Source of the DNA: Methylotenera sp.
Lineage (GTDB): Bacteria > Pseudomonadota > Gammaproteobacteria > Burkholderiales > Methylophilaceae
NCBI GenBank assembly: GCA_009693255.1
Contig: SHXQ01000009.1
Location: forward strand, 1 to 61,615
DNA length: 61,615 nt
Direction: 5' to 3'
Translations under genes and position numbers: made by a program
Notes under the pieces: generated by a model
Told to the model about the DNA's origin: nothing
What the model saw: the letters and a program-made list of their open reading frames with translations, nothing else
Database searches by the model: none
In this document: positions 1 through 61,615 of the stretch, in pieces
Numbering within the stretch: the first letter of the stretch is position 1
How the letters are laid out: each line of letters begins with the position of its first letter

Positions 1-9
1 ATTTAAAGC

Positions 10-1398
10 TTAATCTTCAATACCTAACTCCTGAATTTTACGCGTAAGGGTATTGCGCCCCATGCCTAACTGATTGGCCGCTTCAATGCGACGGCCATGG
101 GTATGCTCTAAGGCTTTAACAATTAAAATACGCTCAAAAATTTGCATGCGTGTTTCTAATACGTTTTTCTCTCCCCGATTAAGGGCATCCGCCACTTCGC
201 CCGCCAATGCCTCTTGCCACGACATCGCCGCGCTAGATTTGCTACTATCTTCTTTAAGCTCAGGCGGTAAATCGGCAATATCAATATTTTGCCCAGGCGC
301 CATCACCGTCAGCCAGTGGCAGACATTTTCTAGCTGACGGACATTACCGCTCCAATTGACCGCGCTTAAATATTGCAAGGCGGCGGCGGACGGTTGTTTG
401 GTTTCTACGCCAAGTTCTGAGGCGCTACGCAGTAAAAAGTGCTTGATGAGTAAGGGAATATCTTCACGGCGCTCACGTAGTGCGGGTAAGCGCAGTCTAA
501 TCACGTTCAGGCGGTGAAATAAGTCTTCACGGAACAGGCCCAATTTCACGCGCTCTTCAAGGTCTTGATGGGTGGCGGCAATAATGCGTACATTCACTTT
601 AATGGGCTGATGACCGCCGACGCGGTAAAACTGACCATCACTGAGTACACGCAGTAATCTGGTTTGCAGATCAGCCGGCATATCACCAATTTCATCTAAA
701 AACAGTGTGCCAGTATCGGCTTGCTCAAAACGGCCGCGCCTAGTCGCCTGTGCACCCGTAAAAGCACCACGCTCATGGCCAAATAATTCAGACTCCAACA
801 AGTCTTTTGGTATTGCTGCGGTATTAATGGCAATAAAAGGTTTATCACCACGCGGACTATGGCGGTGCAGGGCGCTAGCGACCAGCTCTTTACCGCTGCC
901 AGATTCGCCATTGATCAGTACGGTAGCATGTGAGCGACTTAAGCGGCCTATGGCCCTAAAAACCTCTTGCATGGCCGGTGCTTGACCGATGATATCAGGG
1001 GTTTCTTCCGCGATAACCTTTTCAGCATATTGTCTGGTACTTTCTTCTACCGCACGCTTAATCACATCAATCGCTTGGTCCACATCAAACGGTTTAGCTA
1101 GATACTCAAACGCACCACCCTGAAAAGCCGCCACCGCACTTTCTAAATCTGAATAGGCGGTCATGATGATAACCGGAATATCCGGATATTTTTGTTTGAT
1201 TTCCGCCAGAAAATCTAAGCCAGAGCCATTGGGCATGCGAATATCACTCACCGCCACTTGTGGCTGCTCATGCGCTAACGCATTGAGCGCCTCGGCCACC
1301 GAGGCAAATGTTTTAAACTCAAGATCAGTGCGCGAAAGGGCTTTTTCAAACACCCAGCGGATAGATTTGTCGTCGTCAATAATCCAAATTGGTTTCAT
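10..1398 (-). CDS. ntrC: Nitrogen regulation response regulator NtrC (sigma-54 activator)
   Basis: This is the DNA-binding activator of the NtrB/NtrC two-component system, which turns on nitrogen-assimilation genes such as glnA with sigma-54 RNA polymerase. The 462 residues fit the family length. A receiver domain comes first, with the phospho-acceptor aspartate at about D52 (SDIRMPNG). An AAA+ domain follows with Walker A GESGSGKE near residue 165 and the sigma-54 contact loop GAFTGA near 213. A Fis-type helix-turn-helix ends the protein (AANQLGMGRNTLTRKI). It lies 76 nt downstream of ntrB, so the two are probably co-transcribed, although a repeat-like hairpin sits in the gap. Two NtrC-like sites upstream of glnA in this window are its likely local targets. 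The call is secure. Confidence 0.97.
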   Translation of the reverse strand: MKPIWIIDDDKSIRWVFEKALSRTDLEFKTFASVAEALNALAHEQPQVAVSDIRMPNGSGLDFLAEIKQKYPDIPVIIMTAYSDLESAVAAFQGGAFEYLAKPFDVDQAIDVIKRAVEESTRQYAEKVIAEETPDIIGQAPAMQEVFRAIGRLSRSHATVLINGESGSGKELVASALHRHSPRGDKPFIAINTAAIPKDLLESELFGHERGAFTGAQATRRGRFEQADTGTLFLDEIGDMPADLQTRLLRVLSDGQFYRVGGHQPIKVNVRIIAATHQDLEERVKLGLFREDLFHRLNVIRLRLPALRERREDIPLLIKHFLLRSASELGVETKQPSAAALQYLSAVNWSGNVRQLENVCHWLTVMAPGQNIDIADLPPELKEDSSKSSAAMSWQEALAGEVADALNRGEKNVLETRMQIFERILIVKALEHTHGRRIEAANQLGMGRNTLTRKIQELGIED

Positions 1399-1428
1399 AC
1401 GGCTCTCAATATTTAAAATAGTGCTTAT

Positions 1429-1452
1429 TCGCGGTCACAGGCCGCTCCTACA
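1429..1452. repeat. REP-like intergenic repeat between ntrB and ntrC
   Basis: The ntrB-ntrC gap holds a GC-rich stretch with a short stem (GCGG at 1431-1434 pairing with CCGC at 1442-1445) ending in CTCCTAC. On the minus strand it begins GTAGGAGC, the same start as the palindrome at 29242-29269. Short palindromes of this look are scattered between genes in many proteobacteria. Calling it a repeat family rests on the resemblance between these two copies only. Confidence 0.4.
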
Positions 1453-1474
1453 GTACGTGCGGTCTGTCGCCAAT

Positions 1475-2569
1475 TTAATGCTTCAATACCGCCGGTTTAA
1501 TGGCGCTAGTTTCAATCGGCAATAAAATAGTAAAGCAGGTGCTACCGGGTTTGCTTTCACATTCCACCATGCCATGATGCTGAGTAATAAAAGTTTGCGC
1601 TAAGGTCAGCCCTAAGCCAGTACCACCCTCACTGCCTGACACCAAAGGGTAAAAAATACGCTCACGAATATCGGCCGGAATACCTGGCCCGTTATCCATA
1701 ATTTCTAATTTAATGGCAACGCGATAGCGTTTTCTGGCTAAGGTCACTTGCCGTTCTGCACGCGTTCTAAAAGTCAGCTGACTACCCAGCGTATTGTTTG
1801 CCTGCATGGCTTGCACGGCGTTACGGGCGATATTCAGCACCGCTTGTATGAGTTTCTCGCGGTCACCAATGATTTCTGGTAAGCTTAAATCATAATCACG
1901 TTTAATCAATACCGCTTTGGGTGATTCGGCCAGCAGTAGGCTACGCACCCGCTCTAACACTTCATGAATATTTGTCGGTTGATACTTGGGCGCACGATGC
2001 GGGATGAGCAATCTATCCATGAGGGATTGCAGGCGATCGGCCTCTTTAATAATCACTTGGGTATATTCACGCAAGCTGGGCGAGGGTAGTTCGTGTTCTA
2101 GCAGTTGCGCGGCACCGCGTAAGCCACCCAGCGGGTTGCGTATTTCATGCGCCAGATTACGCAGTAGTTCGGCGTTGGCTTGTTGCTGAATGAGCATGCG
2201 CTCTTCACGGGCAATACGCAGCTGTGCATCCATCTGCTGAAACTCTAAAATTAAACAGGCATTAGGCGAATCTATTGGCGTAACGGTACAGGTGACGGCA
2301 AAGGATTGATGTCGGTGCGTGCTAATGAGAAATTCGTGCTCGCGAAAAGGGCTTTGTTGCTGGATTGAATTTTTAACGGCGAACATTAAGATTTCGCAAT
2401 GCGGGAAAATGTCATCAATCAACATGCCAGTCACATGCGTAGCACTGAATGCAAAGATAATTTCAGCGCCAGGATTAATGTACACCACACGACGATCATT
2501 ATCGAGCAAGATAATCGCCGTGGCTAGATATTCTAGTCCGGAGAATTGATTGGGCGTAGGCTGAACCAT
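1475..2569 (-). CDS. ntrB: Nitrogen regulation sensor histidine kinase NtrB
   Basis: NtrB is the soluble sensor kinase/phosphatase that phosphorylates NtrC under nitrogen limitation; in the family it is controlled by PII. The 364 residues start with a PAS domain (residues about 10-110). The HisKA helix follows with the phospho-accepting histidine at about H141 (NLAHEIRNPLGG). The HATPase domain shows N-box NIARNAVQAM, DNGPGIP and GGTGLGL. No membrane segment is visible, as expected. The gene precedes ntrC on the same strand and follows glnA and a broken DUF4124 gene. No strong Shine-Dalgarno is seen before the ATG at 2569. This is the usual glnA-ntrB-ntrC order of proteobacteria. Confidence 0.96.
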   Translation of the reverse strand: MVQPTPNQFSGLEYLATAIILLDNDRRVVYINPGAEIIFAFSATHVTGMLIDDIFPHCEILMFAVKNSIQQQSPFREHEFLISTHRHQSFAVTCTVTPIDSPNACLILEFQQMDAQLRIAREERMLIQQQANAELLRNLAHEIRNPLGGLRGAAQLLEHELPSPSLREYTQVIIKEADRLQSLMDRLLIPHRAPKYQPTNIHEVLERVRSLLLAESPKAVLIKRDYDLSLPEIIGDREKLIQAVLNIARNAVQAMQANNTLGSQLTFRTRAERQVTLARKRYRVAIKLEIMDNGPGIPADIRERIFYPLVSGSEGGTGLGLTLAQTFITQHHGMVECESKPGSTCFTILLPIETSAIKPAVLKH

Positions 2570-2743
2570 GCAATTTTAACCATAGTAATATTGAATTTAG
2601 TGTTTATAGCAAAGAGTTTTCTAAGATCATACTATGAATAAAGCAAAAGTTAGACCAACTTTGGCGTGTGGATAATCTGCTTCAGCAGCTTATTCCATGG
2701 ACAGGCCCTTCACGACCCTATTACTTAAATGGAGTCAGTTAGA

Positions 2744-3250
2744 TTAACGCAGATTATCCAGCTCTTTTTGTAATAATTTAATATTATTTTCATAACCATC
2801 GACATCGGCTTGTAAGCTTTTTATTTTTTCATCAAATTTAGCGACATTACGAAAGGTTGAGGTGCTGCCATTGCTATTTTTTATGCAGAATTTCGGGGTT
2901 GGCGGCACCTTCTGCGTAAGTATTTTTGGCTTGCTCTAAGCTGGCTTTTTCAGCATCCAGCTCGCTTTGCAAAATATCTTGACGCTTAGCATCGCGCTTA
3001 TTTTGCGTTTTTTTATCTACTTTAGGAAAGCCCCCAGGCGTGGCTACGCGTCTATTGACGCTACTGCCTTAGCGCGATCATTTGAAATAGTGTTGGCGTC
3101 TGGATTAAGCGCTAAGCGCGTGGCGTCTGTTGTTTTGATATTAGAATAAGTAATGCGGCCATCTGCATCCACGCGTTTATATATTTCGGCGTAGGCATTG
3201 CTCGCAAACGCGGCAAGCATAATGACCAATAAGGCTAAATTATTTTTCAT
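2744..3250 (-). pseudogene. DUF4124-domain periplasmic protein, disrupted by two frameshifts
   Basis: From the ATG at 3250 there is a signal peptide (LLVIMLAAFASNAYA) and a DUF4124 start (IYKRVDADGRITYSN). This frame stops at 3044. Shifting one frame near 3050-3065 gives NRRVATPGGFPKVDKK and a charged helical stretch (QSELDAEKASLEQAK), which stops at a run of six A (plus-strand T, 2877-2882). Removing one A from that run restores TFRNVAKFDEK and a C-terminal coiled coil ending QKELDNLR with TAA at 2744-2746. The three pieces together look like a normal single protein of about 168 residues. The two shifts are opposite in sign. They could be real decay or sequencing errors; the second is at a homopolymer. 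Function of the family is unknown. Confidence 0.8.
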
Positions 3251-3338
3251 GTTTATAGTTTAGTGGAGTTAGTCATCTTAGGCAACGTCGTTAGTCTCGC
3301 TGAACTTAAGCGAAGCTTGACAGCAATAGGGCCAACAC

Positions 3339-3376
3339 AAAGTAGAAAAGGGCGAATAATCGCCCTTTTCTACTTT
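3339..3376 (-). terminator. Strong hairpin terminator downstream of glnA
   Basis: A perfect 17-bp inverted repeat (3339-3355 with 3360-3376) with a 4-nt loop lies 29 nt past the glnA stop. The A/T-rich outer ends give U-rich flanks on both strands, so it could work in both directions. It should largely separate glnA transcription from the downstream DUF4124-ntrBC genes. Confidence 0.85.
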
Positions 3377-3404
3377 TCAGCAATGAATTACTACACTTAC
3401 TTCA

Positions 3405-4814
3405 CTAGCATGAGTAGTACAAACCAAACTCAGCTGGATGTGGTGTCATGCGCAATTTGTTGACTTCTTCCATCTTAAGCGCGATGTAGCTATCAATCCA
3501 ATCTTCAGTAAATACACCACCGCGTGTTAAGAACTCACGATCTTTATCTAGATGCTCCAGCGCCTCTTCTAATGAAGCGCATACCGTTGGAATCAATGCA
3601 TCTTCTTCTGGTGGTAGATGATACAAGTCTTTTGTTGCTGGCTCACCTGGGTGAATCTTGTTTTGTACGCCATCTAGACCAGCCATCATCAACGCGCTGA
3701 ATGCCAAGTATGGGTTAGCAATAGGATCTGGGAAGCGCGCTTCAACACGGCGTGCTTTGTCAGAATGCACAAACGGGATACGGATAGCAGCAGAACGGTT
3801 TTTAGCTGAGTAAGCTAATTTAACTGGTGCTTCAAAGTGCGGCACCAAGCGTTTGTAAGAGTTAGTCCCTGGGTTAGTAATCGCATTCAATGCTTTAGCG
3901 TGTTTGATAATACCGCCAATGTAGTAAAGCGCAAAATCACTTAGACCCGCATAACCATTACCTGCAAACAAGTTTTTACCATCTTTCCAGATTGATTGGT
4001 GTACATGCATGCCAGAACCGTTATCACCCGCAAATGGTTTAGGCATGAAAGTTGCCGTTTTTCCATAGGCATGCGCAGTATTTAATACCACGTATTTAAG
4101 GATTTGCGTCCAGTCAGCACGCTTAGTTAAGGTGTTGAATTGCGTACCAATTTCACATTGACCGGCAGTCGCCACTTCATGGTGATGCACTTCTACAGGT
4201 ACGCCCATGGCTTCTAGTGTGATACACATGGCTGAACGTACGTCTTGTAATGAATCGACTGGTGGCACTGGGAAATAGCCGCCTTTAACCCCTGGGCGAT
4301 GACCCGTGTTGCCGCCTTCAAACTTTTCACCTGAAGACCAAGCCGCTTCTTCTGAATTGATGCGTACTGAGCAACCGCTCATGTCTACAGACCAGTTAAT
4401 AGAATCAAAAATGAAGAACTCTGGCTCAGGACCAAAGTATGCAGTATCACCGATACCGCTTGATTTTAAGTAAGCTTCGGCACGTTTAGCCAAGCTACGT
4501 GGGCAACGGTCATAACCTTTACCGTCTGTTGGGTCTACCACATCGCAAGTTAAAATCAGTGTAGGCTCGTCCATAAATGGATCGATATTCGCTGTGGATG
4601 CATCAGGCATCAATTGCATGTCAGAGGCTTGAATGCCTTTCCAACCGCTGATAGAAGAGCCGTCAAACGCATGGCCTTCGGTAAATTTTTCTTCATTAAA
4701 GTGAGAAACCGGCACAGTGACGTGCTGTTCTTTACCGCGAGTATCAGTAAAACGAAAATCAACAAATTTAATGTCGTTTTCTTTTACCATTTTCATTACA
4801 TTAGCCACTGACAT
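3405..4814 (-). CDS. glnA: Glutamine synthetase, type I
   Basis: Glutamine synthetase joins glutamate and ammonia using ATP and is the entry point of nitrogen assimilation; the cytosolic enzyme is a dodecamer. The protein has 469 residues from the ATG at 4814. That start has a good AGGAG about 6 nt upstream; the in-frame TTG one codon earlier is less likely. Visible signatures include FDGSSISGW near the N-terminus, the ATP-site stretch [16 protein letters not shown], and the adenylylation motif DLYHLPPEE with the target tyrosine at about Y398. This predicts a type I-beta enzyme regulated by GlnE adenylylation. The C-terminus reads YYSC rather than the common YYSV. A candidate sigma-54 promoter and two NtrC-like sites lie upstream. 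Confidence 0.98.
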
Positions 4815-4902
4815 CAAAATCTCCTAAGTGTGGTATGGATTTAAGATAAAATTATTCGATAAGACTGTTAAAAAAAGTTAACTATATTCAACGCATAAGA
4901 CT

Positions 4903-4918
4903 AGCAGAAAACGTGCTA
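4903..4918 (-). promoter_or_regulatory. Candidate sigma-54 promoter for glnA
   Basis: On the minus strand the 16 nt read TAGCACG, four bases, CTGCT, against the sigma-54 consensus TGGCACG-N4-TTGCW. Ten of twelve fixed positions match, with exact spacing and the -12 GC intact. One G of the -24 GG is replaced by A. It lies about 90 nt before the glnA start and 60-120 nt downstream of two NtrC-like sites, the geometry expected for an NtrC-activated glnA promoter. Confidence 0.55.
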
Positions 4919-4977
4919 TTTTGAAAAGACTAAACAGCAGCTATTTTACTGTCACTAGAAAATATCACCAAGTTTAA

Positions 4978-4994
4978 AGCCCCGTATAGGTGCA
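4978..4994. promoter_or_regulatory. Candidate NtrC-binding site (proximal)
   Basis: On the minus strand this 17-mer is TGCACCTATACGGGGCT. It matches the NtrC dyad TGCACYA-N4-GGTGCA at about 10 of 13 fixed positions. It is centred near 4986, about 75 bp from the candidate sigma-54 element. Confidence 0.5.
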
Positions 4995-5008
4995 ATAGAC
5001 CTAGTTTA

Positions 5009-5025
5009 CGCCCCATTATAGTGCG
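5009..5025. promoter_or_regulatory. Candidate NtrC-binding site (distal)
   Basis: On the minus strand this reads CGCACTATAATGGGGCG, again about 10 of 13 matches to the NtrC dyad. Its centre is 31 bp (about three helical turns) from the neighbouring site, close to the 32-bp spacing of the two strong enhancer sites of E. coli glnAp2. The rest of the 376-nt glnA-rhodanese gap holds a possible -10 box and a hairpin, listed separately. Confidence 0.5.
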
Positions 5026-5073
5026 TATATTTATCAAGTTCTAAGTACGGCGTTATTTTTCCGCTTTTACGGC

Positions 5074-5079
5074 TATAAT
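5074..5079 (+). promoter_or_regulatory. Possible -10 element for the rhodanese-aroE-mtgA genes
   Basis: A perfect TATAAT lies about 110 nt before the rhodanese gene. No convincing -35 hexamer is found at 16-18 nt, so the call is tentative. Transcription from here would place the 5117-5143 hairpin in the leader RNA. Confidence 0.3.
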
Positions 5080-5116
5080 TTATCTACTACAGTAAACCTT
5101 AAATTAAAGCCTTGCT

Positions 5117-5143
5117 GGTTGTCTGTATTGACTACAGACAACC
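5117..5143. repeat. Perfect inverted repeat upstream of the rhodanese gene
   Basis: An 11-bp perfect dyad (5117-5127 with 5133-5143) is separated by the 5-nt loop TTGAC. It sits about 50 nt before the rhodanese start codon. There is no proper T-tract after it, so a simple terminator is not obvious. It could be an operator, an mRNA leader hairpin, or a weak terminator protecting against read-through. Confidence 0.6.
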
Positions 5144-5190
5144 CTTTAAAGTAAGGTCTTTGCATCAAGGTATTCTAGAAAAGGCGCATC

Positions 5191-5640
5191 ATGAGTGATC
5201 AACATAAAATTTTTCAATTAGCGCAGCAACGTAGCGTAGAAAATAGTTTGCCTTACGCTGGCGCTATGACGCCACATGAAGCCTTTACTATTTTGCAAGA
5301 ACATCCACTAGTTGTGCTGGTGGATGTGCGCTCACAAGCAGAATTAGAGTTGGTGGGACGGATTCCCAACGCAATCAATATTGAGTGGGCCTTTTATCCA
5401 GGCATGGTCAAAAACACGCAGTTTGCCGAACAATTGACCGCTGCAGTGGATAAAAACCTCAGCCTCATCTTTATGTGCCGTACCGGTGGGCGCTCGCATA
5501 ATGCCGCCGTAGCGGCACAGCAACTGGGGTATAGCCGCGCCTATAATATGCTAGAAGGTTTTGAGGGCGAGGCCAATGCGCTTAAGCAGCGCACCCGCAT
5601 GAATGGCTGGAAGCATGCCGACCTGCCTTGGACTAATTAG
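5191..5640 (+). CDS. Rhodanese-like domain protein
   Basis: A single-domain rhodanese of 149 residues with no signal peptide. The sulfur-accepting cysteine is at about C96 in the loop CRTGGRS, and the domain shows the usual VVLVDVRSQAE strand and the GRIPNAINIEW segment. Such proteins carry sulfane sulfur; the physiological partner is unknown here. The active-site loop is complete, so it is probably catalytically competent. An AAGG lies about 6 nt before the ATG. It ends 3 nt before aroE and probably starts an operon with aroE and mtgA. Confidence 0.85.
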   Translation: MSDQHKIFQLAQQRSVENSLPYAGAMTPHEAFTILQEHPLVVLVDVRSQAELELVGRIPNAINIEWAFYPGMVKNTQFAEQLTAAVDKNLSLIFMCRTGGRSHNAAVAAQQLGYSRAYNMLEGFEGEANALKQRTRMNGWKHADLPWTN

Positions 5641-5643
5641 CCT

Positions 5644-6474
5644 ATGTCTGACCAATACGCTGTCATCGGCAACCCGATTGCACATAGCAAATCGCCTTTG
5701 ATTCATGCGGCGTTTGCCAAACAAACCCAACAAGCGATGCACTACGAAGCGCTATTAGCGCCGCTAGATGGCTTTGCCGCGACCGTGCAGGCCTTGATTG
5801 AGCAAGGCTACAAAGGCGTTAACGTGACCGTGCCGTTCAAGTTTGAAGCCTTTCAACTGGCCAACCAACATTCAGCACGGGCTATCGCCGCCGGCGCAGC
5901 GAACACCTTAAGCTTTAATGCGCAAGGCATCGTGGCGGACAATACCGATGGTGCTGGTATAGTGCGTGACATTGAACAGAATCTAGGGCGTAGCATCGCT
6001 GGCAAACGCGTATTGCTGATAGGTGCAGGTGGCGCTGCTGGAGGGGTGCTACAGCCCCTATTGGCTGCCAAGCCAAGCACGCTAGTGATTAGCAATCGTA
6101 GCCTAGATAAGGCACAGCGTATGGTCAAAAAAGAGGCGCAGTCGCAGATCAAACTGCAGGCTTGCAGGTTTGAAGATTTAAAGCAACAAACCTTTGACAT
6201 AATCATCAACGCCACTTCCGCCGGCTTAACTGATAGCCCCCTAGCTATTCCTAACAGCATTTTTGCGCAAAATTGTTTGGCTTACGACATGATGTACGGC
6301 CGCGAAACGCCGTTTATGCGGCAAGCCAAAGACCATGGCGCACAAGTGGCCGATGGCTTGGGCATGTTAGTTGAACAAGCCGCTGAAGCTTTTTTCATAT
6401 GGCGCGATATCAGGCCAACAACGCAAGCAGTGATGCAGCACATTAGAACCCATGAAAAACTGGCTACTCAATAA
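5644..6474 (+). CDS. aroE: Shikimate dehydrogenase
   Basis: AroE reduces 3-dehydroshikimate to shikimate with NADPH in the aromatic amino acid pathway. The 276 residues match the family. The shikimate-binding start (GNPIAHSKSPLIH), catalytic lysine at about K66 (NVTVPFK) and aspartate at about D102 (DNTDGAG) are present. The NADP-binding glycine loop GAGGAAG is near 127-133. It begins 3 nt after the rhodanese stop and overlaps mtgA by up to 23 nt, indicating co-transcription. The call is secure. Confidence 0.97.
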   Translation: MSDQYAVIGNPIAHSKSPLIHAAFAKQTQQAMHYEALLAPLDGFAATVQALIEQGYKGVNVTVPFKFEAFQLANQHSARAIAAGAANTLSFNAQGIVADNTDGAGIVRDIEQNLGRSIAGKRVLLIGAGGAAGGVLQPLLAAKPSTLVISNRSLDKAQRMVKKEAQSQIKLQACRFEDLKQQTFDIIINATSAGLTDSPLAIPNSIFAQNCLAYDMMYGRETPFMRQAKDHGAQVADGLGMLVEQAAEAFFIWRDIRPTTQAVMQHIRTHEKLATQ

Positions 6475-7189
6475 CAAGCGCGGCGCGGCGCCATTAAGCC
6501 TTGGCGGCTACATGACCCGTGGCTTGGTGGTGTTTTTTATGCTACTTTTTGCCTATCAACTTTGGATATTTTTACATATTTGCTGGTGGATTAATTTCAA
6601 CCCGTCTTCCAGCGCCTTTATGGAAGATCGCTTAGACATTATTCAAGAAAGAAAACCCGATGCTGAGTTGAAACATAAGTGGGTGGATTACGCAAAAATT
6701 TCTAACAATCTAAAACGCGCGGTGATTGCTAGTGAAGACGCCAAATTTTTAGATCACGAAGGCTTTGATTGGGAGGGCATAGAAAAAGCCTACAAAAAAA
6801 ATCTTAAAAAAGGCAAAATCGTGGCGGGCGGCTCAACCATTAGCCAGCAATTGGCGAAGAATCTGTTTTTGTCTACCAAGCGCACGCCTTGGCGCAAAGG
6901 TGAAGAAGCGCTAATCACCGTGATGTTAGAAAACATCCTGAGTAAAAAACGTATTTTAGAGATTTACTTAAATATCATTGAATGGGGCAACGGCGTGTTT
7001 GGTGCCGAAGCGGCAGCACGTCATTATTACAAAACCAGCGCCGCTAATTTAAGTGGTGGCCAGGCGGCAAAGTTGGCGGCGATGATTCCCAACCCGCGCT
7101 TTTACGACAAACACAGCTACACCAACTACCTAGATCGCCGCACCGCCACGATACAAGCCAGAATGTACCAAGTGGCCGTGCCGAGGTAA
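6452..7189 (+). CDS. mtgA: Monofunctional peptidoglycan glycosyltransferase
   Basis: MtgA polymerises lipid II into glycan strands at the outer face of the inner membrane. There is one N-terminal membrane segment (about residues 22-42), followed by a GT51 domain. Its motif 1 is ASEDAKFLDHEGFDW, with the catalytic glutamate at about E95, and motif 2 is GGSTISQQLAKNLFLS. The 245-residue length fits the non-penicillin-binding family. The first ATG overlaps aroE by 23 nt; an in-frame ATG at 6512 just before the membrane segment is an alternative start. The downstream uvrA is convergent, leaving only 17 nt with no clear terminator. Confidence 0.95.
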   Translation: MKNWLLNNKRGAAPLSLGGYMTRGLVVFFMLLFAYQLWIFLHICWWINFNPSSSAFMEDRLDIIQERKPDAELKHKWVDYAKISNNLKRAVIASEDAKFLDHEGFDWEGIEKAYKKNLKKGKIVAGGSTISQQLAKNLFLSTKRTPWRKGEEALITVMLENILSKKRILEIYLNIIEWGNGVFGAEAAARHYYKTSAANLSGGQAAKLAAMIPNPRFYDKHSYTNYLDRRTATIQARMYQVAVPR

Positions 7190-7206
7190 GCGCAAAGTTT
7201 TTCAGC

Positions 7207-10029
7207 TTATGCTGACAACATGGCTTTTAAATAGTTAGCCGTGTAACTCTCGGTGCTGAGCGCCACTTGCTCAGGGGTGCCTTCGGCGATAATCATACCG
7301 CCTCCATCGCCACCTTCTGGCCCCATATCCACTATCCAATCAGCCGTTTTAATGACGTCTAGGTTATGCTCAATAATGACGATGGTATTGCCGGCATCGC
7401 GTAAGCGATGAATCACATCTAACAATAATTGAATGTCGGCAAAGTGCAGGCCAGTAGTCGGCTCATCTAAAATATAGAGCGTGCGCCCCGTGTCACGCTT
7501 GCTGAGCTCTAGCGCCAACTTAACACGTTGCGCTTCACCACCGGATAACGTCGTCGCACTTTGTCCGAGCGTAATGTACCCTAAGCCCACATCGAGCAAG
7601 GTTTTAAGCTTACGCGAAATGACCGGTTGCGCGCTAAAAAAAGTATGCGCTTGCTCTACCGTCATCTCTAATACTTCGCGGATATTTTTACCCTTAAACT
7701 GAATTTCTAAAGTTTCACGGTTGTAGCGGTGACCTTTACAGGCATCACACGGCACATACACATCGGGTAAAAAGTGCATTTCTACACGTATCACGCCATC
7801 GCCTTGACAAGCTTCGCAGCGCCCCCCTTTGACGTTGAATGAATAGCGGCCTGGGCCATAACCACGCACGCGACTTTCTGGCACACCGGCAAATAAATCG
7901 CGAATCGGTGTAAATAAACCGGTGTAGGTGGCTGGGTTTGATCTAGGCGTGCGGCCGATGGGGCTTTGGTCTACATCAACCACTTTATCAAAAAATGCTA
8001 AGCCATCTATCTCACCAAATGGGGCGGGTTCGGTACTGCTGCCATATAAGTGTTGCGACACCACACGATATAGCGTGTCATTAATCAGGGTAGATTTACC
8101 GCTGCCAGACACGCCAGTGATACAGCTTAATAAACCTACCGGCAATTTAAGCGTGACATCTTTTAAATTGTTCCCCGTAGCGTTGCTCATTTTTAGCCAG
8201 CGCGCAGGGTCAGGTGTAGTGCGTTTTTTGTTATATATAATTTGTTTTTTTCCACTCAAATACTCACCAGTCAAAGAATTTGGATTGGCTAACACTTCGG
8301 CGGGCGTACCTTGCGCCACAATTTGCCCACCATGCTCACCCGCCCCTGGGCCAATATCAATCACATAATCGGCGGCTAAAATGGCATCATGATCATGCTC
8401 CACCACAATCACACTATTACCAATATCGCGTAAGCGTTTAAGCGTTTCTAATAAGCGATCATTGTCCCGCTGATGCAAGCCTATCGACGGCTCATCCAGC
8501 ACATACATCACGCCAGTTAAACCGCTGCCAATTTGGCTAGCCAAACGGATACGCTGCGCTTCACCACCAGACAAGGTTTCTGCAGAGCGCGAAAGGGATA
8601 AATATTCCAACCCTACATTGGTTAAAAATTTAAGCCGGTTACCAATCTCTTTGACAATCTTATCGGCAATAGCCAATTTAGCACCAGTTAATTCAAGCGA
8701 TTCGAAGAAAGTAAGCGCTAACTTTAGAGGCACTTCACAGACTTCATGAATGTTTTTATTGCCCACCTTGACATGGCGTGCTTCTTTGCGTAAACGCGTG
8801 CCACCACAATCTGGGCAGCTTTGCGAATTCAAATATTTTGCCAATTCTTCACGCACGGTTTGTGAATCTGTTTCGTGATAACGGCGTTTGAGGTTATTTA
8901 AAATACCTTCAAAGGAATGGGTTTTTTCAAAGAAAGTGCCACGCTCATTCAAATATTTAAACAGCATTTCCTCTTTACCGCTACCATTGAGCAACACTTC
9001 TTGAATGTACTCAGGCAGTTTTTCAAAGGCCGTATCTAGGTCAAAGTTATAGTGCGTGGCGATACTTGCCAGCATTTGAAAATAAAATTGATTACGCCTG
9101 TCCCAGCCCTTAATCGCACCCGCAGCTAATGACAAATGAGGAAAGGCAACGACGCGCTTAGGATCGAAAAAGTTAATATTTCCCAAGCCATCACAGGTCG
9201 GACAAGCCCCCATGGGATTGTTAAATGAGAATAAGCGTGGCTCAAGTTCGGCTAATGAGTACTCGCAAACAGGGCAAGAAAACTTAGCTGAAAACATATG
9301 CTCTTTGTTGGTATCCATTTCTACGGCTATAGCCTTGCCCTCGGCTAAACGCAAGGCGGTTTCAAATGACTCGGCAATACGCTGCTTCATGTCCGGCCTA
9401 ACTTTGACGCGGTCAACCACGACCTCTACGCTATGCTTAGTCGTTTTTGCAAGTTGTGGCAGCGCATCTACCTCATAAATCTTGCCATCGATGCGTAAGC
9501 GTACAAAGCCTTGCGCCTTGAGTTCGTCAAATAAATCAAGCTGCTCGCCTTTGCGATTACTGACTACTGGCGCCAATATCATGAGCTTGGTCTCTTCGGG
9601 GAGCGACAATACATGGTCGACCATCTGGCTAACCGTTTGCGCCTCCAGTTTAATGCCATGCTCTGGACATTCTGGATCGCCAGCGCGGGCGTACAACAGG
9701 CGTAAATAGTCGTGAATTTCAGTCACCGTACCCACGGTAGAACGCGGGTTGTGTGAGGTGGATTTTTGCTCAATCGAAATTGCTGGCGATAAGCCCTCAA
9801 TCAAGTCAACATCCGGTTTATCCATACGCGCTAAAAACTGCCGCGCATAAGCCGATAGCGATTCCACATAGCGCCGCTGGCCTTCTGCATACAAGGTATC
9901 AAAGGCGAGCGAAGACTTGCCTGAGCCAGACAAGCCAGTAATCACCACCAACTGATTGCGGGGAATATCGAGCGAGATATTCTTTAAATTGTGCGTGCGT
10001 GCGCCGCGTATTTTTATGAATTCCATCAT
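7207..10029 (-). CDS. uvrA: Excinuclease ABC subunit A
   Basis: UvrA is the damage-recognition ATPase of nucleotide excision repair and loads UvrB. The 940-residue protein has two ABC modules: Walker [10 protein letters not shown] near residue 32 and GVSGSGKST near 640, each with a signature LSGGEAQR. Two zinc fingers are visible (CPVC...CPTC and CEAC...CDAC). The start [10 protein letters not shown] is the family norm. It is divergent from an MFS gene and near ssb, a common arrangement in proteobacteria. I see no clear LexA box in the 79-nt gap. Confidence 0.98.
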
Positions 10030-10065
10030 GCTTTTACTAAAGACTCAGTTAATTTTTGGGCAACC

Positions 10066-10074
10066 TGCTAATAT
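10066..10074 (+). promoter_or_regulatory. Possible extended -10 promoter for the MFS-ssb genes
   Basis: TGCTAATAT fits an extended -10 (TGn plus TAATAT, one mismatch from TATAAT) in the uvrA-MFS divergent gap. It would give a leader of about 28 nt before the ATG at 10109. No good -35 is seen. Confidence 0.35.
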
Positions 10075-10108
10075 ACCTACTTTTACAAAATTAGCTTATA
10101 CAATTTAC

Positions 10109-11584
10109 ATGTCAGCAACAAAAAACCAGCCCGGTGGCCTTTTTACAGACACTGCAACGCATCAAATGACGTCACGTACTAAAACGATCTCATTAGACAA
10201 AATGACCCCTATTGAATTACGTGCCACCACCAGTTTGGCGGCTATTTATGGCCTGCGTATGTTTGGCATGTTTTCTATCTTGCCCATTTTTGCAATTTAC
10301 GCCGCATCCTTCCCTGAACATCCAAGCCCATTAATGATTGGTCTTGCCTTGGGCGCGTACGGCTTAACCCAAGCCCTGTTTCAGCTTCCTTTTGGCATGG
10401 CGTCAGATCGATTTGGGCGCAAGCCTATGATCTACTTAGGTCTGGCAATTTTTGCCGTGGGTAGCATGATGGCAGCGCTCGCCATGAATATAGAAGGCAT
10501 GATTATTGGCCGCGCCATTCAGGGGGCGGGGGCAGTTTCTGCGGTGGTCACCGCCTTACTCGCCGATTTAACCCGCGATGAAAATCGCACCAAAGCCATG
10601 GCCACCATAGGTGCCACCATTGGCATTGCTTTTGCAGTCTCACTGGTGGGCGGCCCTTTACTTAATCAGTGGATAGGCGTGCCTGGCATATTTGTCATGA
10701 CCGCATTTTTAACCTTAGCCGCTATCGCTGTGGTGAAGTTTGTGGTGCCAGACCCTGTGCACAGCCACTACCATTCAGATGCAAGTGCCGCACCAGCCAA
10801 GCTCAAAGACGTCCTTAAAAATACTCAGCTATTACGCTTAAATTACGGGATATTTGCTTTACATGCCGCACAAATGGCGATGTTCGTCGTGGTGCCATTT
10901 GCCATCACCCAATCAAGCACTCTGGATGTTAACCAACATTGGACAATTTATTTACCAGTGTTATTGGCGTCTTTTGCATTGATGTTGCCGGCCATTATTT
11001 ATGCTGAAAAACAGGCCAAAATGAAGCAGGTGTTTGTTGGTGCGGTGGCGACCATGTTGTTAGCACAACTGGTTTTTGCCATTTCTATTCACCATTTTTG
11101 GGGCATCGTGTTTTCACTGACTTTATACTTTATTGCGTTTAACGTACTAGAAGCTTCACTCCCCTCCATCATTAGTAAAATGTCGCCAGCCGCGGCCAAG
11201 GGCACGGCCATGGGCGTTTATAATACCGCGCAATCGCTAGGCATATTTGTCGGCGGTGCCGTGGGCGGCTATTTATCGCACCGCCTAGGCTTTGCCAGTG
11301 TCTTTATTTTTTGTAGCGTAATGATGCTTTTATGGCTAATATTAGCCTATTCAATGCAAGCGCCACCGGCAGTTAAAACTAAGATGTACAGCTTAGATGA
11401 AACAGCCGCTGAACTCACTGCCGATCAGGCACGCAAGCTAAAAAGTAAGCTGAGCAAGCTGGCTGGGGTACTAGAAGCGGTGGTATTGCCGCAAGAGCGT
11501 ACGGTAATTTTAAAAGTAGATACAAAAATATATCACATGCACACTTGGGACGAAACCAAAGTGCACCAACTGTTGAGGGAATAA
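10109..11584 (+). CDS. MFS transporter, YajR-like, with C-terminal ferredoxin-like domain
   Basis: A drug/metabolite proton antiporter-type MFS protein of the inner membrane. About twelve hydrophobic helices are visible, with the MFS motif A loop GMASDRFGRKPMIY after helix 2. The last 60 or so residues are soluble and resemble the YAM domain of E. coli YajR (LAGVLEAVVLPQERTVILKVD). The open frame runs back into uvrA, so the start must be later: ATGs at 10109, 10166 and 10202 are possible and none has a clear Shine-Dalgarno. The family homology really begins at MTPIELRATTSLA (10202). The gene ends 3 nt before ssb and is probably co-transcribed with it. Substrate is unknown. Confidence 0.85.
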   Translation: MSATKNQPGGLFTDTATHQMTSRTKTISLDKMTPIELRATTSLAAIYGLRMFGMFSILPIFAIYAASFPEHPSPLMIGLALGAYGLTQALFQLPFGMASDRFGRKPMIYLGLAIFAVGSMMAALAMNIEGMIIGRAIQGAGAVSAVVTALLADLTRDENRTKAMATIGATIGIAFAVSLVGGPLLNQWIGVPGIFVMTAFLTLAAIAVVKFVVPDPVHSHYHSDASAAPAKLKDVLKNTQLLRLNYGIFALHAAQMAMFVVVPFAITQSSTLDVNQHWTIYLPVLLASFALMLPAIIYAEKQAKMKQVFVGAVATMLLAQLVFAISIHHFWGIVFSLTLYFIAFNVLEASLPSIISKMSPAAAKGTAMGVYNTAQSLGIFVGGAVGGYLSHRLGFASVFIFCSVMMLLWLILAYSMQAPPAVKTKMYSLDETAAELTADQARKLKSKLSKLAGVLEAVVLPQERTVILKVDTKIYHMHTWDETKVHQLLRE

Positions 11585-11587
11585 AAA

Positions 11588-12091
11588 ATGGCATCAGTAA
11601 ATAAATGTATTTTCATTGGTAATTTAGGTCGCGATCCAGAAATGCGTTATACGGCAAGTGGCGATCCAATTGCTAACTTTTCTATTGCTTGTACGGATCG
11701 TTTTAAAAGTAAAACTGGTGAAAAGCAGGAAAGAACTGAATGGGTTCGTATCGTAATTTTTGGCAAACTTGCAGCAATAGCCGGTGAGTATCTCAAAAAG
11801 GGTAGTTCCGTTTATGTGGAAGGTCGAATGCAAACAAATAAGTGGAAAAATAAAGAAGGTCAAGATCAGTACACAACAGAAATTGTAGTTGATCAAATGC
11901 AGATGTTAGGTGGTCGTGATGGTGCTGGACCAAACGCTAGTTACGATGGCGGCATGGACCAAAGCAGCGGTAGTGATGACTATAACCAAGCGCCTGCCAG
12001 CCAAGCACCAGCAAAACCAGCCGCATCAGCGGCAAAACCCGTCGCTAGCGCTACAAGCTTTGATGATTTTGAGGACGACATTCCGTTCTGA
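11588..12091 (+). CDS. ssb: Single-stranded DNA-binding protein
   Basis: SSB coats single-stranded DNA in replication, repair and recombination and recruits partners through its C-terminal tip. The OB-fold is at residues 1-110 (start [18 protein letters not shown]). A low-complexity Gln/Ala/Pro linker follows, and the acidic tail DDFEDDIPF is intact. The 167 residues are typical. The gene lies 3 nt behind the MFS gene and near uvrA, as in many beta- and gammaproteobacteria. Confidence 0.98.
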
Positions 12092-12128
12092 AAGTCACCT
12101 GCGACAGTAATGTAAATTATTAAATTGG

Positions 12129-12148
12129 ATTCCCGTTTTCACGGGAAT
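12129..12148. repeat. Small palindromic repeat after ssb
   Basis: ATTCCCGT, a TTTC loop and ACGGGAAT form an 8-bp hairpin 37 nt after ssb. Its wording resembles the widespread ATTCCCG...CGGGAAT intergenic palindromes of proteobacteria. It might also act as a weak terminator. The remainder of the 267-nt gap (12092-12358) contains a TATAAT at 12321-12326 without a good -35, and otherwise nothing I recognise. Confidence 0.45.
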
Positions 12149-12358
12149 GACAATAGCTATGGCCATGTCACTGCAATGGATTTAGGTTTTCTCTGTGACT
12201 CCGTGTCTTTGTGGTGAGGTTAAAAAGACTTTCGCGGCAAGACGCCGTTCCAAAAAAACTAACTATCATAAGCTTCATGGCCTGCAGTATGGTTACTGGT
12301 ATATTGGGCGGATTATCGACTATAATTCAATCCAATTCCCTTTAAACGGTAACGACTT

Positions 12359-13675
12359 ATGACCCCTCATTCCGACCTTTCTAAGCTGTTCTCAGACCTT
12401 AGTGTTTCTCGACAAAAATATCGTTTGGGGCAGCGTCAAGTAGCCACCATCGTCATCGGTGCATTGATTGTTATTATCGCTATTTGGTTTAACAAAGACC
12501 ACGCACCAGGCCCTGCTAACAAGCCGGTGTCAGCCAAGTCAGATGACACGCTAGCTGGTGTGACACCTGTCGTCGTCGCACCAGTGCGTCACGCTAGTTT
12601 TGACATCAACTTATTAGCCATCGGCACGGTGACGCCGCTAAACGCGGTCGAGGTTTACGGTCGGGTGGATGGCCAGATTACCAGCATCGATTTCAAAGAA
12701 GGGCAAATGGTCAAAGCAGGAGATCTATTGGCTAAAATAGACCCACGCCCATTTGAGGTGCAACTTACGCTTGCCACCGGGCAATTGGCGCGCGACCAAG
12801 CATTGCTGGATAACGCGCAGGCTGATCTTGCGCGCTACCGCACATTGCTCACACAGGACTCGATTTCACGTCAACAGGTTGACACACAAGAGGCGCTAGT
12901 GCGCCAATATAAGGCGGTCACACAGGCTGATCAGGGTGGCATCGACAATGCAAAACTACAACTCTCGCATACTAAAATCATCGCGCCTATCAGTGGTCGC
13001 GTCGGTCTGCGGCAGATAGATTCAGGCAATATGGTGCGCGCCTCAGGCAGCAAAGGTATTGTGGTCATTACACAGTTGCAGCCGATTGCCGTGGTGTTTA
13101 CCGCCCCAGAAGATGCCCTACCGCAAGTGATGAAACTACTGGGTTCAGCGCGCATTCCCGTCAATGCTTATGACCGTAGCCAACTACAAAATCTCGGCAA
13201 AGGTTTTTTGCTAGCGGCTGACAATAAAATTGACCCGGCAACGGGCACCATTAAACTCAAAGCAGAATTCTCCAATGCCGATGGCGCACTATTTGCCAAC
13301 CAGTTTGTTAATGTGAAAATGCCCATTGAGACCTTACCCAAAGCCATGTTGGTGCCCACGTCAGCAATCCAACGCGGCTCAGTGGGCACCTTCGTCTATG
13401 TGGTTAAGGATAATCAAACGGTGGTGGTGACGCCCGTCAAAATCGGCCCCTCACAAGGGGAGGTCACCGTGATCAATAGCGGTGTGGCGACGGGCAGTAT
13501 GGTGGTGGTTGATGGCGCTGATAGGCTACGCGAAGGGGCGAAGATTAAAGCGATTGTGCGTGACACGCCTATTGCCGCGGCAAGTCATAGCGCGCGTACA
13601 GGTGCTAAAGCCCGTTCACAAGGACTAGACCCGCTCATCTGGTCGCGTGATCTTAGCTCAAGGCCAGCAACCTAA
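12359..13675 (+). CDS. mdtA: RND efflux periplasmic adaptor subunit (MdtA/MuxA family)
   Basis: This membrane-fusion protein links the RND pumps to the outer-membrane channel. Its 438 residues start with a membrane anchor (about residues 26-43, [17 protein letters not shown]). A lipoyl half-motif follows ([20 protein letters not shown]), then an alpha-hairpin, the second lipoyl half ([15 protein letters not shown]) and the beta-barrel with [14 protein letters not shown]. It is first in the operon with two RND permeases and an outer-membrane factor, the MdtABC / MuxABC-OpmB layout. The last 30 residues are a basic, Ser/Arg-rich tail outside the conserved core. In E. coli such pumps export bile salts and novobiocin; the substrate here is not known. 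Confidence 0.93.
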
Positions 13676-13682
13676 TTTGCAC

Positions 13683-16600
13683 ATGAATCTTTCGCGTCCG
13701 TTCATTTCTAGACCAGTAGCGACATCGCTACTGATGGTGGCGATTCTGCTGGTTGGCTTATTTGCTTACCGCGTCATCCCCGTCTCCGCCTTACCTCAAT
13801 TTGATTACCCAACGATACAAGTCGTGACCTTGTATCCGGGGGCAAGCCCTGAGGTGGTGACCTCGACCATCACCGCGCCGCTAGAACGACAATTCGGCAG
13901 AATGCCAGGATTGAAACAAATGTCTTCGACTAGCTCGGACGGCGCTTCGATTATTACATTGCAATTTAGCCTAGAGTTAGCGCTGGATGTAGCCGAGCAA
14001 GATGTGCAGGCGGCCATCAATGGGGCAGTCAATTTACTACCCGCTGATTTGCCGCAGCTACCGATTTATAGCAAAATAAATCCGGCCGACCCCTCCATCT
14101 TAACCCTAGCCCTCACCTCCCAAACCATGCCACTGCCTGCCATACAAAAATTGGCAGAATCTAGGCTGACGGCCAAGATTTCTCAGTTGCCTGGCGTTGG
14201 CTTGGTCAGTATTAGTGGTGGTCAACGGCCAGCCATGCGCGTGCAAGCCAATCCAAAAATGCTTGCCGCTTACAATCTATCTCTGGAGGATGTGCGCATT
14301 GCGATTAACAACGCCAACTCCAATCAAGCTAAAGGGGGGTTTGATGGTGCTACGCAGGCCTCTACCCTTAATGCTAACGACCAACTGAAATCGGTAGATG
14401 AATTTCTAGCGATGATAGTGACCTATCGTAACGGTGCGCCTGTGCGCTTGGCAGAAGTTGCCGACGTGATTGATGGCGCTGAGAATACTAAACTCGCAGC
14501 ATGGGGCAATGAATCACTTGCGCTGATTATCAATGTTCAGCGCCAACCTGGCGCCAACGTAATTGAAGTGGTTGATCGCATTAAACGGCTATTGCCAGAA
14601 TTGCAGGCAACACTTCCGCCCGCCGTCAACGTCAGCATACTGACTGACCGCACCCAAACCATACGCGCCTCAGTGCATGATGTAGGGTTTGAGTTATTAC
14701 TCTCAGTCGCGTTGGTGGTGATGGTGATATTCTTATTTCTGCGCAACCTATCCGCCACCATTATCCCTAGCGTAGCAGTGCCATTGTCGCTAATAGGCAC
14801 TTTTGCTGCCATGTATTTGGCTGGCTTTTCAATCAACAATCTCACGCTCATGGCGCTCATCGTGGCAACTGGCTTTGTGGTCGATGATGCGATTGTCATG
14901 ATTGAAAATATCATGCGCTACATTGAAGCGGGTGAGCCGCCACTACAGGCTGCCCTCAAAGGCGCTAAGCAAATTGGTTTTACCATCATTTCGCTAACGG
15001 TTTCACTGGTCGCGGTACTGATTCCGCTACTCTTTATGGGCGACGTAATCGGGCGATTATTTCACGAATTCGCGGTGACCTTGTTGGTCGCGATACTGAT
15101 TTCGGCTGTAGTATCACTCACTCTTACGCCTATGATGTGCGCCCGCTTGTTACATCATGTGCCAAAATCGCAGCAAGGGCGCTTCTTTTTAGTCAGCGGC
15201 GCTTGGTTTGACCGCATGACGGTGCGCTATGGGAAAATGCTACAATGGGTGTTTGATCGTCAAGCGTTAACGTTAGTTGTGGCGGGGCTGACACTAGCGC
15301 TCACTGTATTGCTCTACATCATTATTCCTAAAGGGTTCTTTCCAATCCAAGACACCGGTGCTATCCAAGGTATTTCACAAGCGCCCACCAGCATTTCTTT
15401 CAGCGCGATGTCAGATCGCCAACAGGCCTTGGGTCGGGTCATACTGCGTGACCCTGCGGTTGAAAGTCTATCTTCGTTCATCGGCATAGACGGCAGTAAT
15501 CCGACGCTCAACAGCGGCCGTTTTCTCATCAATCTAAAACCTTTAGCAGCGCGCGACGATAAAGCCAGTGCAGTAATTCAACGCTTACAAGAATCGCTAG
15601 CTGAGGTCGAAGGCATTAAGCTGTATATGCAACCGGTGCAAGATCTGACCATTGAAGATAGGGTTAGCCCAACCCAGTATCAAATTTCATTAGAAGATGC
15701 TGACGCCGAAGTGTTGCGACTATGGGTACCAAAATTAGTGGCGCGTCTACGCGCTTCATCGCAATTATCTAACGTGGCCAGTGATCAACAAGAAGGCGGT
15801 TTACAAGCGCATGTGGAAATAGATCGCGCACTAGCCGCCCGTTATGGCATCACAGCTACAGACGTTGATAACACACTGTACAGCGCTTTCGGGCAACGAC
15901 AAGTGCTCACCCTCTTTACGCCCACCAATCAGCAACACATTATTCTCGAAGTTAAACCTGCCTTCAAGAATGGTATCAATGCCCTAGATAGCCTGCATAT
16001 CAGCACTCTTAATGGCGGAGCGAGTATGACTGCGGCTAACCTGTCGCGGCAAATTCCACTATCGTCGATTGCAAAGGTGAGTGAGCGTACTGCGCCTCTA
16101 TTGATCACCCGTGCTGGACAGTTTCCAGCGAGCACCATTTCCTTCAATCTAAGCCCTAACTCATCCTTGGATGAGGCGATTCAGGTGGTCGAAACAGCGC
16201 AGCACGAAATGGGTTTACCGGCCAGTACCCAGTTGAAATTTCAGGGCGCTACCTTGGCATTTAAGGCTTCGCTGGCTAACCAGCTATGGTTGATTTTGGC
16301 CGCCATCGTTATTGTCTACATTGTGTTGGGTATACTTTATGAAAGCTATATACACCCCATCACCATCTTGTCTACCCTGCCATCTGCGGGCATTGGTGCC
16401 TTACTCGCCCTGATGCTGTCTGGTCATGGTCTGAATGTGATTTCAATTATCGGTATTATTCTGCTCATTGGTATCGTCAAGAAAAATGCCATTATGATGA
16501 TTGATTTTGCGCTTGAAGCGCAACGTGAGCAAGGTTTAGCACCACGTGATGCAATTTACCAAGCCTGCTTGCTACGTTTACGGCCCATTATGATGACCAC

Positions 16601-16808
16601 TATGGCAGCCTTGCTCGGTGCACTACCGCTCATGCTGGGTTGGGGCGTAGGTTCGGATTTACGCCATCCTTTGGGCATTACCTTGGTAGGGGGCTTAATT
16701 GTCAGTCAGGTACTGACACTATTTACCACGCCTGTCATCTATCTGGCCTTAGAGGGTATTGCTAATCCGTTATCTAAGCCCAGAAAGGTTACAGGTAGTC
16801 AAGCATGA
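13683..16808 (+). CDS. mdtB: RND multidrug efflux permease subunit MdtB
   Basis: An inner-membrane RND proton antiporter that works as a heteromer with MdtC. The ATG at 13683 starts the family N-terminus ([20 protein letters not shown]); the open frame continues 12 codons upstream without homology. The protein has 1041 residues, twelve membrane helices in two repeats, two large periplasmic domains, and the proton-relay aspartates in [14 protein letters not shown]. It is much closer to MdtB than to MdtC in wording ([39 protein letters not shown]). It lies 7 nt after the adaptor gene. Confidence 0.94.
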
Positions 16809-16818
16809 GCGACCGCCG

Positions 16819-19800
16819 ATGAACCTTAGTGCGCCTTTCATCAGTCGTCCAGTAGCCACCACGTTACTGACCATAGGGTTAATGCTGGTGGGTGTGACTG
16901 CATTGCAATTGCTACCAGTCTCACCCCTACCGCGGGTAGATATTCCCACCATTAAAGTTTCGGCATCTCTGCCCGGCGCTAGCCCTGAAACCATGGCGTC
17001 AGCGGTAACTACACCGCTAGAACGCTCGCTTGGGCGTATTGCTGGTATCACGGAAATGACCTCGACGAGTGCGCTTGGTGCAACGCGCATTGTGTTGCAG
17101 TTTAATCTCAACCGCGACATTAACGGCGCAGCACGCGATGTGCAGGCGGCACTCAATGCTGCACAAAGTGCATTGCCCGCAGAAATGCCAAGCAAACCGG
17201 CTTATCGCAAGGTCAACCCAGGCGATGCGCCCATTATGATTCTTAGCCTGACCTCGGCCTCCATGACGCAAGGTCAATTATACGATGCCGCTTCGACGGT
17301 GATTGCGCAAAAGCTATCGCAACTCAAAGGCGTGGGAGATGTTGAAATTGGCGGCGGCGCTTTACCTGCGGTACGCGTTGATCTTAACCCCAATGCATTA
17401 CAACAATACGGCATCGGCTTGGATGATGTGCGTAAGGCCATTTCAACCGCCAACTCTAATCGGCCACAAGGTGGGTTGGAAGATGTCAGCGGCCACTGGC
17501 AAATTTCATCTAATGGCCAAGCGCGCAACGCGACTGACTACGCGGCGGTTATTATTAAATATCAAAACGGCGGCGCCGTTCGCTTGACCGATGTTGCTGT
17601 GGTGGCTGATTCAATAGAAGATGTCCGTACAGCCGGTTTAGCCAACGGCCAGCCGGCCGTGTTGGTAATAATTAAGCGTGAATCTGATGCTAATATAATT
17701 GCTACCGTCAATCGCATTAATCAAGTACTGCCCACTTTAAAAGCCTCTATACCGGCTGCCATAGACCTCACGGTGGCGATGGAGCGAACGAGCACAGTGC
17801 GCGCCGCCATCCGCGACGCTGGCTATACCCTCATCTTTGCCGTGCTACTTGTCATTTTAGTGGTGTTCATGTTTTTGCGTAATGGTCGTGCCGCACTGGT
17901 GCCTATTGTTGCCGTGCCAGTATCACTGATAGGCACATTTGCCGCCATGTATATGCTGGACTATAGCCTGAATACCTTATCACTGATGGCGCTGACGATT
18001 GCGGTGGGGTTTGTGGTCGATGATGCTATCGTCGTACTAGAAAATGTCTCGCGCCACATTGAAAGCGGCATGGCCCCCAAGCAAGCCGCCAACATTGGCG
18101 CTAAGGAAGTAGGCGTGACCGTATTGAGTATGACTTTGGTCATTATTGCGGTATTTATTCCCATGCTACTGATGGGGGGTTACGTCGGCCTTTTTGTGCG
18201 TGAGTTTGTCGTGACGCTGGTGGTGGCTATTCTGATTTCACTTGTGGTATCACTCACCACCGTCCCCATGATGTGCGCTTATTTACTCAAACCTACTGGC
18301 CCAGTGCAAACACGCCACTCCTTTTACCAGTGGAGTGAAGGTTTTTTTGACAGGCTGTTACAGGCCTACAAGCGTAGTCTTACCTTGGCGCTCAAGCACG
18401 CGCCACTGACCATGCTGATCTTGTTAGCCACGGTATGTTTGAATATTTTTCTCTACACTATTATTGCTAAAGGCTTTTTTCCGCCACAAGATACTGGTCA
18501 ACTCACTGGTCGTATTCAGGGCGACCAGAGCGCGTCATTCCAAGTGATGCAAAAAAAGTTAACTGACTTTATCAATATCATCCGCTTAGATCCTGCCGTT
18601 GAAACGGCCGTGGGCTATACCGGTGGGGGTGGGCAACGCAACTCAGGATCACTGTTTGTGAGTTTGAAACCCCTATCCGAAAGAAAAGAAGGCTCCGACA
18701 AAGTGATTACGCGCTTGCGCGATCGGTTAGCGAACGAGCCAGGGGCCACATTAATCCTCAACCCCGTGCAAGACATTCGCATCGGCGGCCGTCAAAGCCG
18801 CTCTTCCTATGAATACACCATACAGGCTGATGACCTTGAGCTACTGCACCACTGGGAACCCGCTATACGGCGAGCATTAGCCAAGGTACCAGAATTGCTC
18901 GATCTAGACACCGATGTACAAGATAAGGGTCTACAAACCACGCTAGCCATAGACCGCGATGCCGCCGCGCGCTTGGGCATTAGTGCTAAACAAATTGATA
19001 GCCTACTTAATAACGCCTTTACTCAGCGCTCTGCCTCAAGCATTTATCAATCACTCAATCACTACCAAGTGGTGATGGGGCTTGCGCCAGAATATGCTCA
19101 ATCAGCTAAGGCGCTCGACCATTTGTTTGTCAGTGGATCAGATGGTCATCAAGTGCCGCTCTCGATGGTAGCTTCTTATAAACAAACCGAAGCCGCTTTA
19201 CAAGTGAATCATCATGCACAATTTGCCGCCACCACCATCTCCTTTAATTTACCTAAAGGCGTATCACTGTCTAAGGCCACCCATTTGATTGATGAGGCCT
19301 TGCAAGACGTTGGTTTACCTACTTCTGTACGAGGTAGTTTTCAAGGCTCGGCAAAGGCCTTTAAGGAAATGTTGAACAATCAACCCATCCTCATTTTAGC
19401 CGCGTTTTTAAGTTTATATATCGTGCTTGGCGTGCTGTACGAAAGCTTAATTCACCCGCTGACCATACTCTCTACCCTGCCCTCAGCTGGAGTTGGCGCA
19501 TTGCTAGCGCTCATGTTGTTTCAAACAGGATTTAGCGTAATTGCCATGATAGGTATCTTTATGCTAATCGGTGTCGTCATGAAGAATGCCATCATGATGA
19601 TAGACTTTGCCCTTGACACACAGCGCAAGTCGTCAGCAAGCCCTGAACAAGCCATATTTGAAGCCTGCTTATTACGCTTTAGGCCAATTTTAATGACTTC
19701 TTTAGCTGCATTACTCGCCTCAATTCCACTGGCATTGGGTCACGGCGATGGTGCAGAAATGCGTCAGCCCTTAGGTATTGCCATTGGTGGCGGGCTGATT

Positions 19801-19947
19801 ATGAGTCAGCTACTCACACTCTATACCACCCCCGTCGTTTATCTTTACCTAGACCGATTGAGCTCTTGGATGGGGAATCTGTTTAAGCTCCAGTCCAACC
19901 ACTATGCCACGCATCCAACAAATGTCGTGGTAGACTCAGCATCATGA
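16819..19947 (+). CDS. mdtC: RND multidrug efflux permease subunit MdtC
   Basis: The partner permease of MdtB. The start at 16819 ([20 protein letters not shown]) avoids a 20-residue extension inside mdtB that has no homology. The 1042 residues match MdtC in the first periplasmic domain ([40 protein letters not shown]) and carry the relay aspartates in [15 protein letters not shown]. In the E. coli MdtBC complex the two subunits are not equivalent: MdtB moves protons and MdtC binds drugs. Keeping both genes suggests the same heteromeric design. The stop overlaps the outer-membrane factor start by 4 nt (ATGA). Confidence 0.94.
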
Positions 19948-21305
19948 CAGCGACTATTAAAAAACAAACGCTACGTGTACTTATTCTTCTAGGCATCAGC
20001 ACGCTCAGTACTGGCTGCAAAGTGCTCGGGCCTGATTATGCGCCGCCCGCCATCAACACACCAACTGCCTACAAAGAAGCCGCATTATCCACGACTACCG
20101 AGACGCCAGCTAAGGTGATGGACGAACGCTGGTGGACACTCTATGGTAACGACGAACTTGATCAGCTGATTGGACAAGTTGAGTTACAAAATTACTCGCT
20201 GCAAGCCGTTGAAGCTAGAACACGACAGGCACGCGCACTGGCAGAGATTGCTAAAGCGGCCAAATCGCCAACCGTGATTGCTGGCGGAAAAAACGATTTA
20301 GGTATTTTGGCCAGCTGGGAGATTGATTTATGGGGGCGCATTCAGCGCAATGTTGAGGCCAGTGGCGCATCTGCTGAGGCCAGTGTAGCTGATCTCGCAG
20401 CAATGAAATTATCCTTGCAAGCGCAGTTGACGCAAAACTACTTTAACTTACGCGTGCAAGATGCCGAAATTCGCTTATTACAAGACACGACGGCCGCTTA
20501 TGAACGCTTATTAAGAGTCACGCAAAATCAATATGCGGTAGGCGTAGCTGATCGAGGCAATGTGTTGCAAGTGCAAACGCAGCTCAACATGGCACAGTCA
20601 CAGATACAAGAAGCCCGAGTAAGTAGAGCACAATTAGAACATGCCATTGCGGTATTAATAGGAAAAGCACCGGCTGATTTTTCTATTGCCGTCGCCCCCA
20701 TCACAACCAGCGTTCCTGAGGTTCCTGCTGCTTTGCCAGCCGATTTATTGCTAAGACGCCCTGACATTGCCGCCGCCGAACGTAGAATGGCTGCCGCTAG
20801 CGCTAAAATTGGCGCGGCTGAGGCCTCTGCCTATCCGTCACTCGATTTATTTGCCGGCGTAAGTATCCGTAAAGGCCTGCTGGGCGGCGCCAAAGTACTA
20901 GCGCCCTTAGCTTCTGGTGGCACACCAGAAGCTAAGCGCAGTGAAGCATCGGCGGCCTATGACGAGATTGTTGCCAACTATCAGCAAACAGTGCTTAATG
21001 GCTTTCGTGAGGTGGAAGACAATCTAGCCAGCCTACAATCACTTAGCACAGCCGCTGACAACAAAGCCGAAGGGCTAAAAGCCGCGCGTGAGTCACTGAC
21101 TATTATGAATAACCAACAACAGGTCGGTATCATTAACCACCATGCCATGATGATGGCACAGACCGCTGCACTTGATAGTGAAAAAACTGGTTTAGATATA
21201 CTGGCTAAGCGCTTAGTCGCCAGCGTGAACTTAATCAAAGCATTGGGCGGTGGATGGCAATCTGCCGTGCTAAACACAGCAAATATTCCAGCGGCAACAA
21301 AGTAA
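19944..21305 (+). CDS. RND efflux outer-membrane factor lipoprotein (NodT/OpmB family), short barrel segments
   Basis: This TolC-like channel completes the efflux operon. The lipoprotein signal ends in LSTGC, followed by the family start [10 protein letters not shown]. The coiled helices of the periplasmic tunnel are well preserved ([58 protein letters not shown]). It has 453 residues, where relatives are usually nearer 480-500. The missing length seems to fall in the two places that form the outer-membrane strands: the stretch between AAKSP and [10 protein letters not shown], and the one between [10 protein letters not shown] and [10 protein letters not shown]. It may be a natural variant or carry internal deletions. 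The reading frame is intact. Confidence 0.9.
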
Positions 21306-21334
21306 CCCTTTAGCTGCCGCTTATCGTTAAACCA

Positions 21335-21877
21335 TTACCAAGCGATGGTGGCTTCTATGCCAGCACCTTTACCATCAGCCCAAGGCACTAGTTGAACTTT
21401 GTTATTGAAAGCATCCGTAAAAAACCAGCCACTAGCGCTGCCCATTGCCGCGCCGATTGCTGCATCATACCAATGGTGCTTTTTAGCAGCCACTCGAGCA
21501 GATGCTGTGAGCGTAGCCAATGCATAAGCAGGCAGGCCTGCTTCCCAACCATAGCGCTTATACATAGTGGTTGCTGAGGCAAACGCGATGGCAGAATGCC
21601 CAGATGGGAAGCTATTATTATCACTATGATCTGGGCGCTCTTCGTGAACGACAGCCTTACCTAACAGCGATATCGCTTCAGCGGTACCCAAGCTATAGGC
21701 CGCTTCTCGTATACCTTCCCAGTCATCCTTAACTGCCGGTAATACCAGTGCTGTGCCCGCTAAAGTAACGGCAGTCAAGTCACTGATATTGGCCCAAGTT
21801 TTATGACTTCCCGCATTAGCCACAGGGCTAGCAATAAACGATAGTGATAATATCACCATTAAGAAACAAGATTTCAT
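21335..21877 (-). CDS. Exported PAP2-family (type 2 phosphatidic acid phosphatase) protein
   Basis: A 180-residue PAP2/haloperoxidase-fold phosphatase with an N-terminal signal peptide ending near SPVANA. The three acid-phosphatase motifs are present: KAVVHEERP, PSGHS, and ARVAAKKHHWYD. There are few further membrane segments, so it is probably periplasmic or loosely membrane-bound. PAP2 enzymes remove phosphate from lipid phosphates such as undecaprenyl-PP, lipid A or phosphatidic acid. The substrate cannot be read from the sequence. It is convergent with the efflux operon and divergent from a second PAP2 gene, with which it may share the 192-nt promoter region. Confidence 0.88.
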   Translation of the reverse strand: MKSCFLMVILSLSFIASPVANAGSHKTWANISDLTAVTLAGTALVLPAVKDDWEGIREAAYSLGTAEAISLLGKAVVHEERPDHSDNNSFPSGHSAIAFASATTMYKRYGWEAGLPAYALATLTASARVAAKKHHWYDAAIGAAMGSASGWFFTDAFNNKVQLVPWADGKGAGIEATIAW

Positions 21878-22069
21878 CGCTCACTCCTTCATAGTAAGAC
21901 TTGCTTGCAACAGTAATTGCAATATGAAATACTACCGCCCAAACCTATATAAAATAATGATTAACCTTAGTCAAAGCACTGTCAATAGGACTTTTCTATC
22001 GCACCATAACAGTATACCTCCTAATTGATATACAGTTTAGTTAAATGCCTTTTTGTGAGAAAAATAACG

Positions 22070-22729
22070 ATGCACGCGCGCCCTTATTGGCTATTACCTC
22101 TGCTCATGCTTATCGTCATAGCGGCTACGATTTCCTGTGGTTTTTCCTTAACACTCAATGGCCCAGCGAATTTTGATGCGCCTATATTGCTTTGGTTTCG
22201 CGACAATAACGACACGGCACGACTCGCTGGCTTACCTTGGATGACACAGTTTTGGCTAAACATGACCTGGCTTGGCAATACAACCCCCCGTTTGGTAATC
22301 GCTGGCCTGGCTATATTCGGCCTATTGCTGCTGCGTCGCGGGCGTGGCGCACTATTTGTGGCAGCGGTGTTAGTGAGTGGCATTACCCTATCCACCCTAA
22401 TCAAAGGCTGGGTAGGTCGGCCAAGACCACAACTAGTCGCACACCTAGATCAAGTCAGCTCTATGAGCTTTCCTAGCGGCCATGCACTAAACAGCACACT
22501 CTTTTATCTGGCAGTCACCCTCATCATCGCACCCTTAATAACACATCGTACGGCACGCTGGTTTTTGTACGGCTTGGCCATTAGCTCATCATTGGCGATT
22601 GGTATCTCAAGGGTGGCGCTGGGCGTACACTGGCCAAGCGATGTGCTGGCGAGTTGGGTAATTGCTTATTGCTGGTTAGGTTTATGGGTAATGTTAGCCA
22701 AGCACTATTGGCCAAAAGCGCTCACTTAA
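22070..22729 (+). CDS. Integral-membrane PAP2-family phosphatase
   Basis: A polytopic PAP2 phosphatase of 220 residues with about six membrane helices. The motifs are KGWVGRPRP, SFPSGHA and SRVALGVHWPSD, with catalytic histidines facing the periplasm in this family. The ATG at 22070 directly precedes the first hydrophobic helix; an upstream in-frame ATG at 22025 would add 15 residues. Substrates in the family include undecaprenyl pyrophosphate, PG-phosphate and lipid A phosphates. It is convergent with and overlaps by 4 nt the thymidylate-kinase-like gene on the other strand. It differs clearly from the neighbouring exported PAP2. Confidence 0.9.
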   Translation: MHARPYWLLPLLMLIVIAATISCGFSLTLNGPANFDAPILLWFRDNNDTARLAGLPWMTQFWLNMTWLGNTTPRLVIAGLAIFGLLLLRRGRGALFVAAVLVSGITLSTLIKGWVGRPRPQLVAHLDQVSSMSFPSGHALNSTLFYLAVTLIIAPLITHRTARWFLYGLAISSSLAIGISRVALGVHWPSDVLASWVIAYCWLGLWVMLAKHYWPKALT

Positions 22730-23454
22730 GAGTTTGATTGTGTGTAGCCACGTTCAGCTAAAGTTTTAGCTACTGCTGCTTTAGCCTCAGCCAGCACTTG
22801 TGCCAATGGCTTTGTACTGTCAATTTCTACAATGGGCGCACCATTGAATGTGAGTTGCGGGGTAATGGCCACTTTGTCACGTAGTAACTCTCGCCTATGA
22901 TCAGGCTTACGTGCACAGGCAGTATCTAAATCAACATTGAGTCGAATCACTAAATCCGGGCGAAAACTGGTCATCCATTCACACTGGGCGCGTTCACGCC
23001 TTGCTAACCAGCGCACCAAAAAATTTCCCGGTGCGCTTATGGATAAGCCAGTGCCATCAAACGCCCCAGGAAATTCCAATTGCGGGTAGCGATCGGTGAC
23101 GACAATTAATCCTTGGCGGCGTTGAGCCGTCATGTGTTTAAAGCGCCGTAATCGACGCATTGAAAACACATAAAGGATGAGTGCCACGAATAAACCCGGC
23201 GTCTTTTTTTCGCGATGGGCCTGCGTGCTCTTGGTTTTACGCACAATAAATTGATCTAGCAGTTTGCCAACTAGCGGCAATTTTGCGATAGTGCGGCCAA
23301 TATTACCCATTTGCTTGCCCAAATGGGCGGCCACGACTGGGCCGTAGCCTTGCATCCAGATAAGAATTTCTGCGCTAACAGTCGATTTTCCTGAGCCATC
23401 GCAGCCAATTATAGCAATGAGTGGCGCTAAGCCGAGGTCATTTCTTTTCTTCAT
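22726..23454 (-). CDS. Thymidylate-kinase-fold P-loop kinase, paralogue 1
   Basis: A 242-residue P-loop kinase with Walker A GCDGSGKST at 17-25, a TMK-like DRYPQ at about 121-125, and RLNVDLDTACARKPDH near 175. It is longer than true dTMP kinases (about 210). The extra part is a segment at residues 45-105 that is also present in two neighbours (24798-25532 and 25653-26369). Shared blocks include NIG, LP..GK, RRFKHM and FNGAPIVEID. The real target is unknown; thymidylate kinase is the fold, not necessarily the reaction. AGGAC before the ATG at 23454 supports the start. It lies opposite two PAP2 genes, near an ICMT-like methyltransferase and a ceramide locus, so a lipid or headgroup kinase is an attractive but unproven idea. 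Confidence 0.75.
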   Translation of the reverse strand: MKKRNDLGLAPLIAIIGCDGSGKSTVSAEILIWMQGYGPVVAAHLGKQMGNIGRTIAKLPLVGKLLDQFIVRKTKSTQAHREKKTPGLFVALILYVFSMRRLRRFKHMTAQRRQGLIVVTDRYPQLEFPGAFDGTGLSISAPGNFLVRWLARRERAQCEWMTSFRPDLVIRLNVDLDTACARKPDHRRELLRDKVAITPQLTFNGAPIVEIDSTKPLAQVLAEAKAAVAKTLAERGYTQSNS

Positions 23455-23499
23455 AGAGTCCTTTAATTTTATTTTGGATCTAATCTATACCAAGTCATA

Positions 23500-23844
23500 A
23501 GCTGCTTTCTGCCTTGCGACTCTTCATCTTTATATACAACCCTCTCGTTACGAAGGATTTGATTGCTACGCACAAAGCCATGCAAGCCAGCCTCCCTGTC
23601 ATTGCGTCAACGGTAGGGGAATGTGGCTTACACTGTTGAGGTTGGGGGTAAGCGGATGGTTGATTCCGCCTGCCAATGTAACTTTACTGGCTGATGTATT
23701 GGCTGCAGCTTTATCTCACCCAGAGCGGTTGGCTAAAATGGGTCAAGGCTAGGTCAAGGGTGTATCCTCGTTACAGCATGGAGGCTTTTCGCGAAGCTGG
23801 TGAAAGCATATTAGAACGGCTTCACCTACGAGGTATTATCAGAT
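23500..23844 (+). pseudogene. Remnant of a family 4 glycosyltransferase (C-terminal part)
   Basis: The 428-nt gap 23455-23882 contains no intact gene but can be read as a decayed GT4 glycosyltransferase by changing frame. The pieces in order are YIQPSRYEGFD, then KAMQASLPVIASTVGEC, then SGWLIPPANVTLLADVLAA with ALSHPERLAKMGQG, then RVYPRYSMEAFREAGESILE and RLHLRGIIR before TAA at about 23842. These are the usual C-terminal blocks of GT4 enzymes (nucleotide-sugar site, EAM-G-PVIAS and GWLVPP). At least three frameshifts or small deletions separate them. The N-terminal acceptor half is gone. It suggests that a sugar-transferring step was once encoded here. Confidence 0.75.
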
Positions 23845-23882
23845 AATTGTTAATAAGCTAAAAAGAATCAAGTTATTTTAAC

Positions 23883-24623
23883 TTAAATAGTATTATCGAA
23901 AGTTTTGCTAAAATGTAGCAAACCTCGAGTTATAAGTTCGAACACCAAGGCAACAACCCAAACGTAATAACATGTCAAATCTTCAGGTAATTGTGTAAAG
24001 TCAAATCCGTGACGAGCAAAGTCAAAAAACATTACGGCACTGATTAACCAAAAAATTTTCTTATCTTCACGTCTAATCGCTCGTCGAACCCAGAACTTGT
24101 ATTTAGGTTTAATCCAGCCATTTAAACGAGGTAACAAAAATGGAACTTGTTCAGCCCATTTAGTATGTGAATTACCAAATTTTTCCCGTAAAAATTCTTC
24201 TTCGTATACTGAAATTCGCTCGTAAATTAAAGCGAAAATTAAAAAAGTTAGTGTTCCAAATACCCAGCTACCAGAGAGCATGGCTATGCCAGTAAAATTC
24301 ACAATACGGCCAACATATAGTGGATTTCGCACTAAAGAATACGGGCCTGTTGTATTTAATTCAGCAGCAATCGTCTGAACTTTGGTATTGCCAGAAGTGC
24401 CCAGTGCTGCAAACCCACTAGTGATAATTCTTATAAGTGCACCAAAACAAGCAACGCTCAAGGACAACCAAAACCAAATTTTATTGGCTTCGACTGATTC
24501 AAAAGGCCCTGTTGATCCAGTATAGAAAGCGATAGCTGTTCCAATAAAAATAACGCTAGTTAGATAATATCCGCGTATCTGAAACAAGGTCTTACCAGTT
24601 CGTGCAAGTTCTAATTGATACAT
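23883..24623 (-). CDS. ICMT/PEMT-like integral-membrane methyltransferase
   Basis: A 246-residue polytopic protein. Near residue 92 it has GPYSLVRNPLYVGRI, and further on YEEEFLREKFGNSHTKWAEQVPFLLP. This is the S-adenosylmethionine-binding core shared by isoprenylcysteine carboxyl methyltransferase and phospholipid methyltransferase. Hydrophobic helices flank the core, and a further hydrophobic C-terminal region follows. Bacterial members methylate small or lipid substrates; Leptospira LmtA, for example, methylates lipid A phosphate. The target here is unknown. The gene and its flanks (about 23850-24800) are visibly AT-richer than their neighbours, suggesting separate acquisition. It sits between paralogous kinase genes. 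Confidence 0.8.
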   Translation of the reverse strand: MYQLELARTGKTLFQIRGYYLTSVIFIGTAIAFYTGSTGPFESVEANKIWFWLSLSVACFGALIRIITSGFAALGTSGNTKVQTIAAELNTTGPYSLVRNPLYVGRIVNFTGIAMLSGSWVFGTLTFLIFALIYERISVYEEEFLREKFGNSHTKWAEQVPFLLPRLNGWIKPKYKFWVRRAIRREDKKIFWLISAVMFFDFARHGFDFTQLPEDLTCYYVWVVALVFELITRGLLHFSKTFDNTI

Positions 24624-24797
24624 ATTTAGTTGAATTCCAAAAAATAAACCAAGGTCTTAGTTCTTACTATTTCTATAGCTAGATTATATTGTATTTAGAA
24701 AAACTTTATTTATCTTTTTAAGATAAATTCTCTACTAGCTCTAAAGCCATATAGAATTAATGTTAGGTATTTAATTATTAAAATTTGGATGTAAAGC

Positions 24798-25532
24798 ATG
24801 TTCTTTTTATCAAATCACTACCCCGTGCATACTTTTAAAAACGTCTTTGCCGTAGTGGGTTGCGATGGTTCAGGCAAATCAACTTTAACAGCTGACCTCA
24901 TTACTCATTTAGCCCAGCAGAGGCAAGTTGAATGGCTGTACCTTGGTCAATCTTCTGGCAATATTGGCGAGTGGATTAGAAACCTGCCTATAATAGGCGC
25001 ATCATTTGGGCGTTATTTACTGCGCAAAGCGGAGCGGGCTCACAACAACAATAAAGAAACTTCTTCGCCAGACACCTTAACTGCGCTGGTGATTTTTTTG
25101 CTTTCCTTATGGCGTGCGCTTAAGTTTCGTCGCATGTTGAAGCTTGCTCGCCGTGGTGTTTTGGTCATTGCCGATCGCTACCCACAAGCAGAGGTATCAG
25201 GCTTTTATTTTGATGGGCAAGGCCTCAATTCAGCTAATGCCAAAAGCTGGTTAGCTCGCCAACTATTAAAACAAGAAACGCGGCTTTACCAATGGATGGC
25301 AAGCCATATACCTACACTGCTCATACGCCTTAATATTGATGCTGAAACTGCCCATGCCCGCAAACCTGATCACAAACTTGCTATACTACGCGATAAGGTG
25401 AGGGTGATTCCAACGCTGCATTTTAATGGTGCACCTATTTTAGATTTAAATGGTCGCGACCCTTACCCACAAGTATTGGATGCTGCACTCACTGCTATAA
25501 ATGCAGCTGCTAAATTGCCGCAACACTTATAA
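24798..25532 (+). CDS. Thymidylate-kinase-fold P-loop kinase, paralogue 2
   Basis: A 244-residue paralogue of the kinase at 22726-23454. It has Walker A GCDGSGKST at 21-29, LGQSSGNIGEWIRNLPIIG, RRMLKLARRGVLVIADRYPQ with the DR motif at about 126, and RLNIDAETAHARKPDH. It ends with the shared block HFNGAPILDLNG. No signal peptide or membrane helix stands out, so it is probably cytoplasmic. The next kinase gene begins 120 nt downstream on the same strand. The 174-nt upstream gap is very AT-rich and holds no other feature I can name. The substrate is unknown. Confidence 0.75.
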   Translation: MFFLSNHYPVHTFKNVFAVVGCDGSGKSTLTADLITHLAQQRQVEWLYLGQSSGNIGEWIRNLPIIGASFGRYLLRKAERAHNNNKETSSPDTLTALVIFLLSLWRALKFRRMLKLARRGVLVIADRYPQAEVSGFYFDGQGLNSANAKSWLARQLLKQETRLYQWMASHIPTLLIRLNIDAETAHARKPDHKLAILRDKVRVIPTLHFNGAPILDLNGRDPYPQVLDAALTAINAAAKLPQHL

Positions 25533-25563
25533 CGCCTACGCCTATGAAACTAAGCAGTGCGTC

Positions 25564-25592
25564 TTAGCATTTATTTAGATGCAGGCTATAAT
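25564..25592 (+). promoter_or_regulatory. Sigma-70-type promoter for kinase paralogue 3
   Basis: TTAGCA at 25564-25569, a 17-nt spacer and a perfect TATAAT at 25587-25592 lie about 60 nt before the ATG at 25653. Matches are 4/6 and 6/6. The third kinase gene can therefore be expressed independently of the second. Confidence 0.5.
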
Positions 25593-25652
25593 GGCGACAA
25601 TAAAAATTGCTAATCTGATTAACTTTCAGTTAAGTTGAATACTGAGCCTACT

Positions 25653-26369
25653 ATGTCTGCATCTATTAATCACCATGACGAAAGTCATCTTCTTACTGGT
25701 GTTGTCGCCGTTGTTGGCTGTGATGGCACCGGCAAATCTACCCTAACTGCTGATTTACTGGCTTACCTGCAAAGCAAGGGCATTGCTGAGCGTCGCTATC
25801 TTGGCCTAGTGTCTGGCGAAATGGGCGATAAAATTAAGCTACTGCCTATTTTTGGTGTGTGGCTAGAGCGGCATCTTTCGGCCAAGGCACAGCGGGCGCA
25901 AGACATGAAGCAGAAACTGCCCGGCACGGGCACTGCCATCATTATGCATATACTTTCTTTATGGCGCGTGAGGCAACTTAAGCTCGTGATGCGCTTGTCA
26001 CAACGAGGGGTGTTGGTCATCGCAGATCGCTATCCGCAGGCAGAAATTGCTGGGTTTCGTTATGATGGGCCTGGCATTACTGTTACTAGCGAAGATAATT
26101 GGCTGCTACGCATGCTTGCAGCACGCGAGCTAAAACTGTATCAGTGGATGGCGCAGCAAAAACCAGTCTTGATTATTCGCCTCAACATTGATGCGGAAAC
26201 AGCTTACTCGCGCAAACCAGACCATAGCTTAGCCGAGTTACGTGACAAAATTTCCGTGATGCCACGTCTAAACTTTAATGGCACTCAACTGGTTGATATT
26301 GATGCCAGAGCAGCCTATGTAGAAGTGTTAGCTAACGCCTTAAAAGCAGTTAAATCTGCTATTAAATAA
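25653..26369 (+). CDS. Thymidylate-kinase-fold P-loop kinase, paralogue 3
   Basis: The third family member, 238 residues from the ATG at 25653. An in-frame TTG at 25635 is less likely. Walker A is GCDGTGKST, with Thr replacing the Ser of the other two. The LGLVSGEMGDKIKLLPIFG segment, VLVIADRYPQAEIAGF and RLNIDAETAYSRKPDH are all conserved, as is the final NFNGTQLVDID. All three paralogues keep the catalytic P-loop and DR motif, so none looks dead. Divergence among them suggests different substrates or partners rather than a recent duplication. It precedes the LpxO-like gene by 110 nt. Confidence 0.75.
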   Translation: MSASINHHDESHLLTGVVAVVGCDGTGKSTLTADLLAYLQSKGIAERRYLGLVSGEMGDKIKLLPIFGVWLERHLSAKAQRAQDMKQKLPGTGTAIIMHILSLWRVRQLKLVMRLSQRGVLVIADRYPQAEIAGFRYDGPGITVTSEDNWLLRMLAARELKLYQWMAQQKPVLIIRLNIDAETAYSRKPDHSLAELRDKISVMPRLNFNGTQLVDIDARAAYVEVLANALKAVKSAIK

Positions 26370-26417
26370 AATAGACTCCATACTACTCAGTAGTAAACCA
26401 ATGGCGTAGTAAGAGCG

Positions 26418-26446
26418 TTAACCATTTACTTTCATCATGATAAAAT
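26418..26446 (+). promoter_or_regulatory. Sigma-70-type promoter for the LpxO-like gene
   Basis: TTAACC at 26418-26423, exactly 17 nt, then TAAAAT at 26441-26446, ending about 33 nt before the ATG at 26480. Matches to consensus are 4/6 and 5/6. Confidence 0.5.
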
Positions 26447-26479
26447 ACAGTTTTGCTTTATATAGAGGCTAATAATTCT

Positions 26480-27238
26480 ATGAATATGACCGCTGCTCCT
26501 ACTTCTGACAAAATGCCGTTATGGCGCCGCCTTACCATGAAAAGTGGTAAGAATTTGCTACGCTGGCTAGGTAATTTTCAAGCACGCCATTCGCTTATTA
26601 GCACCACTCCCGTTATTGGTAACGATGAATTTACTTGGGTGCCACAACTTGAAGCAGCCTATGCAGACATTCGCGCTGAGCTGGATGCCTTACTAGAAAA
26701 CCCAGAAGACATTCCTACATTTCACCAACTATCCCCTGATCAAAAACGTATTTCTAAAGGCAATAACTGGAAAACTTTTGCTTTTTATGTGTATGGTGGA
26801 CGGGTGGATGACAACTGTGCAGCTTGCCCACGCACAGCATCAGTCCTCGCTTCTTTACCTGGTATGCGCACAGCCATGTTCTCAATTTTAGCGCCTCACT
26901 ATCACATCGAGCCGCACAAAGGCCCTACTCGTGCAGTGATACGTGCTCACCTTGGCTTAAAAATACCCAAAGACCGACAGAAGGTTTGGATTCGTGTGCA
27001 CGACCAATTTCTGCATTGGGAAGAAGGCAAAGTCGTGCTATTTGACGATGCCTACGAACATGAAGTGCGTAACGATACCGATGAGTTCCGTGCGGTATTA
27101 TTCATTGATATTGACCGGCCGATGGACCGCATAGGCACCTTGGTAAATCGATTGATTGTGCGAACAATTCAAGCCAGTAGCTATGTTAAGCAACCTTTAA
27201 AAAACGTAGCCGCGTGGAACCGTGAGCATAAAAAATAA
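26480..27238 (+). CDS. Aspartyl/asparaginyl beta-hydroxylase-family dioxygenase, LpxO-like
   Basis: A 252-residue Fe(II)/2-oxoglutarate dioxygenase of the aspartyl/asparaginyl beta-hydroxylase family. The ATG at 26480 follows a GAGG; the open frame begins with a TTG nine codons earlier. The double-stranded beta-helix core shows LAPHYHIEPHKGPTR (iron histidine at about H146), VLFDDAYEHEVRNDTDEFR (second histidine at about H194, 2-oxoglutarate arginine at about R204) and IDIDRPM. LpxO, a member of this family, adds a 2-hydroxyl to a lipid A acyl chain. The neighbouring ceramide genes make acyl-chain 2-hydroxylation of ceramide a reasonable hypothesis. Peptide or lipid A hydroxylation remains possible. 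A strong hairpin terminator follows. Confidence 0.82.
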   Translation: MNMTAAPTSDKMPLWRRLTMKSGKNLLRWLGNFQARHSLISTTPVIGNDEFTWVPQLEAAYADIRAELDALLENPEDIPTFHQLSPDQKRISKGNNWKTFAFYVYGGRVDDNCAACPRTASVLASLPGMRTAMFSILAPHYHIEPHKGPTRAVIRAHLGLKIPKDRQKVWIRVHDQFLHWEEGKVVLFDDAYEHEVRNDTDEFRAVLFIDIDRPMDRIGTLVNRLIVRTIQASSYVKQPLKNVAAWNREHKK

Positions 27239-27245
27239 ATATTTA

Positions 27246-27283
27246 AAATACATCATCCTCGCGAAAGCGAGGATGATGTATTT
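27246..27283 (+). terminator. Hairpin after the LpxO-like gene
   Basis: A perfect 17-bp inverted repeat (27246-27262 with 27267-27283) is capped by a GAAA tetraloop, 8 nt after the stop codon. The outer part is A/T-rich, giving a terminal UUU. It probably terminates transcription. Its core CCTCGCGAAAGCGAGG also resembles a dispersed palindrome seen in degenerate form at about 29211-29226. Confidence 0.75.
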
Positions 27284-27322
27284 CATGTAATCATGACTAA
27301 ACAGCACTCATAGAGAGATCCC

Positions 27323-27829
27323 ATGCAGTTTTATTCTATCCGTCATTGTTCGCTTTGTTTGATTGCAGCCCTATTACTCACCAGTTCACTTAGTCCGTTG
27401 GCTTTTGCTGGTTCGGTAGCCGATGACATTCATGGGCTATGGATAAACAATAAAGACACTGAGAAACAAAAATTTGCCGTGATGGTTGAAGATTGCGGTA
27501 GCAAGCTTTGTGGTCGCCTATATTGGTTAAAAAAACCTTTATCCGCTAACGGGCTGCCTAAGCGAGATAAACATAACTCCAATGAAGCTCTCCGTGACCG
27601 TCCTTTGTGTGGGTTACAGATTTTAACTGGCTTTCAATACGCGAGCGGCAACACTTGGCATTCTGGCGAAATTTATAACCCTGACGATGGGCTTACTTTT
27701 AGTAGCACCATGAAGTTAGCGCCTGAGGGGTCACTTAAAATTCGAGGCTATGTAGGCATCTCATTGCTTGGTAAGACCTTGGAGTGGGTGAGACCCACTG
27801 AGGAAATTACTAGATGCAAATCACTGTAA
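27323..27829 (+). CDS. Secreted DUF2147-domain protein
   Basis: A 168-residue protein with a signal peptide ending near SPLAFA. The DUF2147 domain is recognisable from IHGLWINNKDTEKQKF at its start, CGSKLCGRLYWLKKP, LCGLQILTGF, and the closing RGYVGISLLGKTLEWVR. The domain is predicted to be a small beta-barrel like a lipocalin. Members are periplasmic and of unknown function. AGAGAG precedes the ATG. A hairpin terminator separates it from the LpxO-like gene. It ends 20 nt from the flippase gene, which is convergent. A lipid-binding role beside the ceramide genes is only a guess. Confidence 0.85.
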   Translation: MQFYSIRHCSLCLIAALLLTSSLSPLAFAGSVADDIHGLWINNKDTEKQKFAVMVEDCGSKLCGRLYWLKKPLSANGLPKRDKHNSNEALRDRPLCGLQILTGFQYASGNTWHSGEIYNPDDGLTFSSTMKLAPEGSLKIRGYVGISLLGKTLEWVRPTEEITRCKSL

Positions 27830-27849
27830 TCTAATTCATTTTAGTTAGA

Positions 27850-29187
27850 TTAAGCTGATTTTTCCTTTTTCCACATAAGCAGTAACATGCCTACCAGTGT
27901 AAGTGCTGCTGCAATAATGGCAGCCAGCCCAGCACCTATCAAACCAAGCTGACGAGTTAATATGTTTAGCATTAATAAATAAATAACGGTACATGCCATG
28001 TGTAATTGTAAAGCTTTGCTTGCATTCCCCATGGCATACAACGCAGATCGAATTGGCGATGCTGCTAAATCTATTGATGCCGCCAGTAGCATTAAAGTAA
28101 GCACGTCTTTAGCTCCAATAAATTGATTGCCGAGCAGGCTGCTTAGTAAATGTTCGCCAAAGAAATAACTTGTTAGAACAAATAATAAACCTAATGCACC
28201 GCCCAAAATAGCAGTGCGGTAGGCGACAAGATTAAAGGCATTGCTACCTTGGTGCCAACTTCTTGAGAGGTCAACAAAAACGACTTGGCGGATTAAAATA
28301 GCTGGTTTAGCCAGCATACTGGATAATTCTCTTGCCAAACGCAGCAGGCCGGCTTCCGCAGGCCCTAATAAATAGCCGACTAAAACAGTGGTGATGTGCT
28401 TGGGCAAAACATCTAAGTTTGATTGCCAGTAACTAACCCAAAGAAAATTTCGTAAGCCATCGAAATCACTCAATTTAGCATCTTTAAATCTTGCCCCAGC
28501 CAATGCTTGTTTGATGTGTGTATTGTATTTATGCCTTGCATGCCACAGCATATAAATATTCTCCGCAGCATAAGCGCTAGCCCATATGACTGCAAATACT
28601 AATATAGGCGCATTTAGCCACCAAGCAACGGCTACACCTAAAAAGCGTATGGTTGGCGCTATCGCCATCTGCTTACCTAAAATATCAAAACGATCATACA
28701 AGCGCAAAATCCCTGCGGCTGTTCCGGTTCGTGTGGTTAGAAGAACTAGGCTATAGCCCATTAAGATCATGACTTGTAAATTGTTCATGCCCATGGACGG
28801 GCCTGCAAATGGCGCTAAAAAAAATGCTAACAGCGTTGCAGCTATAGATGCTTGCTTGTCTATGCGACGGCATAATTTAATTAAACGACCTAGAGTAGGT
28901 TTGTCAGAAATGTCATGCGCTGGCACACCGAAGCGCACCACGGCGTCGACAGATCCAAAATCAAACAGTGCACGGATTAAAAGGACATAAGTCTGCATCA
29001 ATATGACCATGCCGAATTCGGCCGGCCCAAGCGATCGTGCCATTAAAGCGGTGGCACCAAAGGCCATGATGGCTGCCGCACCGCGACCTCTGATTAAAAT
29101 CCAGAAGTTAGCCAGCACGCGGTGCATGGGATTGTCGGTGTTTGAGCGGTCTGCAGATCTTTTCACTAGCGGCCTATGTTCGATCAA
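27850..29187 (-). CDS. Polysaccharide/lipid flippase (Wzx/MATE-like membrane protein)
   Basis: A 445-residue polytopic inner-membrane protein with about twelve hydrophobic helices. The N-terminal pattern LMARSLGPAEFGMVILMQTY is typical of the oligosaccharide flippase group (PF01943/PF13440-like). Such proteins move lipid-linked sugars across the inner membrane. The ATG at 29187 is used here; an in-frame ATG at 29127 is also possible. It lies 134 nt downstream of the serine palmitoyltransferase gene on the same strand, with repeat-like hairpins between. The intended cargo may be a modified sphingolipid or a glycan; the sequence does not say. Confidence 0.82.
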   Translation of the reverse strand: MIEHRPLVKRSADRSNTDNPMHRVLANFWILIRGRGAAAIMAFGATALMARSLGPAEFGMVILMQTYVLLIRALFDFGSVDAVVRFGVPAHDISDKPTLGRLIKLCRRIDKQASIAATLLAFFLAPFAGPSMGMNNLQVMILMGYSLVLLTTRTGTAAGILRLYDRFDILGKQMAIAPTIRFLGVAVAWWLNAPILVFAVIWASAYAAENIYMLWHARHKYNTHIKQALAGARFKDAKLSDFDGLRNFLWVSYWQSNLDVLPKHITTVLVGYLLGPAEAGLLRLARELSSMLAKPAILIRQVVFVDLSRSWHQGSNAFNLVAYRTAILGGALGLLFVLTSYFFGEHLLSSLLGNQFIGAKDVLTLMLLAASIDLAASPIRSALYAMGNASKALQLHMACTVIYLLMLNILTRQLGLIGAGLAAIIAAALTLVGMLLLMWKKEKSA

Positions 29188-29206
29188 ACGTCATTCTTGT
29201 CATATT

Positions 29207-29228
29207 GGCATCCTCGCGTAAGCGGGAA
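29207..29228. repeat. Degenerate palindromic repeat
   Basis: GGCATCCTCGCGTAAGCGGGAA is an imperfect copy of the palindrome at 27255-27274 (CATCCTCGCGAAAGCGAGGA). Both lie at the ends of genes in the same region, which suggests a dispersed family. Confidence 0.35.
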
Positions 29229-29241
29229 ATCATGACGATGG

Positions 29242-29269
29242 GTAGGAGCACAATAAATTGCGCTCCTAC
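29242..29269. repeat. GTAGGAGC palindrome between spt and flippase
   Basis: GTAGGAGC (29242-29249) pairs with GCTCCTAC (29262-29269). An inner CAAT/ATTG pair follows, leaving one mismatch and a 2-nt loop. The CTCCTAC end is shared with the element at 1429-1452. It may act as a terminator or attenuator between the ceramide genes and the flippase. Confidence 0.5.
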
Positions 29270-29321
29270 ATAACCAAATCATCATATGCGCTTTCGAGAG
29301 GATGGCGTGCTGTTTATTGAT

Positions 29322-30503
29322 TTAAGCTTTTGCGCGTAACTTTGCAAAAGCGGCACAAACTGCGTCTATTTGTTCTGATGTGTGTGCGGCGCTGACGCTG
29401 CAACGAATTAACGACACACCGTTGGGCGTAGCTGGTGGCAGCATGAGGTTGACATACACCCCTAGCTTCAACAAACTATCCCAGAATTGCAACGCCTCTA
29501 CCTTGCCTTCAAGCACCACCGCAACAACCGGGCTGGGTGGGCCGCCTAAGGTATACCCTAGTGCGGCTAAGCCGCTATGGAGCTGCTTAGCATTGTCACG
29601 CAAGCGTTGACGCAAATCTTTACCTGATTCAAGTATTCGCAATGCCTGTCTGGCTGAAGCAATAGTCGCTGGCGCAGGCGACGCCGTAAAAATATAAGGG
29701 CGGCTTGCGTAACGAATTAAATCTAATTCAGGCAAATTGCTGACGCAAAAACCGCCTGCACAACCCAAACTTTTACTAAAGGTGCCGACAATAAAGTCCA
29801 CATCGTCCATGATGCCTAATTCTTCAACCAACCCACAACCACGCTCACCAAGCACACCAAAAGAATGGGCTTCATCAACCATAAGATAGCCACCAAACTC
29901 ACGCTTTGCAGCTACGATTTCTTTCAGTGGCGCGCGGTCGCCCAGCATGCTATAGATGCCTTCTACCACGATCAATGCATCCGCCGCACGTGGGCCAAGA
30001 CGGCGTAAACGTTTTGCTAAATCTTCTGCGTTGTTATGGCGAAAGCGTATAGTTTCTGCACCACCCAAACGGCAACCATCGTAAATACTGGCATGGCAGT
30101 CGGCGTCTATTAGCACCACGTCAGCTGGGCCAGCAATAGCAGCGATCATGCCTAGGTTGGCTTGGTAGCCAGTTGAAAACACAATCGCGTCACGTTTACC
30201 GTAAAATGCCGCCATTTCTTGTTCTAACTTGCGGTGCCCAGAATAACTACCGTTGGCCATGCGTGAACCAGTAGTACCCGTACCCTCATGCTCTAAAGCC
30301 AAGCGCGCACTGGCAATACACTCGGGATTAAAAGTTAGTCCTAAGTAATTATTGGTGCCGGCCAGTATGGTGTGCTTTCCATGAATAATGCCCTCAGTCG
30401 GCGAAATGATTTTTTCTATCTGTACCGCAAACGGATCAATACCAAGTGCACAGAGCTCTGCTCGACCTTCCGTTAACGACTCAAACTTAGTAAAAAGTCC
30501 CAT
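29322..30503 (-). CDS. spt: Serine palmitoyltransferase (alpha-oxoamine synthase)
   Basis: This PLP enzyme condenses serine with a long acyl thioester to give 3-keto-sphinganine, the first step of sphingolipid synthesis. The 393 residues carry the alpha-oxoamine synthase signatures: DADCHASIYDG with the PLP-stacking histidine near 137, VDEAHSFGVLGERG near 209, and the Schiff-base lysine at about K244 (GTFSKSLGCAGGF). AONS (BioF) and KBL are close relatives. SPT is chosen because the gene overlaps by 1 nt a dedicated ACP gene and sits with a ceramide-reductase-like gene, an acyl-ACP ligase and a ceramide-synthase-like gene. No biotin gene is nearby. It is probably soluble, like other bacterial SPTs. 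Confidence 0.88.
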   Translation of the reverse strand: MGLFTKFESLTEGRAELCALGIDPFAVQIEKIISPTEGIIHGKHTILAGTNNYLGLTFNPECIASARLALEHEGTGTTGSRMANGSYSGHRKLEQEMAAFYGKRDAIVFSTGYQANLGMIAAIAGPADVVLIDADCHASIYDGCRLGGAETIRFRHNNAEDLAKRLRRLGPRAADALIVVEGIYSMLGDRAPLKEIVAAKREFGGYLMVDEAHSFGVLGERGCGLVEELGIMDDVDFIVGTFSKSLGCAGGFCVSNLPELDLIRYASRPYIFTASPAPATIASARQALRILESGKDLRQRLRDNAKQLHSGLAALGYTLGGPPSPVVAVVLEGKVEALQFWDSLLKLGVYVNLMLPPATPNGVSLIRCSVSAAHTSEQIDAVCAAFAKLRAKA

Positions 30504-30751
30504 TATGCATGACCTATAATTTTTTCAACCTGCTTGGCAAGATCTCCCACGGTTTTCACGTCCGGCAAGATGCTTACTGGAATTGAGATATCAAAACTAT
30601 CTTCAACAAACAATAGCAATTCCATAATCTGCAGTGAGTCCAAATCCAGATCGCCAACCAACTCGGTATTTTCATCAACCTCGAAAAGCCCTTTTGTGTA
30701 TGGCGCTAGGCCTTTGCTTAAGTCGGCCATAATGCGCTGATATTCAGTCAT
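30503..30751 (-). CDS. Dedicated acyl carrier protein for ceramide synthesis
   Basis: An 82-residue acidic ACP with the phosphopantetheine serine at about S39 in DLDLDSLQIMELLL. It starts 8 nt after the reductase-like gene and ends overlapping spt by 1 nt, so it is translated together with them. In Caulobacter an ACP in the same position serves sphingolipid synthesis rather than general fatty acid synthesis. Here it presumably carries the acyl group loaded by the ligase at 31787-33535 for SPT or the N-acyltransferase. The housekeeping acpP is not in this window. Confidence 0.9.
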   Translation of the reverse strand: MTEYQRIMADLSKGLAPYTKGLFEVDENTELVGDLDLDSLQIMELLLFVEDSFDISIPVSILPDVKTVGDLAKQVEKIIGHA

Positions 30752-30759
30752 AAAGTTTC

Positions 30760-31749
30760 CTATTTTTTCTTGTGATTCTTATCAAAAATGTTTGCCAGCC
30801 CGCGCGCTAAGTCTATAGTAGGTTGCCAACCCGTCATGCGTATAATTTCGCTATTATCGCACATCCAATCCGTATGCGTAATCTCGCGAATTTTACCAGG
30901 CGTCAACATAGGCGCATATCCGAACAACTTGGCCGCAGCAAAATTGGTCCATGCTACGAGCTTCAATAGTGTGATTGGAATGGGGATACGACGGACCACC
31001 CCCCCATGACGCAGCACACGTCCGCTGATATCTAGCACGCTATCCCAATCATAGCCACCTGCATGACCATCATCTAATTCAAAGGTCTGTCCATAAGCGT
31101 TGTCTTGCGCTAACCAGCGCACCATGACCGCCACTAAGTCTTCCACATGAACCAAGGAAAATCGTCCATTGGCGCCAGCCGGTAATGGTGCGAACCCTTT
31201 GGCCATACTTTTAAATAGCGGCAGCAACTCACGGTCTCCCGGTCCATAAACGGCAGGTGGGCGTAGTATGGTCCAGCGCATATCTTCTGCGACCGTTTTG
31301 ATGGCTGCTTCGCCACGCCATTTACTGCCCGCATAATGAGACAGCTCAGGCATGCGCGCTGCCAGCGTTGAGATGAGCAGAAAACGTGGCTTAACAATTT
31401 GAGCAGCGCAAGCTTGGGCAACATGCAGTGCCCCCGCTTCATTGATTTGATCAAAGTCGGCACGGCTAGCGCCCCGCACGGCACCGGCACAATGAATCAC
31501 CGCATTAACATCCGCCACCAAGGAATGCAGCGCAGCAATATTATTGAGGTCTCCGGCAATCCACTTAACACCAGGTAGATTAGGTGGAACGCGCCCGCCA
31601 TGTGGGCGATACAGGGCGCGAACCTGCCATCCGGCATTGCTTAACTGTTTTATTAGCGTAGTGCCGATAAAACCAGTAGCGCCAGTGACGGCGATCTCAT
31701 TATGGCCAATCAATGGTGGGGTAGTACTCGCAGTCAACGGCTTTTTCAT
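30760..31749 (-). CDS. NAD(P)-dependent epimerase/reductase, CerR-like (3-oxo-ceramide reductase)
   Basis: An extended short-chain dehydrogenase of 329 residues. The Rossmann loop GATGFIG is near 23-29 and the active-site residues are S127, Y139 and K143 (LLISTLAARM, YAGSKWRGE). The ATG at 31749 is preferred to the upstream GTG at 31758 because the AGGA lies better for it. In bacterial sphingolipid clusters a protein of this family reduces 3-oxo-ceramide to ceramide (CerR of Caulobacter). Location between the acyl ligase and the ACP-spt pair supports that role. A sugar-nucleotide epimerase would be the other reading of the fold. It is not the eukaryotic-type 3-ketosphinganine reductase. Confidence 0.82.
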   Translation of the reverse strand: MKKPLTASTTPPLIGHNEIAVTGATGFIGTTLIKQLSNAGWQVRALYRPHGGRVPPNLPGVKWIAGDLNNIAALHSLVADVNAVIHCAGAVRGASRADFDQINEAGALHVAQACAAQIVKPRFLLISTLAARMPELSHYAGSKWRGEAAIKTVAEDMRWTILRPPAVYGPGDRELLPLFKSMAKGFAPLPAGANGRFSLVHVEDLVAVMVRWLAQDNAYGQTFELDDGHAGGYDWDSVLDISGRVLRHGGVVRRIPIPITLLKLVAWTNFAAAKLFGYAPMLTPGKIREITHTDWMCDNSEIIRMTGWQPTIDLARGLANIFDKNHKKK

Positions 31750-31786
31750 ACCAGGCACTTTCCTATCAAGTCTTGTTTAACATCAG

Positions 31787-33535
31787 TTATGACTCGTGGC
31801 TCGCCTTGCTTTTTCGCCTTAATAGGTAGTCTTTTCGTGCGCCAGACCGTGACAGCTTGCCAGAAGAGGTACGAGGCAAGGTGTGCCTTGGCACAAGTTC
31901 GATTAAACAGCTAATACCCAACTCTTCATGAATTTCACGATGCAGTTGTTGCGTTAAGTGGTGCTGCTCATCCAAATCGGTGATATTGCATTGCACGATT
32001 AATACGGCGACATCCTCTTGTTCTGGACCTGGTATGGAGACCGCCGATGCGTCTCCCGAACGTAATTCAGGTTGTCGTGTAGCAATAGCTTCTATATCTT
32101 GTGGCCAAATATTGCGGCCGTTAATAATCAACATGTCTTTATGACGTCCTGTCACGACAATGTTGCCATCAATCAAATAACCCAAATCGCCAGTATCTAA
32201 CCAACCATCTGCAGACAGCACCAGCCGCGTTTGCTCAGGCAGCTCAAAATAGCCCGACATCACACTGGGCCCACGCACATTGATTCTGCCTATATGCATA
32301 TCCACCATGGTGTTGCCGCGCTCATCGCGTATCACGACTTCGTGTTTTGGCAGTACGGGGCCACAACGCACAAAACTGCTGCCGGTATTTGGACTCACCT
32401 TAGTCGCAATAAAATTATCTGCCAAATCGTCAGAATCAAGCCAATCAACGACAACGCCAGTCCCTAGCGGGGCAAAACTAATAGCTAAAGAGCTTTCTGC
32501 CATGCCGTAGCTAGGCACGAAGGCTAAAGCATTGAAGCCCGCTGGAGCAAGCAGTTCAGAAAAGCGATCTGTCAGCTCTACATGAATAGGCTCAGCGCCT
32601 ATGCCAGCGACGCGCCAAGCACTTAAATCATACAACGCGATGTCTTCAGGGCGTAATCGACGCACACAAAGCGCATAGCCAAAGGGTGGGCTGAATGAGA
32701 TGGTGGCTCGTGAATTAGTCATCAACTCTAGCCAGCGTCTTGGGCGCATAGCAAAGTCACGGGTATCTAAATAGTCAATAGAACGCTGGGTGGCCATGGG
32801 TGCTAATAAGCAACCGACTAAGCCCATGTCGTGATAAAACGGTAGCCAAGAAACGCAGCGGTCATCTAGGCGCACATCTAATCCGTGTGCAGATCCAACC
32901 AAGTTGGCCATGACCGCTTGCTGGGTGATTATCACGCCGCGCGGAAAGCCCGTACTGCCCGAGGTATATTGTAGATAGGCCGTTTCTCTAGGACCACTTG
33001 CTTGTAACTGGATGTTTTGTACTGGTAAATCGTCGAAAGCGCTCGCTGCGCCGACGAATTTTAGCCCTAAGCCCTCAGTTGCTTCAGTTAGAAATGGGAG
33101 TAATTGGCTGGACGATACTGCCACTGATGCGCGGCAACCCTGCAACAAGCCATGCAACTGATTAACATACGCCTTATGACCACCAACATGAATCACCGCT
33201 GGCAGTGCCACTGGTACTAACCCCGCATACTGACAGGCAAAAAAGAAACGTAAAAAGTCAGGATTGGTTTCCGCCACGATGGCCACGCGTGCGCCGCGCT
33301 CTAACGGAAAAGACAGCAGACGCTTGGCTAAAGTTCGCGCCTCCTCGCGTAGCGTTCGATAAGGAAACACCGTTACCAACTTACCGCTACCGGCGTAAAA
33401 GTTTGCGCCTGATTCGCCTTGCGCGGCATAATCCAAGGCCTCTGCCAAGGTGGAGAAGTCTGCTAAACGTAACAATGACGCACTTAGCGTCGGCGTTGCT
33501 AACAAGGTAATATTAATATCCGGCACTTGACTCAA
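31787..33535 (-). CDS. Fatty acyl-AMP ligase / acyl-ACP synthetase
   Basis: An adenylate-forming enzyme of 582 residues that activates a fatty acid as acyl-AMP, here most likely to load the adjacent ACP. The core motif YLQYTSGSTGFPRGV is near residue 187. The C-terminal hinge is TGDLGYLIDGN with GRHKDMLIINGRNIWPQDIE, the FAAL-type wording, and the final TSSGKLSR lysine is present. It starts with TTG at 33535, supported by AAGGA 6 nt upstream; no ATG is suitably placed. It is the first gene of the minus-strand ceramide operon and is divergent from the ceramide-synthase-like gene. Confidence 0.88.
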   Translation of the reverse strand: MSQVPDINITLLATPTLSASLLRLADFSTLAEALDYAAQGESGANFYAGSGKLVTVFPYRTLREEARTLAKRLLSFPLERGARVAIVAETNPDFLRFFFACQYAGLVPVALPAVIHVGGHKAYVNQLHGLLQGCRASVAVSSSQLLPFLTEATEGLGLKFVGAASAFDDLPVQNIQLQASGPRETAYLQYTSGSTGFPRGVIITQQAVMANLVGSAHGLDVRLDDRCVSWLPFYHDMGLVGCLLAPMATQRSIDYLDTRDFAMRPRRWLELMTNSRATISFSPPFGYALCVRRLRPEDIALYDLSAWRVAGIGAEPIHVELTDRFSELLAPAGFNALAFVPSYGMAESSLAISFAPLGTGVVVDWLDSDDLADNFIATKVSPNTGSSFVRCGPVLPKHEVVIRDERGNTMVDMHIGRINVRGPSVMSGYFELPEQTRLVLSADGWLDTGDLGYLIDGNIVVTGRHKDMLIINGRNIWPQDIEAIATRQPELRSGDASAVSIPGPEQEDVAVLIVQCNITDLDEQHHLTQQLHREIHEELGISCLIELVPRHTLPRTSSGKLSRSGARKDYLLRRKSKASHES

Positions 33536-33692
33536 CTGGCTTCCTTAACTTAGAGCACTATTCAAAATATCTAGAGAAATATTTACGCGTAACAGGTCAA
33601 GCAAAAGCGGCCGCCTCAATTAGTGGCAATTATATAGCAGAAGGTCGCACATATATCATGTATATAGTAAACGAGTTTTCTTTCGCGTCATA

Positions 33693-33702
33693 TTGACGTC
33701 AA
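33693..33702. promoter_or_regulatory. Palindrome in the divergent ceramide promoter region
   Basis: TTGACGTCAA is a perfect 10-bp palindrome in the 213-nt gap between the divergent acyl-ligase and N-acyltransferase genes. It could be an operator shared by both sides. No clear -35/-10 pair with standard spacing is seen. A TAAAAT at 33713-33718 is too close to the TTGACG to pair with it. Confidence 0.3.
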
Positions 33703-33748
33703 CTAATTATGGTAAAATTTTTCAACCGCAATATTTTTATCTAAGATT

Positions 33749-34912
33749 ATGACCGCCGCCATTAAAAACTCAGTTGCACTACGTATTGTGCCGGTCTCAG
33801 GAAAAGCAGACCTGGATCAATTCATTCGCGTTGCGGCAGTTATTTTTAAAGATGATCCCCATTGGATCTCACCGCTCTTGATTGAGCGGCACATGCATCT
33901 TTCAACCAAGCACAATCCGTATTTTCAGCACGCGCAATGGCAGGCGTGGATTGCCTGGCGCGGCGATCAGCCGGTAGGCAGGATTAGCGCGCAAATTGAC
34001 GCGCTGCATCTTGAGCGACACGGCGACGCTACCGGCTTCTTTGGCATGCTAGATGCTGAGGATAATGCGGAAACCTTTGCTGCGCTTATTAGCACTGCCG
34101 AGCAATGGTTGCGCGAGCAAGGTATGCGTCGCATACGCGGACCCTTCAATCTTTCGATCAACGAAGAAATGGGTTTGCTGATTGAAGGCTTCAACACGCC
34201 ACCCGTATTTATGATGAGTCATGCTTTACCCTATTATCGTCAGCATATCGAGCAATGCGGCTACCACAAAGCAGTGGATGCGCTGGCTTACTTAATCGCC
34301 CCCAATTTCGTAGCGCCGCCGGTTATGCAAAGATTGGTGGCGGCGGCGTCCAATCGGGTGCGCGTTAGACCCCTAGACCACACACGCTTCAACGAAGAAA
34401 TCTCGATGTTACGTGATATCTTTAATGATGCCTGGACAGAAAATTGGGGCTTCGTCCCATTTACTGAGGCTGAATTTCAAGAGCTAGGCAAAAATCTGAG
34501 ATTTTTACTAGACAATGAATATATACAGATTGCTGAAGTGGACGGTGAGGCCGCCGCCTTTATTATCGGCATGCCTAATATCAATGAAGCGATTCGTGAT
34601 TTGAACGGTAAATTGTTTCCCTTTGGCTGGTTGAAATTACTGTGGCGACTTAAGGTACGCCGCCCCAACACCGCGAGGGTTCCGCTGATGGGAGTGCGGC
34701 GGAAATTTCAACGCACGCGGCTTGGACCGGGCTTGGCTTTTTTGATTATTGATGCGGTGCGTACTGAGTTACACAAACGCGGCGCGAAAATACTCGAATT
34801 GTCATGGATATTAGAAGACAATGCGGGCATGCGTAACATCATCGAATCGATTGGTGGTGAAGCTTATAAGCGCTACCGCGTTTACGAGCGCCAGCTTGAC
34901 GAACTTCACTAA
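33749..34912 (+). CDS. GNAT-fold N-acyltransferase, bacterial ceramide synthase-like (bCerS)
   Basis: A 387-residue protein of the GNAT-type superfamily often annotated simply as N-acetyltransferase. Recognisable blocks are FKDDPHWISPLLIERH, FGMLDAEDNAETFAAL, GMRRIRGPFNLSINEEMGL, FNTPPVFMMSHALPYYRQHI, and the C-terminal ELSWILEDNAGMRNIIES. This is the family that I associate with the Caulobacter ceramide synthase, which N-acylates 3-keto-sphinganine. It is divergent from the acyl-ligase-cerR-acp-spt operon, which strongly supports the role. The assignment rests on remembered family wording and context. A structure-based or sequence search would settle it. Confidence 0.75.
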   Translation: MTAAIKNSVALRIVPVSGKADLDQFIRVAAVIFKDDPHWISPLLIERHMHLSTKHNPYFQHAQWQAWIAWRGDQPVGRISAQIDALHLERHGDATGFFGMLDAEDNAETFAALISTAEQWLREQGMRRIRGPFNLSINEEMGLLIEGFNTPPVFMMSHALPYYRQHIEQCGYHKAVDALAYLIAPNFVAPPVMQRLVAAASNRVRVRPLDHTRFNEEISMLRDIFNDAWTENWGFVPFTEAEFQELGKNLRFLLDNEYIQIAEVDGEAAAFIIGMPNINEAIRDLNGKLFPFGWLKLLWRLKVRRPNTARVPLMGVRRKFQRTRLGPGLAFLIIDAVRTELHKRGAKILELSWILEDNAGMRNIIESIGGEAYKRYRVYERQLDELH

Positions 34913-35064
34913 AGTCCAAATTCAGCGATCGAATGTAAGCTAAGCCCTTGCCGAAACAGGGTAATTAAGCAATAATTTAACCTTTGCAAAAAAACAGTTT
35001 ATAAACGCTGACTTTTTGAAGAATTCAATCAAGGTTTTATCTGATTTTCTGCACGACTTAAATT

Positions 35065-35094
35065 TTGTCAATACCAATTAATTAAGTGTACTGT
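35065..35094 (+). promoter_or_regulatory. Possible promoter for tkt
   Basis: TTGTCA at 35065-35070, 18 nt, then TACTGT at 35089-35094. The -35 is good and the -10 weak. The 222-nt gap before tkt otherwise shows only a weak CCCT/AGGG hairpin after the preceding gene. A strong AGGGAG lies before the tkt ATG. Confidence 0.3.
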
Positions 35095-35134
35095 TAATCG
35101 TAAAACTTCAAGCTTAATCATTAGGGAGAAAACT

Positions 35135-37150
35135 ATGGCAACACGTAAAGACCTAGCCAACGCTATCCGTGCGTTATCTATGGATGCGGTACAAAAAGCT
35201 AACTCTGGTCACCCAGGTGCGCCTATGGGCATGGCAGAAATCGCTGAAGAACTTTGGAACAACCATTTAAGCCATAATCCAAAAAATCCTGAGTGGGCAA
35301 ATCGTGATCGCTTTGTTCTTTCTAATGGCCACGGTTCAATGTTGATTTACTCATTGCTACACCTGACAGGTTACGCATTGCCGATGGACGAATTAAAAAC
35401 ATTCCGTCAATTACATTCAAAATGTGCAGGTCACCCAGAATATGGTTATGCGCCAGGCATTGAAACGACTACTGGTCCATTAGGTCAAGGGATTGCTAAC
35501 GGTGTTGGTTTTGCCATGGCTGAAAAATTACTTGCTGACCAATTCAACAAACAAGGCCATTTTGATGGTTTCAATCAAGCGGTAGACTACAACATTGTAG
35601 ATCACCACACTTATGTGTTCTTAGGCGACGGTTGCATGATGGAAGGTGTTTCTCATGAAGCTTGTGCATTAGCCGGTACTTGGGGTCTAGGCAAATTAAC
35701 CGCATTCTGGGATGACAACGGTATTTCTATCGATGGTCATATTGAAGGCTGGTACACGGACGATACCGCTAAACGCTTTGAATCATACGGTTGGCATGTT
35801 CAATCGGTAGATGGTCATGACGTTGCTGCCATTGGCAAAGCCATTGCAGCGGCTAAGAAAGTTACCGACAAGCCATCATTGATTTGCTGTAAAACAGTCA
35901 TCGGTATGGGTTCACCAAACAAATCAGGCTCACATGATTGCCATGGTTCTGCATTAGGTTTAGATGAAGTTGCCGCAACGCGTGCAAACATCGGTTGGCC
36001 GCATGAGCCGTTTGTGATTCCAGCTGACGTGTATGCCGGTTGGGATGCAACGACTAAGGGGGCTGCTGCTGAAGCGGCCTGGAATACTAAATTTGCAGCT
36101 TACGCTAAGGCATTCCCTGCTGAATCAGCAGAATTTACGCGCCGTACAGCAGGCAACTTGCCAGCTAACTGGAAATCAGCAACAGATGCAATCATCGCCG
36201 CAACTAACGATAAAGCTGAAACTGTTGCCACACGTAAAGCTTCACAAAACGTCATTGGTGCTTTAGCGCCATTATTACCTGAATTCTTGGGTGGTTCTGC
36301 CGACTTAACTGGCTCTAACTTAACTTCATGCGGTAGCTTTGTGCATGTGGATGCTAAAAAACCAGGTAACTATATTTCATACGGCGTACGTGAATTCGGT
36401 ATGTTCGCCATCATGAATGGTATGGCATTACACGGTGGCTTAGTGCCATTCGGCGGTACGTTCCATATGTTCACTGACTATGCGAAGAGTGCTTTGCGTA
36501 TGGCAGCATTGATGAAACAGCGCACTATTGCGGTATTAACGCATGACTCTATCGGTCAAGGTGAAGATGGTCCAACACACCAACCTATCGAAAATACTTC
36601 TGGCTTACGCTTAATTCCTAATATGGATGTATGGCGTCCAGGCAACTCAACTGAAACTGCCGTCGCTTGGGTGGCTTCTGTTGAGCGTAAAAATGGTCCG
36701 TCTAGCTTGGTGTTAAGTCGTCAAAATGTGCCTGGCATGAAGCACGATGCAGCTCAATTTGATTTAATGCGCAAAGGTGGTTACGTGTTATCTGATGTTT
36801 CAGGTAAAGCGGATGCCATTATTATCGCTAACGGTTCAGAACTTGAATTGGCAGTTAAAGCCGCGGCTGAATTGAATGCAGCAGGTACTAAAGTGCGCGT
36901 CGTTTCAATGCCATCAACCAATGTATTTGATCGTCAAGATAAAGCATACAAAGATAGCGTGTTAACTCCAGGTGTCGTGCGCGTAGCTGTTGAAGCTGGC
37001 GTTACTGACTTCTGGCGCAAATATGTAGGCTTAGAAGGTGCTGTTGTCGGTATCGATACATTTGGGGAATCAGCGCCTGGTGGCGTGTTGTTGAAACACT
37101 TCGGCTTTACCGTTGAAAACGTAGTGGCTACGGTTAAATCGGTACTGTAA
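35135..37150 (+). CDS. tkt: Transketolase
   Basis: Transketolase moves two-carbon units between sugar phosphates using thiamine diphosphate, in the pentose phosphate pathway and, in methylotrophs, in ribulose monophosphate regeneration. The 671 residues show the N-terminal start [20 protein letters not shown], the ThDP motif [13 protein letters not shown] extending to the NDNGISI-like [10 protein letters not shown], and the C-terminal Pyr-domain [22 protein letters not shown] precedes the ATG. It heads a tkt-gap-pgk-pyk gene group, with a terminator after it, so the later genes likely have their own promoters. Confidence 0.98.
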
Positions 37151-37184
37151 TGTAAGGTGCCGTCAATACTAGCGGCTTAGTTTA

Positions 37185-37210
37185 AGGGCACCTCATTAGT
37201 GGGGTGCCCT
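37185..37210 (+). terminator. Hairpin terminator after tkt
   Basis: AGGGCACC and GGTGCCCT form the core of an 11-bp stem with a TTAG loop, starting 34 nt after the tkt stop. It is followed by ATTGTTTTA. The T-rich tail is imperfect but the stem is strong. Confidence 0.7.
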
Positions 37211-37245
37211 ATTGTTTTATGCATACTCATTTGATGTTGATTTAA

Positions 37246-38280
<1,035 letters not shown>

Positions 38281-38340
38281 GCCAAGTTGGGTCAATAGTA
38301 GAAGAGAATCAACACGTACAACTTAGGGTAGAATACGCGA

Positions 38341-39522
38341 ATGAACGTAATTAAAATGACGGATTTAGATTTAACTGGCAAACGTGTGCTTATTCGTGCC
38401 GACTTAAATGTGCCCGTCACTGACGGCAAAGTAATTTCAGATGCGCGTATTACGGCCTCAATGGCGACCATTACCTATGCATTAAAGGCTGGCGCGAAAG
38501 TCATGGTGACCTCGCATTTAGGCCGCCCTGAAGAAGGAGTTTATTCAGCAGAAAATTCACTTAAGCCAGTGGTGGATGTAATTTCAGCCAAGCTTAATAA
38601 AACTATCCGCTTAATCAAAGATTGGGTGGATGGCGGCTTTGAAGTGGCTGCCGGAGAATTAGTCGTGCTAGAGAACTGCAGATTCAATAAAGGCGAGAAG
38701 AAAAGCGTCGATGAACTGTCACAAAAATATGCCCAGCTGTGTGATATATTTGTCATGGATGCCTTTGGCACAGCACATCGCGCCGAGGCTTCAACGCATG
38801 GCGTTGCAAAATTCGCGCCAGTTGCGGCGGCGGGTATTTTGTTGGTGAATGAGCTTGAGGCACTTACTAAAGCCTTACTCAGCCCAGCGCGCCCTATGGT
38901 CGCGATTGTGGGTGGCAGTAAAGTTTCTACCAAGCTAACCGTATTAGAAAGCTTGTCCGATAAAGTCGACCAAATGGTGGTTGGCGGTGGCATTGCCAAC
39001 ACCTTTTTGAAAGCCGCTGGTAATGAAGTCGGTAAATCACTCTGTGAGGATGATTTAGTCCCTGTTGCGCGCACCTTAATGGACAAAATGGCCCTAAGAG
39101 GCGCAACCATACCCATTGCGGTGGATGTGGTTTGTGGGAAAAAATTTGCTGCTAATGAGGTCGCCATTAGGAAAGACGTGGCAGACGTGGTAGCAGATGA
39201 CATGATTTTTGATATTGGCTCGAAATCTGCTTATGAAATAGCAGAGATTATTAAAAATGCCGGCACAGTGGTTTGGAATGGACCTGTTGGCGTATTTGAA
39301 TTCGATCCGTTTGGTGAAGGGACGAAAACCATTGCGCTGGCTATCGCTAAAACTAAGGCGTTCACCCTAGCCGGTGGTGGCGATACCATTGCTGCTATTC
39401 AGAAATACGGCATTGAAGATCAAATAGATTATATTTCCACAGCAGGAGGTGCCTTTTTAGAATTCCTAGAAGGTAAAAAATTACCTGCCGTCGAGATTCT
39501 TGAACAACGTGCGGCGGAATAA
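38341..39522 (+). CDS. pgk: Phosphoglycerate kinase
   Basis: PGK transfers the acyl phosphate of 1,3-bisphosphoglycerate to ADP. The 393 residues carry the N-domain signature [17 protein letters not shown], the SHLGRPEE loop, [12 protein letters not shown], the C-domain [14 protein letters not shown], and the nucleotide site [18 protein letters not shown] with GGGDTIAAI. It follows gap by 60 nt. A hairpin sits after the stop. Confidence 0.98.
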
Positions 39523-39550
39523 TCATTGTTCTAACATCAGTATCACCATA

Positions 39551-39573
39551 AAATGGGGCTACTAGCCCCATTT
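39551..39573 (+). terminator. Hairpin after pgk
   Basis: AAATGGGGCT and AGCCCCATTT form a perfect 10-bp stem with a 3-nt loop, 28 nt past the pgk stop. The T-run after it is short (TTTCTAATT), so termination may be partial. Confidence 0.6.
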
Positions 39574-39617
39574 CTAATTGAAGTTAAACGCGAGATAGCG
39601 TTAAAGAGTCTTACAGA

Positions 39618-41054
39618 TTGACCTTACGTAAAACAAAAATTGTTGCCACATTAGGGCCCTCTTCAAACAGTGAGGAGATGCTGGCACGCATGATTATGGC
39701 TGGCGTTAACGTCGTGCGGCTTAACTTTTCGCATGGCAGTGCAGAAGAGCATATTAAGCGCGCTGAGATGGTGCGCGCCGTTGCCGCGAAGTTAAACCGT
39801 CCTATCGGTGTGTTATGTGATTTACAAGGGCCAAAAATCCGCATTGGTAAATTTGAATTTGGTAAAATCACGCTAAAAACAGGTGACTTGTTTATCTTGG
39901 ATGCCGATTGCGAATTAGGCAATCAAGACCACGTTGGCTTGGATTACAAAACACTGCCGCAAGAGGTGGCCGAGGGCATCGTTTTGTTACTCGATGATGG
40001 TCGTATTACCATGCAGGTAGATCGAGTCAAAGGCAATCTCATTCATTGCTTGGTGCTTAATGGCGGCGTACTTAGTGACAACAAGGGTATTAACCGTCAA
40101 GGTGGCGGACTGTCTGCCGATGCGCTAACCAAGAAAGATCGTGAAGACATCAAAATTGCGGTGGCGCTTGAGGCGGATTATATTGCCATGTCTTTCCCTA
40201 AAACGGCGCTAGACGTTGAGATGGCGCATAGCTTAGTTAAAAAAGCGGGTGGCAGCGCGAGTATTATCGCTAAAATTGAGCGTGCTGAAGCGATTGATAA
40301 CCTTGAGTCCATTATTGAAGCTTCTGATGCCATTATGGTCGCACGCGGAGACTTGGGCGTGGAGGTGGGCGATGCCGCCGTACCAGGTCTGCAAAAACGG
40401 ATGATACGGATGGCGCGCGCGCAAAATAAATTGGTCATTACAGCCACGCAAATGATGGAATCCATGATTACCAACCCTATCCCAACGCGCGCAGAAGTTT
40501 CTGATGTTGCCAATGCCGTGTTAGATGGCACGGATGCGGTCATGCTATCCGCCGAAACCGCGACAGGGCAGTTTCCGCTAGAAACAGTGCAAGCCGTACA
40601 TCGCGTGGTGATGGAAGCTGAAAAAGAATATATTATTCAATACCATGCACAAAAAACTGACCAAGTTTTTTTAAAAACGGATGAAACCATTGCCGCTGCC
40701 GCAATTTATACCGCCAAGCACTTTAAAGTCAAAGCGATTGCTGCACTGACGCAGTCTGGTAATTCCGCCCAATGGCTATCACGCGCAGATGCGGAAGTGC
40801 CCATCTTCGCACTGTCGCCAGATAAATATGCCCGTAGAAAACTGACTTTGCACCGTGGTGTGCACCCATTTCCGATTGAGCAAGCCAATAAAAATAGAGA
40901 TGAAATCTTGCAAGAAATGGAACAAGTATTATTGCAACACAAAATGGTTAATCTAGGCGATGTAGTATTGCTCACATTTGGCGAGCCGATTGGTAGTCCG
41001 GGCGGCACAAACACCCTAAAAATAGTGAAAATTGGTGAAAACAAACGAGCTTAG
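39618..41054 (+). CDS. pyk: Pyruvate kinase
   Basis: Pyruvate kinase makes pyruvate and ATP from phosphoenolpyruvate. The 478 residues have TKIVATLGPSSNSEEM at the N-terminus, VVRLNFSHG, the catalytic-lysine region IIAKIERAEAIDN, IMVARGDLGVEVG and ITATQMMESMI. The gene starts with TTG at 39618, preceded by AAAGAG; no in-frame ATG is available upstream and the family N-terminus begins right here. It follows pgk by 95 nt. In many betaproteobacteria the next gene would be a fructose-bisphosphate aldolase; here purC follows instead. Confidence 0.97.
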   Translation: MTLRKTKIVATLGPSSNSEEMLARMIMAGVNVVRLNFSHGSAEEHIKRAEMVRAVAAKLNRPIGVLCDLQGPKIRIGKFEFGKITLKTGDLFILDADCELGNQDHVGLDYKTLPQEVAEGIVLLLDDGRITMQVDRVKGNLIHCLVLNGGVLSDNKGINRQGGGLSADALTKKDREDIKIAVALEADYIAMSFPKTALDVEMAHSLVKKAGGSASIIAKIERAEAIDNLESIIEASDAIMVARGDLGVEVGDAAVPGLQKRMIRMARAQNKLVITATQMMESMITNPIPTRAEVSDVANAVLDGTDAVMLSAETATGQFPLETVQAVHRVVMEAEKEYIIQYHAQKTDQVFLKTDETIAAAAIYTAKHFKVKAIAALTQSGNSAQWLSRADAEVPIFALSPDKYARRKLTLHRGVHPFPIEQANKNRDEILQEMEQVLLQHKMVNLGDVVLLTFGEPIGSPGGTNTLKIVKIGENKRA

Positions 41055-41109
41055 TGGGCGCTTGCTAACGATCGAATTTGGCCAGACCGGAAAATCCAAA
41101 GATAATATT

Positions 41110-41138
41110 TTGCTTGGTTTTTACTTGCCCTTTATAAT
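41110..41138 (+). promoter_or_regulatory. Sigma-70 promoter for purC
   Basis: TTGCTT at 41110-41115, a 17-nt spacer, then a perfect TATAAT at 41133-41138, about 43 nt before the purC ATG. Matches are 4/6 and 6/6. Confidence 0.6.
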
Positions 41139-41180
41139 AGCGCATCAACCCTTCACCAGTTAAAGCATAAGCCAGCCCTC

Positions 41181-42083
41181 ATGAATAAGCCTCTATTACA
41201 AACTAGCATACAAAGTCTAAAACGTATCCACCAAGGTAAAGTGCGCGACATTTATGATATCGATGCGAATACCATGCTTTTGGTCAGCACTGACAGGCTA
41301 TCCGCATTTGATGTCATCCTACCTACTGGCATTGTCAATAAAGGCGCCATGCTGACGCAAATGGCGAACTTTTGGTTTGAAAAACTCAAAGATATTGTGC
41401 CCAACCATCTAACCGGCATTAACCCCAATAGTGTGGTCACGAACCCAGCAGAGCAAGCGCAACTTGGCTCACGCGCGGTGGTTGTGAAGAAATTAAAAGC
41501 GTTACCCATTGAGGCCATTGTGCGCGGCTACTTAGTGGGCAGTGGTTGGAAAGAATACAAAACCAAAGGCACCGTCTGCGGCATTCAACTGCCCACAGGC
41601 CTTCAAGAAGCCTCAAAGTTACCCAGCCCGATATTCACCCCGTCTAGCAAAGCGGCAGTGGGCGAGCACGACGAGAATATTAGTTTGCAACAATGCGCCG
41701 ACTTAATTGGTCAAGACATGGCCGCACAGGTGGCGAACGTAGCGATCGCCTTGTATCAAAAAGCTGCCGAATATGCGCTCACTCGCGGCATTATCATTGC
41801 CGACACTAAGTTTGAATTTGGTCTAGATGCCCATGGCGTACTACACGTTATGGATGAGGTACTCACGCCAGACTCATCCCGTTTTTGGCCTTCCGATAGC
41901 TATGTCGTTGGTAAAAATCCACCTAGTTACGATAAGCAGTTTGTGCGGGATTGGTTAGAAAGCACGGGCTGGAATAAAACTGCACCGGCGCCTGAGTTGC
42001 CAGTAGATGTGGCAGAGAAAACTAGTGAGAAATATATGGAAGCGTTTGAGCGACTGACCGGCCACGCCTTACGCCTAGAGTGA
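41181..42083 (+). CDS. purC: Phosphoribosylaminoimidazole-succinocarboxamide synthase
   Basis: SAICAR synthetase joins aspartate to CAIR in purine synthesis. The 300 residues carry RIHQGKVRDIYDI with the ATP-site GKVRD, STDRLSAFDVILP, VRGYLVGSGWKEY and the metal-binding IADTKFEFG with DEVLTPDSSR. The length is that of the longer, yeast-like bacterial form. It has its own well-formed promoter and is followed 33 nt on by a DUF1232 gene. Confidence 0.97.
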   Translation: MNKPLLQTSIQSLKRIHQGKVRDIYDIDANTMLLVSTDRLSAFDVILPTGIVNKGAMLTQMANFWFEKLKDIVPNHLTGINPNSVVTNPAEQAQLGSRAVVVKKLKALPIEAIVRGYLVGSGWKEYKTKGTVCGIQLPTGLQEASKLPSPIFTPSSKAAVGEHDENISLQQCADLIGQDMAAQVANVAIALYQKAAEYALTRGIIIADTKFEFGLDAHGVLHVMDEVLTPDSSRFWPSDSYVVGKNPPSYDKQFVRDWLESTGWNKTAPAPELPVDVAEKTSEKYMEAFERLTGHALRLE

Positions 42084-42116
42084 TGGTCGTTCACCTTAAC
42101 GCTTCTGACTAATCAC

Positions 42117-42398
42117 GTGATTGAAAAACTAAAATCTTTAAGCAAACAACTCAAGCAAGAGTTTGCGATTTACCGCTTAGTGCTGAACCATCCTAAAACA
42201 CCCTGCTTAGCCAAGCTATTTTTAGGATTAGCCATTGCTTATTTATTACTGCCCTTTGATTTGATCCCCGACTTTATTCCGGTCTTAGGTCAGATTGACG
42301 ATATCATCATCATTCCAGTTTTGCTCTATCTGGCTTTATTGTTTATACCAAAATCTATTATTCAAAGCTGCCGAGAGCAAGTGCAATTAACCATGTAG
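42117..42398 (+). CDS. DUF1232 (YkvA-like) membrane protein
   Basis: A 93-residue protein starting with GTG at 42117. The central hydrophobic segment LAKLFLGLAIAYLLLPFDLI continues into PDFIPVLGQIDDIIIIPVLL, the DUF1232 signature with its conserved LIPDFIPV-G-IDD pattern. It probably spans the inner membrane once or twice. The function of the family is unknown. It lies 33 nt behind purC and is followed by a terminator, so it is probably the second gene of a purC transcript. Confidence 0.88.
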   Translation: MIEKLKSLSKQLKQEFAIYRLVLNHPKTPCLAKLFLGLAIAYLLLPFDLIPDFIPVLGQIDDIIIIPVLLYLALLFIPKSIIQSCREQVQLTM

Positions 42399-42401
42399 TG
42401 C

Positions 42402-42425
42402 TCAGTCTTTCGACTGATTTTTAAT
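42402..42425 (+). terminator. Terminator after the DUF1232 gene
   Basis: TCAGTC, loop TTTC, GACTGA form a 6-bp stem followed by TTTTTAATTATTTT. Short but with a good T-tract. Confidence 0.65.
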
Positions 42426-42443
42426 TATTTTATGCAGCGGGCT

Positions 42444-42452
42444 TGCTATAAT
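42444..42452 (+). promoter_or_regulatory. Extended -10 promoter for ppa
   Basis: TGCTATAAT is a perfect TATAAT with the TGn extension, about 60 nt before the ppa ATG. No good -35 is needed or seen. Confidence 0.5.
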
Positions 42453-42511
42453 TGCACCCAAAAAATATGTCAGCAAATTAACCAGTCAACTTTATTATCT
42501 AGGAATAAGTC

Positions 42512-43060
42512 ATGTCGTTAAACCAAGTGCCAACCGGCAAAGATGTCCCGAATGATTTCAATGTCATTATTGAAATCCCCATGCAGGGCGACCCAGTCAA
42601 ATATGAAGTAGATAAAGAAAGTGGCGCGATTTTTGTAGACCGCTTTATGGGTACAGCCATGCAATATCCAACCAATTATGGTTATGTGCCCCATACCCTT
42701 GCCGACGATGGCGACCCAGTAGATGTATTAGTCATGACACCTGTACCATTGATTCCTGGCGTGGTGGTGCGTTGCCGCCCATTAGGCGTGCTGTTGATGG
42801 AGGATGAAGCCGGCCTAGATGCCAAGGTTCTAGCTGTACCTGTTGAAAAAGTGTGTGGTTTATACGGCCATCTTAAAACTCACAAAGATTTATCTGCTTG
42901 GCGCCTGGATATGATTGCGCACTTTTTTGAGCATTACAAAGATTTAGACAAAGGTAAATGGGTCAAAATTAATGGCTGGGGCGATATCGACCAAGCTAAA
43001 AAAGAAATATTAGAAGGTGTTGAGAACTATAACAATGCCAAAATAAAACCTGCTTTCTAA
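42512..43060 (+). CDS. ppa: Inorganic pyrophosphatase
   Basis: Soluble family I pyrophosphatase, which hydrolyses PPi and drives biosynthesis forward. The 182 residues hold the substrate-binding stretch [17 protein letters not shown], the strand [20 protein letters not shown] and the signature [11 protein letters not shown] with its metal-binding aspartates. AGGA lies before the ATG. It is convergent with ygjP, leaving 10 nt. Nothing unusual is seen. Confidence 0.97.
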
Positions 43061-43070
43061 GCTTAGTCGG

Positions 43071-43778
43071 CTATAGGCGATGCAAGTTGGCGGATAAAGC
43101 TTTCAACTCTTTTTCTGCCAATTTGTAATCCGGATAAATACTAGCAACTACCGCCCAAAATTTAGCGGAATGGTTCATTTCTTTTAAGTGCGCAAGCTCG
43201 TGGCACACCACGTAGTTGATGATATGCGGTGGCGCTTGAAGTAAACGCCAATTGAGTCTGATTTCTTTTCTTGAATTGCAACTTCCCCAACGACTACCGG
43301 CATTAGATAAACTCAGTGAGACAAAACTTACCCCCAGCTTGCTAGAGAATATTTCTAAGCGCCGAGTAAAATCGTTCAAAGCCTGTTTTTTGTACCATTG
43401 AATGACTTTACGTGCGACTGAGGTTTGGTCTTGGTGATTGGGCATGGCTAACTGCAAAATACCAGGCGCATATTCAACGGCTTTTGAGCGGGCATTATGT
43501 TCAACAACCAAGGTGATCGCATACCCCAGGAAGAGCAATTTCTCGCCATGCTGCCACTGCATTTCTGCTATTTTATTTTCTGCGAGCACCGCTAATTTTT
43601 TGCGTATCCAATCCGCTTTCTGCGCAATAATACTTTCAAGCTGATCTTGTGAAATACGCTTGGGTGCATGAATCACCAAGCCGCTACTGGTGATTTTTAA
43701 GCCCACCGTACGGCGCTGACGGCGCTCTAATTGGTAATGTAATTGGTCGCCAGAGGGCAGGGTCAGTGCGTGACTCAT
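43071..43778 (-). CDS. M48/SprT-like metal-dependent hydrolase (YgjP family)
   Basis: A 235-residue zinc-metallopeptidase-like protein of the DUF45/YgjP group. The HExxH motif is seen as VVCHELAHLKEMNHSAKFW, preceded by RWGSCNSRKEIRLNWRLL, which is the hallmark of the family. It is probably cytoplasmic. E. coli YgjP is poorly characterised and the substrate is not known. The start overlaps the plsC stop by 4 nt, so it is the last gene of the minus-strand lnt-glyQS-gmhB-plsC group. Confidence 0.9.
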   Translation of the reverse strand: MSHALTLPSGDQLHYQLERRQRRTVGLKITSSGLVIHAPKRISQDQLESIIAQKADWIRKKLAVLAENKIAEMQWQHGEKLLFLGYAITLVVEHNARSKAVEYAPGILQLAMPNHQDQTSVARKVIQWYKKQALNDFTRRLEIFSSKLGVSFVSLSLSNAGSRWGSCNSRKEIRLNWRLLQAPPHIINYVVCHELAHLKEMNHSAKFWAVVASIYPDYKLAEKELKALSANLHRL

Positions 43779-44482
43779 ACTGCGTTTATGATTGCCATTT
43801 CCGCTTCAATCCAGTTTTCCACTTGTTGGTTCAGGGCGTCTGTTTTTAAGTGAGCCGTTTGAATGGCTTGCCCAATATGCATGCGTATCACCCCTGGCTT
43901 TTTGATAAAGCCTTTTGGCCAAAAATTGCCGGCGTTGTGCGCTACTGGCAATACTTGGGTTTTGCTATGGGTAGCAAGCCACGCACCGCCAATGTGATAC
44001 TTACCTCGCTTTCCTGGCGCGATACGTGTACCTTCTGGAAAAATCACCACCCACAACCCTTTGGATAGCCGATCTTTACCTTTTTCTACCAACTGCTTAA
44101 GCGCCTCTCGCCCTGAGGCGCGATTAATGGCAATTGGCGAGGACATGGCTAAACCCCAGCCGAATATTGGAATCCATAACAATTCACGCTTGAGCACATA
44201 GACTTGCGTGGGGAAAATAGCTTGAAATGCAAACGTTTCCCAAGTCGATTGGTGCTTACCTAAGATGATGCTAGGTGCGCTGGGTATATACTCAAGTCCG
44301 CTAATTTCATGGCGAATGTTACAAGTGACTTTTAACCACCACAACATGCTGCGTGCCCAACCAGAAATGAGATTATTTCGGGTGATGGGGTTAAGCGGCA
44401 ATGCAAGTAGGGCGATTAAAGTAAAGATTGGCGCGGTAATCAATTGACCGATAAAAAATAAAGAAGATCGCAAAAACAACAT
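43775..44482 (-). CDS. plsC: 1-acyl-sn-glycerol-3-phosphate acyltransferase
   Basis: PlsC converts lysophosphatidic acid to phosphatidic acid at the inner membrane. The 235 residues start with a membrane anchor (SLFFIGQLITAPIFTLIALL). The acyltransferase motif I is KHQSTWET, an HX4E instead of the usual HX4D, followed by motif III VVIFPEGTRIAPGKRG. The H-to-E spacing variant is common in this betaproteobacterial group. It lies between gmhB (12 nt) and ygjP (4-nt overlap). Confidence 0.92.
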   Translation of the reverse strand: MLFLRSSLFFIGQLITAPIFTLIALLALPLNPITRNNLISGWARSMLWWLKVTCNIRHEISGLEYIPSAPSIILGKHQSTWETFAFQAIFPTQVYVLKRELLWIPIFGWGLAMSSPIAINRASGREALKQLVEKGKDRLSKGLWVVIFPEGTRIAPGKRGKYHIGGAWLATHSKTQVLPVAHNAGNFWPKGFIKKPGVIRMHIGQAIQTAHLKTDALNQQVENWIEAEMAIINAV

Positions 44483-44494
44483 ACTCAGCCTTAA

Positions 44495-45055
44495 TTAGCC
44501 TTGTTCTGCAGTGATGCGTTGCACGGCATCGGCCAAGTCGGCACATAGCCAAGTATTGGCTGGTAAGGCTTTATCTGCCGATTGTTTAGATGCCGCCAAG
44601 GTCGCCTCGCCTTTGCCTGTGAGCACTAAAATAGGCTGGCAGCCTGCGGCAGAAAAAGCTTGTAAATCTCGCAAGGCATCACCAATCGCAGGGACACCTA
44701 GCAACTCAATTGAAAAGCGCCGGCCTATTTCTTCCATCATGCCAATATTAGGTTTGCGACAACGGCAATGCTCATCTGACGCATGTGGACAGTAAAATAT
44801 GGCGTCAATACGTCCGCCTAGCAAGGCTAATTCGCGGTTCATTTTTTCATGAATACTGTTGAGCGTCGCCATATCAATCAATCCTCGGCTAACTCCAGAT
44901 TGATTGGTTGCGACTGCCACTCGGTAGCCAGATTGGTTAAGTAAGGAAATCGCATCAAGGCTGCCGGCAATTGGAATCCACTCACTTGGATTTTTGATGA
45001 AATTGGCAGAGTCTTGATTGATCACACCATCTCTGTCTAGAATGACTAACTTCAT
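44495..45055 (-). CDS. gmhB: D-glycero-beta-D-manno-heptose-1,7-bisphosphate 7-phosphatase
   Basis: GmhB removes the 7-phosphate of heptose bisphosphate in the synthesis of ADP-heptose for LPS inner core. It is a HAD phosphatase of 186 residues: motif I is ILDRDGVINQDS and motif II ATNQSGVSRG. The zinc-binding loop CPHASDEHCRCRKPNIGM, which marks GmhB among HAD enzymes, is intact. It sits between glyS and plsC in the conserved lnt-glyQS-gmhB-plsC order. Confidence 0.95.
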   Translation of the reverse strand: MKLVILDRDGVINQDSANFIKNPSEWIPIAGSLDAISLLNQSGYRVAVATNQSGVSRGLIDMATLNSIHEKMNRELALLGGRIDAIFYCPHASDEHCRCRKPNIGMMEEIGRRFSIELLGVPAIGDALRDLQAFSAAGCQPILVLTGKGEATLAASKQSADKALPANTWLCADLADAVQRITAEQG

Positions 45056-45073
45056 CGCTTAGCTCACTTAATC

Positions 45074-47185
45074 TTAGCCAGCTAATTTAGATAAATCTGC
45101 AACGCGGTTCATGGTTTGATGCAAGGTAGCCAATAAGCCGAGGCGGTTCGCTTTAAGCGCAGGGTCGTCAGCATTCACCATCACATTATCAAAGAAAGCA
45201 TCAACAGGCACTTTTAAAGCGGCAAGTAATTTAAGGGATGCCGTGTAATCGCCATTTTCAAACAACTTGTCAGCGTCAGGTTTAACTTTACTTAACGCCT
45301 CATTGAGTGCCATTTCAGAAGGCTCTTGAAGTAAGTTAGTGTTTACTTCCGCTTTCACTTCGCCCTCTACTTTTTTCAGAATATTGCCTACACGCTTGTT
45401 GGCAGCTGCCAGCGCTGGGGCCTGATCCAAGGTAGAGAATGTACGCACAGCAGCAAGGCGCTGTGGAATATCACTTAAAATTTCAGGGTTAAGTGACAAT
45501 ACTGCATCAACTTCTTGTGGACTTGCCCCTTGTTCACGTAAATTTACACTTAAGCGGTCAAAGCAAAATTCTTTAATAGCTTGAATCATCGTAGCTTCAC
45601 TGTTTGCGTCTGTATTAAATTTACTTAGTACATCTTGAATTAGTTTGCTAAATTCTAAAGATAATTCGCATTCAATGAGCATACGAATAATGCCTAGTGC
45701 TTGTCTGCGCAAACCAAACGGGTCTTTATCCCCAGTAGGTTTTTCACCAATACTGAACAAGCCAACTAAAGTTTCTAATTTGTCAGCTAAAGCAACCACC
45801 ACACCAACTTGATTACGAGGTAATTCATCTCCCGCAAATCTAGGCTTGTAGTGGTCTTCAATCGCATAAGCCACATCATTATTTAAGTTTTCATGCTGCG
45901 CATAGTAACGCCCCATAATGCCTTGAAGTTCAGGAAACTCACCAACCATATCAGTCACTAAATCTGTTTTTGCAAGCTTGGCTGCTTGATCTGCTTTAGT
46001 CGCTAAATCATTACCACCAATCTCTTGTGCAATTGCCGATGCAATCTCTCTAACGCGTTCAGTACGACCACCTTGAGAACCAAGCTTGTTGTGATAAACC
46101 ACTTTATTTAAACTTTCTAAGCGACTTTCAAGCGTTTTCTTACGGTCTTGGTCAAAGAAGAACTTGGCATCAGCTAGGCGAGGGCGCACCACACGCTCGT
46201 TACCGCCAATGACTGCACTAGAATCATCAGGGCTGATATTAGAAACGATTAAAAATTTATTAGTCAGCTTGCCGTTTGCATCGAGAAGTGGGAAATATTT
46301 TTGATTCGCTTTCATGGTGAGAATCAAACATTCTGCCGGCACTTCTAGGTAAATTTCTTCAAATTGACCGAGCAATACATTGGGACGTTCAACCAGAGCG
46401 GTAACTTCATCTAACAACGCATCATCTTCAATTGGTTTTAGATTTTCTTTGCCTGCAGCAACGCTGAGTTGACGAACAATCTCCGTACGGCGTTCAGAAA
46501 AACTTGCAATCACCGCGCCATCAGTTTTAAGTTGCTCAGCATAACTATCAGCACTTTTTACAATAACTGGCGATACAGCAGCTTCAAATCTATGGCCTTG
46601 TGTTTGATTGCTAGCCGTTAAGCCTAATGCGGTAACAGCAATCACATCGCTACCATGCAAGGCCACTAAGCTATGCGCAGGGCGCACAAAATTCACGTTA
46701 CTCCAGCCATCTGCCAATTGATAAGTCATGACTTTCGGAATCGGTAGTTTTGCTATTGCGTCGTTCAATGCGATTTGCAAGCCTTCATTAAGCGAAACAC
46801 CTTTTTGCATGACGTCTAAAAACAACGCTTCATTTTTACCATCTACTTGCTTGGTTAAATTGCTAACAACGCCTTCATCCAAGCCCATGCCGTTTAGGCG
46901 TTTGATTAAGGCTGGCGTTGCTTTTCCGCTTGCATCCAAGCCAACGCTGACAGGCATGAGTTTTTGTGTGGAAGTCTTGTCATGGGCAACAGCAAGAATA
47001 TTCGTTGCATGCACCGCAAGGCGGCGTGGTGAAGCGTAAGCTGTTACTACAGAACTATCTTCAGCTAAGCCTTGTGATCTCAGCGATTCAAACAATATAC
47101 TTGAGAATGCCTCACCTAATTTATTTAAGACTTTCGGTGGCAGTTCTTCTACAAACAGTTCTACTAATAAATTTTTCGTACTCAT
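45074..47185 (-). CDS. glyS: Glycine-tRNA ligase beta subunit
   Basis: The beta subunit of the bacterial alpha2beta2-type glycyl-tRNA synthetase, binding tRNA. At 703 residues it has the usual length. Typical blocks are [15 protein letters not shown] at the start, [55 protein letters not shown] (split by a conserved A), [20 protein letters not shown] and [14 protein letters not shown]. Its start overlaps the glyQ stop by 4 nt, as expected for a coupled pair. Confidence 0.98.
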
Positions 47186-48105
47186 GCTGCGGCTTTCTTA
47201 GCTAATTCTGTTAACACTTCATCTGCCCAATCTTTGGGTGCCATTGGGAATCCTAGTCTAGCGCGACTATCTAAATAACTTGAGGCAACTGAACGAGCTA
47301 GGTTGCGAATGCGGCCAATATAACCAGCGCGTTCGGTTACTGAAATTGCACCCCGAGCATCCAGTAAATTAAACGTATGCGCAGCTTTCAGCACCTGCTC
47401 ATAGGCTGGAAGTGCAAGCTTATTCTCCATTAAATACTGCGCTTGTTTTTCATGTGCAGTAAATGCCGTAAATAAAAAATCTGCGTCTGAATGTTCAAAG
47501 TTATAGGCTGATTGTTCTTTTTCATTTTGCAGATAGACATCACCGTACGTTAAGCCGTCTGTCCAAGTTAAATCATAAACGTTATCTACCCCCTGTAAAT
47601 ACATGGCTAAACGCTCTAAGCCATAAGTGATTTCACCGGTAATGGGCTTGCAATTAATACCACCTACTTGTTGGAAGTAAGTGAATTGCGTAACTTCCAT
47701 GCCATTTAACCAAACTTCCCAGCCCAAGCCCCATGCGCCTAAGGTTGGGTTTTCCCAGTCATCTTCAACAAAACGAATATCATTCTTTTTTAAATCAAAG
47801 CCTAGCGCTTCAAGAGAGCCTAAATAAAGCTCAAGAATATCGGCTGGTGCTGGTTTAAGTACCACCTGAAACTGGTAGTAATGTTGCAAACGATTCGGAT
47901 TATCACCATAACGACCATCTTTAGGACGGCGGCTAGGCTGTACGTAGGCCGCCTTCCATGGTTCTGGCCCAAGTGAACGTAAAAATGTGGCGGTATGGCT
48001 GGTGCCTGCACCTACCTCCATATCGTAAGATTGTAGTAATGCACAGCCTCGTTCTGACCAGTAGTTTTGCAATGTGAGAATAATTTGCTGAAAAGTAAGC
48101 GCCAT
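47182..48105 (-). CDS. glyQ: Glycine-tRNA ligase alpha subunit
   Basis: The catalytic alpha subunit of glycyl-tRNA synthetase. The 307 residues include [39 protein letters not shown], the class II motif with [20 protein letters not shown] and [20 protein letters not shown]. The gene is upstream of and coupled to glyS. It is 46 nt behind lnt on the same strand. The annotation is secure. Confidence 0.98.
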
Positions 48106-48151
48106 AATTTAAGTCTATAGGTTAAGTCGTACAACCGCGAAAGGTTTGATT

Positions 48152-49675
48152 TTACTTTGTTTTAGGTCGACTTGCCAAAAAATTAGGCAAACAAATAGCA
48201 AGTATGCCAATTAAACTAATGGCTAAAAATAGCCAATTCCCAAAGCGCACGTAGGGCGTACTTCCGCTATACCCTTGCGCCATGACATTGAGCGTGAGTT
48301 GAGTGAAGTGTGGCGCATGGGCGATGACATTTCCGTGCGGGTCTATCATGGCGCTTGCGCCAGTATTGGTTGCACGCAATACCGTGCGGCCCGTCTCTAA
48401 GGCGCGCGCCTGTGAAAACTGCAGGTGCTGGTATGCCGCCAGCGACTCACCATACCAGGCATCATTACTGGCATTGACCAACAGGCTAGCCGCGGGCAGT
48501 TGCCGAATAATTTCTTCACCAAAAACGTCTTCATAGCAAATGTTGATGGCCACTTTTTCACCGGCAATTGCCATGGGTTGCTGCTGAATACTACCGCGGG
48601 ACAAATCACTTAAAGGCATATTAAGCCAATCGCGGTATACCCAGCCGAGCAGGGCTTTTAACGGGATAAACTCGCCGAAAGGGACTAGGTGTGATTTGCG
48701 ATAAACTTCTGGTGCGGCACTGCCAATATTCAACATGCTATTGAAGTACTCGCCATTTTCACGCTCTATGATACCGACCAGAATTGACCCTTGATTGTGC
48801 GTTGCGTGCTGCTCCAAGCGCACTTTAAGTTCGCTCGGCAGCTCACTAGAGAGTATTGGTAGTGCGGTTTCTGGCAGGATAATCAACTGAGCGCTACTGG
48901 CTTCCGCCATTTGCAGGTATTGATGCAAAGTGCGCTCAGCTGTTTCTGGCGCCCATTTTATATCCTGCGAAATATTGCCTTGCAGCAAGGCTACTGAGAT
49001 TGGTTGAGCTGTTGGCGAGGTCCATTCCACCCCTTTTAATAAGCCACCAGCAAGAAAAATTAGCACTAACAAGGCCAGGCTATTACGTTGCCAAAGCCTA
49101 GAAATTGGCTTTTGTGTCAGCCCGTAAGCTATTAAGCTGGCAATAAATATCGTGAGCAGAGAAACGCCATGCACGCCAACAATCGGCATATAGCCCGCCA
49201 ATGGGCTATTTGGCACTTGGCTGTAGCCGATAGTCAACCAAGGAAATCCTGTAAAAATCCAGCTTCTTAGCCAATCAGACAGTGCCCAAAACACTGGAAT
49301 CGCTATCAGCATGTGCTGCGCTTGCGTTTTTGAAAACTGGCGACTCAATACGCCAACCATTGCAGGAAACAATGCCATGAATGCACAGAGCAAAAAAGTC
49401 ACGACTACTGCCATCAGCATAGGCATGTTGCCAAAGTCATGCAAGCTAATATAAATCCAATAAATCCCCGCGCTAAATAAGCCCAAACCGTAAATAAAGC
49501 CAGAAATTGCAGCTTGTTTTGGCGTGCAGTCTTGGTGCCAGTAGTAAAACAAGCCTATGAGCGATAAAATACTGACCGGATAAAAGTAAAATGGCGCAAA
49601 ACCCAGCACGCCACCAGCCCCCAACATCAATAAAATGAGCGGCTTGACGAATTTGTTGTGGCTTAGTGTTCGCAT
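48152..49675 (-). CDS. lnt: Apolipoprotein N-acyltransferase
   Basis: Lnt adds the third acyl chain to lipoproteins at the outer face of the inner membrane. The start at the ATG 49675 (MRTLSHNKFVKPL) is preferred over an upstream TTG at 49702. About six N-terminal helices are followed by a nitrilase domain with the catalytic triad: Glu in IILPETALPIL, Lys in YRKSHLVPFGEFIP and Cys in INICYEDVFGEE. It is normally followed upstream by corC; here mscL and a small gene lie between them. The length (507) is typical. Confidence 0.95.
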   Translation of the reverse strand: MRTLSHNKFVKPLILLMLGAGGVLGFAPFYFYPVSILSLIGLFYYWHQDCTPKQAAISGFIYGLGLFSAGIYWIYISLHDFGNMPMLMAVVVTFLLCAFMALFPAMVGVLSRQFSKTQAQHMLIAIPVFWALSDWLRSWIFTGFPWLTIGYSQVPNSPLAGYMPIVGVHGVSLLTIFIASLIAYGLTQKPISRLWQRNSLALLVLIFLAGGLLKGVEWTSPTAQPISVALLQGNISQDIKWAPETAERTLHQYLQMAEASSAQLIILPETALPILSSELPSELKVRLEQHATHNQGSILVGIIERENGEYFNSMLNIGSAAPEVYRKSHLVPFGEFIPLKALLGWVYRDWLNMPLSDLSRGSIQQQPMAIAGEKVAINICYEDVFGEEIIRQLPAASLLVNASNDAWYGESLAAYQHLQFSQARALETGRTVLRATNTGASAMIDPHGNVIAHAPHFTQLTLNVMAQGYSGSTPYVRFGNWLFLAISLIGILAICLPNFLASRPKTK

Positions 49676-49841
49676 GGCGTGAATTGTAGCTTGATACAAC
49701 AATTTATAATTAAATTAAGTGGGCTAATCACAATAAAACAGCGCCCAATATTGACTGCCCATCTATTCAAACTCTATATTTGTTCTGCCGCAACTTACCC
49801 ATTTAATGACAGCACAAAACAGATTAACTTTTTGGAGAAGC

Positions 49842-50267
49842 ATGATGGGCATGACATCAGAGTTTAAGGATTTTATTTCTAAGGGCAATGTGGTTGACTT
49901 GGCGGTCGGCGTCATCATTGGCGCTGCATTTGGTAAAATTGTTGATTCCTTAGTCGGAGATATTATGATGCCAGTGATAGGTAGAATTCTGGGAGGCTTA
50001 GATTTCAGTAATATGTTTATTGCCTTGGCTGATATTCCTGCAGGTAATGCTGGCACCTATGCCGCGCTAAAAACGGCAGGGGTGCCGATGTTGGCTTAGG
50101 GTCACTTCATTACCATAGTGCTGAATTTTATTATTTTATCGTTTGTAATCTTTATGATGGTAAAACAGGTCAATAGACTTAAAAAAGCCGAGGCCACCGC
50201 TACACCTACGGCAACCCCTGATGACATATTGCTATTGCGTGAAATTCGCGACGCCCAGAAAAAATAA
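49842..50267 (+). pseudogene. mscL: Large-conductance mechanosensitive channel with an in-frame amber codon
   Basis: MscL is an inner-membrane channel that opens under osmotic downshock. The reading frame from ATG 49842 (GGAGAAG just upstream) encodes [20 protein letters not shown], the first membrane helix and the loop up to GVPMLA. A TAG at 50097-50099 then stands where relatives have tyrosine (LAYGHFI). The same frame continues without any shift through the second helix ([20 protein letters not shown]) and a full C-terminal helix ([13 protein letters not shown]) to TAA at 50265. A single base change explains it. The normal full length would be 141 residues; the product now would lose the second membrane helix. 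Confidence 0.9.
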
Positions 50268-50284
50268 TCAGCAGTATTGTTTAC

Positions 50285-50683
50285 CTATAGTGATGAATCA
50301 GGACGCGCGCTGGGCACATCATATTTTTGAGCGTTATCAACGCCTTCCGCACCATTATTAATAAAAACCACCTGCACTACTTTATCCTCGATAAAGTCTA
50401 ATTCGGTCGTTTCGTAATAGTTTCCCTCAGATGAAGTATTGATAAAGTGATATTGCCAAATAGAAGCGACCACTTTTCCTGTGCCTTTAATTTTCACGTC
50501 ATCTGCTTTTGCGGGTTCACCAAACTGCGCAATAATTTTAGCCTTATCAAAGCCATTAATGGCATTCACAAAGTCTCGCTCAAGCGTTGGAATATTAGCG
50601 TCTACTTTTGCTTCATCGGCAGCGGCTAGGGGCGTCAGTAACATTTGCGTGAAAATAATACCGATTAATGCGATATATTTCAT
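50285..50683 (-). CDS. Small exported protein of unknown function
   Basis: A 132-residue protein with a clear signal peptide (IALIGIIFTQMLLTPLAAA). The mature part is acidic and has a region like an outer-membrane assembly/SmpA-type small domain: FGEPAKADDVKIKGTGKVVA, IWQYHF and ELDFIEDKVVQVVF. That is a rhythm seen in proteins where a mutated parameter (GEP...) precedes a beta-rich domain, but I do not recognise the family. It lies between the mscL pseudogene and corC, on the corC strand, downstream of it by 86 nt. Codon and base use look ordinary. Confidence 0.7.
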   Translation of the reverse strand: MKYIALIGIIFTQMLLTPLAAADEAKVDANIPTLERDFVNAINGFDKAKIIAQFGEPAKADDVKIKGTGKVVASIWQYHFINTSSEGNYYETTELDFIEDKVVQVVFINNGAEGVDNAQKYDVPSARPDSSL

Positions 50684-50769
50684 TGCCTACTCCAATCACA
50701 AAAAATTATTTTTTATATTGACTTAAGCGTTGAGAGCCAAAAAAATAGAAATAAGTTCCAGCGGGTTGC

Positions 50770-51609
50770 TTAGGCTAAATCTATCGCATTTGGCAAAACT
50801 TCTAGTAGCAGGGTGTGTAAACGACGGCTATCCGCACGCAACACTTTAAAACGTAAGCCGCTTAGCGCAATTTCATCATCCCGCTTTGGTAAGTGTCCGA
50901 ATTGATGTACTACTAGGCCGCCGATGGTAGAAAATTCTTCATCGCTTAATGCGGTGCCAATAATTTCGTTAAAGTCTGCGATTTCTGTCAGCGCTTTTAC
51001 CCGATACTTGCCGTCTGCATTTTGGATAATATTATCTTCGACTTCGTCGTAATCGTACTCATCTTCAATGTCACCGACTATCTGTTCGAGCACATCCTCA
51101 ATCGTCACCATTCCTGCCACACCGCCGTATTCATCGACCACAATGGCAATATGATTGCGGGTACTGCGGAACTCTTTCAGCAATATGTTCAATCGTTTAG
51201 ATTCTGGAATAAATACCGCAGGGCGCAACATATCACGCACTTCAAAATCTTCCCCTGCGTAGTAACGCAATAAATCTTTAGCCAGCAAAATGCCTATTAC
51301 GTCATTCTTATCATCCTCAATCACCGGAAAGCGGGAGTGGGCAGTTTCAATCACGTGCGGGATAAAAATTTCAGGGGGATCGGTGATGTCGATGACATCC
51401 ATTTGTGAGCGCGGAATCATGATGTCGCGCACTTGCATTTCACTGACTTGCAATACGCCTTCTATCATGGCGAGTGAGTCTGCATCCATCAAACTATTTT
51501 CGTAAGCGCCATGTAGCAGCGTAACAAGTTGCTCGCGATCTTCAGGTTCACGCAGTAAAAAATGACTTAAGCGTTCTAGTAAACTTGGTTTTTCCGACTC
51601 GGCAGCCAT
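50770..51609 (-). CDS. corC: CorC/HlyC-family CBS-domain protein
   Basis: A cytosolic CBS-pair protein of 279 residues with a C-terminal CorC/HlyC (transporter-associated) domain. CBS sequences include VRDIMIPRSQMDVIDI, HSRFPVIEDDKNDVIGILLAKDLLRYY and NHIAIVVDEYGGVAGMVTIEDVLEQIVGDI (read in short pieces). The last domain has FSTIGGLVVHQFGHLPKRDDEI. E. coli CorC/YbeX is linked to metal-ion efflux and ribosome assembly. It follows ybeY by 11 nt in the miaB-phoH-ybeY-corC-lnt order. Confidence 0.93.
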   Translation of the reverse strand: MAAESEKPSLLERLSHFLLREPEDREQLVTLLHGAYENSLMDADSLAMIEGVLQVSEMQVRDIMIPRSQMDVIDITDPPEIFIPHVIETAHSRFPVIEDDKNDVIGILLAKDLLRYYAGEDFEVRDMLRPAVFIPESKRLNILLKEFRSTRNHIAIVVDEYGGVAGMVTIEDVLEQIVGDIEDEYDYDEVEDNIIQNADGKYRVKALTEIADFNEIIGTALSDEEFSTIGGLVVHQFGHLPKRDDEIALSGLRFKVLRADSRRLHTLLLEVLPNAIDLA

Positions 51610-51620
51610 TAGCAGGCGTC

Positions 51621-52058
51621 CTATGTAATGAGATAAGGGTTAGCATACCCTAATTTTGTGATAATTGCAGTCTCCAAACTTTCCATCAGCTCGGCTTCTG
51701 CATTAATTTCGTGATCGTAACCGTGTAAATGTAAGACCCCGTGTACAGTTAAATGCGCATAATGCGCTTCCAGCGGCTTGTTTTGTGCCAGTGCCTCTGC
51801 AGCAACGACAGGCGCGCAAATAATGATATCGCCGATTAAATGCGGCACTTCAGTTAATGGAAATGTCAGCACATTGGTTGCGTAGTCTTTAGCACGGTAA
51901 GTGTTGTTAAGCGCTCGTCCTTCGGCCTCATCGACGATACGTATTGCAACTTCCGTATCCACATTAATAGCCGCTTTAGCCCAGCGCCTAAATTGGCTGG
52001 GCGTAGGGAAATTCGAGCCCTCGGCAGCGTATTGAACGATTATTTTAATGGCGGCCAT
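51621..52058 (-). CDS. ybeY: Endoribonuclease / rRNA maturation factor YbeY
   Basis: YbeY is a zinc-dependent RNase needed for 16S rRNA 3'-end maturation and ribosome quality control. At 145 residues it is near the family length. The signature TVHGVLHLHGYDHE contains the three zinc-binding histidines (H, H, H), with LNTYRAKDYATNVLTFPL (NNxYR..D.PTNVLSFP-like) upstream. It lies between phoH and corC. The signature and context make the call secure. Confidence 0.96.
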   Translation of the reverse strand: MAAIKIIVQYAAEGSNFPTPSQFRRWAKAAINVDTEVAIRIVDEAEGRALNNTYRAKDYATNVLTFPLTEVPHLIGDIIICAPVVAAEALAQNKPLEAHYAHLTVHGVLHLHGYDHEINAEAELMESLETAIITKLGYANPYLIT

Positions 52059-52091
52059 GTTTTTATAGCTCCTGCTGACATCGCTGATAGA

Positions 52092-53039
52092 TCATTTTTC
52101 GCTGTTCTTTTCGTACTCTTCATAAGCATTGACAATTTTCTGCACTAACGGGTGACGCACCACGTCCGCAGATAAAAAATGGGTCATGGCGATGCCTTTG
52201 ATATCTTTCAGAACTTTTTGCGCTTCTACCAAACCGCTTTTTTGATGCTTATGCAAGTCAATTTGCGTCACATCCCCAGTAATCACCGCTTTGGTACCAA
52301 ATCCAATTCGCGTCAAAAACATCTTCATTTGTTCAGGCGTGGTATTTTGCGCTTCATCTAGAATAATAAAACTCTGGTTAAGTGTACGGCCGCGCATATA
52401 AGCTAGCGGCGCCACTTCAATCGCACCACGTTCAAACATTTTGTTCACGGTGTCGTAACCAGCTAAATCATACAACGCATCATATAAAGGGCGTAAATAA
52501 GGGTCTACTTTCTGGTTTAAGTCGCCGGGTAAAAAGCCTAATTTTTCGCCAGCTTCCACCGCTGGGCGTACCAAGATAATGCGCTTCACTCGGTCGCGGC
52601 TCATGGCATCAACGGCGCTAGCTACCGCCAAGTAAGTTTTACCTGTACCGGCAGGGCCAATGCCAAAGGTAATATCGTGATCTTGAATCTGCTGTAAATA
52701 AGCAATTTGCCTAGGAGTACGGCCATGTAACTCGGTGCGCCGTGTCATCAATACTGGCGCGTTAGAACTTACCATATCTTCAGGTTTTAATTTATTAATT
52801 TCTACCAAACCCAGTTGAATTTCATCTAGGCCAACAGGGGTCTTGGCGCGTATATAAAAATTTTCAAGCAACTGTACCGCCAAGCGCATATTCTGCACCT
52901 CGCCAGAAAACCGCATGTGGGCGCCACGTCGCGCAATTTTCACGTCTAGCGCATCTTCAATTTGCTTAATATTTTCATCCAACACGCCGCACAAGTTAGC
53001 TAGGCGGACATTATCTTCTGGGGTTAAGGTGATTTCCAT
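52092..53039 (-). CDS. ybeZ: PhoH-like ATPase (YbeZ)
   Basis: A 315-residue PhoH-family ATPase. Walker A is IGPAGTGKTYLAVA near residue 130, and Walker B is SFIILDEAQNTTPEQMKMF. A KH-like N-terminal domain is suggested by residues 20-60. YbeZ is an RNA-helicase-like partner of YbeY in E. coli. The gene is 2 nt from miaB and 33 nt from ybeY on the same strand, in the conserved miaB-phoH-ybeY-corC order. The product is expected to be cytosolic. Confidence 0.96.
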   Translation of the reverse strand: MEITLTPEDNVRLANLCGVLDENIKQIEDALDVKIARRGAHMRFSGEVQNMRLAVQLLENFYIRAKTPVGLDEIQLGLVEINKLKPEDMVSSNAPVLMTRRTELHGRTPRQIAYLQQIQDHDITFGIGPAGTGKTYLAVASAVDAMSRDRVKRIILVRPAVEAGEKLGFLPGDLNQKVDPYLRPLYDALYDLAGYDTVNKMFERGAIEVAPLAYMRGRTLNQSFIILDEAQNTTPEQMKMFLTRIGFGTKAVITGDVTQIDLHKHQKSGLVEAQKVLKDIKGIAMTHFLSADVVRHPLVQKIVNAYEEYEKNSEK

Positions 53040-53041
53040 GT

Positions 53042-54406
53042 TTATGCTTTGAATGCGCTGCCCATAATTTCGCCGCGCAATCGTTTTGGATTAGCCACAT
53101 CGGTAATACGCACATTGACGAATTGATGAATTAAATTAGTGTCGCCCACGATGTCTACAATACGATTATTGTCGGTTTTCCCCGCTAACTCTTTGGCATT
53201 TTTCCACGAGCTACTTTCAATCAGCACACGCTGCACAGTGCCGAGCATAGCCACACTGATTTGCTTGCCTTGCGCCTCATTAATGGCTTGCAATTTAGCT
53301 AAGCGCGCGAGCTTAAGTTCTTGCGTGGTGTCGTCAGTTAAATAAGAGGCCGGCGTGCCAGGGCGCGGGCTGTATAAAAAGCTAAAGCTATAATCAAATC
53401 CTACCTCTTGCATCAGTTTTGCGGTGGCTTCAAATTCAGCTTCCGTCTCGCCTGGAAACCCCACAATAAAATCTGAGGTAAATGTCAGGTTTGGATTTGC
53501 TACACGCAATTTTCGTATCGTTGATTTAAATTGTAGGCCAGTGTAATTGCGCTTCATGGCCATGAGCACACGGTCGGCACCGGCTTGCACCGGCAAATGC
53601 AATTGCACCGCTAATTTTGGCACATTCGCAAAACAATCTATCAAGCGTTGACTCATCTCATTGGGATGACTGGTAGTAAAACGGATGCGCTCAATCTGCG
53701 GAATCTCAGCGATATACTCAATCATCATGGCCAAATCCGCATTCAGCCCCTGATATTCAGCTTGGTAGGCATTCACATTCTGCCCTAGCAAGGTGATTTC
53801 TTTTACGCCTTGGGCGGCCAACTGCACGGCTTCGGTGAGTATCGCTTCAAAAGGGCGCGACACTTCTTCTCCGCGCGTATAAGGCACTACGCAAAAACTG
53901 CAGTATTTGCTGCAGCCTTCCATAATGCTTAAAAAAGCACTGGCACCTTCAACGCGAGGCGGCGGTAAATGATCAAATTTTTCAATCTCTGGGAATGAAA
54001 TATCGACCTGTGATTGGCCGCTAGATTGGCTGCTCTTAATCAAATCTGGTAGGCGGTGCAAGGTTTGTGGGCCAAACACTACGTCTACATAAGGCGCACG
54101 CTTAATGATGTTCTCGCCCTCTTGCGAAGCGACACAACCACCGACGCCGATGACTAAATTAGGGTTTTTTGCTTTAAGCGGAATAAATCGCCCAAGGTGG
54201 CTAAACACTTTATCTTCCGCTTTTTCACGCACGGAACAAGTATTAAGCAAAATCACATCGGCATCCTCGGGCGTAAGCGTTTCCACCATACCATCGGTTG
54301 AGGCCAGCATATCCGCCATGCGCGATGAATCATACTCATTCATTTGGCAACCGAAAGTTTTGATGAATACCTTTTTCGGCGCAGATGACTGGGTGGCGGG
54401 TGGCAT
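53042..54406 (-). CDS. miaB: tRNA-2-methylthio-N6-dimethylallyladenosine synthase
   Basis: MiaB is a radical-SAM enzyme that thiomethylates i6A37 of tRNA. The ATG at 54406 ([19 protein letters not shown]) is chosen over a TTG eight codons earlier. Cysteines of the N-terminal cluster are in [28 protein letters not shown] and [11 protein letters not shown]. The radical-SAM motif is [18 protein letters not shown]-terminal TRAM domain closes the 454 residues. It starts the minus-strand miaB-phoH-ybeY-corC group. The gene is divergent from cysG. Confidence 0.96.
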
Positions 54407-54540
54407 TAAAAATTTTTCTTTTGAATTCAAAGCTTAGCTACAATCTTATAAAACATAATTTTAGCGCATTTAGCCATTTGCTTCACGCAAAGTTGCTTAG
54501 CGCAAGGTAAAATAGGTTTACACCAACAAGCCCATCGATT

Positions 54541-55956
54541 ATGCAAGCACTTCCTATTTTCATGAATATTACAAACCGCCCATGCGTTGTTATTGGTGGC
54601 GGCGAGGTTGCTTCGCGCAAGGTGGCCATGTTATTGAAAGCCAATGCGGCCATTACCCTCTACTCACCCGAGATTTGCCAAGCGCTACAGGCCTTAAGTG
54701 TGGCCGGAAAAATTACCACCATCCATGCTCGCTTTGAGGCCCAGCAACTAGCTGGCGCATGTTTGGTGATTGCGGCGACGAATGTAGTGGCCGTGAATAC
54801 GGCAGTTTCGATCGCGGCAAAAGCGCAAAATATTCCAGTCAATGTAGTCGACTCTCCGGCTTTATGTACCTTTACCATGGCGTCTATCGTGGAAAGATCA
54901 CCGATTGTCATTGCGATTTCGAGTGAAGGTAATGCCCCAGTGCTTGCACGTTACATTCGCACCAGAATTGAAACCATGCTACCTGCAGGTTATGGCCGTA
55001 TTGCAGGAATCGCCGGAGAATTTAGAGACAAGGTCAAAGCAAAATACGCCACCAGCCAAGCGCGCCGCATTTTTTGGGAGGGCGTACTGCAAGGACCTAT
55101 TGTTGAGCGCATATTGTCTGGGCAAGAAGCCGCAGCAAGAACGGCATTAGATCAATTATTGTCTGGCCACTCGGCGCCTGGCCATAATGGTGAGGTGTAT
55201 TTGGTGGGCGGTGGACCAGGCGACCCGGATTTATTAACTTTTAGAGCATTACGCCTAATGCAGCAATGTGATGTTTGTGTGTACGACAAACTAGTGAGCC
55301 CAGAAGTTATGGCGCTGGTGCGCCGTGATGCCGAGCTGATTTACGTGGGCAAATCACGCGATCAGCATACGCTAGCGCAGGAACAAATTAACGCGCTGCT
55401 AGCCAAATTAGCCTTGCAAGGCAAGCGCGTGCTGCGCTTAAAGGGTGGCGACCCTTTCATTTTTGGGCGGGGCGGCGAAGAAATTGAAACCTTAATGCAG
55501 CATGGCGTTCCATTTCAAGTGGTGCCTGGCATTACCGCGGCAAATGGCGTTTCTAGCTATGCCGGCATTCCTTTAACCCATCGTGATTATGCGCAAGCTT
55601 GTTTGTTTATTACGGGCCATTTAAAAGCCAAAGAAAACGCTAATGAGCTCACGCTTGATTTAGATTGGGTGGCGATGTCGCGACCACGCCAAACGCTGGT
55701 GATTTATATGGGCTTAGTTGGCTTAGATCAAATTTGCAAACAACTCATCGCACATGGTGTATCCGCGAATATGCCAGCAGCGGTTGTTCAGCAAGGCACC
55801 ACATCACGGCAACGTGTGGTTGTGGCTAGCTTGCAGGATTTAGCAGAGAAAGTGGCTGCCGCAAAAATGAAAGCACCTTGCCTAACCATCATTGGTGAAG
55901 TCGTCCATTTACGTGAAAAGTTAAACTGGTTCGAGCCTAGCCCTACTGGTGAGTAG
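54541..55956 (+). CDS. cysG: Siroheme synthase (fused uroporphyrinogen methyltransferase/dehydrogenase/ferrochelatase)
   Basis: CysG makes siroheme from uroporphyrinogen III in three steps for sulfite and nitrite reductases. The 471 residues contain the N-terminal NAD-binding precorrin-2 dehydrogenase/ferrochelatase (VVIGGGEVASRKVAMLL, residues 1-205). The C-terminal SUMT follows with VYLVGGGPGDPDLLTFRALR, LKGGDPFIFGRGGEE and VPGITAANGVSSYAGIPLTHR. It is a complete fusion. The stop codon overlaps the end of the convergent sensor-kinase gene by 14 nt. No sulfite or nitrite reductase genes are in the window. Confidence 0.97.
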   Translation: MQALPIFMNITNRPCVVIGGGEVASRKVAMLLKANAAITLYSPEICQALQALSVAGKITTIHARFEAQQLAGACLVIAATNVVAVNTAVSIAAKAQNIPVNVVDSPALCTFTMASIVERSPIVIAISSEGNAPVLARYIRTRIETMLPAGYGRIAGIAGEFRDKVKAKYATSQARRIFWEGVLQGPIVERILSGQEAAARTALDQLLSGHSAPGHNGEVYLVGGGPGDPDLLTFRALRLMQQCDVCVYDKLVSPEVMALVRRDAELIYVGKSRDQHTLAQEQINALLAKLALQGKRVLRLKGGDPFIFGRGGEEIETLMQHGVPFQVVPGITAANGVSSYAGIPLTHRDYAQACLFITGHLKAKENANELTLDLDWVAMSRPRQTLVIYMGLVGLDQICKQLIAHGVSANMPAAVVQQGTTSRQRVVVASLQDLAEKVAAAKMKAPCLTIIGEVVHLREKLNWFEPSPTGE

Positions 55957-57268
55957 TTTTTTGTATCGGCAAACTCAGTCGCGCCTCTAAACCACCTTCT
56001 GGCCGGTTAATTAACTCAAGCTTGCCATGGTGTAGCTTAGCAATACGGTCGGCAATCGCTAACCCTAATCCACTGCCAGCGGCATTGCTACGGGCAGTAT
56101 CTAAGCGCTCAAATGGGCGCAGTAATTTTTCCACATGCGTTTCAGGAATGCCAGGCCCGTTATCAAAAATGCTAATCAAAATAGCCTTTTTGGTAATTTT
56201 ACTGGCGACCCGCACTTGCCCATGCCCGTATGCGTAGGCATTACCTACCAAGTTATCTAATAATCGCTGCATAGCCAAGGGCTTAATAGGAATAGCATAA
56301 GTGGGCGCTAACTGCACCACTAAGTCTCGCCCAGCGCGGAGTTGTCTATCATGCATGGCTTGTAGTAAGGTATTAATATCGATCATTTGTGATGGTTCGC
56401 CCTCGACCCCTTTCACAAAATCTAAGAACTGGTGAATGATGTTATCCATGTCGCCAATGTCTTCTACCATCCCATTTTTCAAACTGTTGCAAGCTTCGTC
56501 TGGCAACATCTCTACCGCTAGGCGTAACCTGGCTAATGGGGTGCGTATGTCGTGTGAAACGCCAGCCAAAATCAACGTACGTTCTACATCTAACTCGGCT
56601 AATGAATCAGCCATTTTATTAAAGGTGTCGTTTACTTCTCGCAATTCAGCAAAGCTACCCTCAGCTAACTTTTCTGGGCGCTCACCATTACGCAGTCTAT
56701 TTGCCGCATTCATTAACAACTGTAAAGGGCGATTAATACGCGCCGCAATAAAGTAACCAGCGCCTAGCGATAGTGCTAACACTAAAGCCGCCCAACCTAG
56801 CCACTGCCAAGGAAAATGGCGCTCCACATGCACGCGTGGGATTACCACCCAATAGTCATCTTGACCAATGCTGAAGCTAATCCAAAGCCCTTGTATGCCG
56901 TAATGATTTACACTAATAATAGTTTCCATGCCCAGTCGATCACGAATTTTTTCCGCAACCATGTGAATAAACGGATCCGCTGGCAACGGCTCGATCTCTT
57001 CCATAAAGTCAGCATAGTAAATACGTACGCCTTCTTTACCTGTAATCTCGGAAAGCAAAGCCAGGCGAAGGTTTTCTTGAGAGGCGATGAGCGAAGCGCG
57101 TGTGTAATTTACCACGGTCACCGCTTGCAAGGCTGTTGCCTCAGCACGCGGTTCACGCTCAAAATATTCAAAAATTTGTAGCGAGGCAAACTGCGCAATA
57201 GCCAATAAAACAGCAATCAGCAGCATGACTCTTGCGAGTAGCGTTGTTGGTAATAGATGTCGTTTCAA
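55943..57268 (-). CDS. EnvZ-like membrane sensor histidine kinase
   Basis: A 441-residue inner-membrane sensor kinase. Two membrane helices (about residues 10-28 and 155-173) enclose a periplasmic sensing domain. HAMP, HisKA and HATPase domains follow. The phospho-accepting histidine is in GVSHDIRTPLARLRLAVEM. The ATP-binding blocks are NLVGNAYAYG, DNGPGIP and GSGLGLAIADR. Its partner is the OmpR-like regulator 93 nt upstream. The signal cannot be predicted; EnvZ-type pairs respond to osmolarity or acidity in enterobacteria. The product may therefore be called EnvZ-like only. Confidence 0.92.
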   Translation of the reverse strand: MKRHLLPTTLLARVMLLIAVLLAIAQFASLQIFEYFEREPRAEATALQAVTVVNYTRASLIASQENLRLALLSEITGKEGVRIYYADFMEEIEPLPADPFIHMVAEKIRDRLGMETIISVNHYGIQGLWISFSIGQDDYWVVIPRVHVERHFPWQWLGWAALVLALSLGAGYFIAARINRPLQLLMNAANRLRNGERPEKLAEGSFAELREVNDTFNKMADSLAELDVERTLILAGVSHDIRTPLARLRLAVEMLPDEACNSLKNGMVEDIGDMDNIIHQFLDFVKGVEGEPSQMIDINTLLQAMHDRQLRAGRDLVVQLAPTYAIPIKPLAMQRLLDNLVGNAYAYGHGQVRVASKITKKAILISIFDNGPGIPETHVEKLLRPFERLDTARSNAAGSGLGLAIADRIAKLHHGKLELINRPEGGLEARLSLPIQKTTHQ

Positions 57269-57361
57269 GTTGCGGCTTATTGAGTTGAATTTAATAGAAG
57301 TAAAAGTTGGCTAATTTAAATGGGGCTGGCTAGATGATAATTATCAACTGACTTGACTCCA

Positions 57362-58087
57362 TCACTCATCTAAAGTGCCATCCGGAATAAACACATAGCC
57401 AAAACCCCACATCGTTTGTAAATAGCGGGGGTGCGCTATATCGGGCTCTATAAGTTTGCGTAACCGTGACACTTGCACATCAATACTGCGGTCAAATACA
57501 TCTAATTCACGGCCTCGGGCCAACTGCATGAGCCTATCACGAGATAAAGGTTGGCGTGGATGATCGACAAAGACTTTAAGCAAGGCAAACTCACCACTGG
57601 TAATAGTGATGGCAGCCCCGCCTTTGGTCAGCGAGCGCGTCGCGGTACTGAACACGAAATCGCCAATATTGACGTTGTCCGCATTGATGGTAGGTGCGCT
57701 CGGCTGCAAGCGCTCGTGTCTACGCATGACCGCATTGATGCGGGCTAATAACTCACGCGGATTAAATGGCTTAGGTAAGTAATCATCTGCGCCCATCTCA
57801 AGCCCAATAATTCTATCAACCTCATCGCCACGGGCAGTCAGCATAATAATGGGTAACATAGTGCCTGCACCACGAACTCTTCGGCAGATAGATAGGCCAT
57901 CTTCACCAGGTAGCATCAAATCTAATACCAGCAAATCAATCGGTTCAGCCGCGAGGATGCCATCCATTTCTTTGGCATCTTCTGCCACTTTAACGGTATA
58001 GCCTTGCTCGGTCAGGTAGCGCTGCAATAACTCTCGCAAACGCACATCATCGTCAACGACCAGTATTTTTTTATTTTGATTTTCCAT
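57362..58087 (-). CDS. ompR: OmpR-family response regulator
   Basis: A 241-residue winged-helix response regulator. The receiver has KILVVDDDVRLRELLQRYL and the phospho-acceptor at about D56 (LLVLDLMLPGEDG). The switch threonine/lysine parts are IIMLTARGDEVD and DDYLPKPFNPRELLARI. The C-terminal wHTH contains REL-DVFDRSIDVQVSRLRKLI and TMWGFGYVFIP. OmpR-like wording (GADDYLPKPFNPREL, ARGRELDVFDRSID) is close to true OmpR. It is transcribed with the adjacent kinase. Downstream targets are unknown. Confidence 0.93.
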   Translation of the reverse strand: MENQNKKILVVDDDVRLRELLQRYLTEQGYTVKVAEDAKEMDGILAAEPIDLLVLDLMLPGEDGLSICRRVRGAGTMLPIIMLTARGDEVDRIIGLEMGADDYLPKPFNPRELLARINAVMRRHERLQPSAPTINADNVNIGDFVFSTATRSLTKGGAAITITSGEFALLKVFVDHPRQPLSRDRLMQLARGRELDVFDRSIDVQVSRLRKLIEPDIAHPRYLQTMWGFGYVFIPDGTLDE

Positions 58088-58306
58088 TATTTAATTTAAG
58101 TCCGTTTTGTAGTTTTAATTTAAAAAAATGTTTTTAAGCAAGCGCATAGTGAAATCTAACTTACCGTTTAGTGTATGCTAAATTGACTTAATTTCAAATC
58201 ACCACCGTGCATATAAGCGGCTAAATGTTATCGCCGTTCAAGTGGAACCAAGTGCAGATCCTGCTAGTCTATGCAATATTCGCCGTCTTGTTACAATTAA
58301 TTACAA

Positions 58307-58324
58307 TTTCAATATAAATTGAAA
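58307..58324. promoter_or_regulatory. Palindrome between the ompR-like and EF-hand genes
   Basis: TTTCAAT, ATAA, ATTGAAA is a perfect 7-bp dyad. It is flanked by TTACAATT and GAAACA-like words that resemble parts of OmpR-type recognition sequences. The 263-nt intergenic region has no other recognisable feature. An operator for the neighbouring regulator is a guess. Confidence 0.3.
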
Positions 58325-58350
58325 CAATCGATTAACAATCGTACTTCATC

Positions 58351-58989
58351 ATGCTCTGTCCAACTCACGCTACAATATTTAAAGTTAAGGTCTTGATTAA
58401 ACCCACGTCAAAATATATTGCTATTGTTAAGCACACTTTTTTTGCGCTGTGTGTCGCCTTGGGCTTTTCATTTCATGTCGCCGCAGGGGGTAAAGCGGCC
58501 TTAGCGAATACAAACAAAACCAGCAAAGCCGTGACGGATGGCGAGGCGGCTAATGAGGGCATGCAACAAACGCTTGAGCTTAACTTTAGTCCAGAAAGCC
58601 GCGAAAAGTTACGCAAGGCGCTCGATGATTATGCGCGCTCTATAGACCAAGATCATGAACGCATTGAAGATCGCCGACGCGCTATGCAAGAAAGTCTAGA
58701 AGCCCGTTTTTTTGATGCCGATAACGACGGGGATGACACGATAGATCGGCAGGAAGCTACCGAAAAACTCCCCCAAATTGCCCGGCATTTCAATCAAGTC
58801 GATACTAATCAGGACGATGTGATTTCGCTTGATGAGCTTGCCATTGCGCAAAACCGCATACTTGAGCGCAGAAAAGCTGCTGAAGCCACAATTGCAGCGC
58901 AAAATCTACAATCAGCTTTAGAATTGGCCATAGCCAGCAAACCTAAAGCCAAAAAAACCACCAATAATACAAAAAAACGGGCGCTTTAA
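58351..58989 (+). CDS. Exported EF-hand calcium-binding protein
   Basis: A 212-residue protein with a hydrophobic export signal near residues 28-46. The first 26 residues before it are long for a signal peptide, so a later start (for example the TTG at residue 15) is possible. A charged helical region follows. There are then two EF-hand loops: DNDGDDTIDRQE at about 124-135 and DTNQDDVISLDE at about 151-162, both with the Asp/Glu spacing needed for calcium. The C-terminus is Lys/Thr-rich. The role is unknown. It is divergent from the OmpR-like gene. Confidence 0.8.
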   Translation: MLCPTHATIFKVKVLIKPTSKYIAIVKHTFFALCVALGFSFHVAAGGKAALANTNKTSKAVTDGEAANEGMQQTLELNFSPESREKLRKALDDYARSIDQDHERIEDRRRAMQESLEARFFDADNDGDDTIDRQEATEKLPQIARHFNQVDTNQDDVISLDELAIAQNRILERRKAAEATIAAQNLQSALELAIASKPKAKKTTNNTKKRAL

Positions 58990-59092
58990 TCTGTAATATT
59001 CCACTGAATCGCAATTAACACTCACCAAAACTCCCTTCTGCCTGATTTCATCAGCAACCTCATTCTAGGGCTTATCTAAAAAGTACCCGTTA

Positions 59093-60223
59093 ATGCGCTT
59101 AACCCTAGAAATCAGCGACAGCATCCTGCAAGTAAATGCACAAAGTTGGGACACCTTAGTCGGCGACATGCCGCTGTTAAGCCACGCTTTTTTAAGCGCC
59201 CTTGAAAGTTCTGGCTCGGTCGGGTCTGGCACTGGTTGGCAACCTTACCCAATGTTAGTGCATGACGCTGGCAAGCTAATTGGCGCCATGCCACTGTACA
59301 TAAAAAGCCACTCTTATGGCGAATATGTGTTTGACTGGGCTTGGGCTGAAGCGTACCAGCGTAGCGGCCTCAATTATCACCCCAAATTATTGTCTGCCAT
59401 TCCATTTACACCCATTACCAGCCAAAGAGTATTGGCCGACAATCTACAGATTAAAGCCTTAATGATAGAAGCTTTGACGGAAACGATGCACAAGCATCAA
59501 TTATCGTCGGTACACGTGCTATTCCCAGATGACGACTCTGCCGTTGCTTTAAAACAAGCTGGCTGGCTACAGCGTAATGGCGTGCAGTTTAGATGGCAGA
59601 ACGAAAATTTTAGAGATTTTGAAGATTTTTTAAGCACACTTAGCCACGATAAACGTAAGAAAATTCACCAAGAACGTAAAAAAGTGGCAGCATCCGGGCT
59701 AGTCTGTAAACGCATCAAAGGTGCAGATATTACGCCTGAGCTGTGGGATTTTTTCTATCAATGTTATGCCAATACCTATCTTGCGCATCGCTCAACACCC
59801 TATTTAACGCCGGCGTTCTTTCATGAAATTGGGCGGACGATGCCACAAAATATTTTGTTAATCGTGGCTTATGTCGATAACATTCTCGTGGCTAGCGCCC
59901 TAAATATTTACCATCAAACTACGCTGTTTGGCCGGTACTGGGGCGCTTTAAAGTACCTGCCTAATCTGCACTTTGAGCTTTGCTATTATCAAGCGCAAGA
60001 ATTCTGCATCGCAGAAAATATTCAATACTTTGAAGGCGGTGCACAAGGTGAGCACAAATTGGCCCGCGGGTTTAGGCCTAGGCCAACGTGCTCATTTCAC
60101 AAAATTGCCCATCCCGATTTTTCCAATGCCATACAAGACTTTGTCGATCAAGAATCGCAAGGCATTGCCGCCTATACCAATGAACTAGAAGCGCGCGCAC
60201 CGTTTAAAAGCCAAAATAATTAA
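59093..60223 (+). CDS. FemAB/GNAT-like DUF482 protein
   Basis: A 376-residue protein of the DUF482 (FemAB-like) family. Characteristic stretches are PLLSHAFLSALESSGSVG and GWQPYPMLVHDAG near the start, YVFDWAWAEAYQRSGLNYHPK, FRDFEDFLSTLSHDKRKKI, and the end piece FEGGAQGEHKLARGFRPRPT. Members have the double GNAT fold of Fem transferases and are often annotated as peptidoglycan biosynthesis proteins, but the substrate is not established. No membrane segment is visible. It stands alone between the EF-hand gene and an MFS gene on the same strand. Confidence 0.88.
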   Translation: MRLTLEISDSILQVNAQSWDTLVGDMPLLSHAFLSALESSGSVGSGTGWQPYPMLVHDAGKLIGAMPLYIKSHSYGEYVFDWAWAEAYQRSGLNYHPKLLSAIPFTPITSQRVLADNLQIKALMIEALTETMHKHQLSSVHVLFPDDDSAVALKQAGWLQRNGVQFRWQNENFRDFEDFLSTLSHDKRKKIHQERKKVAASGLVCKRIKGADITPELWDFFYQCYANTYLAHRSTPYLTPAFFHEIGRTMPQNILLIVAYVDNILVASALNIYHQTTLFGRYWGALKYLPNLHFELCYYQAQEFCIAENIQYFEGGAQGEHKLARGFRPRPTCSFHKIAHPDFSNAIQDFVDQESQGIAAYTNELEARAPFKSQNN

Positions 60224-60379
60224 GCGCAACTAGTCAGCCGTCGTTCATGGCCAGCGGCTATAGACAGCAAATACTGGGCAGATCGGATGAGTGCTTTCTT
60301 GGCATGTTACTATTACTGGCAATGGCGTATTGTTTAGTCAAATCCGAAAGCCTAATTTTAATTGAACAACATTGAACCC

Positions 60380-61615
60380 ATGAGCAGCCAATTTACCTTA
60401 ATGCAAGAACAGCGCTTCCGCCCATTTTTCTTGACCCAATTTCTAGGGGCATTTAATGACAATGTATTTAAAACCGCACTGATCACACTGGTAGTTTTTC
60501 ATGCTAGTAGTCTCTCTGACATAGACAGTGTAATGCTGGCTACCATATTACCCGGCTTATTTATTCTGCCATTTTTTCTATTTTCTGCAACCGCCGGACA
60601 AATCGCCGATAAGTTTGAAAAATCTCGCATCATGCGTTATGTGAAAATGTTTGAAATTGCCCTCATGCTCTTTGCCAGCGCAGGCTTCTTTCTCAATAAC
60701 ATAGCGTTACTTGGGGCTGCATTATTTATGATGGGCATGCACTCAACACTATTTGGCCCGGTGAAATATGCTTATTTACCGCAGCATCTAACAGAAAATG
60801 AATTAGTGGGTGGCAATGGCATGGTAGAAATGGGTACTTTTGCGGCAATACTACTCGGGCAAGTACTTGGTGCATCACTTGCGGTACAAACAAATCATGC
60901 CTTATTAACCAGCATTGCCACCATCACCATTGCCATGACAGGCTATTGGATTAGCTGTGAAATACCTGATTCGCCCGCAGCGGAGGCTAGCCTAAAAATC
61001 AATTGGAACCCGATTACGGAAATATTCCACAATCTAAAATTCGCTTGGCGTCATCAAGTAATCTGGCTCGCGTTGATTGCTATTTCTTGGTTTTGGTTCT
61101 ATGGCGCAACCTTGCTTGCGCAGTTTCCTAGCTTTGCAAAAAATGTACTTAAAGGTGATGAAAGTGTATTTATATTACTGCTTACGGTATTTTCTACTGG
61201 CATTGGCTTAGGTTCTTTACTGTGCGAAAAACTCTCAAAAGACGGACTAGGTCTGGGCTTAGTCGTATTTGGCGGCATAGGCTTAAGCCTGTCTGGTGCC
61301 GATTTATATTTCACTAGCAATGGCTTTCCTAGCGCAGCTGAAATTCAGAACTATTCACAATTATTGGGCCGATTGCAAAATTGGCGCTTGCTATTTGACA
61401 TTGCACTTATAGGACTATTTGGCGGGCTTTACATAGTGCCACTTTACGCATTAATTCAAACGCGCGCTGAAAAAAGCCATCAGTCGCGTGTGATTGCCGC
61501 CAACAATATTCTAAACGCCTTATTCATGGTGGCTGCCGCAGGATTCTCACTCTTTTTATTCAAACAAGGATTCAACATCCCGCAGTTATTTTTAGCAACA
61601 GCCCTACTCAACATG
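60380..61615 (+). CDS. LplT/Aas-type MFS transporter, cut by the window end
   Basis: From the ATG at 60380 an open frame runs off the end of the window, 412 codons without a stop. The N-terminus (FFLTQFLGAFNDNVFKTALI) is that of the lysophospholipid-transporter group of MFS proteins. About ten hydrophobic helices are visible in the part present, including GMHSTLFGPVKYAYLPQHL. In many proteobacteria this MFS part is fused to an acyltransferase and an acyl-ACP synthetase (Aas), giving a protein over 1100 residues long. Whether it is the short or fused form cannot be told here. A lysophospholipid flipping or reacylation role is the likely one. Confidence 0.85.
   Translation, partial: MSSQFTLMQEQRFRPFFLTQFLGAFNDNVFKTALITLVVFHASSLSDIDSVMLATILPGLFILPFFLFSATAGQIADKFEKSRIMRYVKMFEIALMLFASAGFFLNNIALLGAALFMMGMHSTLFGPVKYAYLPQHLTENELVGGNGMVEMGTFAAILLGQVLGASLAVQTNHALLTSIATITIAMTGYWISCEIPDSPAAEASLKINWNPITEIFHNLKFAWRHQVIWLALIAISWFWFYGATLLAQFPSFAKNVLKGDESVFILLLTVFSTGIGLGSLLCEKLSKDGLGLGLVVFGGIGLSLSGADLYFTSNGFPSAAEIQNYSQLLGRLQNWRLLFDIALIGLFGGLYIVPLYALIQTRAEKSHQSRVIAANNILNALFMVAAAGFSLFLFKQGFNIPQLFLATALLNM

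Follow-up and report, generated by a model that had tools for sequence, protein, structure and literature searches.

A ceramide-synthesis gene set within a conserved island of a Methylotenera genome

The locus at 29322..34912 of contig SHXQ01000009.1 raises two questions: whether a methylotroph-type betaproteobacterium carries the genes for ceramide synthesis, and what the genes gathered around them might do. We address both in the first 61,615 nucleotides of this contig (the window), from a Methylotenera sp. genome in which a profile search found, above cut-off, a methanol/ethanol-family PQQ alcohol dehydrogenase. We consider it probable that the window holds a ceramide-synthesis locus of the alpha-, beta- and gammaproteobacterial kind, joined to a module for decoration and export.

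The five-gene core

All five ceramide families are present, which supports at gene level the original prediction of a ceramide-synthesis gene set in such an organism, and the open reading frames confirm its layout of one tight minus-strand operon with a divergent bCerS gene:

29322..30503, minus strand: spt, serine palmitoyltransferase (SPT; PLP enzyme, 393 aa; NF047599, structure 2x8u, tree)
30503..30751, minus strand: acpR, dedicated acyl carrier protein with a DSL motif at Ser39 (PF00550 above cut-off)
30760..31758, minus strand: cerR, ceramide/3-oxo reductase of the SDR family (PF01370; E. coli match 42%)
31787..33535, minus strand: aasR, acyl-ACP synthetase for AcpR (NF006624; 48% to E. 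coli AasR)
33749..34912, plus strand: bcerS, GNAT-type ceramide synthase, YghO orthologue (53% over 379 aa to YghO)

The predicted gaps of 37, 8 and -1 nt hold as well, the first being counted from the ATG of cerR at 31749 (28 nt from its other possible start, GTG at 31758) and the last being a 1-nt overlap. The gene predicted as an acyl-AMP/ACP ligase is present (NF006624, 766 bits, cut-off 600) and is better named AasR, described in the accessible part of PMC9386255 as an acyl-ACP synthetase specific for a dedicated ACP. AcpR lies directly before spt, carries a predicted phosphopantetheine serine and aligns at 34% identity with the ACP encoded before spt in E. coli. CerR matched only generic NAD epimerase/SDR models in the profile search, in which bCerS scored weakly with a GNAT model, at 25.9 bits against a cut-off of 20.7, and matched no NCBIfam model; the two find their E. 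coli counterparts, at 42% identity for CerR, in the genes at the places listed as epi and aca (yghO) in the same source, and 32 bCerS relatives from beside SPT genes could be aligned. We regard the core gene set as beyond chance because the divergent order of bCerS and AasR-CerR-ACP-SPT recurs in E. coli and in many named genomes among the matches listed, and because 52 of the 80 named SPT loci have a bCerS relative in the stretch fetched around them. These 80 are the best of at least 551 relatives (at least 588 stretches); they were thus kept for their nearness to the query and do not sample SPT loci evenly.

The identity of the synthase decides whether the operon concerns ceramide at all. 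Were it a BioF, a KBL or another amino-ketone maker, for instance of an autoinducer or a sulfonolipid precursor, the operon would serve some other product; alpha-oxoamine synthases do share a common fold, and the window protein scores about 120-330 bits with other models of that family. Among the NCBIfam models matched, however, it passes only the betaproteobacterial SPT model (NF047599, 630 bits, cut-off 500) and falls under the cut-offs for BioF (326, cut-off 426), KBL, CqsA-type enzymes and ALAS, and it scores 439 bits against the solved SPT structure 2x8u. Clustering with BioF or KBL, the tree outcome named beforehand as fatal to the prediction, was not seen, because a branch with support of 100/99 sets 33 SPT rows apart from 13 others on the BioF/KBL side. 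Another protein of the same genome falls with E. coli BioF in the tree, and the neighbours of the window enzyme are AcpR, CerR and bCerS, so that a synthase of any kind other than the predicted SPT is highly improbable.

A conserved island on a genuine contig

The core is located at 29322..34912, as originally proposed, and is itself part of a larger conserved island of about 22 kb that adds a flippase, a hydroxylase, two PAP2 phosphatases, an RND pump and three kinases:

12359..13675, plus strand: RND periplasmic adaptor, MdtA/MuxA (NF008589, 396 bits, cut-off 391)
13647..16808, plus strand: RND permease, MdtB/MuxB-like (NF007798, 1574 bits, just under the cut-off of 1584; subfamily NF033617, 1290, cut-off 1250)
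16759..19947, plus strand: RND permease, MdtC-like (NF007905, 1494 bits, under the cut-off of 1774)
19944..21305, plus strand: outer membrane factor of the RND pump (TIGR01845, 302 bits, cut-off 210)
21335..21877, minus strand: second PAP2 phosphatase (PF01569 above cut-off; also in genome G132)
22025..22729, plus strand: PAP2 phosphatase, membrane protein (PF01569 above cut-off; adjoins kinA in G132 too)
22726..23454, minus strand: kinA, YghT orthologue (54% to YghT; clade support 90/95, or 95/91 with one long-branch row)
23883..24623, minus strand: PEMT/ICMT-type methyltransferase, LmtA-like (PF04191 above cut-off)
24798..25532, plus strand: kinB, YghS orthologue (56% to YghS; clade support 98/95)
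25635..26369, plus strand: kinC, YghR orthologue, thymidylate-kinase fold
26453..27238, plus strand: Asp/Arg-hydroxylase family, OlsC/LpxO-like, candidate acyl 2-hydroxylase (PF05118 above cut-off)
27323..27829, plus strand: DUF2147 protein with an N-terminal hydrophobic segment (PF09917)
27850..29187, minus strand: MOP/polysaccharide-type flippase, directly downstream of spt (PF01943 above cut-off; 25% to YghQ, 5e-36)

This block recurs in same-genus genomes, G132 among them; the DUF2147 gene is kept in genus loci L058, L059, L061, L062 and L064, and the outer membrane factor gene adjoins PAP2 in L202, L081 and L213. The hydroxylase passes neither curated model, with 220 bits for OlsC (cut-off 450) and 111 for LpxO (cut-off 500), and the methyltransferase scores 118 bits with the LmtA model, under its cut-off of 325. 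The methyltransferase gene fills a variable slot between kinB and kinA, which holds a 64% homologue in L081 and glycosyltransferases, deoxysugar enzymes or a carbamoyltransferase in other relatives.

Bin contamination is ruled out as a source of the locus: the transketolase gene tkt, which lies 0.2 kb from bcerS, shares 83-97% identity with those of same-genus genomes with a whole tkt, and the top value of 97% marks the contig as genuine. The base composition bears no clear mark of recent transfer (GC 42-50% in 4-kb steps across the window), and comparison of the tkt flanks of genus relatives yielded no clean insertion site. In eight relatives and G137 the 2.5-17 kb before tkt lack uvrA, MFS, ssb and island genes (no SPT, kinase or pump was found in those eight, the pump having been looked for in five), and in the island-bearing genomes G121 and G132 tkt does not adjoin bCerS, that of G132 lying on a separate contig; we conclude from these differing surroundings that the island flank has been rearranged.

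SPT occurs in 7 of 52 genomes of the genus, the window's included, and in none of 105 sampled genomes of other Methylophilaceae genera. This patchy presence, together with incomplete clusters in some MAGs, would fit a non-functional locus in a small genome that is losing its island; E. coli K-12 provides an example of such loss, with an IS5 element at the place where other strains carry the ceramide core. The frames are nevertheless open in the window, conserved residues are kept, the five core proteins share 67-95% identity with their counterparts in genus relatives and the incomplete clusters stop at contig ends, all of which makes a dead locus quite improbable.

Known systems, kinases and pump

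The core pathway itself is not new, having been described for E. coli BL21 and for the betaproteobacterium Nitrosomonas eutropha, in which five ceramide genes are reported (PMC9386255, in the part accessible). The original statement that sphingolipids are unusual in such organisms stands as regards the rarity of the genes in Methylophilaceae, but the original account leaves out the betaproteobacterium for which the pathway is known. A wide occurrence has been published already: MAGs of 38 phyla are reported to encode Spt-like proteins (PMC11334938, in the accessible text). E. coli BL21(DE3) and many other strains resemble the window in having the five core genes in the same order, a divergent bCerS, a flippase and three kinases (yghO; aasR-cerR-acpR-spt; yghQ, yghR, yghS, yghT), with core and kinases side by side in BL21(DE3). 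Only the E. coli cluster has lptG, lptF, ytfJ and a hypothetical gene, for which the window holds no match, whereas the hydroxylase, the two PAP2 phosphatases and the RND pump are features of the window that are not annotated in the E. coli stretches examined. For N. eutropha (Neut_0458-0461, Neut_1100) PMC11324152, in part, places bCerS away from the other genes and reports CPG genes; the Nitrosomonadaceae SPTs in our tree, which do not include that of N. eutropha, form a different clade from the window SPT.

Caulobacter crescentus (CC_1168-CC_1152) has, according to the accessible part of PMC11324152, all five of the ceramide families seen in the window as well as a putative flippase, but may differ in how the lipid is finished. 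We found no CpgB-type ceramide kinase in the seven SPT-bearing genus genomes, each of which has one DAGK_cat ORF of 293-294 aa, identified as NAD kinase in the window genome, the one of the seven that was scanned. The window genome yielded a single adjacent LptF/LptG pair and no second one, and neither the window nor the 15 genus stretches searched match the A. vinelandii CpgD candidate; absences from the window genome are provisional because its assembly is 84.7% complete.

The kinases fall into three clades, and each of the 12 loci from which three kinases were recovered contributes one kinase to every clade (11 of 57 rows were left out as copies or fragments); Walker A, DR.PQ and RKPDH are invariant across 32 kinases of 12 loci, one divergent L133 row excluded. 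The predicted fold of kinC matches thymidylate kinase (VIA-align), but we rejected that identity since the curated dTMP kinase model gave 22.6-27.9 bits (cut-off 83.25). The usual target of enzymes with this fold is a phosphate group rather than a lipid alcohol, and a nucleotide or a sugar could therefore be the acceptor. Of 5426 complete E. coli genomes, 4695 have DNA that matches yghR-T, the match covering at least 80% of its length in 4559, and YghQ, YghR, YghS and YghT are annotated as putative in K-12. A class-wide search with the kinase alignment was positive in at least 1 of 369 genomes, a lower bound because at most 7 candidates were scored per genome.

The pump has the MdtABC/MuxABC arrangement, a single operon encoding an adaptor and two distinct RND permeases, with the outer membrane factor next; the adaptor is above cut-off, and the permeases score best with MdtB/MuxB and MdtC, under those cut-offs. 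Of the named loci (the best 80 of at least 551 relatives), 44 have flanks of 10 kb on either side of SPT; RND permeases lie beside SPT in 8 of these, of which none has LptF/G in reach, against 24 of the other 36. Within the genus, each of the four SPT genomes examined for the RND genes has them, and at E 1e-150 they are missing from seven of eight genomes without SPT; in the eighth they sit on a contig cut at the island's PAP2 gene.

It is possible, though rather unlikely, that only the five-gene core concerns sphingolipids and that the kinases, phosphatases, hydroxylase and pump are co-inherited or island-transferred neighbours with other work, such as drug efflux or nucleotide and envelope metabolism. 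RND and PAP2 families are multifunctional, MdtABC-type pumps being ordinary drug exporters elsewhere by their NCBIfam names, and G132 has a second RND operon copy whose fetched surroundings of 17 kb lack the core. The gene associations are also few once relatedness is counted: on the 46-locus SPT tree the kinase trait needs three changes and the RND trait two (traits were assigned manually for the window, where a later search confirmed that CpgD-like and LptF/G genes are lacking and the other traits rest on profile and protein matches). Only two independent pairs remain on branches with good support, too few for any association to become significant when kinship is allowed for; the simple Fisher tests are optimistic. 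Modules are mixed in several loci, L082 and L085 having the pump and a CpgD-like gene without kinases, and E. coli, L092 and L133 having kinases plus LptF/G beside SPT. Against mere neighbourhood, RND genes and SPT occur together in three different relative placements among the loci listed, the kinases accompany two separate SPT clades and, of eight kinase-bearing genus genomes, five have SPT and two carry the flippase, DUF2147 and hydroxylase genes on contigs that end before SPT, the eighth having yielded only a short fragment.

A proposed pathway and its meaning

If the locus joins synthesis to decoration and export, as we favour, then by analogy with studied relatives AasR would load a fatty acid onto AcpR, SPT would condense acyl-AcpR with serine to 3-oxo-sphinganine, bCerS would add the amide acyl chain and CerR would reduce the ketone; published accounts disagree on which of these two final steps comes first. 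From the gene content of the island we infer that the LpxO/OlsC-like enzyme may hydroxylate an acyl chain, that phosphorylations by YghR, YghS and YghT may build the head group in place of CpgB, that the MOP flippase may turn the lipid over the inner membrane and that its transport towards the outer membrane may fall to the MdtABC-type RND pump instead of a second LptF/G pair. BstABC of Methylococcus capsulatus, in which an RND-family protein adjoining lipid-synthesis genes is a proposed lipid transporter (PMC10942540, in part), has other cargo and partners and offers a likeness of idea only.

More tentatively, and as a conjecture that we hold with less than even confidence, YghR/S/T may represent a second, unrelated way of phosphorylating ceramide that replaces CpgB and yields variable head groups, with the RND pump replacing LptF2/LptG2 and yghQRST of K-12 being the remains of such an island. 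On this reading the genes of the kinB-kinA slot, here a lipid phosphate methyltransferase, would set the head groups, and E. coli K-12 would have lost its sphingolipid core at the IS5 element.

Judged by titles and the beginnings of abstracts, we found no report of sphingolipids in Methylotenera, and nothing on ceramide islands in the literature on Luteibacter sphingolipids or on yghQRST and yghO; the methylotroph papers among the matches listed make no mention of sphingolipids. Our findings would thus extend ceramide synthesis, at the level of genes, to a methylotroph genus for which no earlier report was found, and what is new lies beyond 29322..34912, in the kinases, pump, hydroxylase and phosphatases around the core. 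Since the passage of bacterial sphingolipids from the inner to the outer membrane is stated in the accessible part of PMC11324152 not to be known, the island offers a concrete hypothesis for that transport, and another for the roles of YghQ, YghR, YghS and YghT.

The ceramide core and the identity of its synthase

All five open reading frames of the ceramide set described in the original prediction were found in place, and the spacing claimed for its minus-strand operon was confirmed, with gaps of 37 nt (28 nt if the CerR-like reductase starts at GTG), 8 nt and -1 nt. Grouping of the alpha-oxoamine synthase with BioF or KBL, the outcome that the prediction had set against itself, was not seen, because the candidate passed the NCBI serine palmitoyltransferase (SPT) equivalog NF047599 (630 bits, cut-off 500), fell under the cut-offs of the BioF (326 bits, cut-off 426) and glycine C-acetyltransferase (315 bits, cut-off 460) models, and lay among 33 SPTs divided by a 100/99 branch from the 13 other rows of a 46-row tree. 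Ten of those 13 rows were best hits from the same family, and the remaining three were BioF and KBL of E. coli and the BioF-like protein of the window's genome. The same split appeared in a smaller tree with 26 SPTs and 7 other sequences, and the closest solved structures to the window SPT were serine palmitoyltransferases (439 bits). The ligase exceeded the cut-off of the fatty acyl-AMP ligase model NF006624, and the acyl carrier protein carries the DSL serine. Identity to the E. coli ceramide locus, taken from a strain with spt already in its annotation, was 59% for SPT, 48% for the ligase, 42% for the reductase and 53% for the GNAT protein against YghO.

The ceramide core is of a known kind, since PMC9386255 gives the genes of this set, yghO among them, as those for dihydroceramide in organisms that include E. 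coli BL21, Caulobacter and Nitrosomonas eutropha; the same paper reports the synthetase to be a dedicated acyl-ACP synthetase, AasR. The order of steps is disputed, with N-acylation ahead of reduction argued in PMC11087976. The locus is real and, judged from sequence, its pathway assignment is sound at the gene level, although the pathway is already known in betaproteobacteria.

Host and distribution

The assembly to which the window belongs, as contig 9, totals 1.40 Mb and is 84.7% complete. The transketolase gene (tkt) beside the core operon encodes a protein with up to 97% identity to same-genus genomes, and a PQQ-dependent alcohol dehydrogenase of the methanol/ethanol family scored over cut-off in the window's genome. 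SPT was above cut-off in 7/52 genomes of the genus and, in a draw of 369 genomes across the class, in 21, with the window's counted in both sets; none of 105 genomes from other genera of the family reached it. In an eighth genus genome the core is present with SPT truncated by the contig end. The same locus lies on two contigs from the genus that are identical, over the compared length, to public records, one of Methylotenera sp. and one of Sulfuritalea sp. The latter, JAIPCR010000033.1 (locus L079; contig C49 of genome G139), is labelled Sulfuritalea sp., yet the genome set puts it in the window's genus, and the label looks wrong. The synteny slot after tkt holds two GAPDH types among relatives, with 92-96% identity to window GapA in loci L059, L060, L063, L065, L067, L074 and L076 and 46-47% in L038, L068-L071, L073 and L075.

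The island and its pump

Comparison of window proteins with relatives revealed that the core belongs to a larger conserved block with a flippase, DUF2147, a hydroxylase, the kinases kinC and kinB (orthologues of E. coli YghR and YghS), a variable slot, kinA (YghT), two PAP2 phosphatases and an RND operon. In the window and L081 the slot is occupied by a methyltransferase; genome G132 has a glycosyltransferase there, and L086 a carbamoyltransferase. In G148 (L062 2594-13167) a carbamoyltransferase and transketolase-type pieces share the slot with a DegT aminotransferase, a glycosyltransferase, an NTP transferase and two dehydratase/epimerases, content that resembles a deoxysugar pathway within the sphingolipid island. 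A conserved protein of the E. coli WP_097487596 type recurs at L077 12822-13646, L202 2858-3748 and L200 8630-9430, near kinB in Methylotenera-type islands; at the thresholds used neither Pfam nor NCBIfam matched it, and it is absent from the window.

The G132 island lies apart from tkt, with its RND side the same; a second MdtABC-like RND operon stands away from that island, close to the end of contig C1 (L214 9000-16974). Kinases appeared without SPT in G123 and G129, but only apparently, as their flippase-DUF2147-hydroxylase-kinase contigs stop before SPT. G137 has the pump without SPT, on a contig ending at PAP2.

The window carries an RND pump where many other SPT loci carry a second LptF/G; its genome, in the 84.7%-complete assembly, has one LptF/G pair only. 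RND permeases adjoin SPT in 8 of 80 named loci (the best 80 of at least 551 relatives, nearest to the query), all 8 within the 44 with full flanks, where LptF/G occurs in 0/8 RND-bearing loci versus 24/36 others. The pump lies on the PAP2 side of the core in the window, G132, L081 and L084, on the bCerS side in L082, L085 and L086, and on the flippase side in L087-L090. In E. coli K-12 MG1655 (L207 5044-8409), an IS5 element separates yghO from a short yghQ, at the place where the ceramide core and lptGF lie in BL21.

Possible head-group genes and gene company

The Caulobacter ceramide kinase CpgB contains an LCB5/DAGK domain, according to PMC10331486. The only DAGK_cat ORF of the window genome (84.7% complete) is NAD kinase; in each of the seven SPT-bearing genus genomes the sole DAGK_cat match is one ORF of 293-294 aa. 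L082 and L085 pair the pump with a CpgD-like gene, so called by Pfam domain and the gene's place in Azotobacter rather than by the Caulobacter protein itself, and lack the kinases, which suggests that the kinases and the Caulobacter-type phosphosphingolipid genes are alternative head-group modules with one shared exporter.

On the SPT tree of 46 related loci, the kinase trait requires 3 changes and the hydroxylase and pump traits 2 each, and only two independent pairs are left on well supported branches; the kinase, hydroxylase and pump associations are therefore unable to reach significance. From gene company, we infer that the module may act in decoration and export. The larger island beyond the core, with an RND pump and three unassigned kinases that E. 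coli also carries, is the part worth following.
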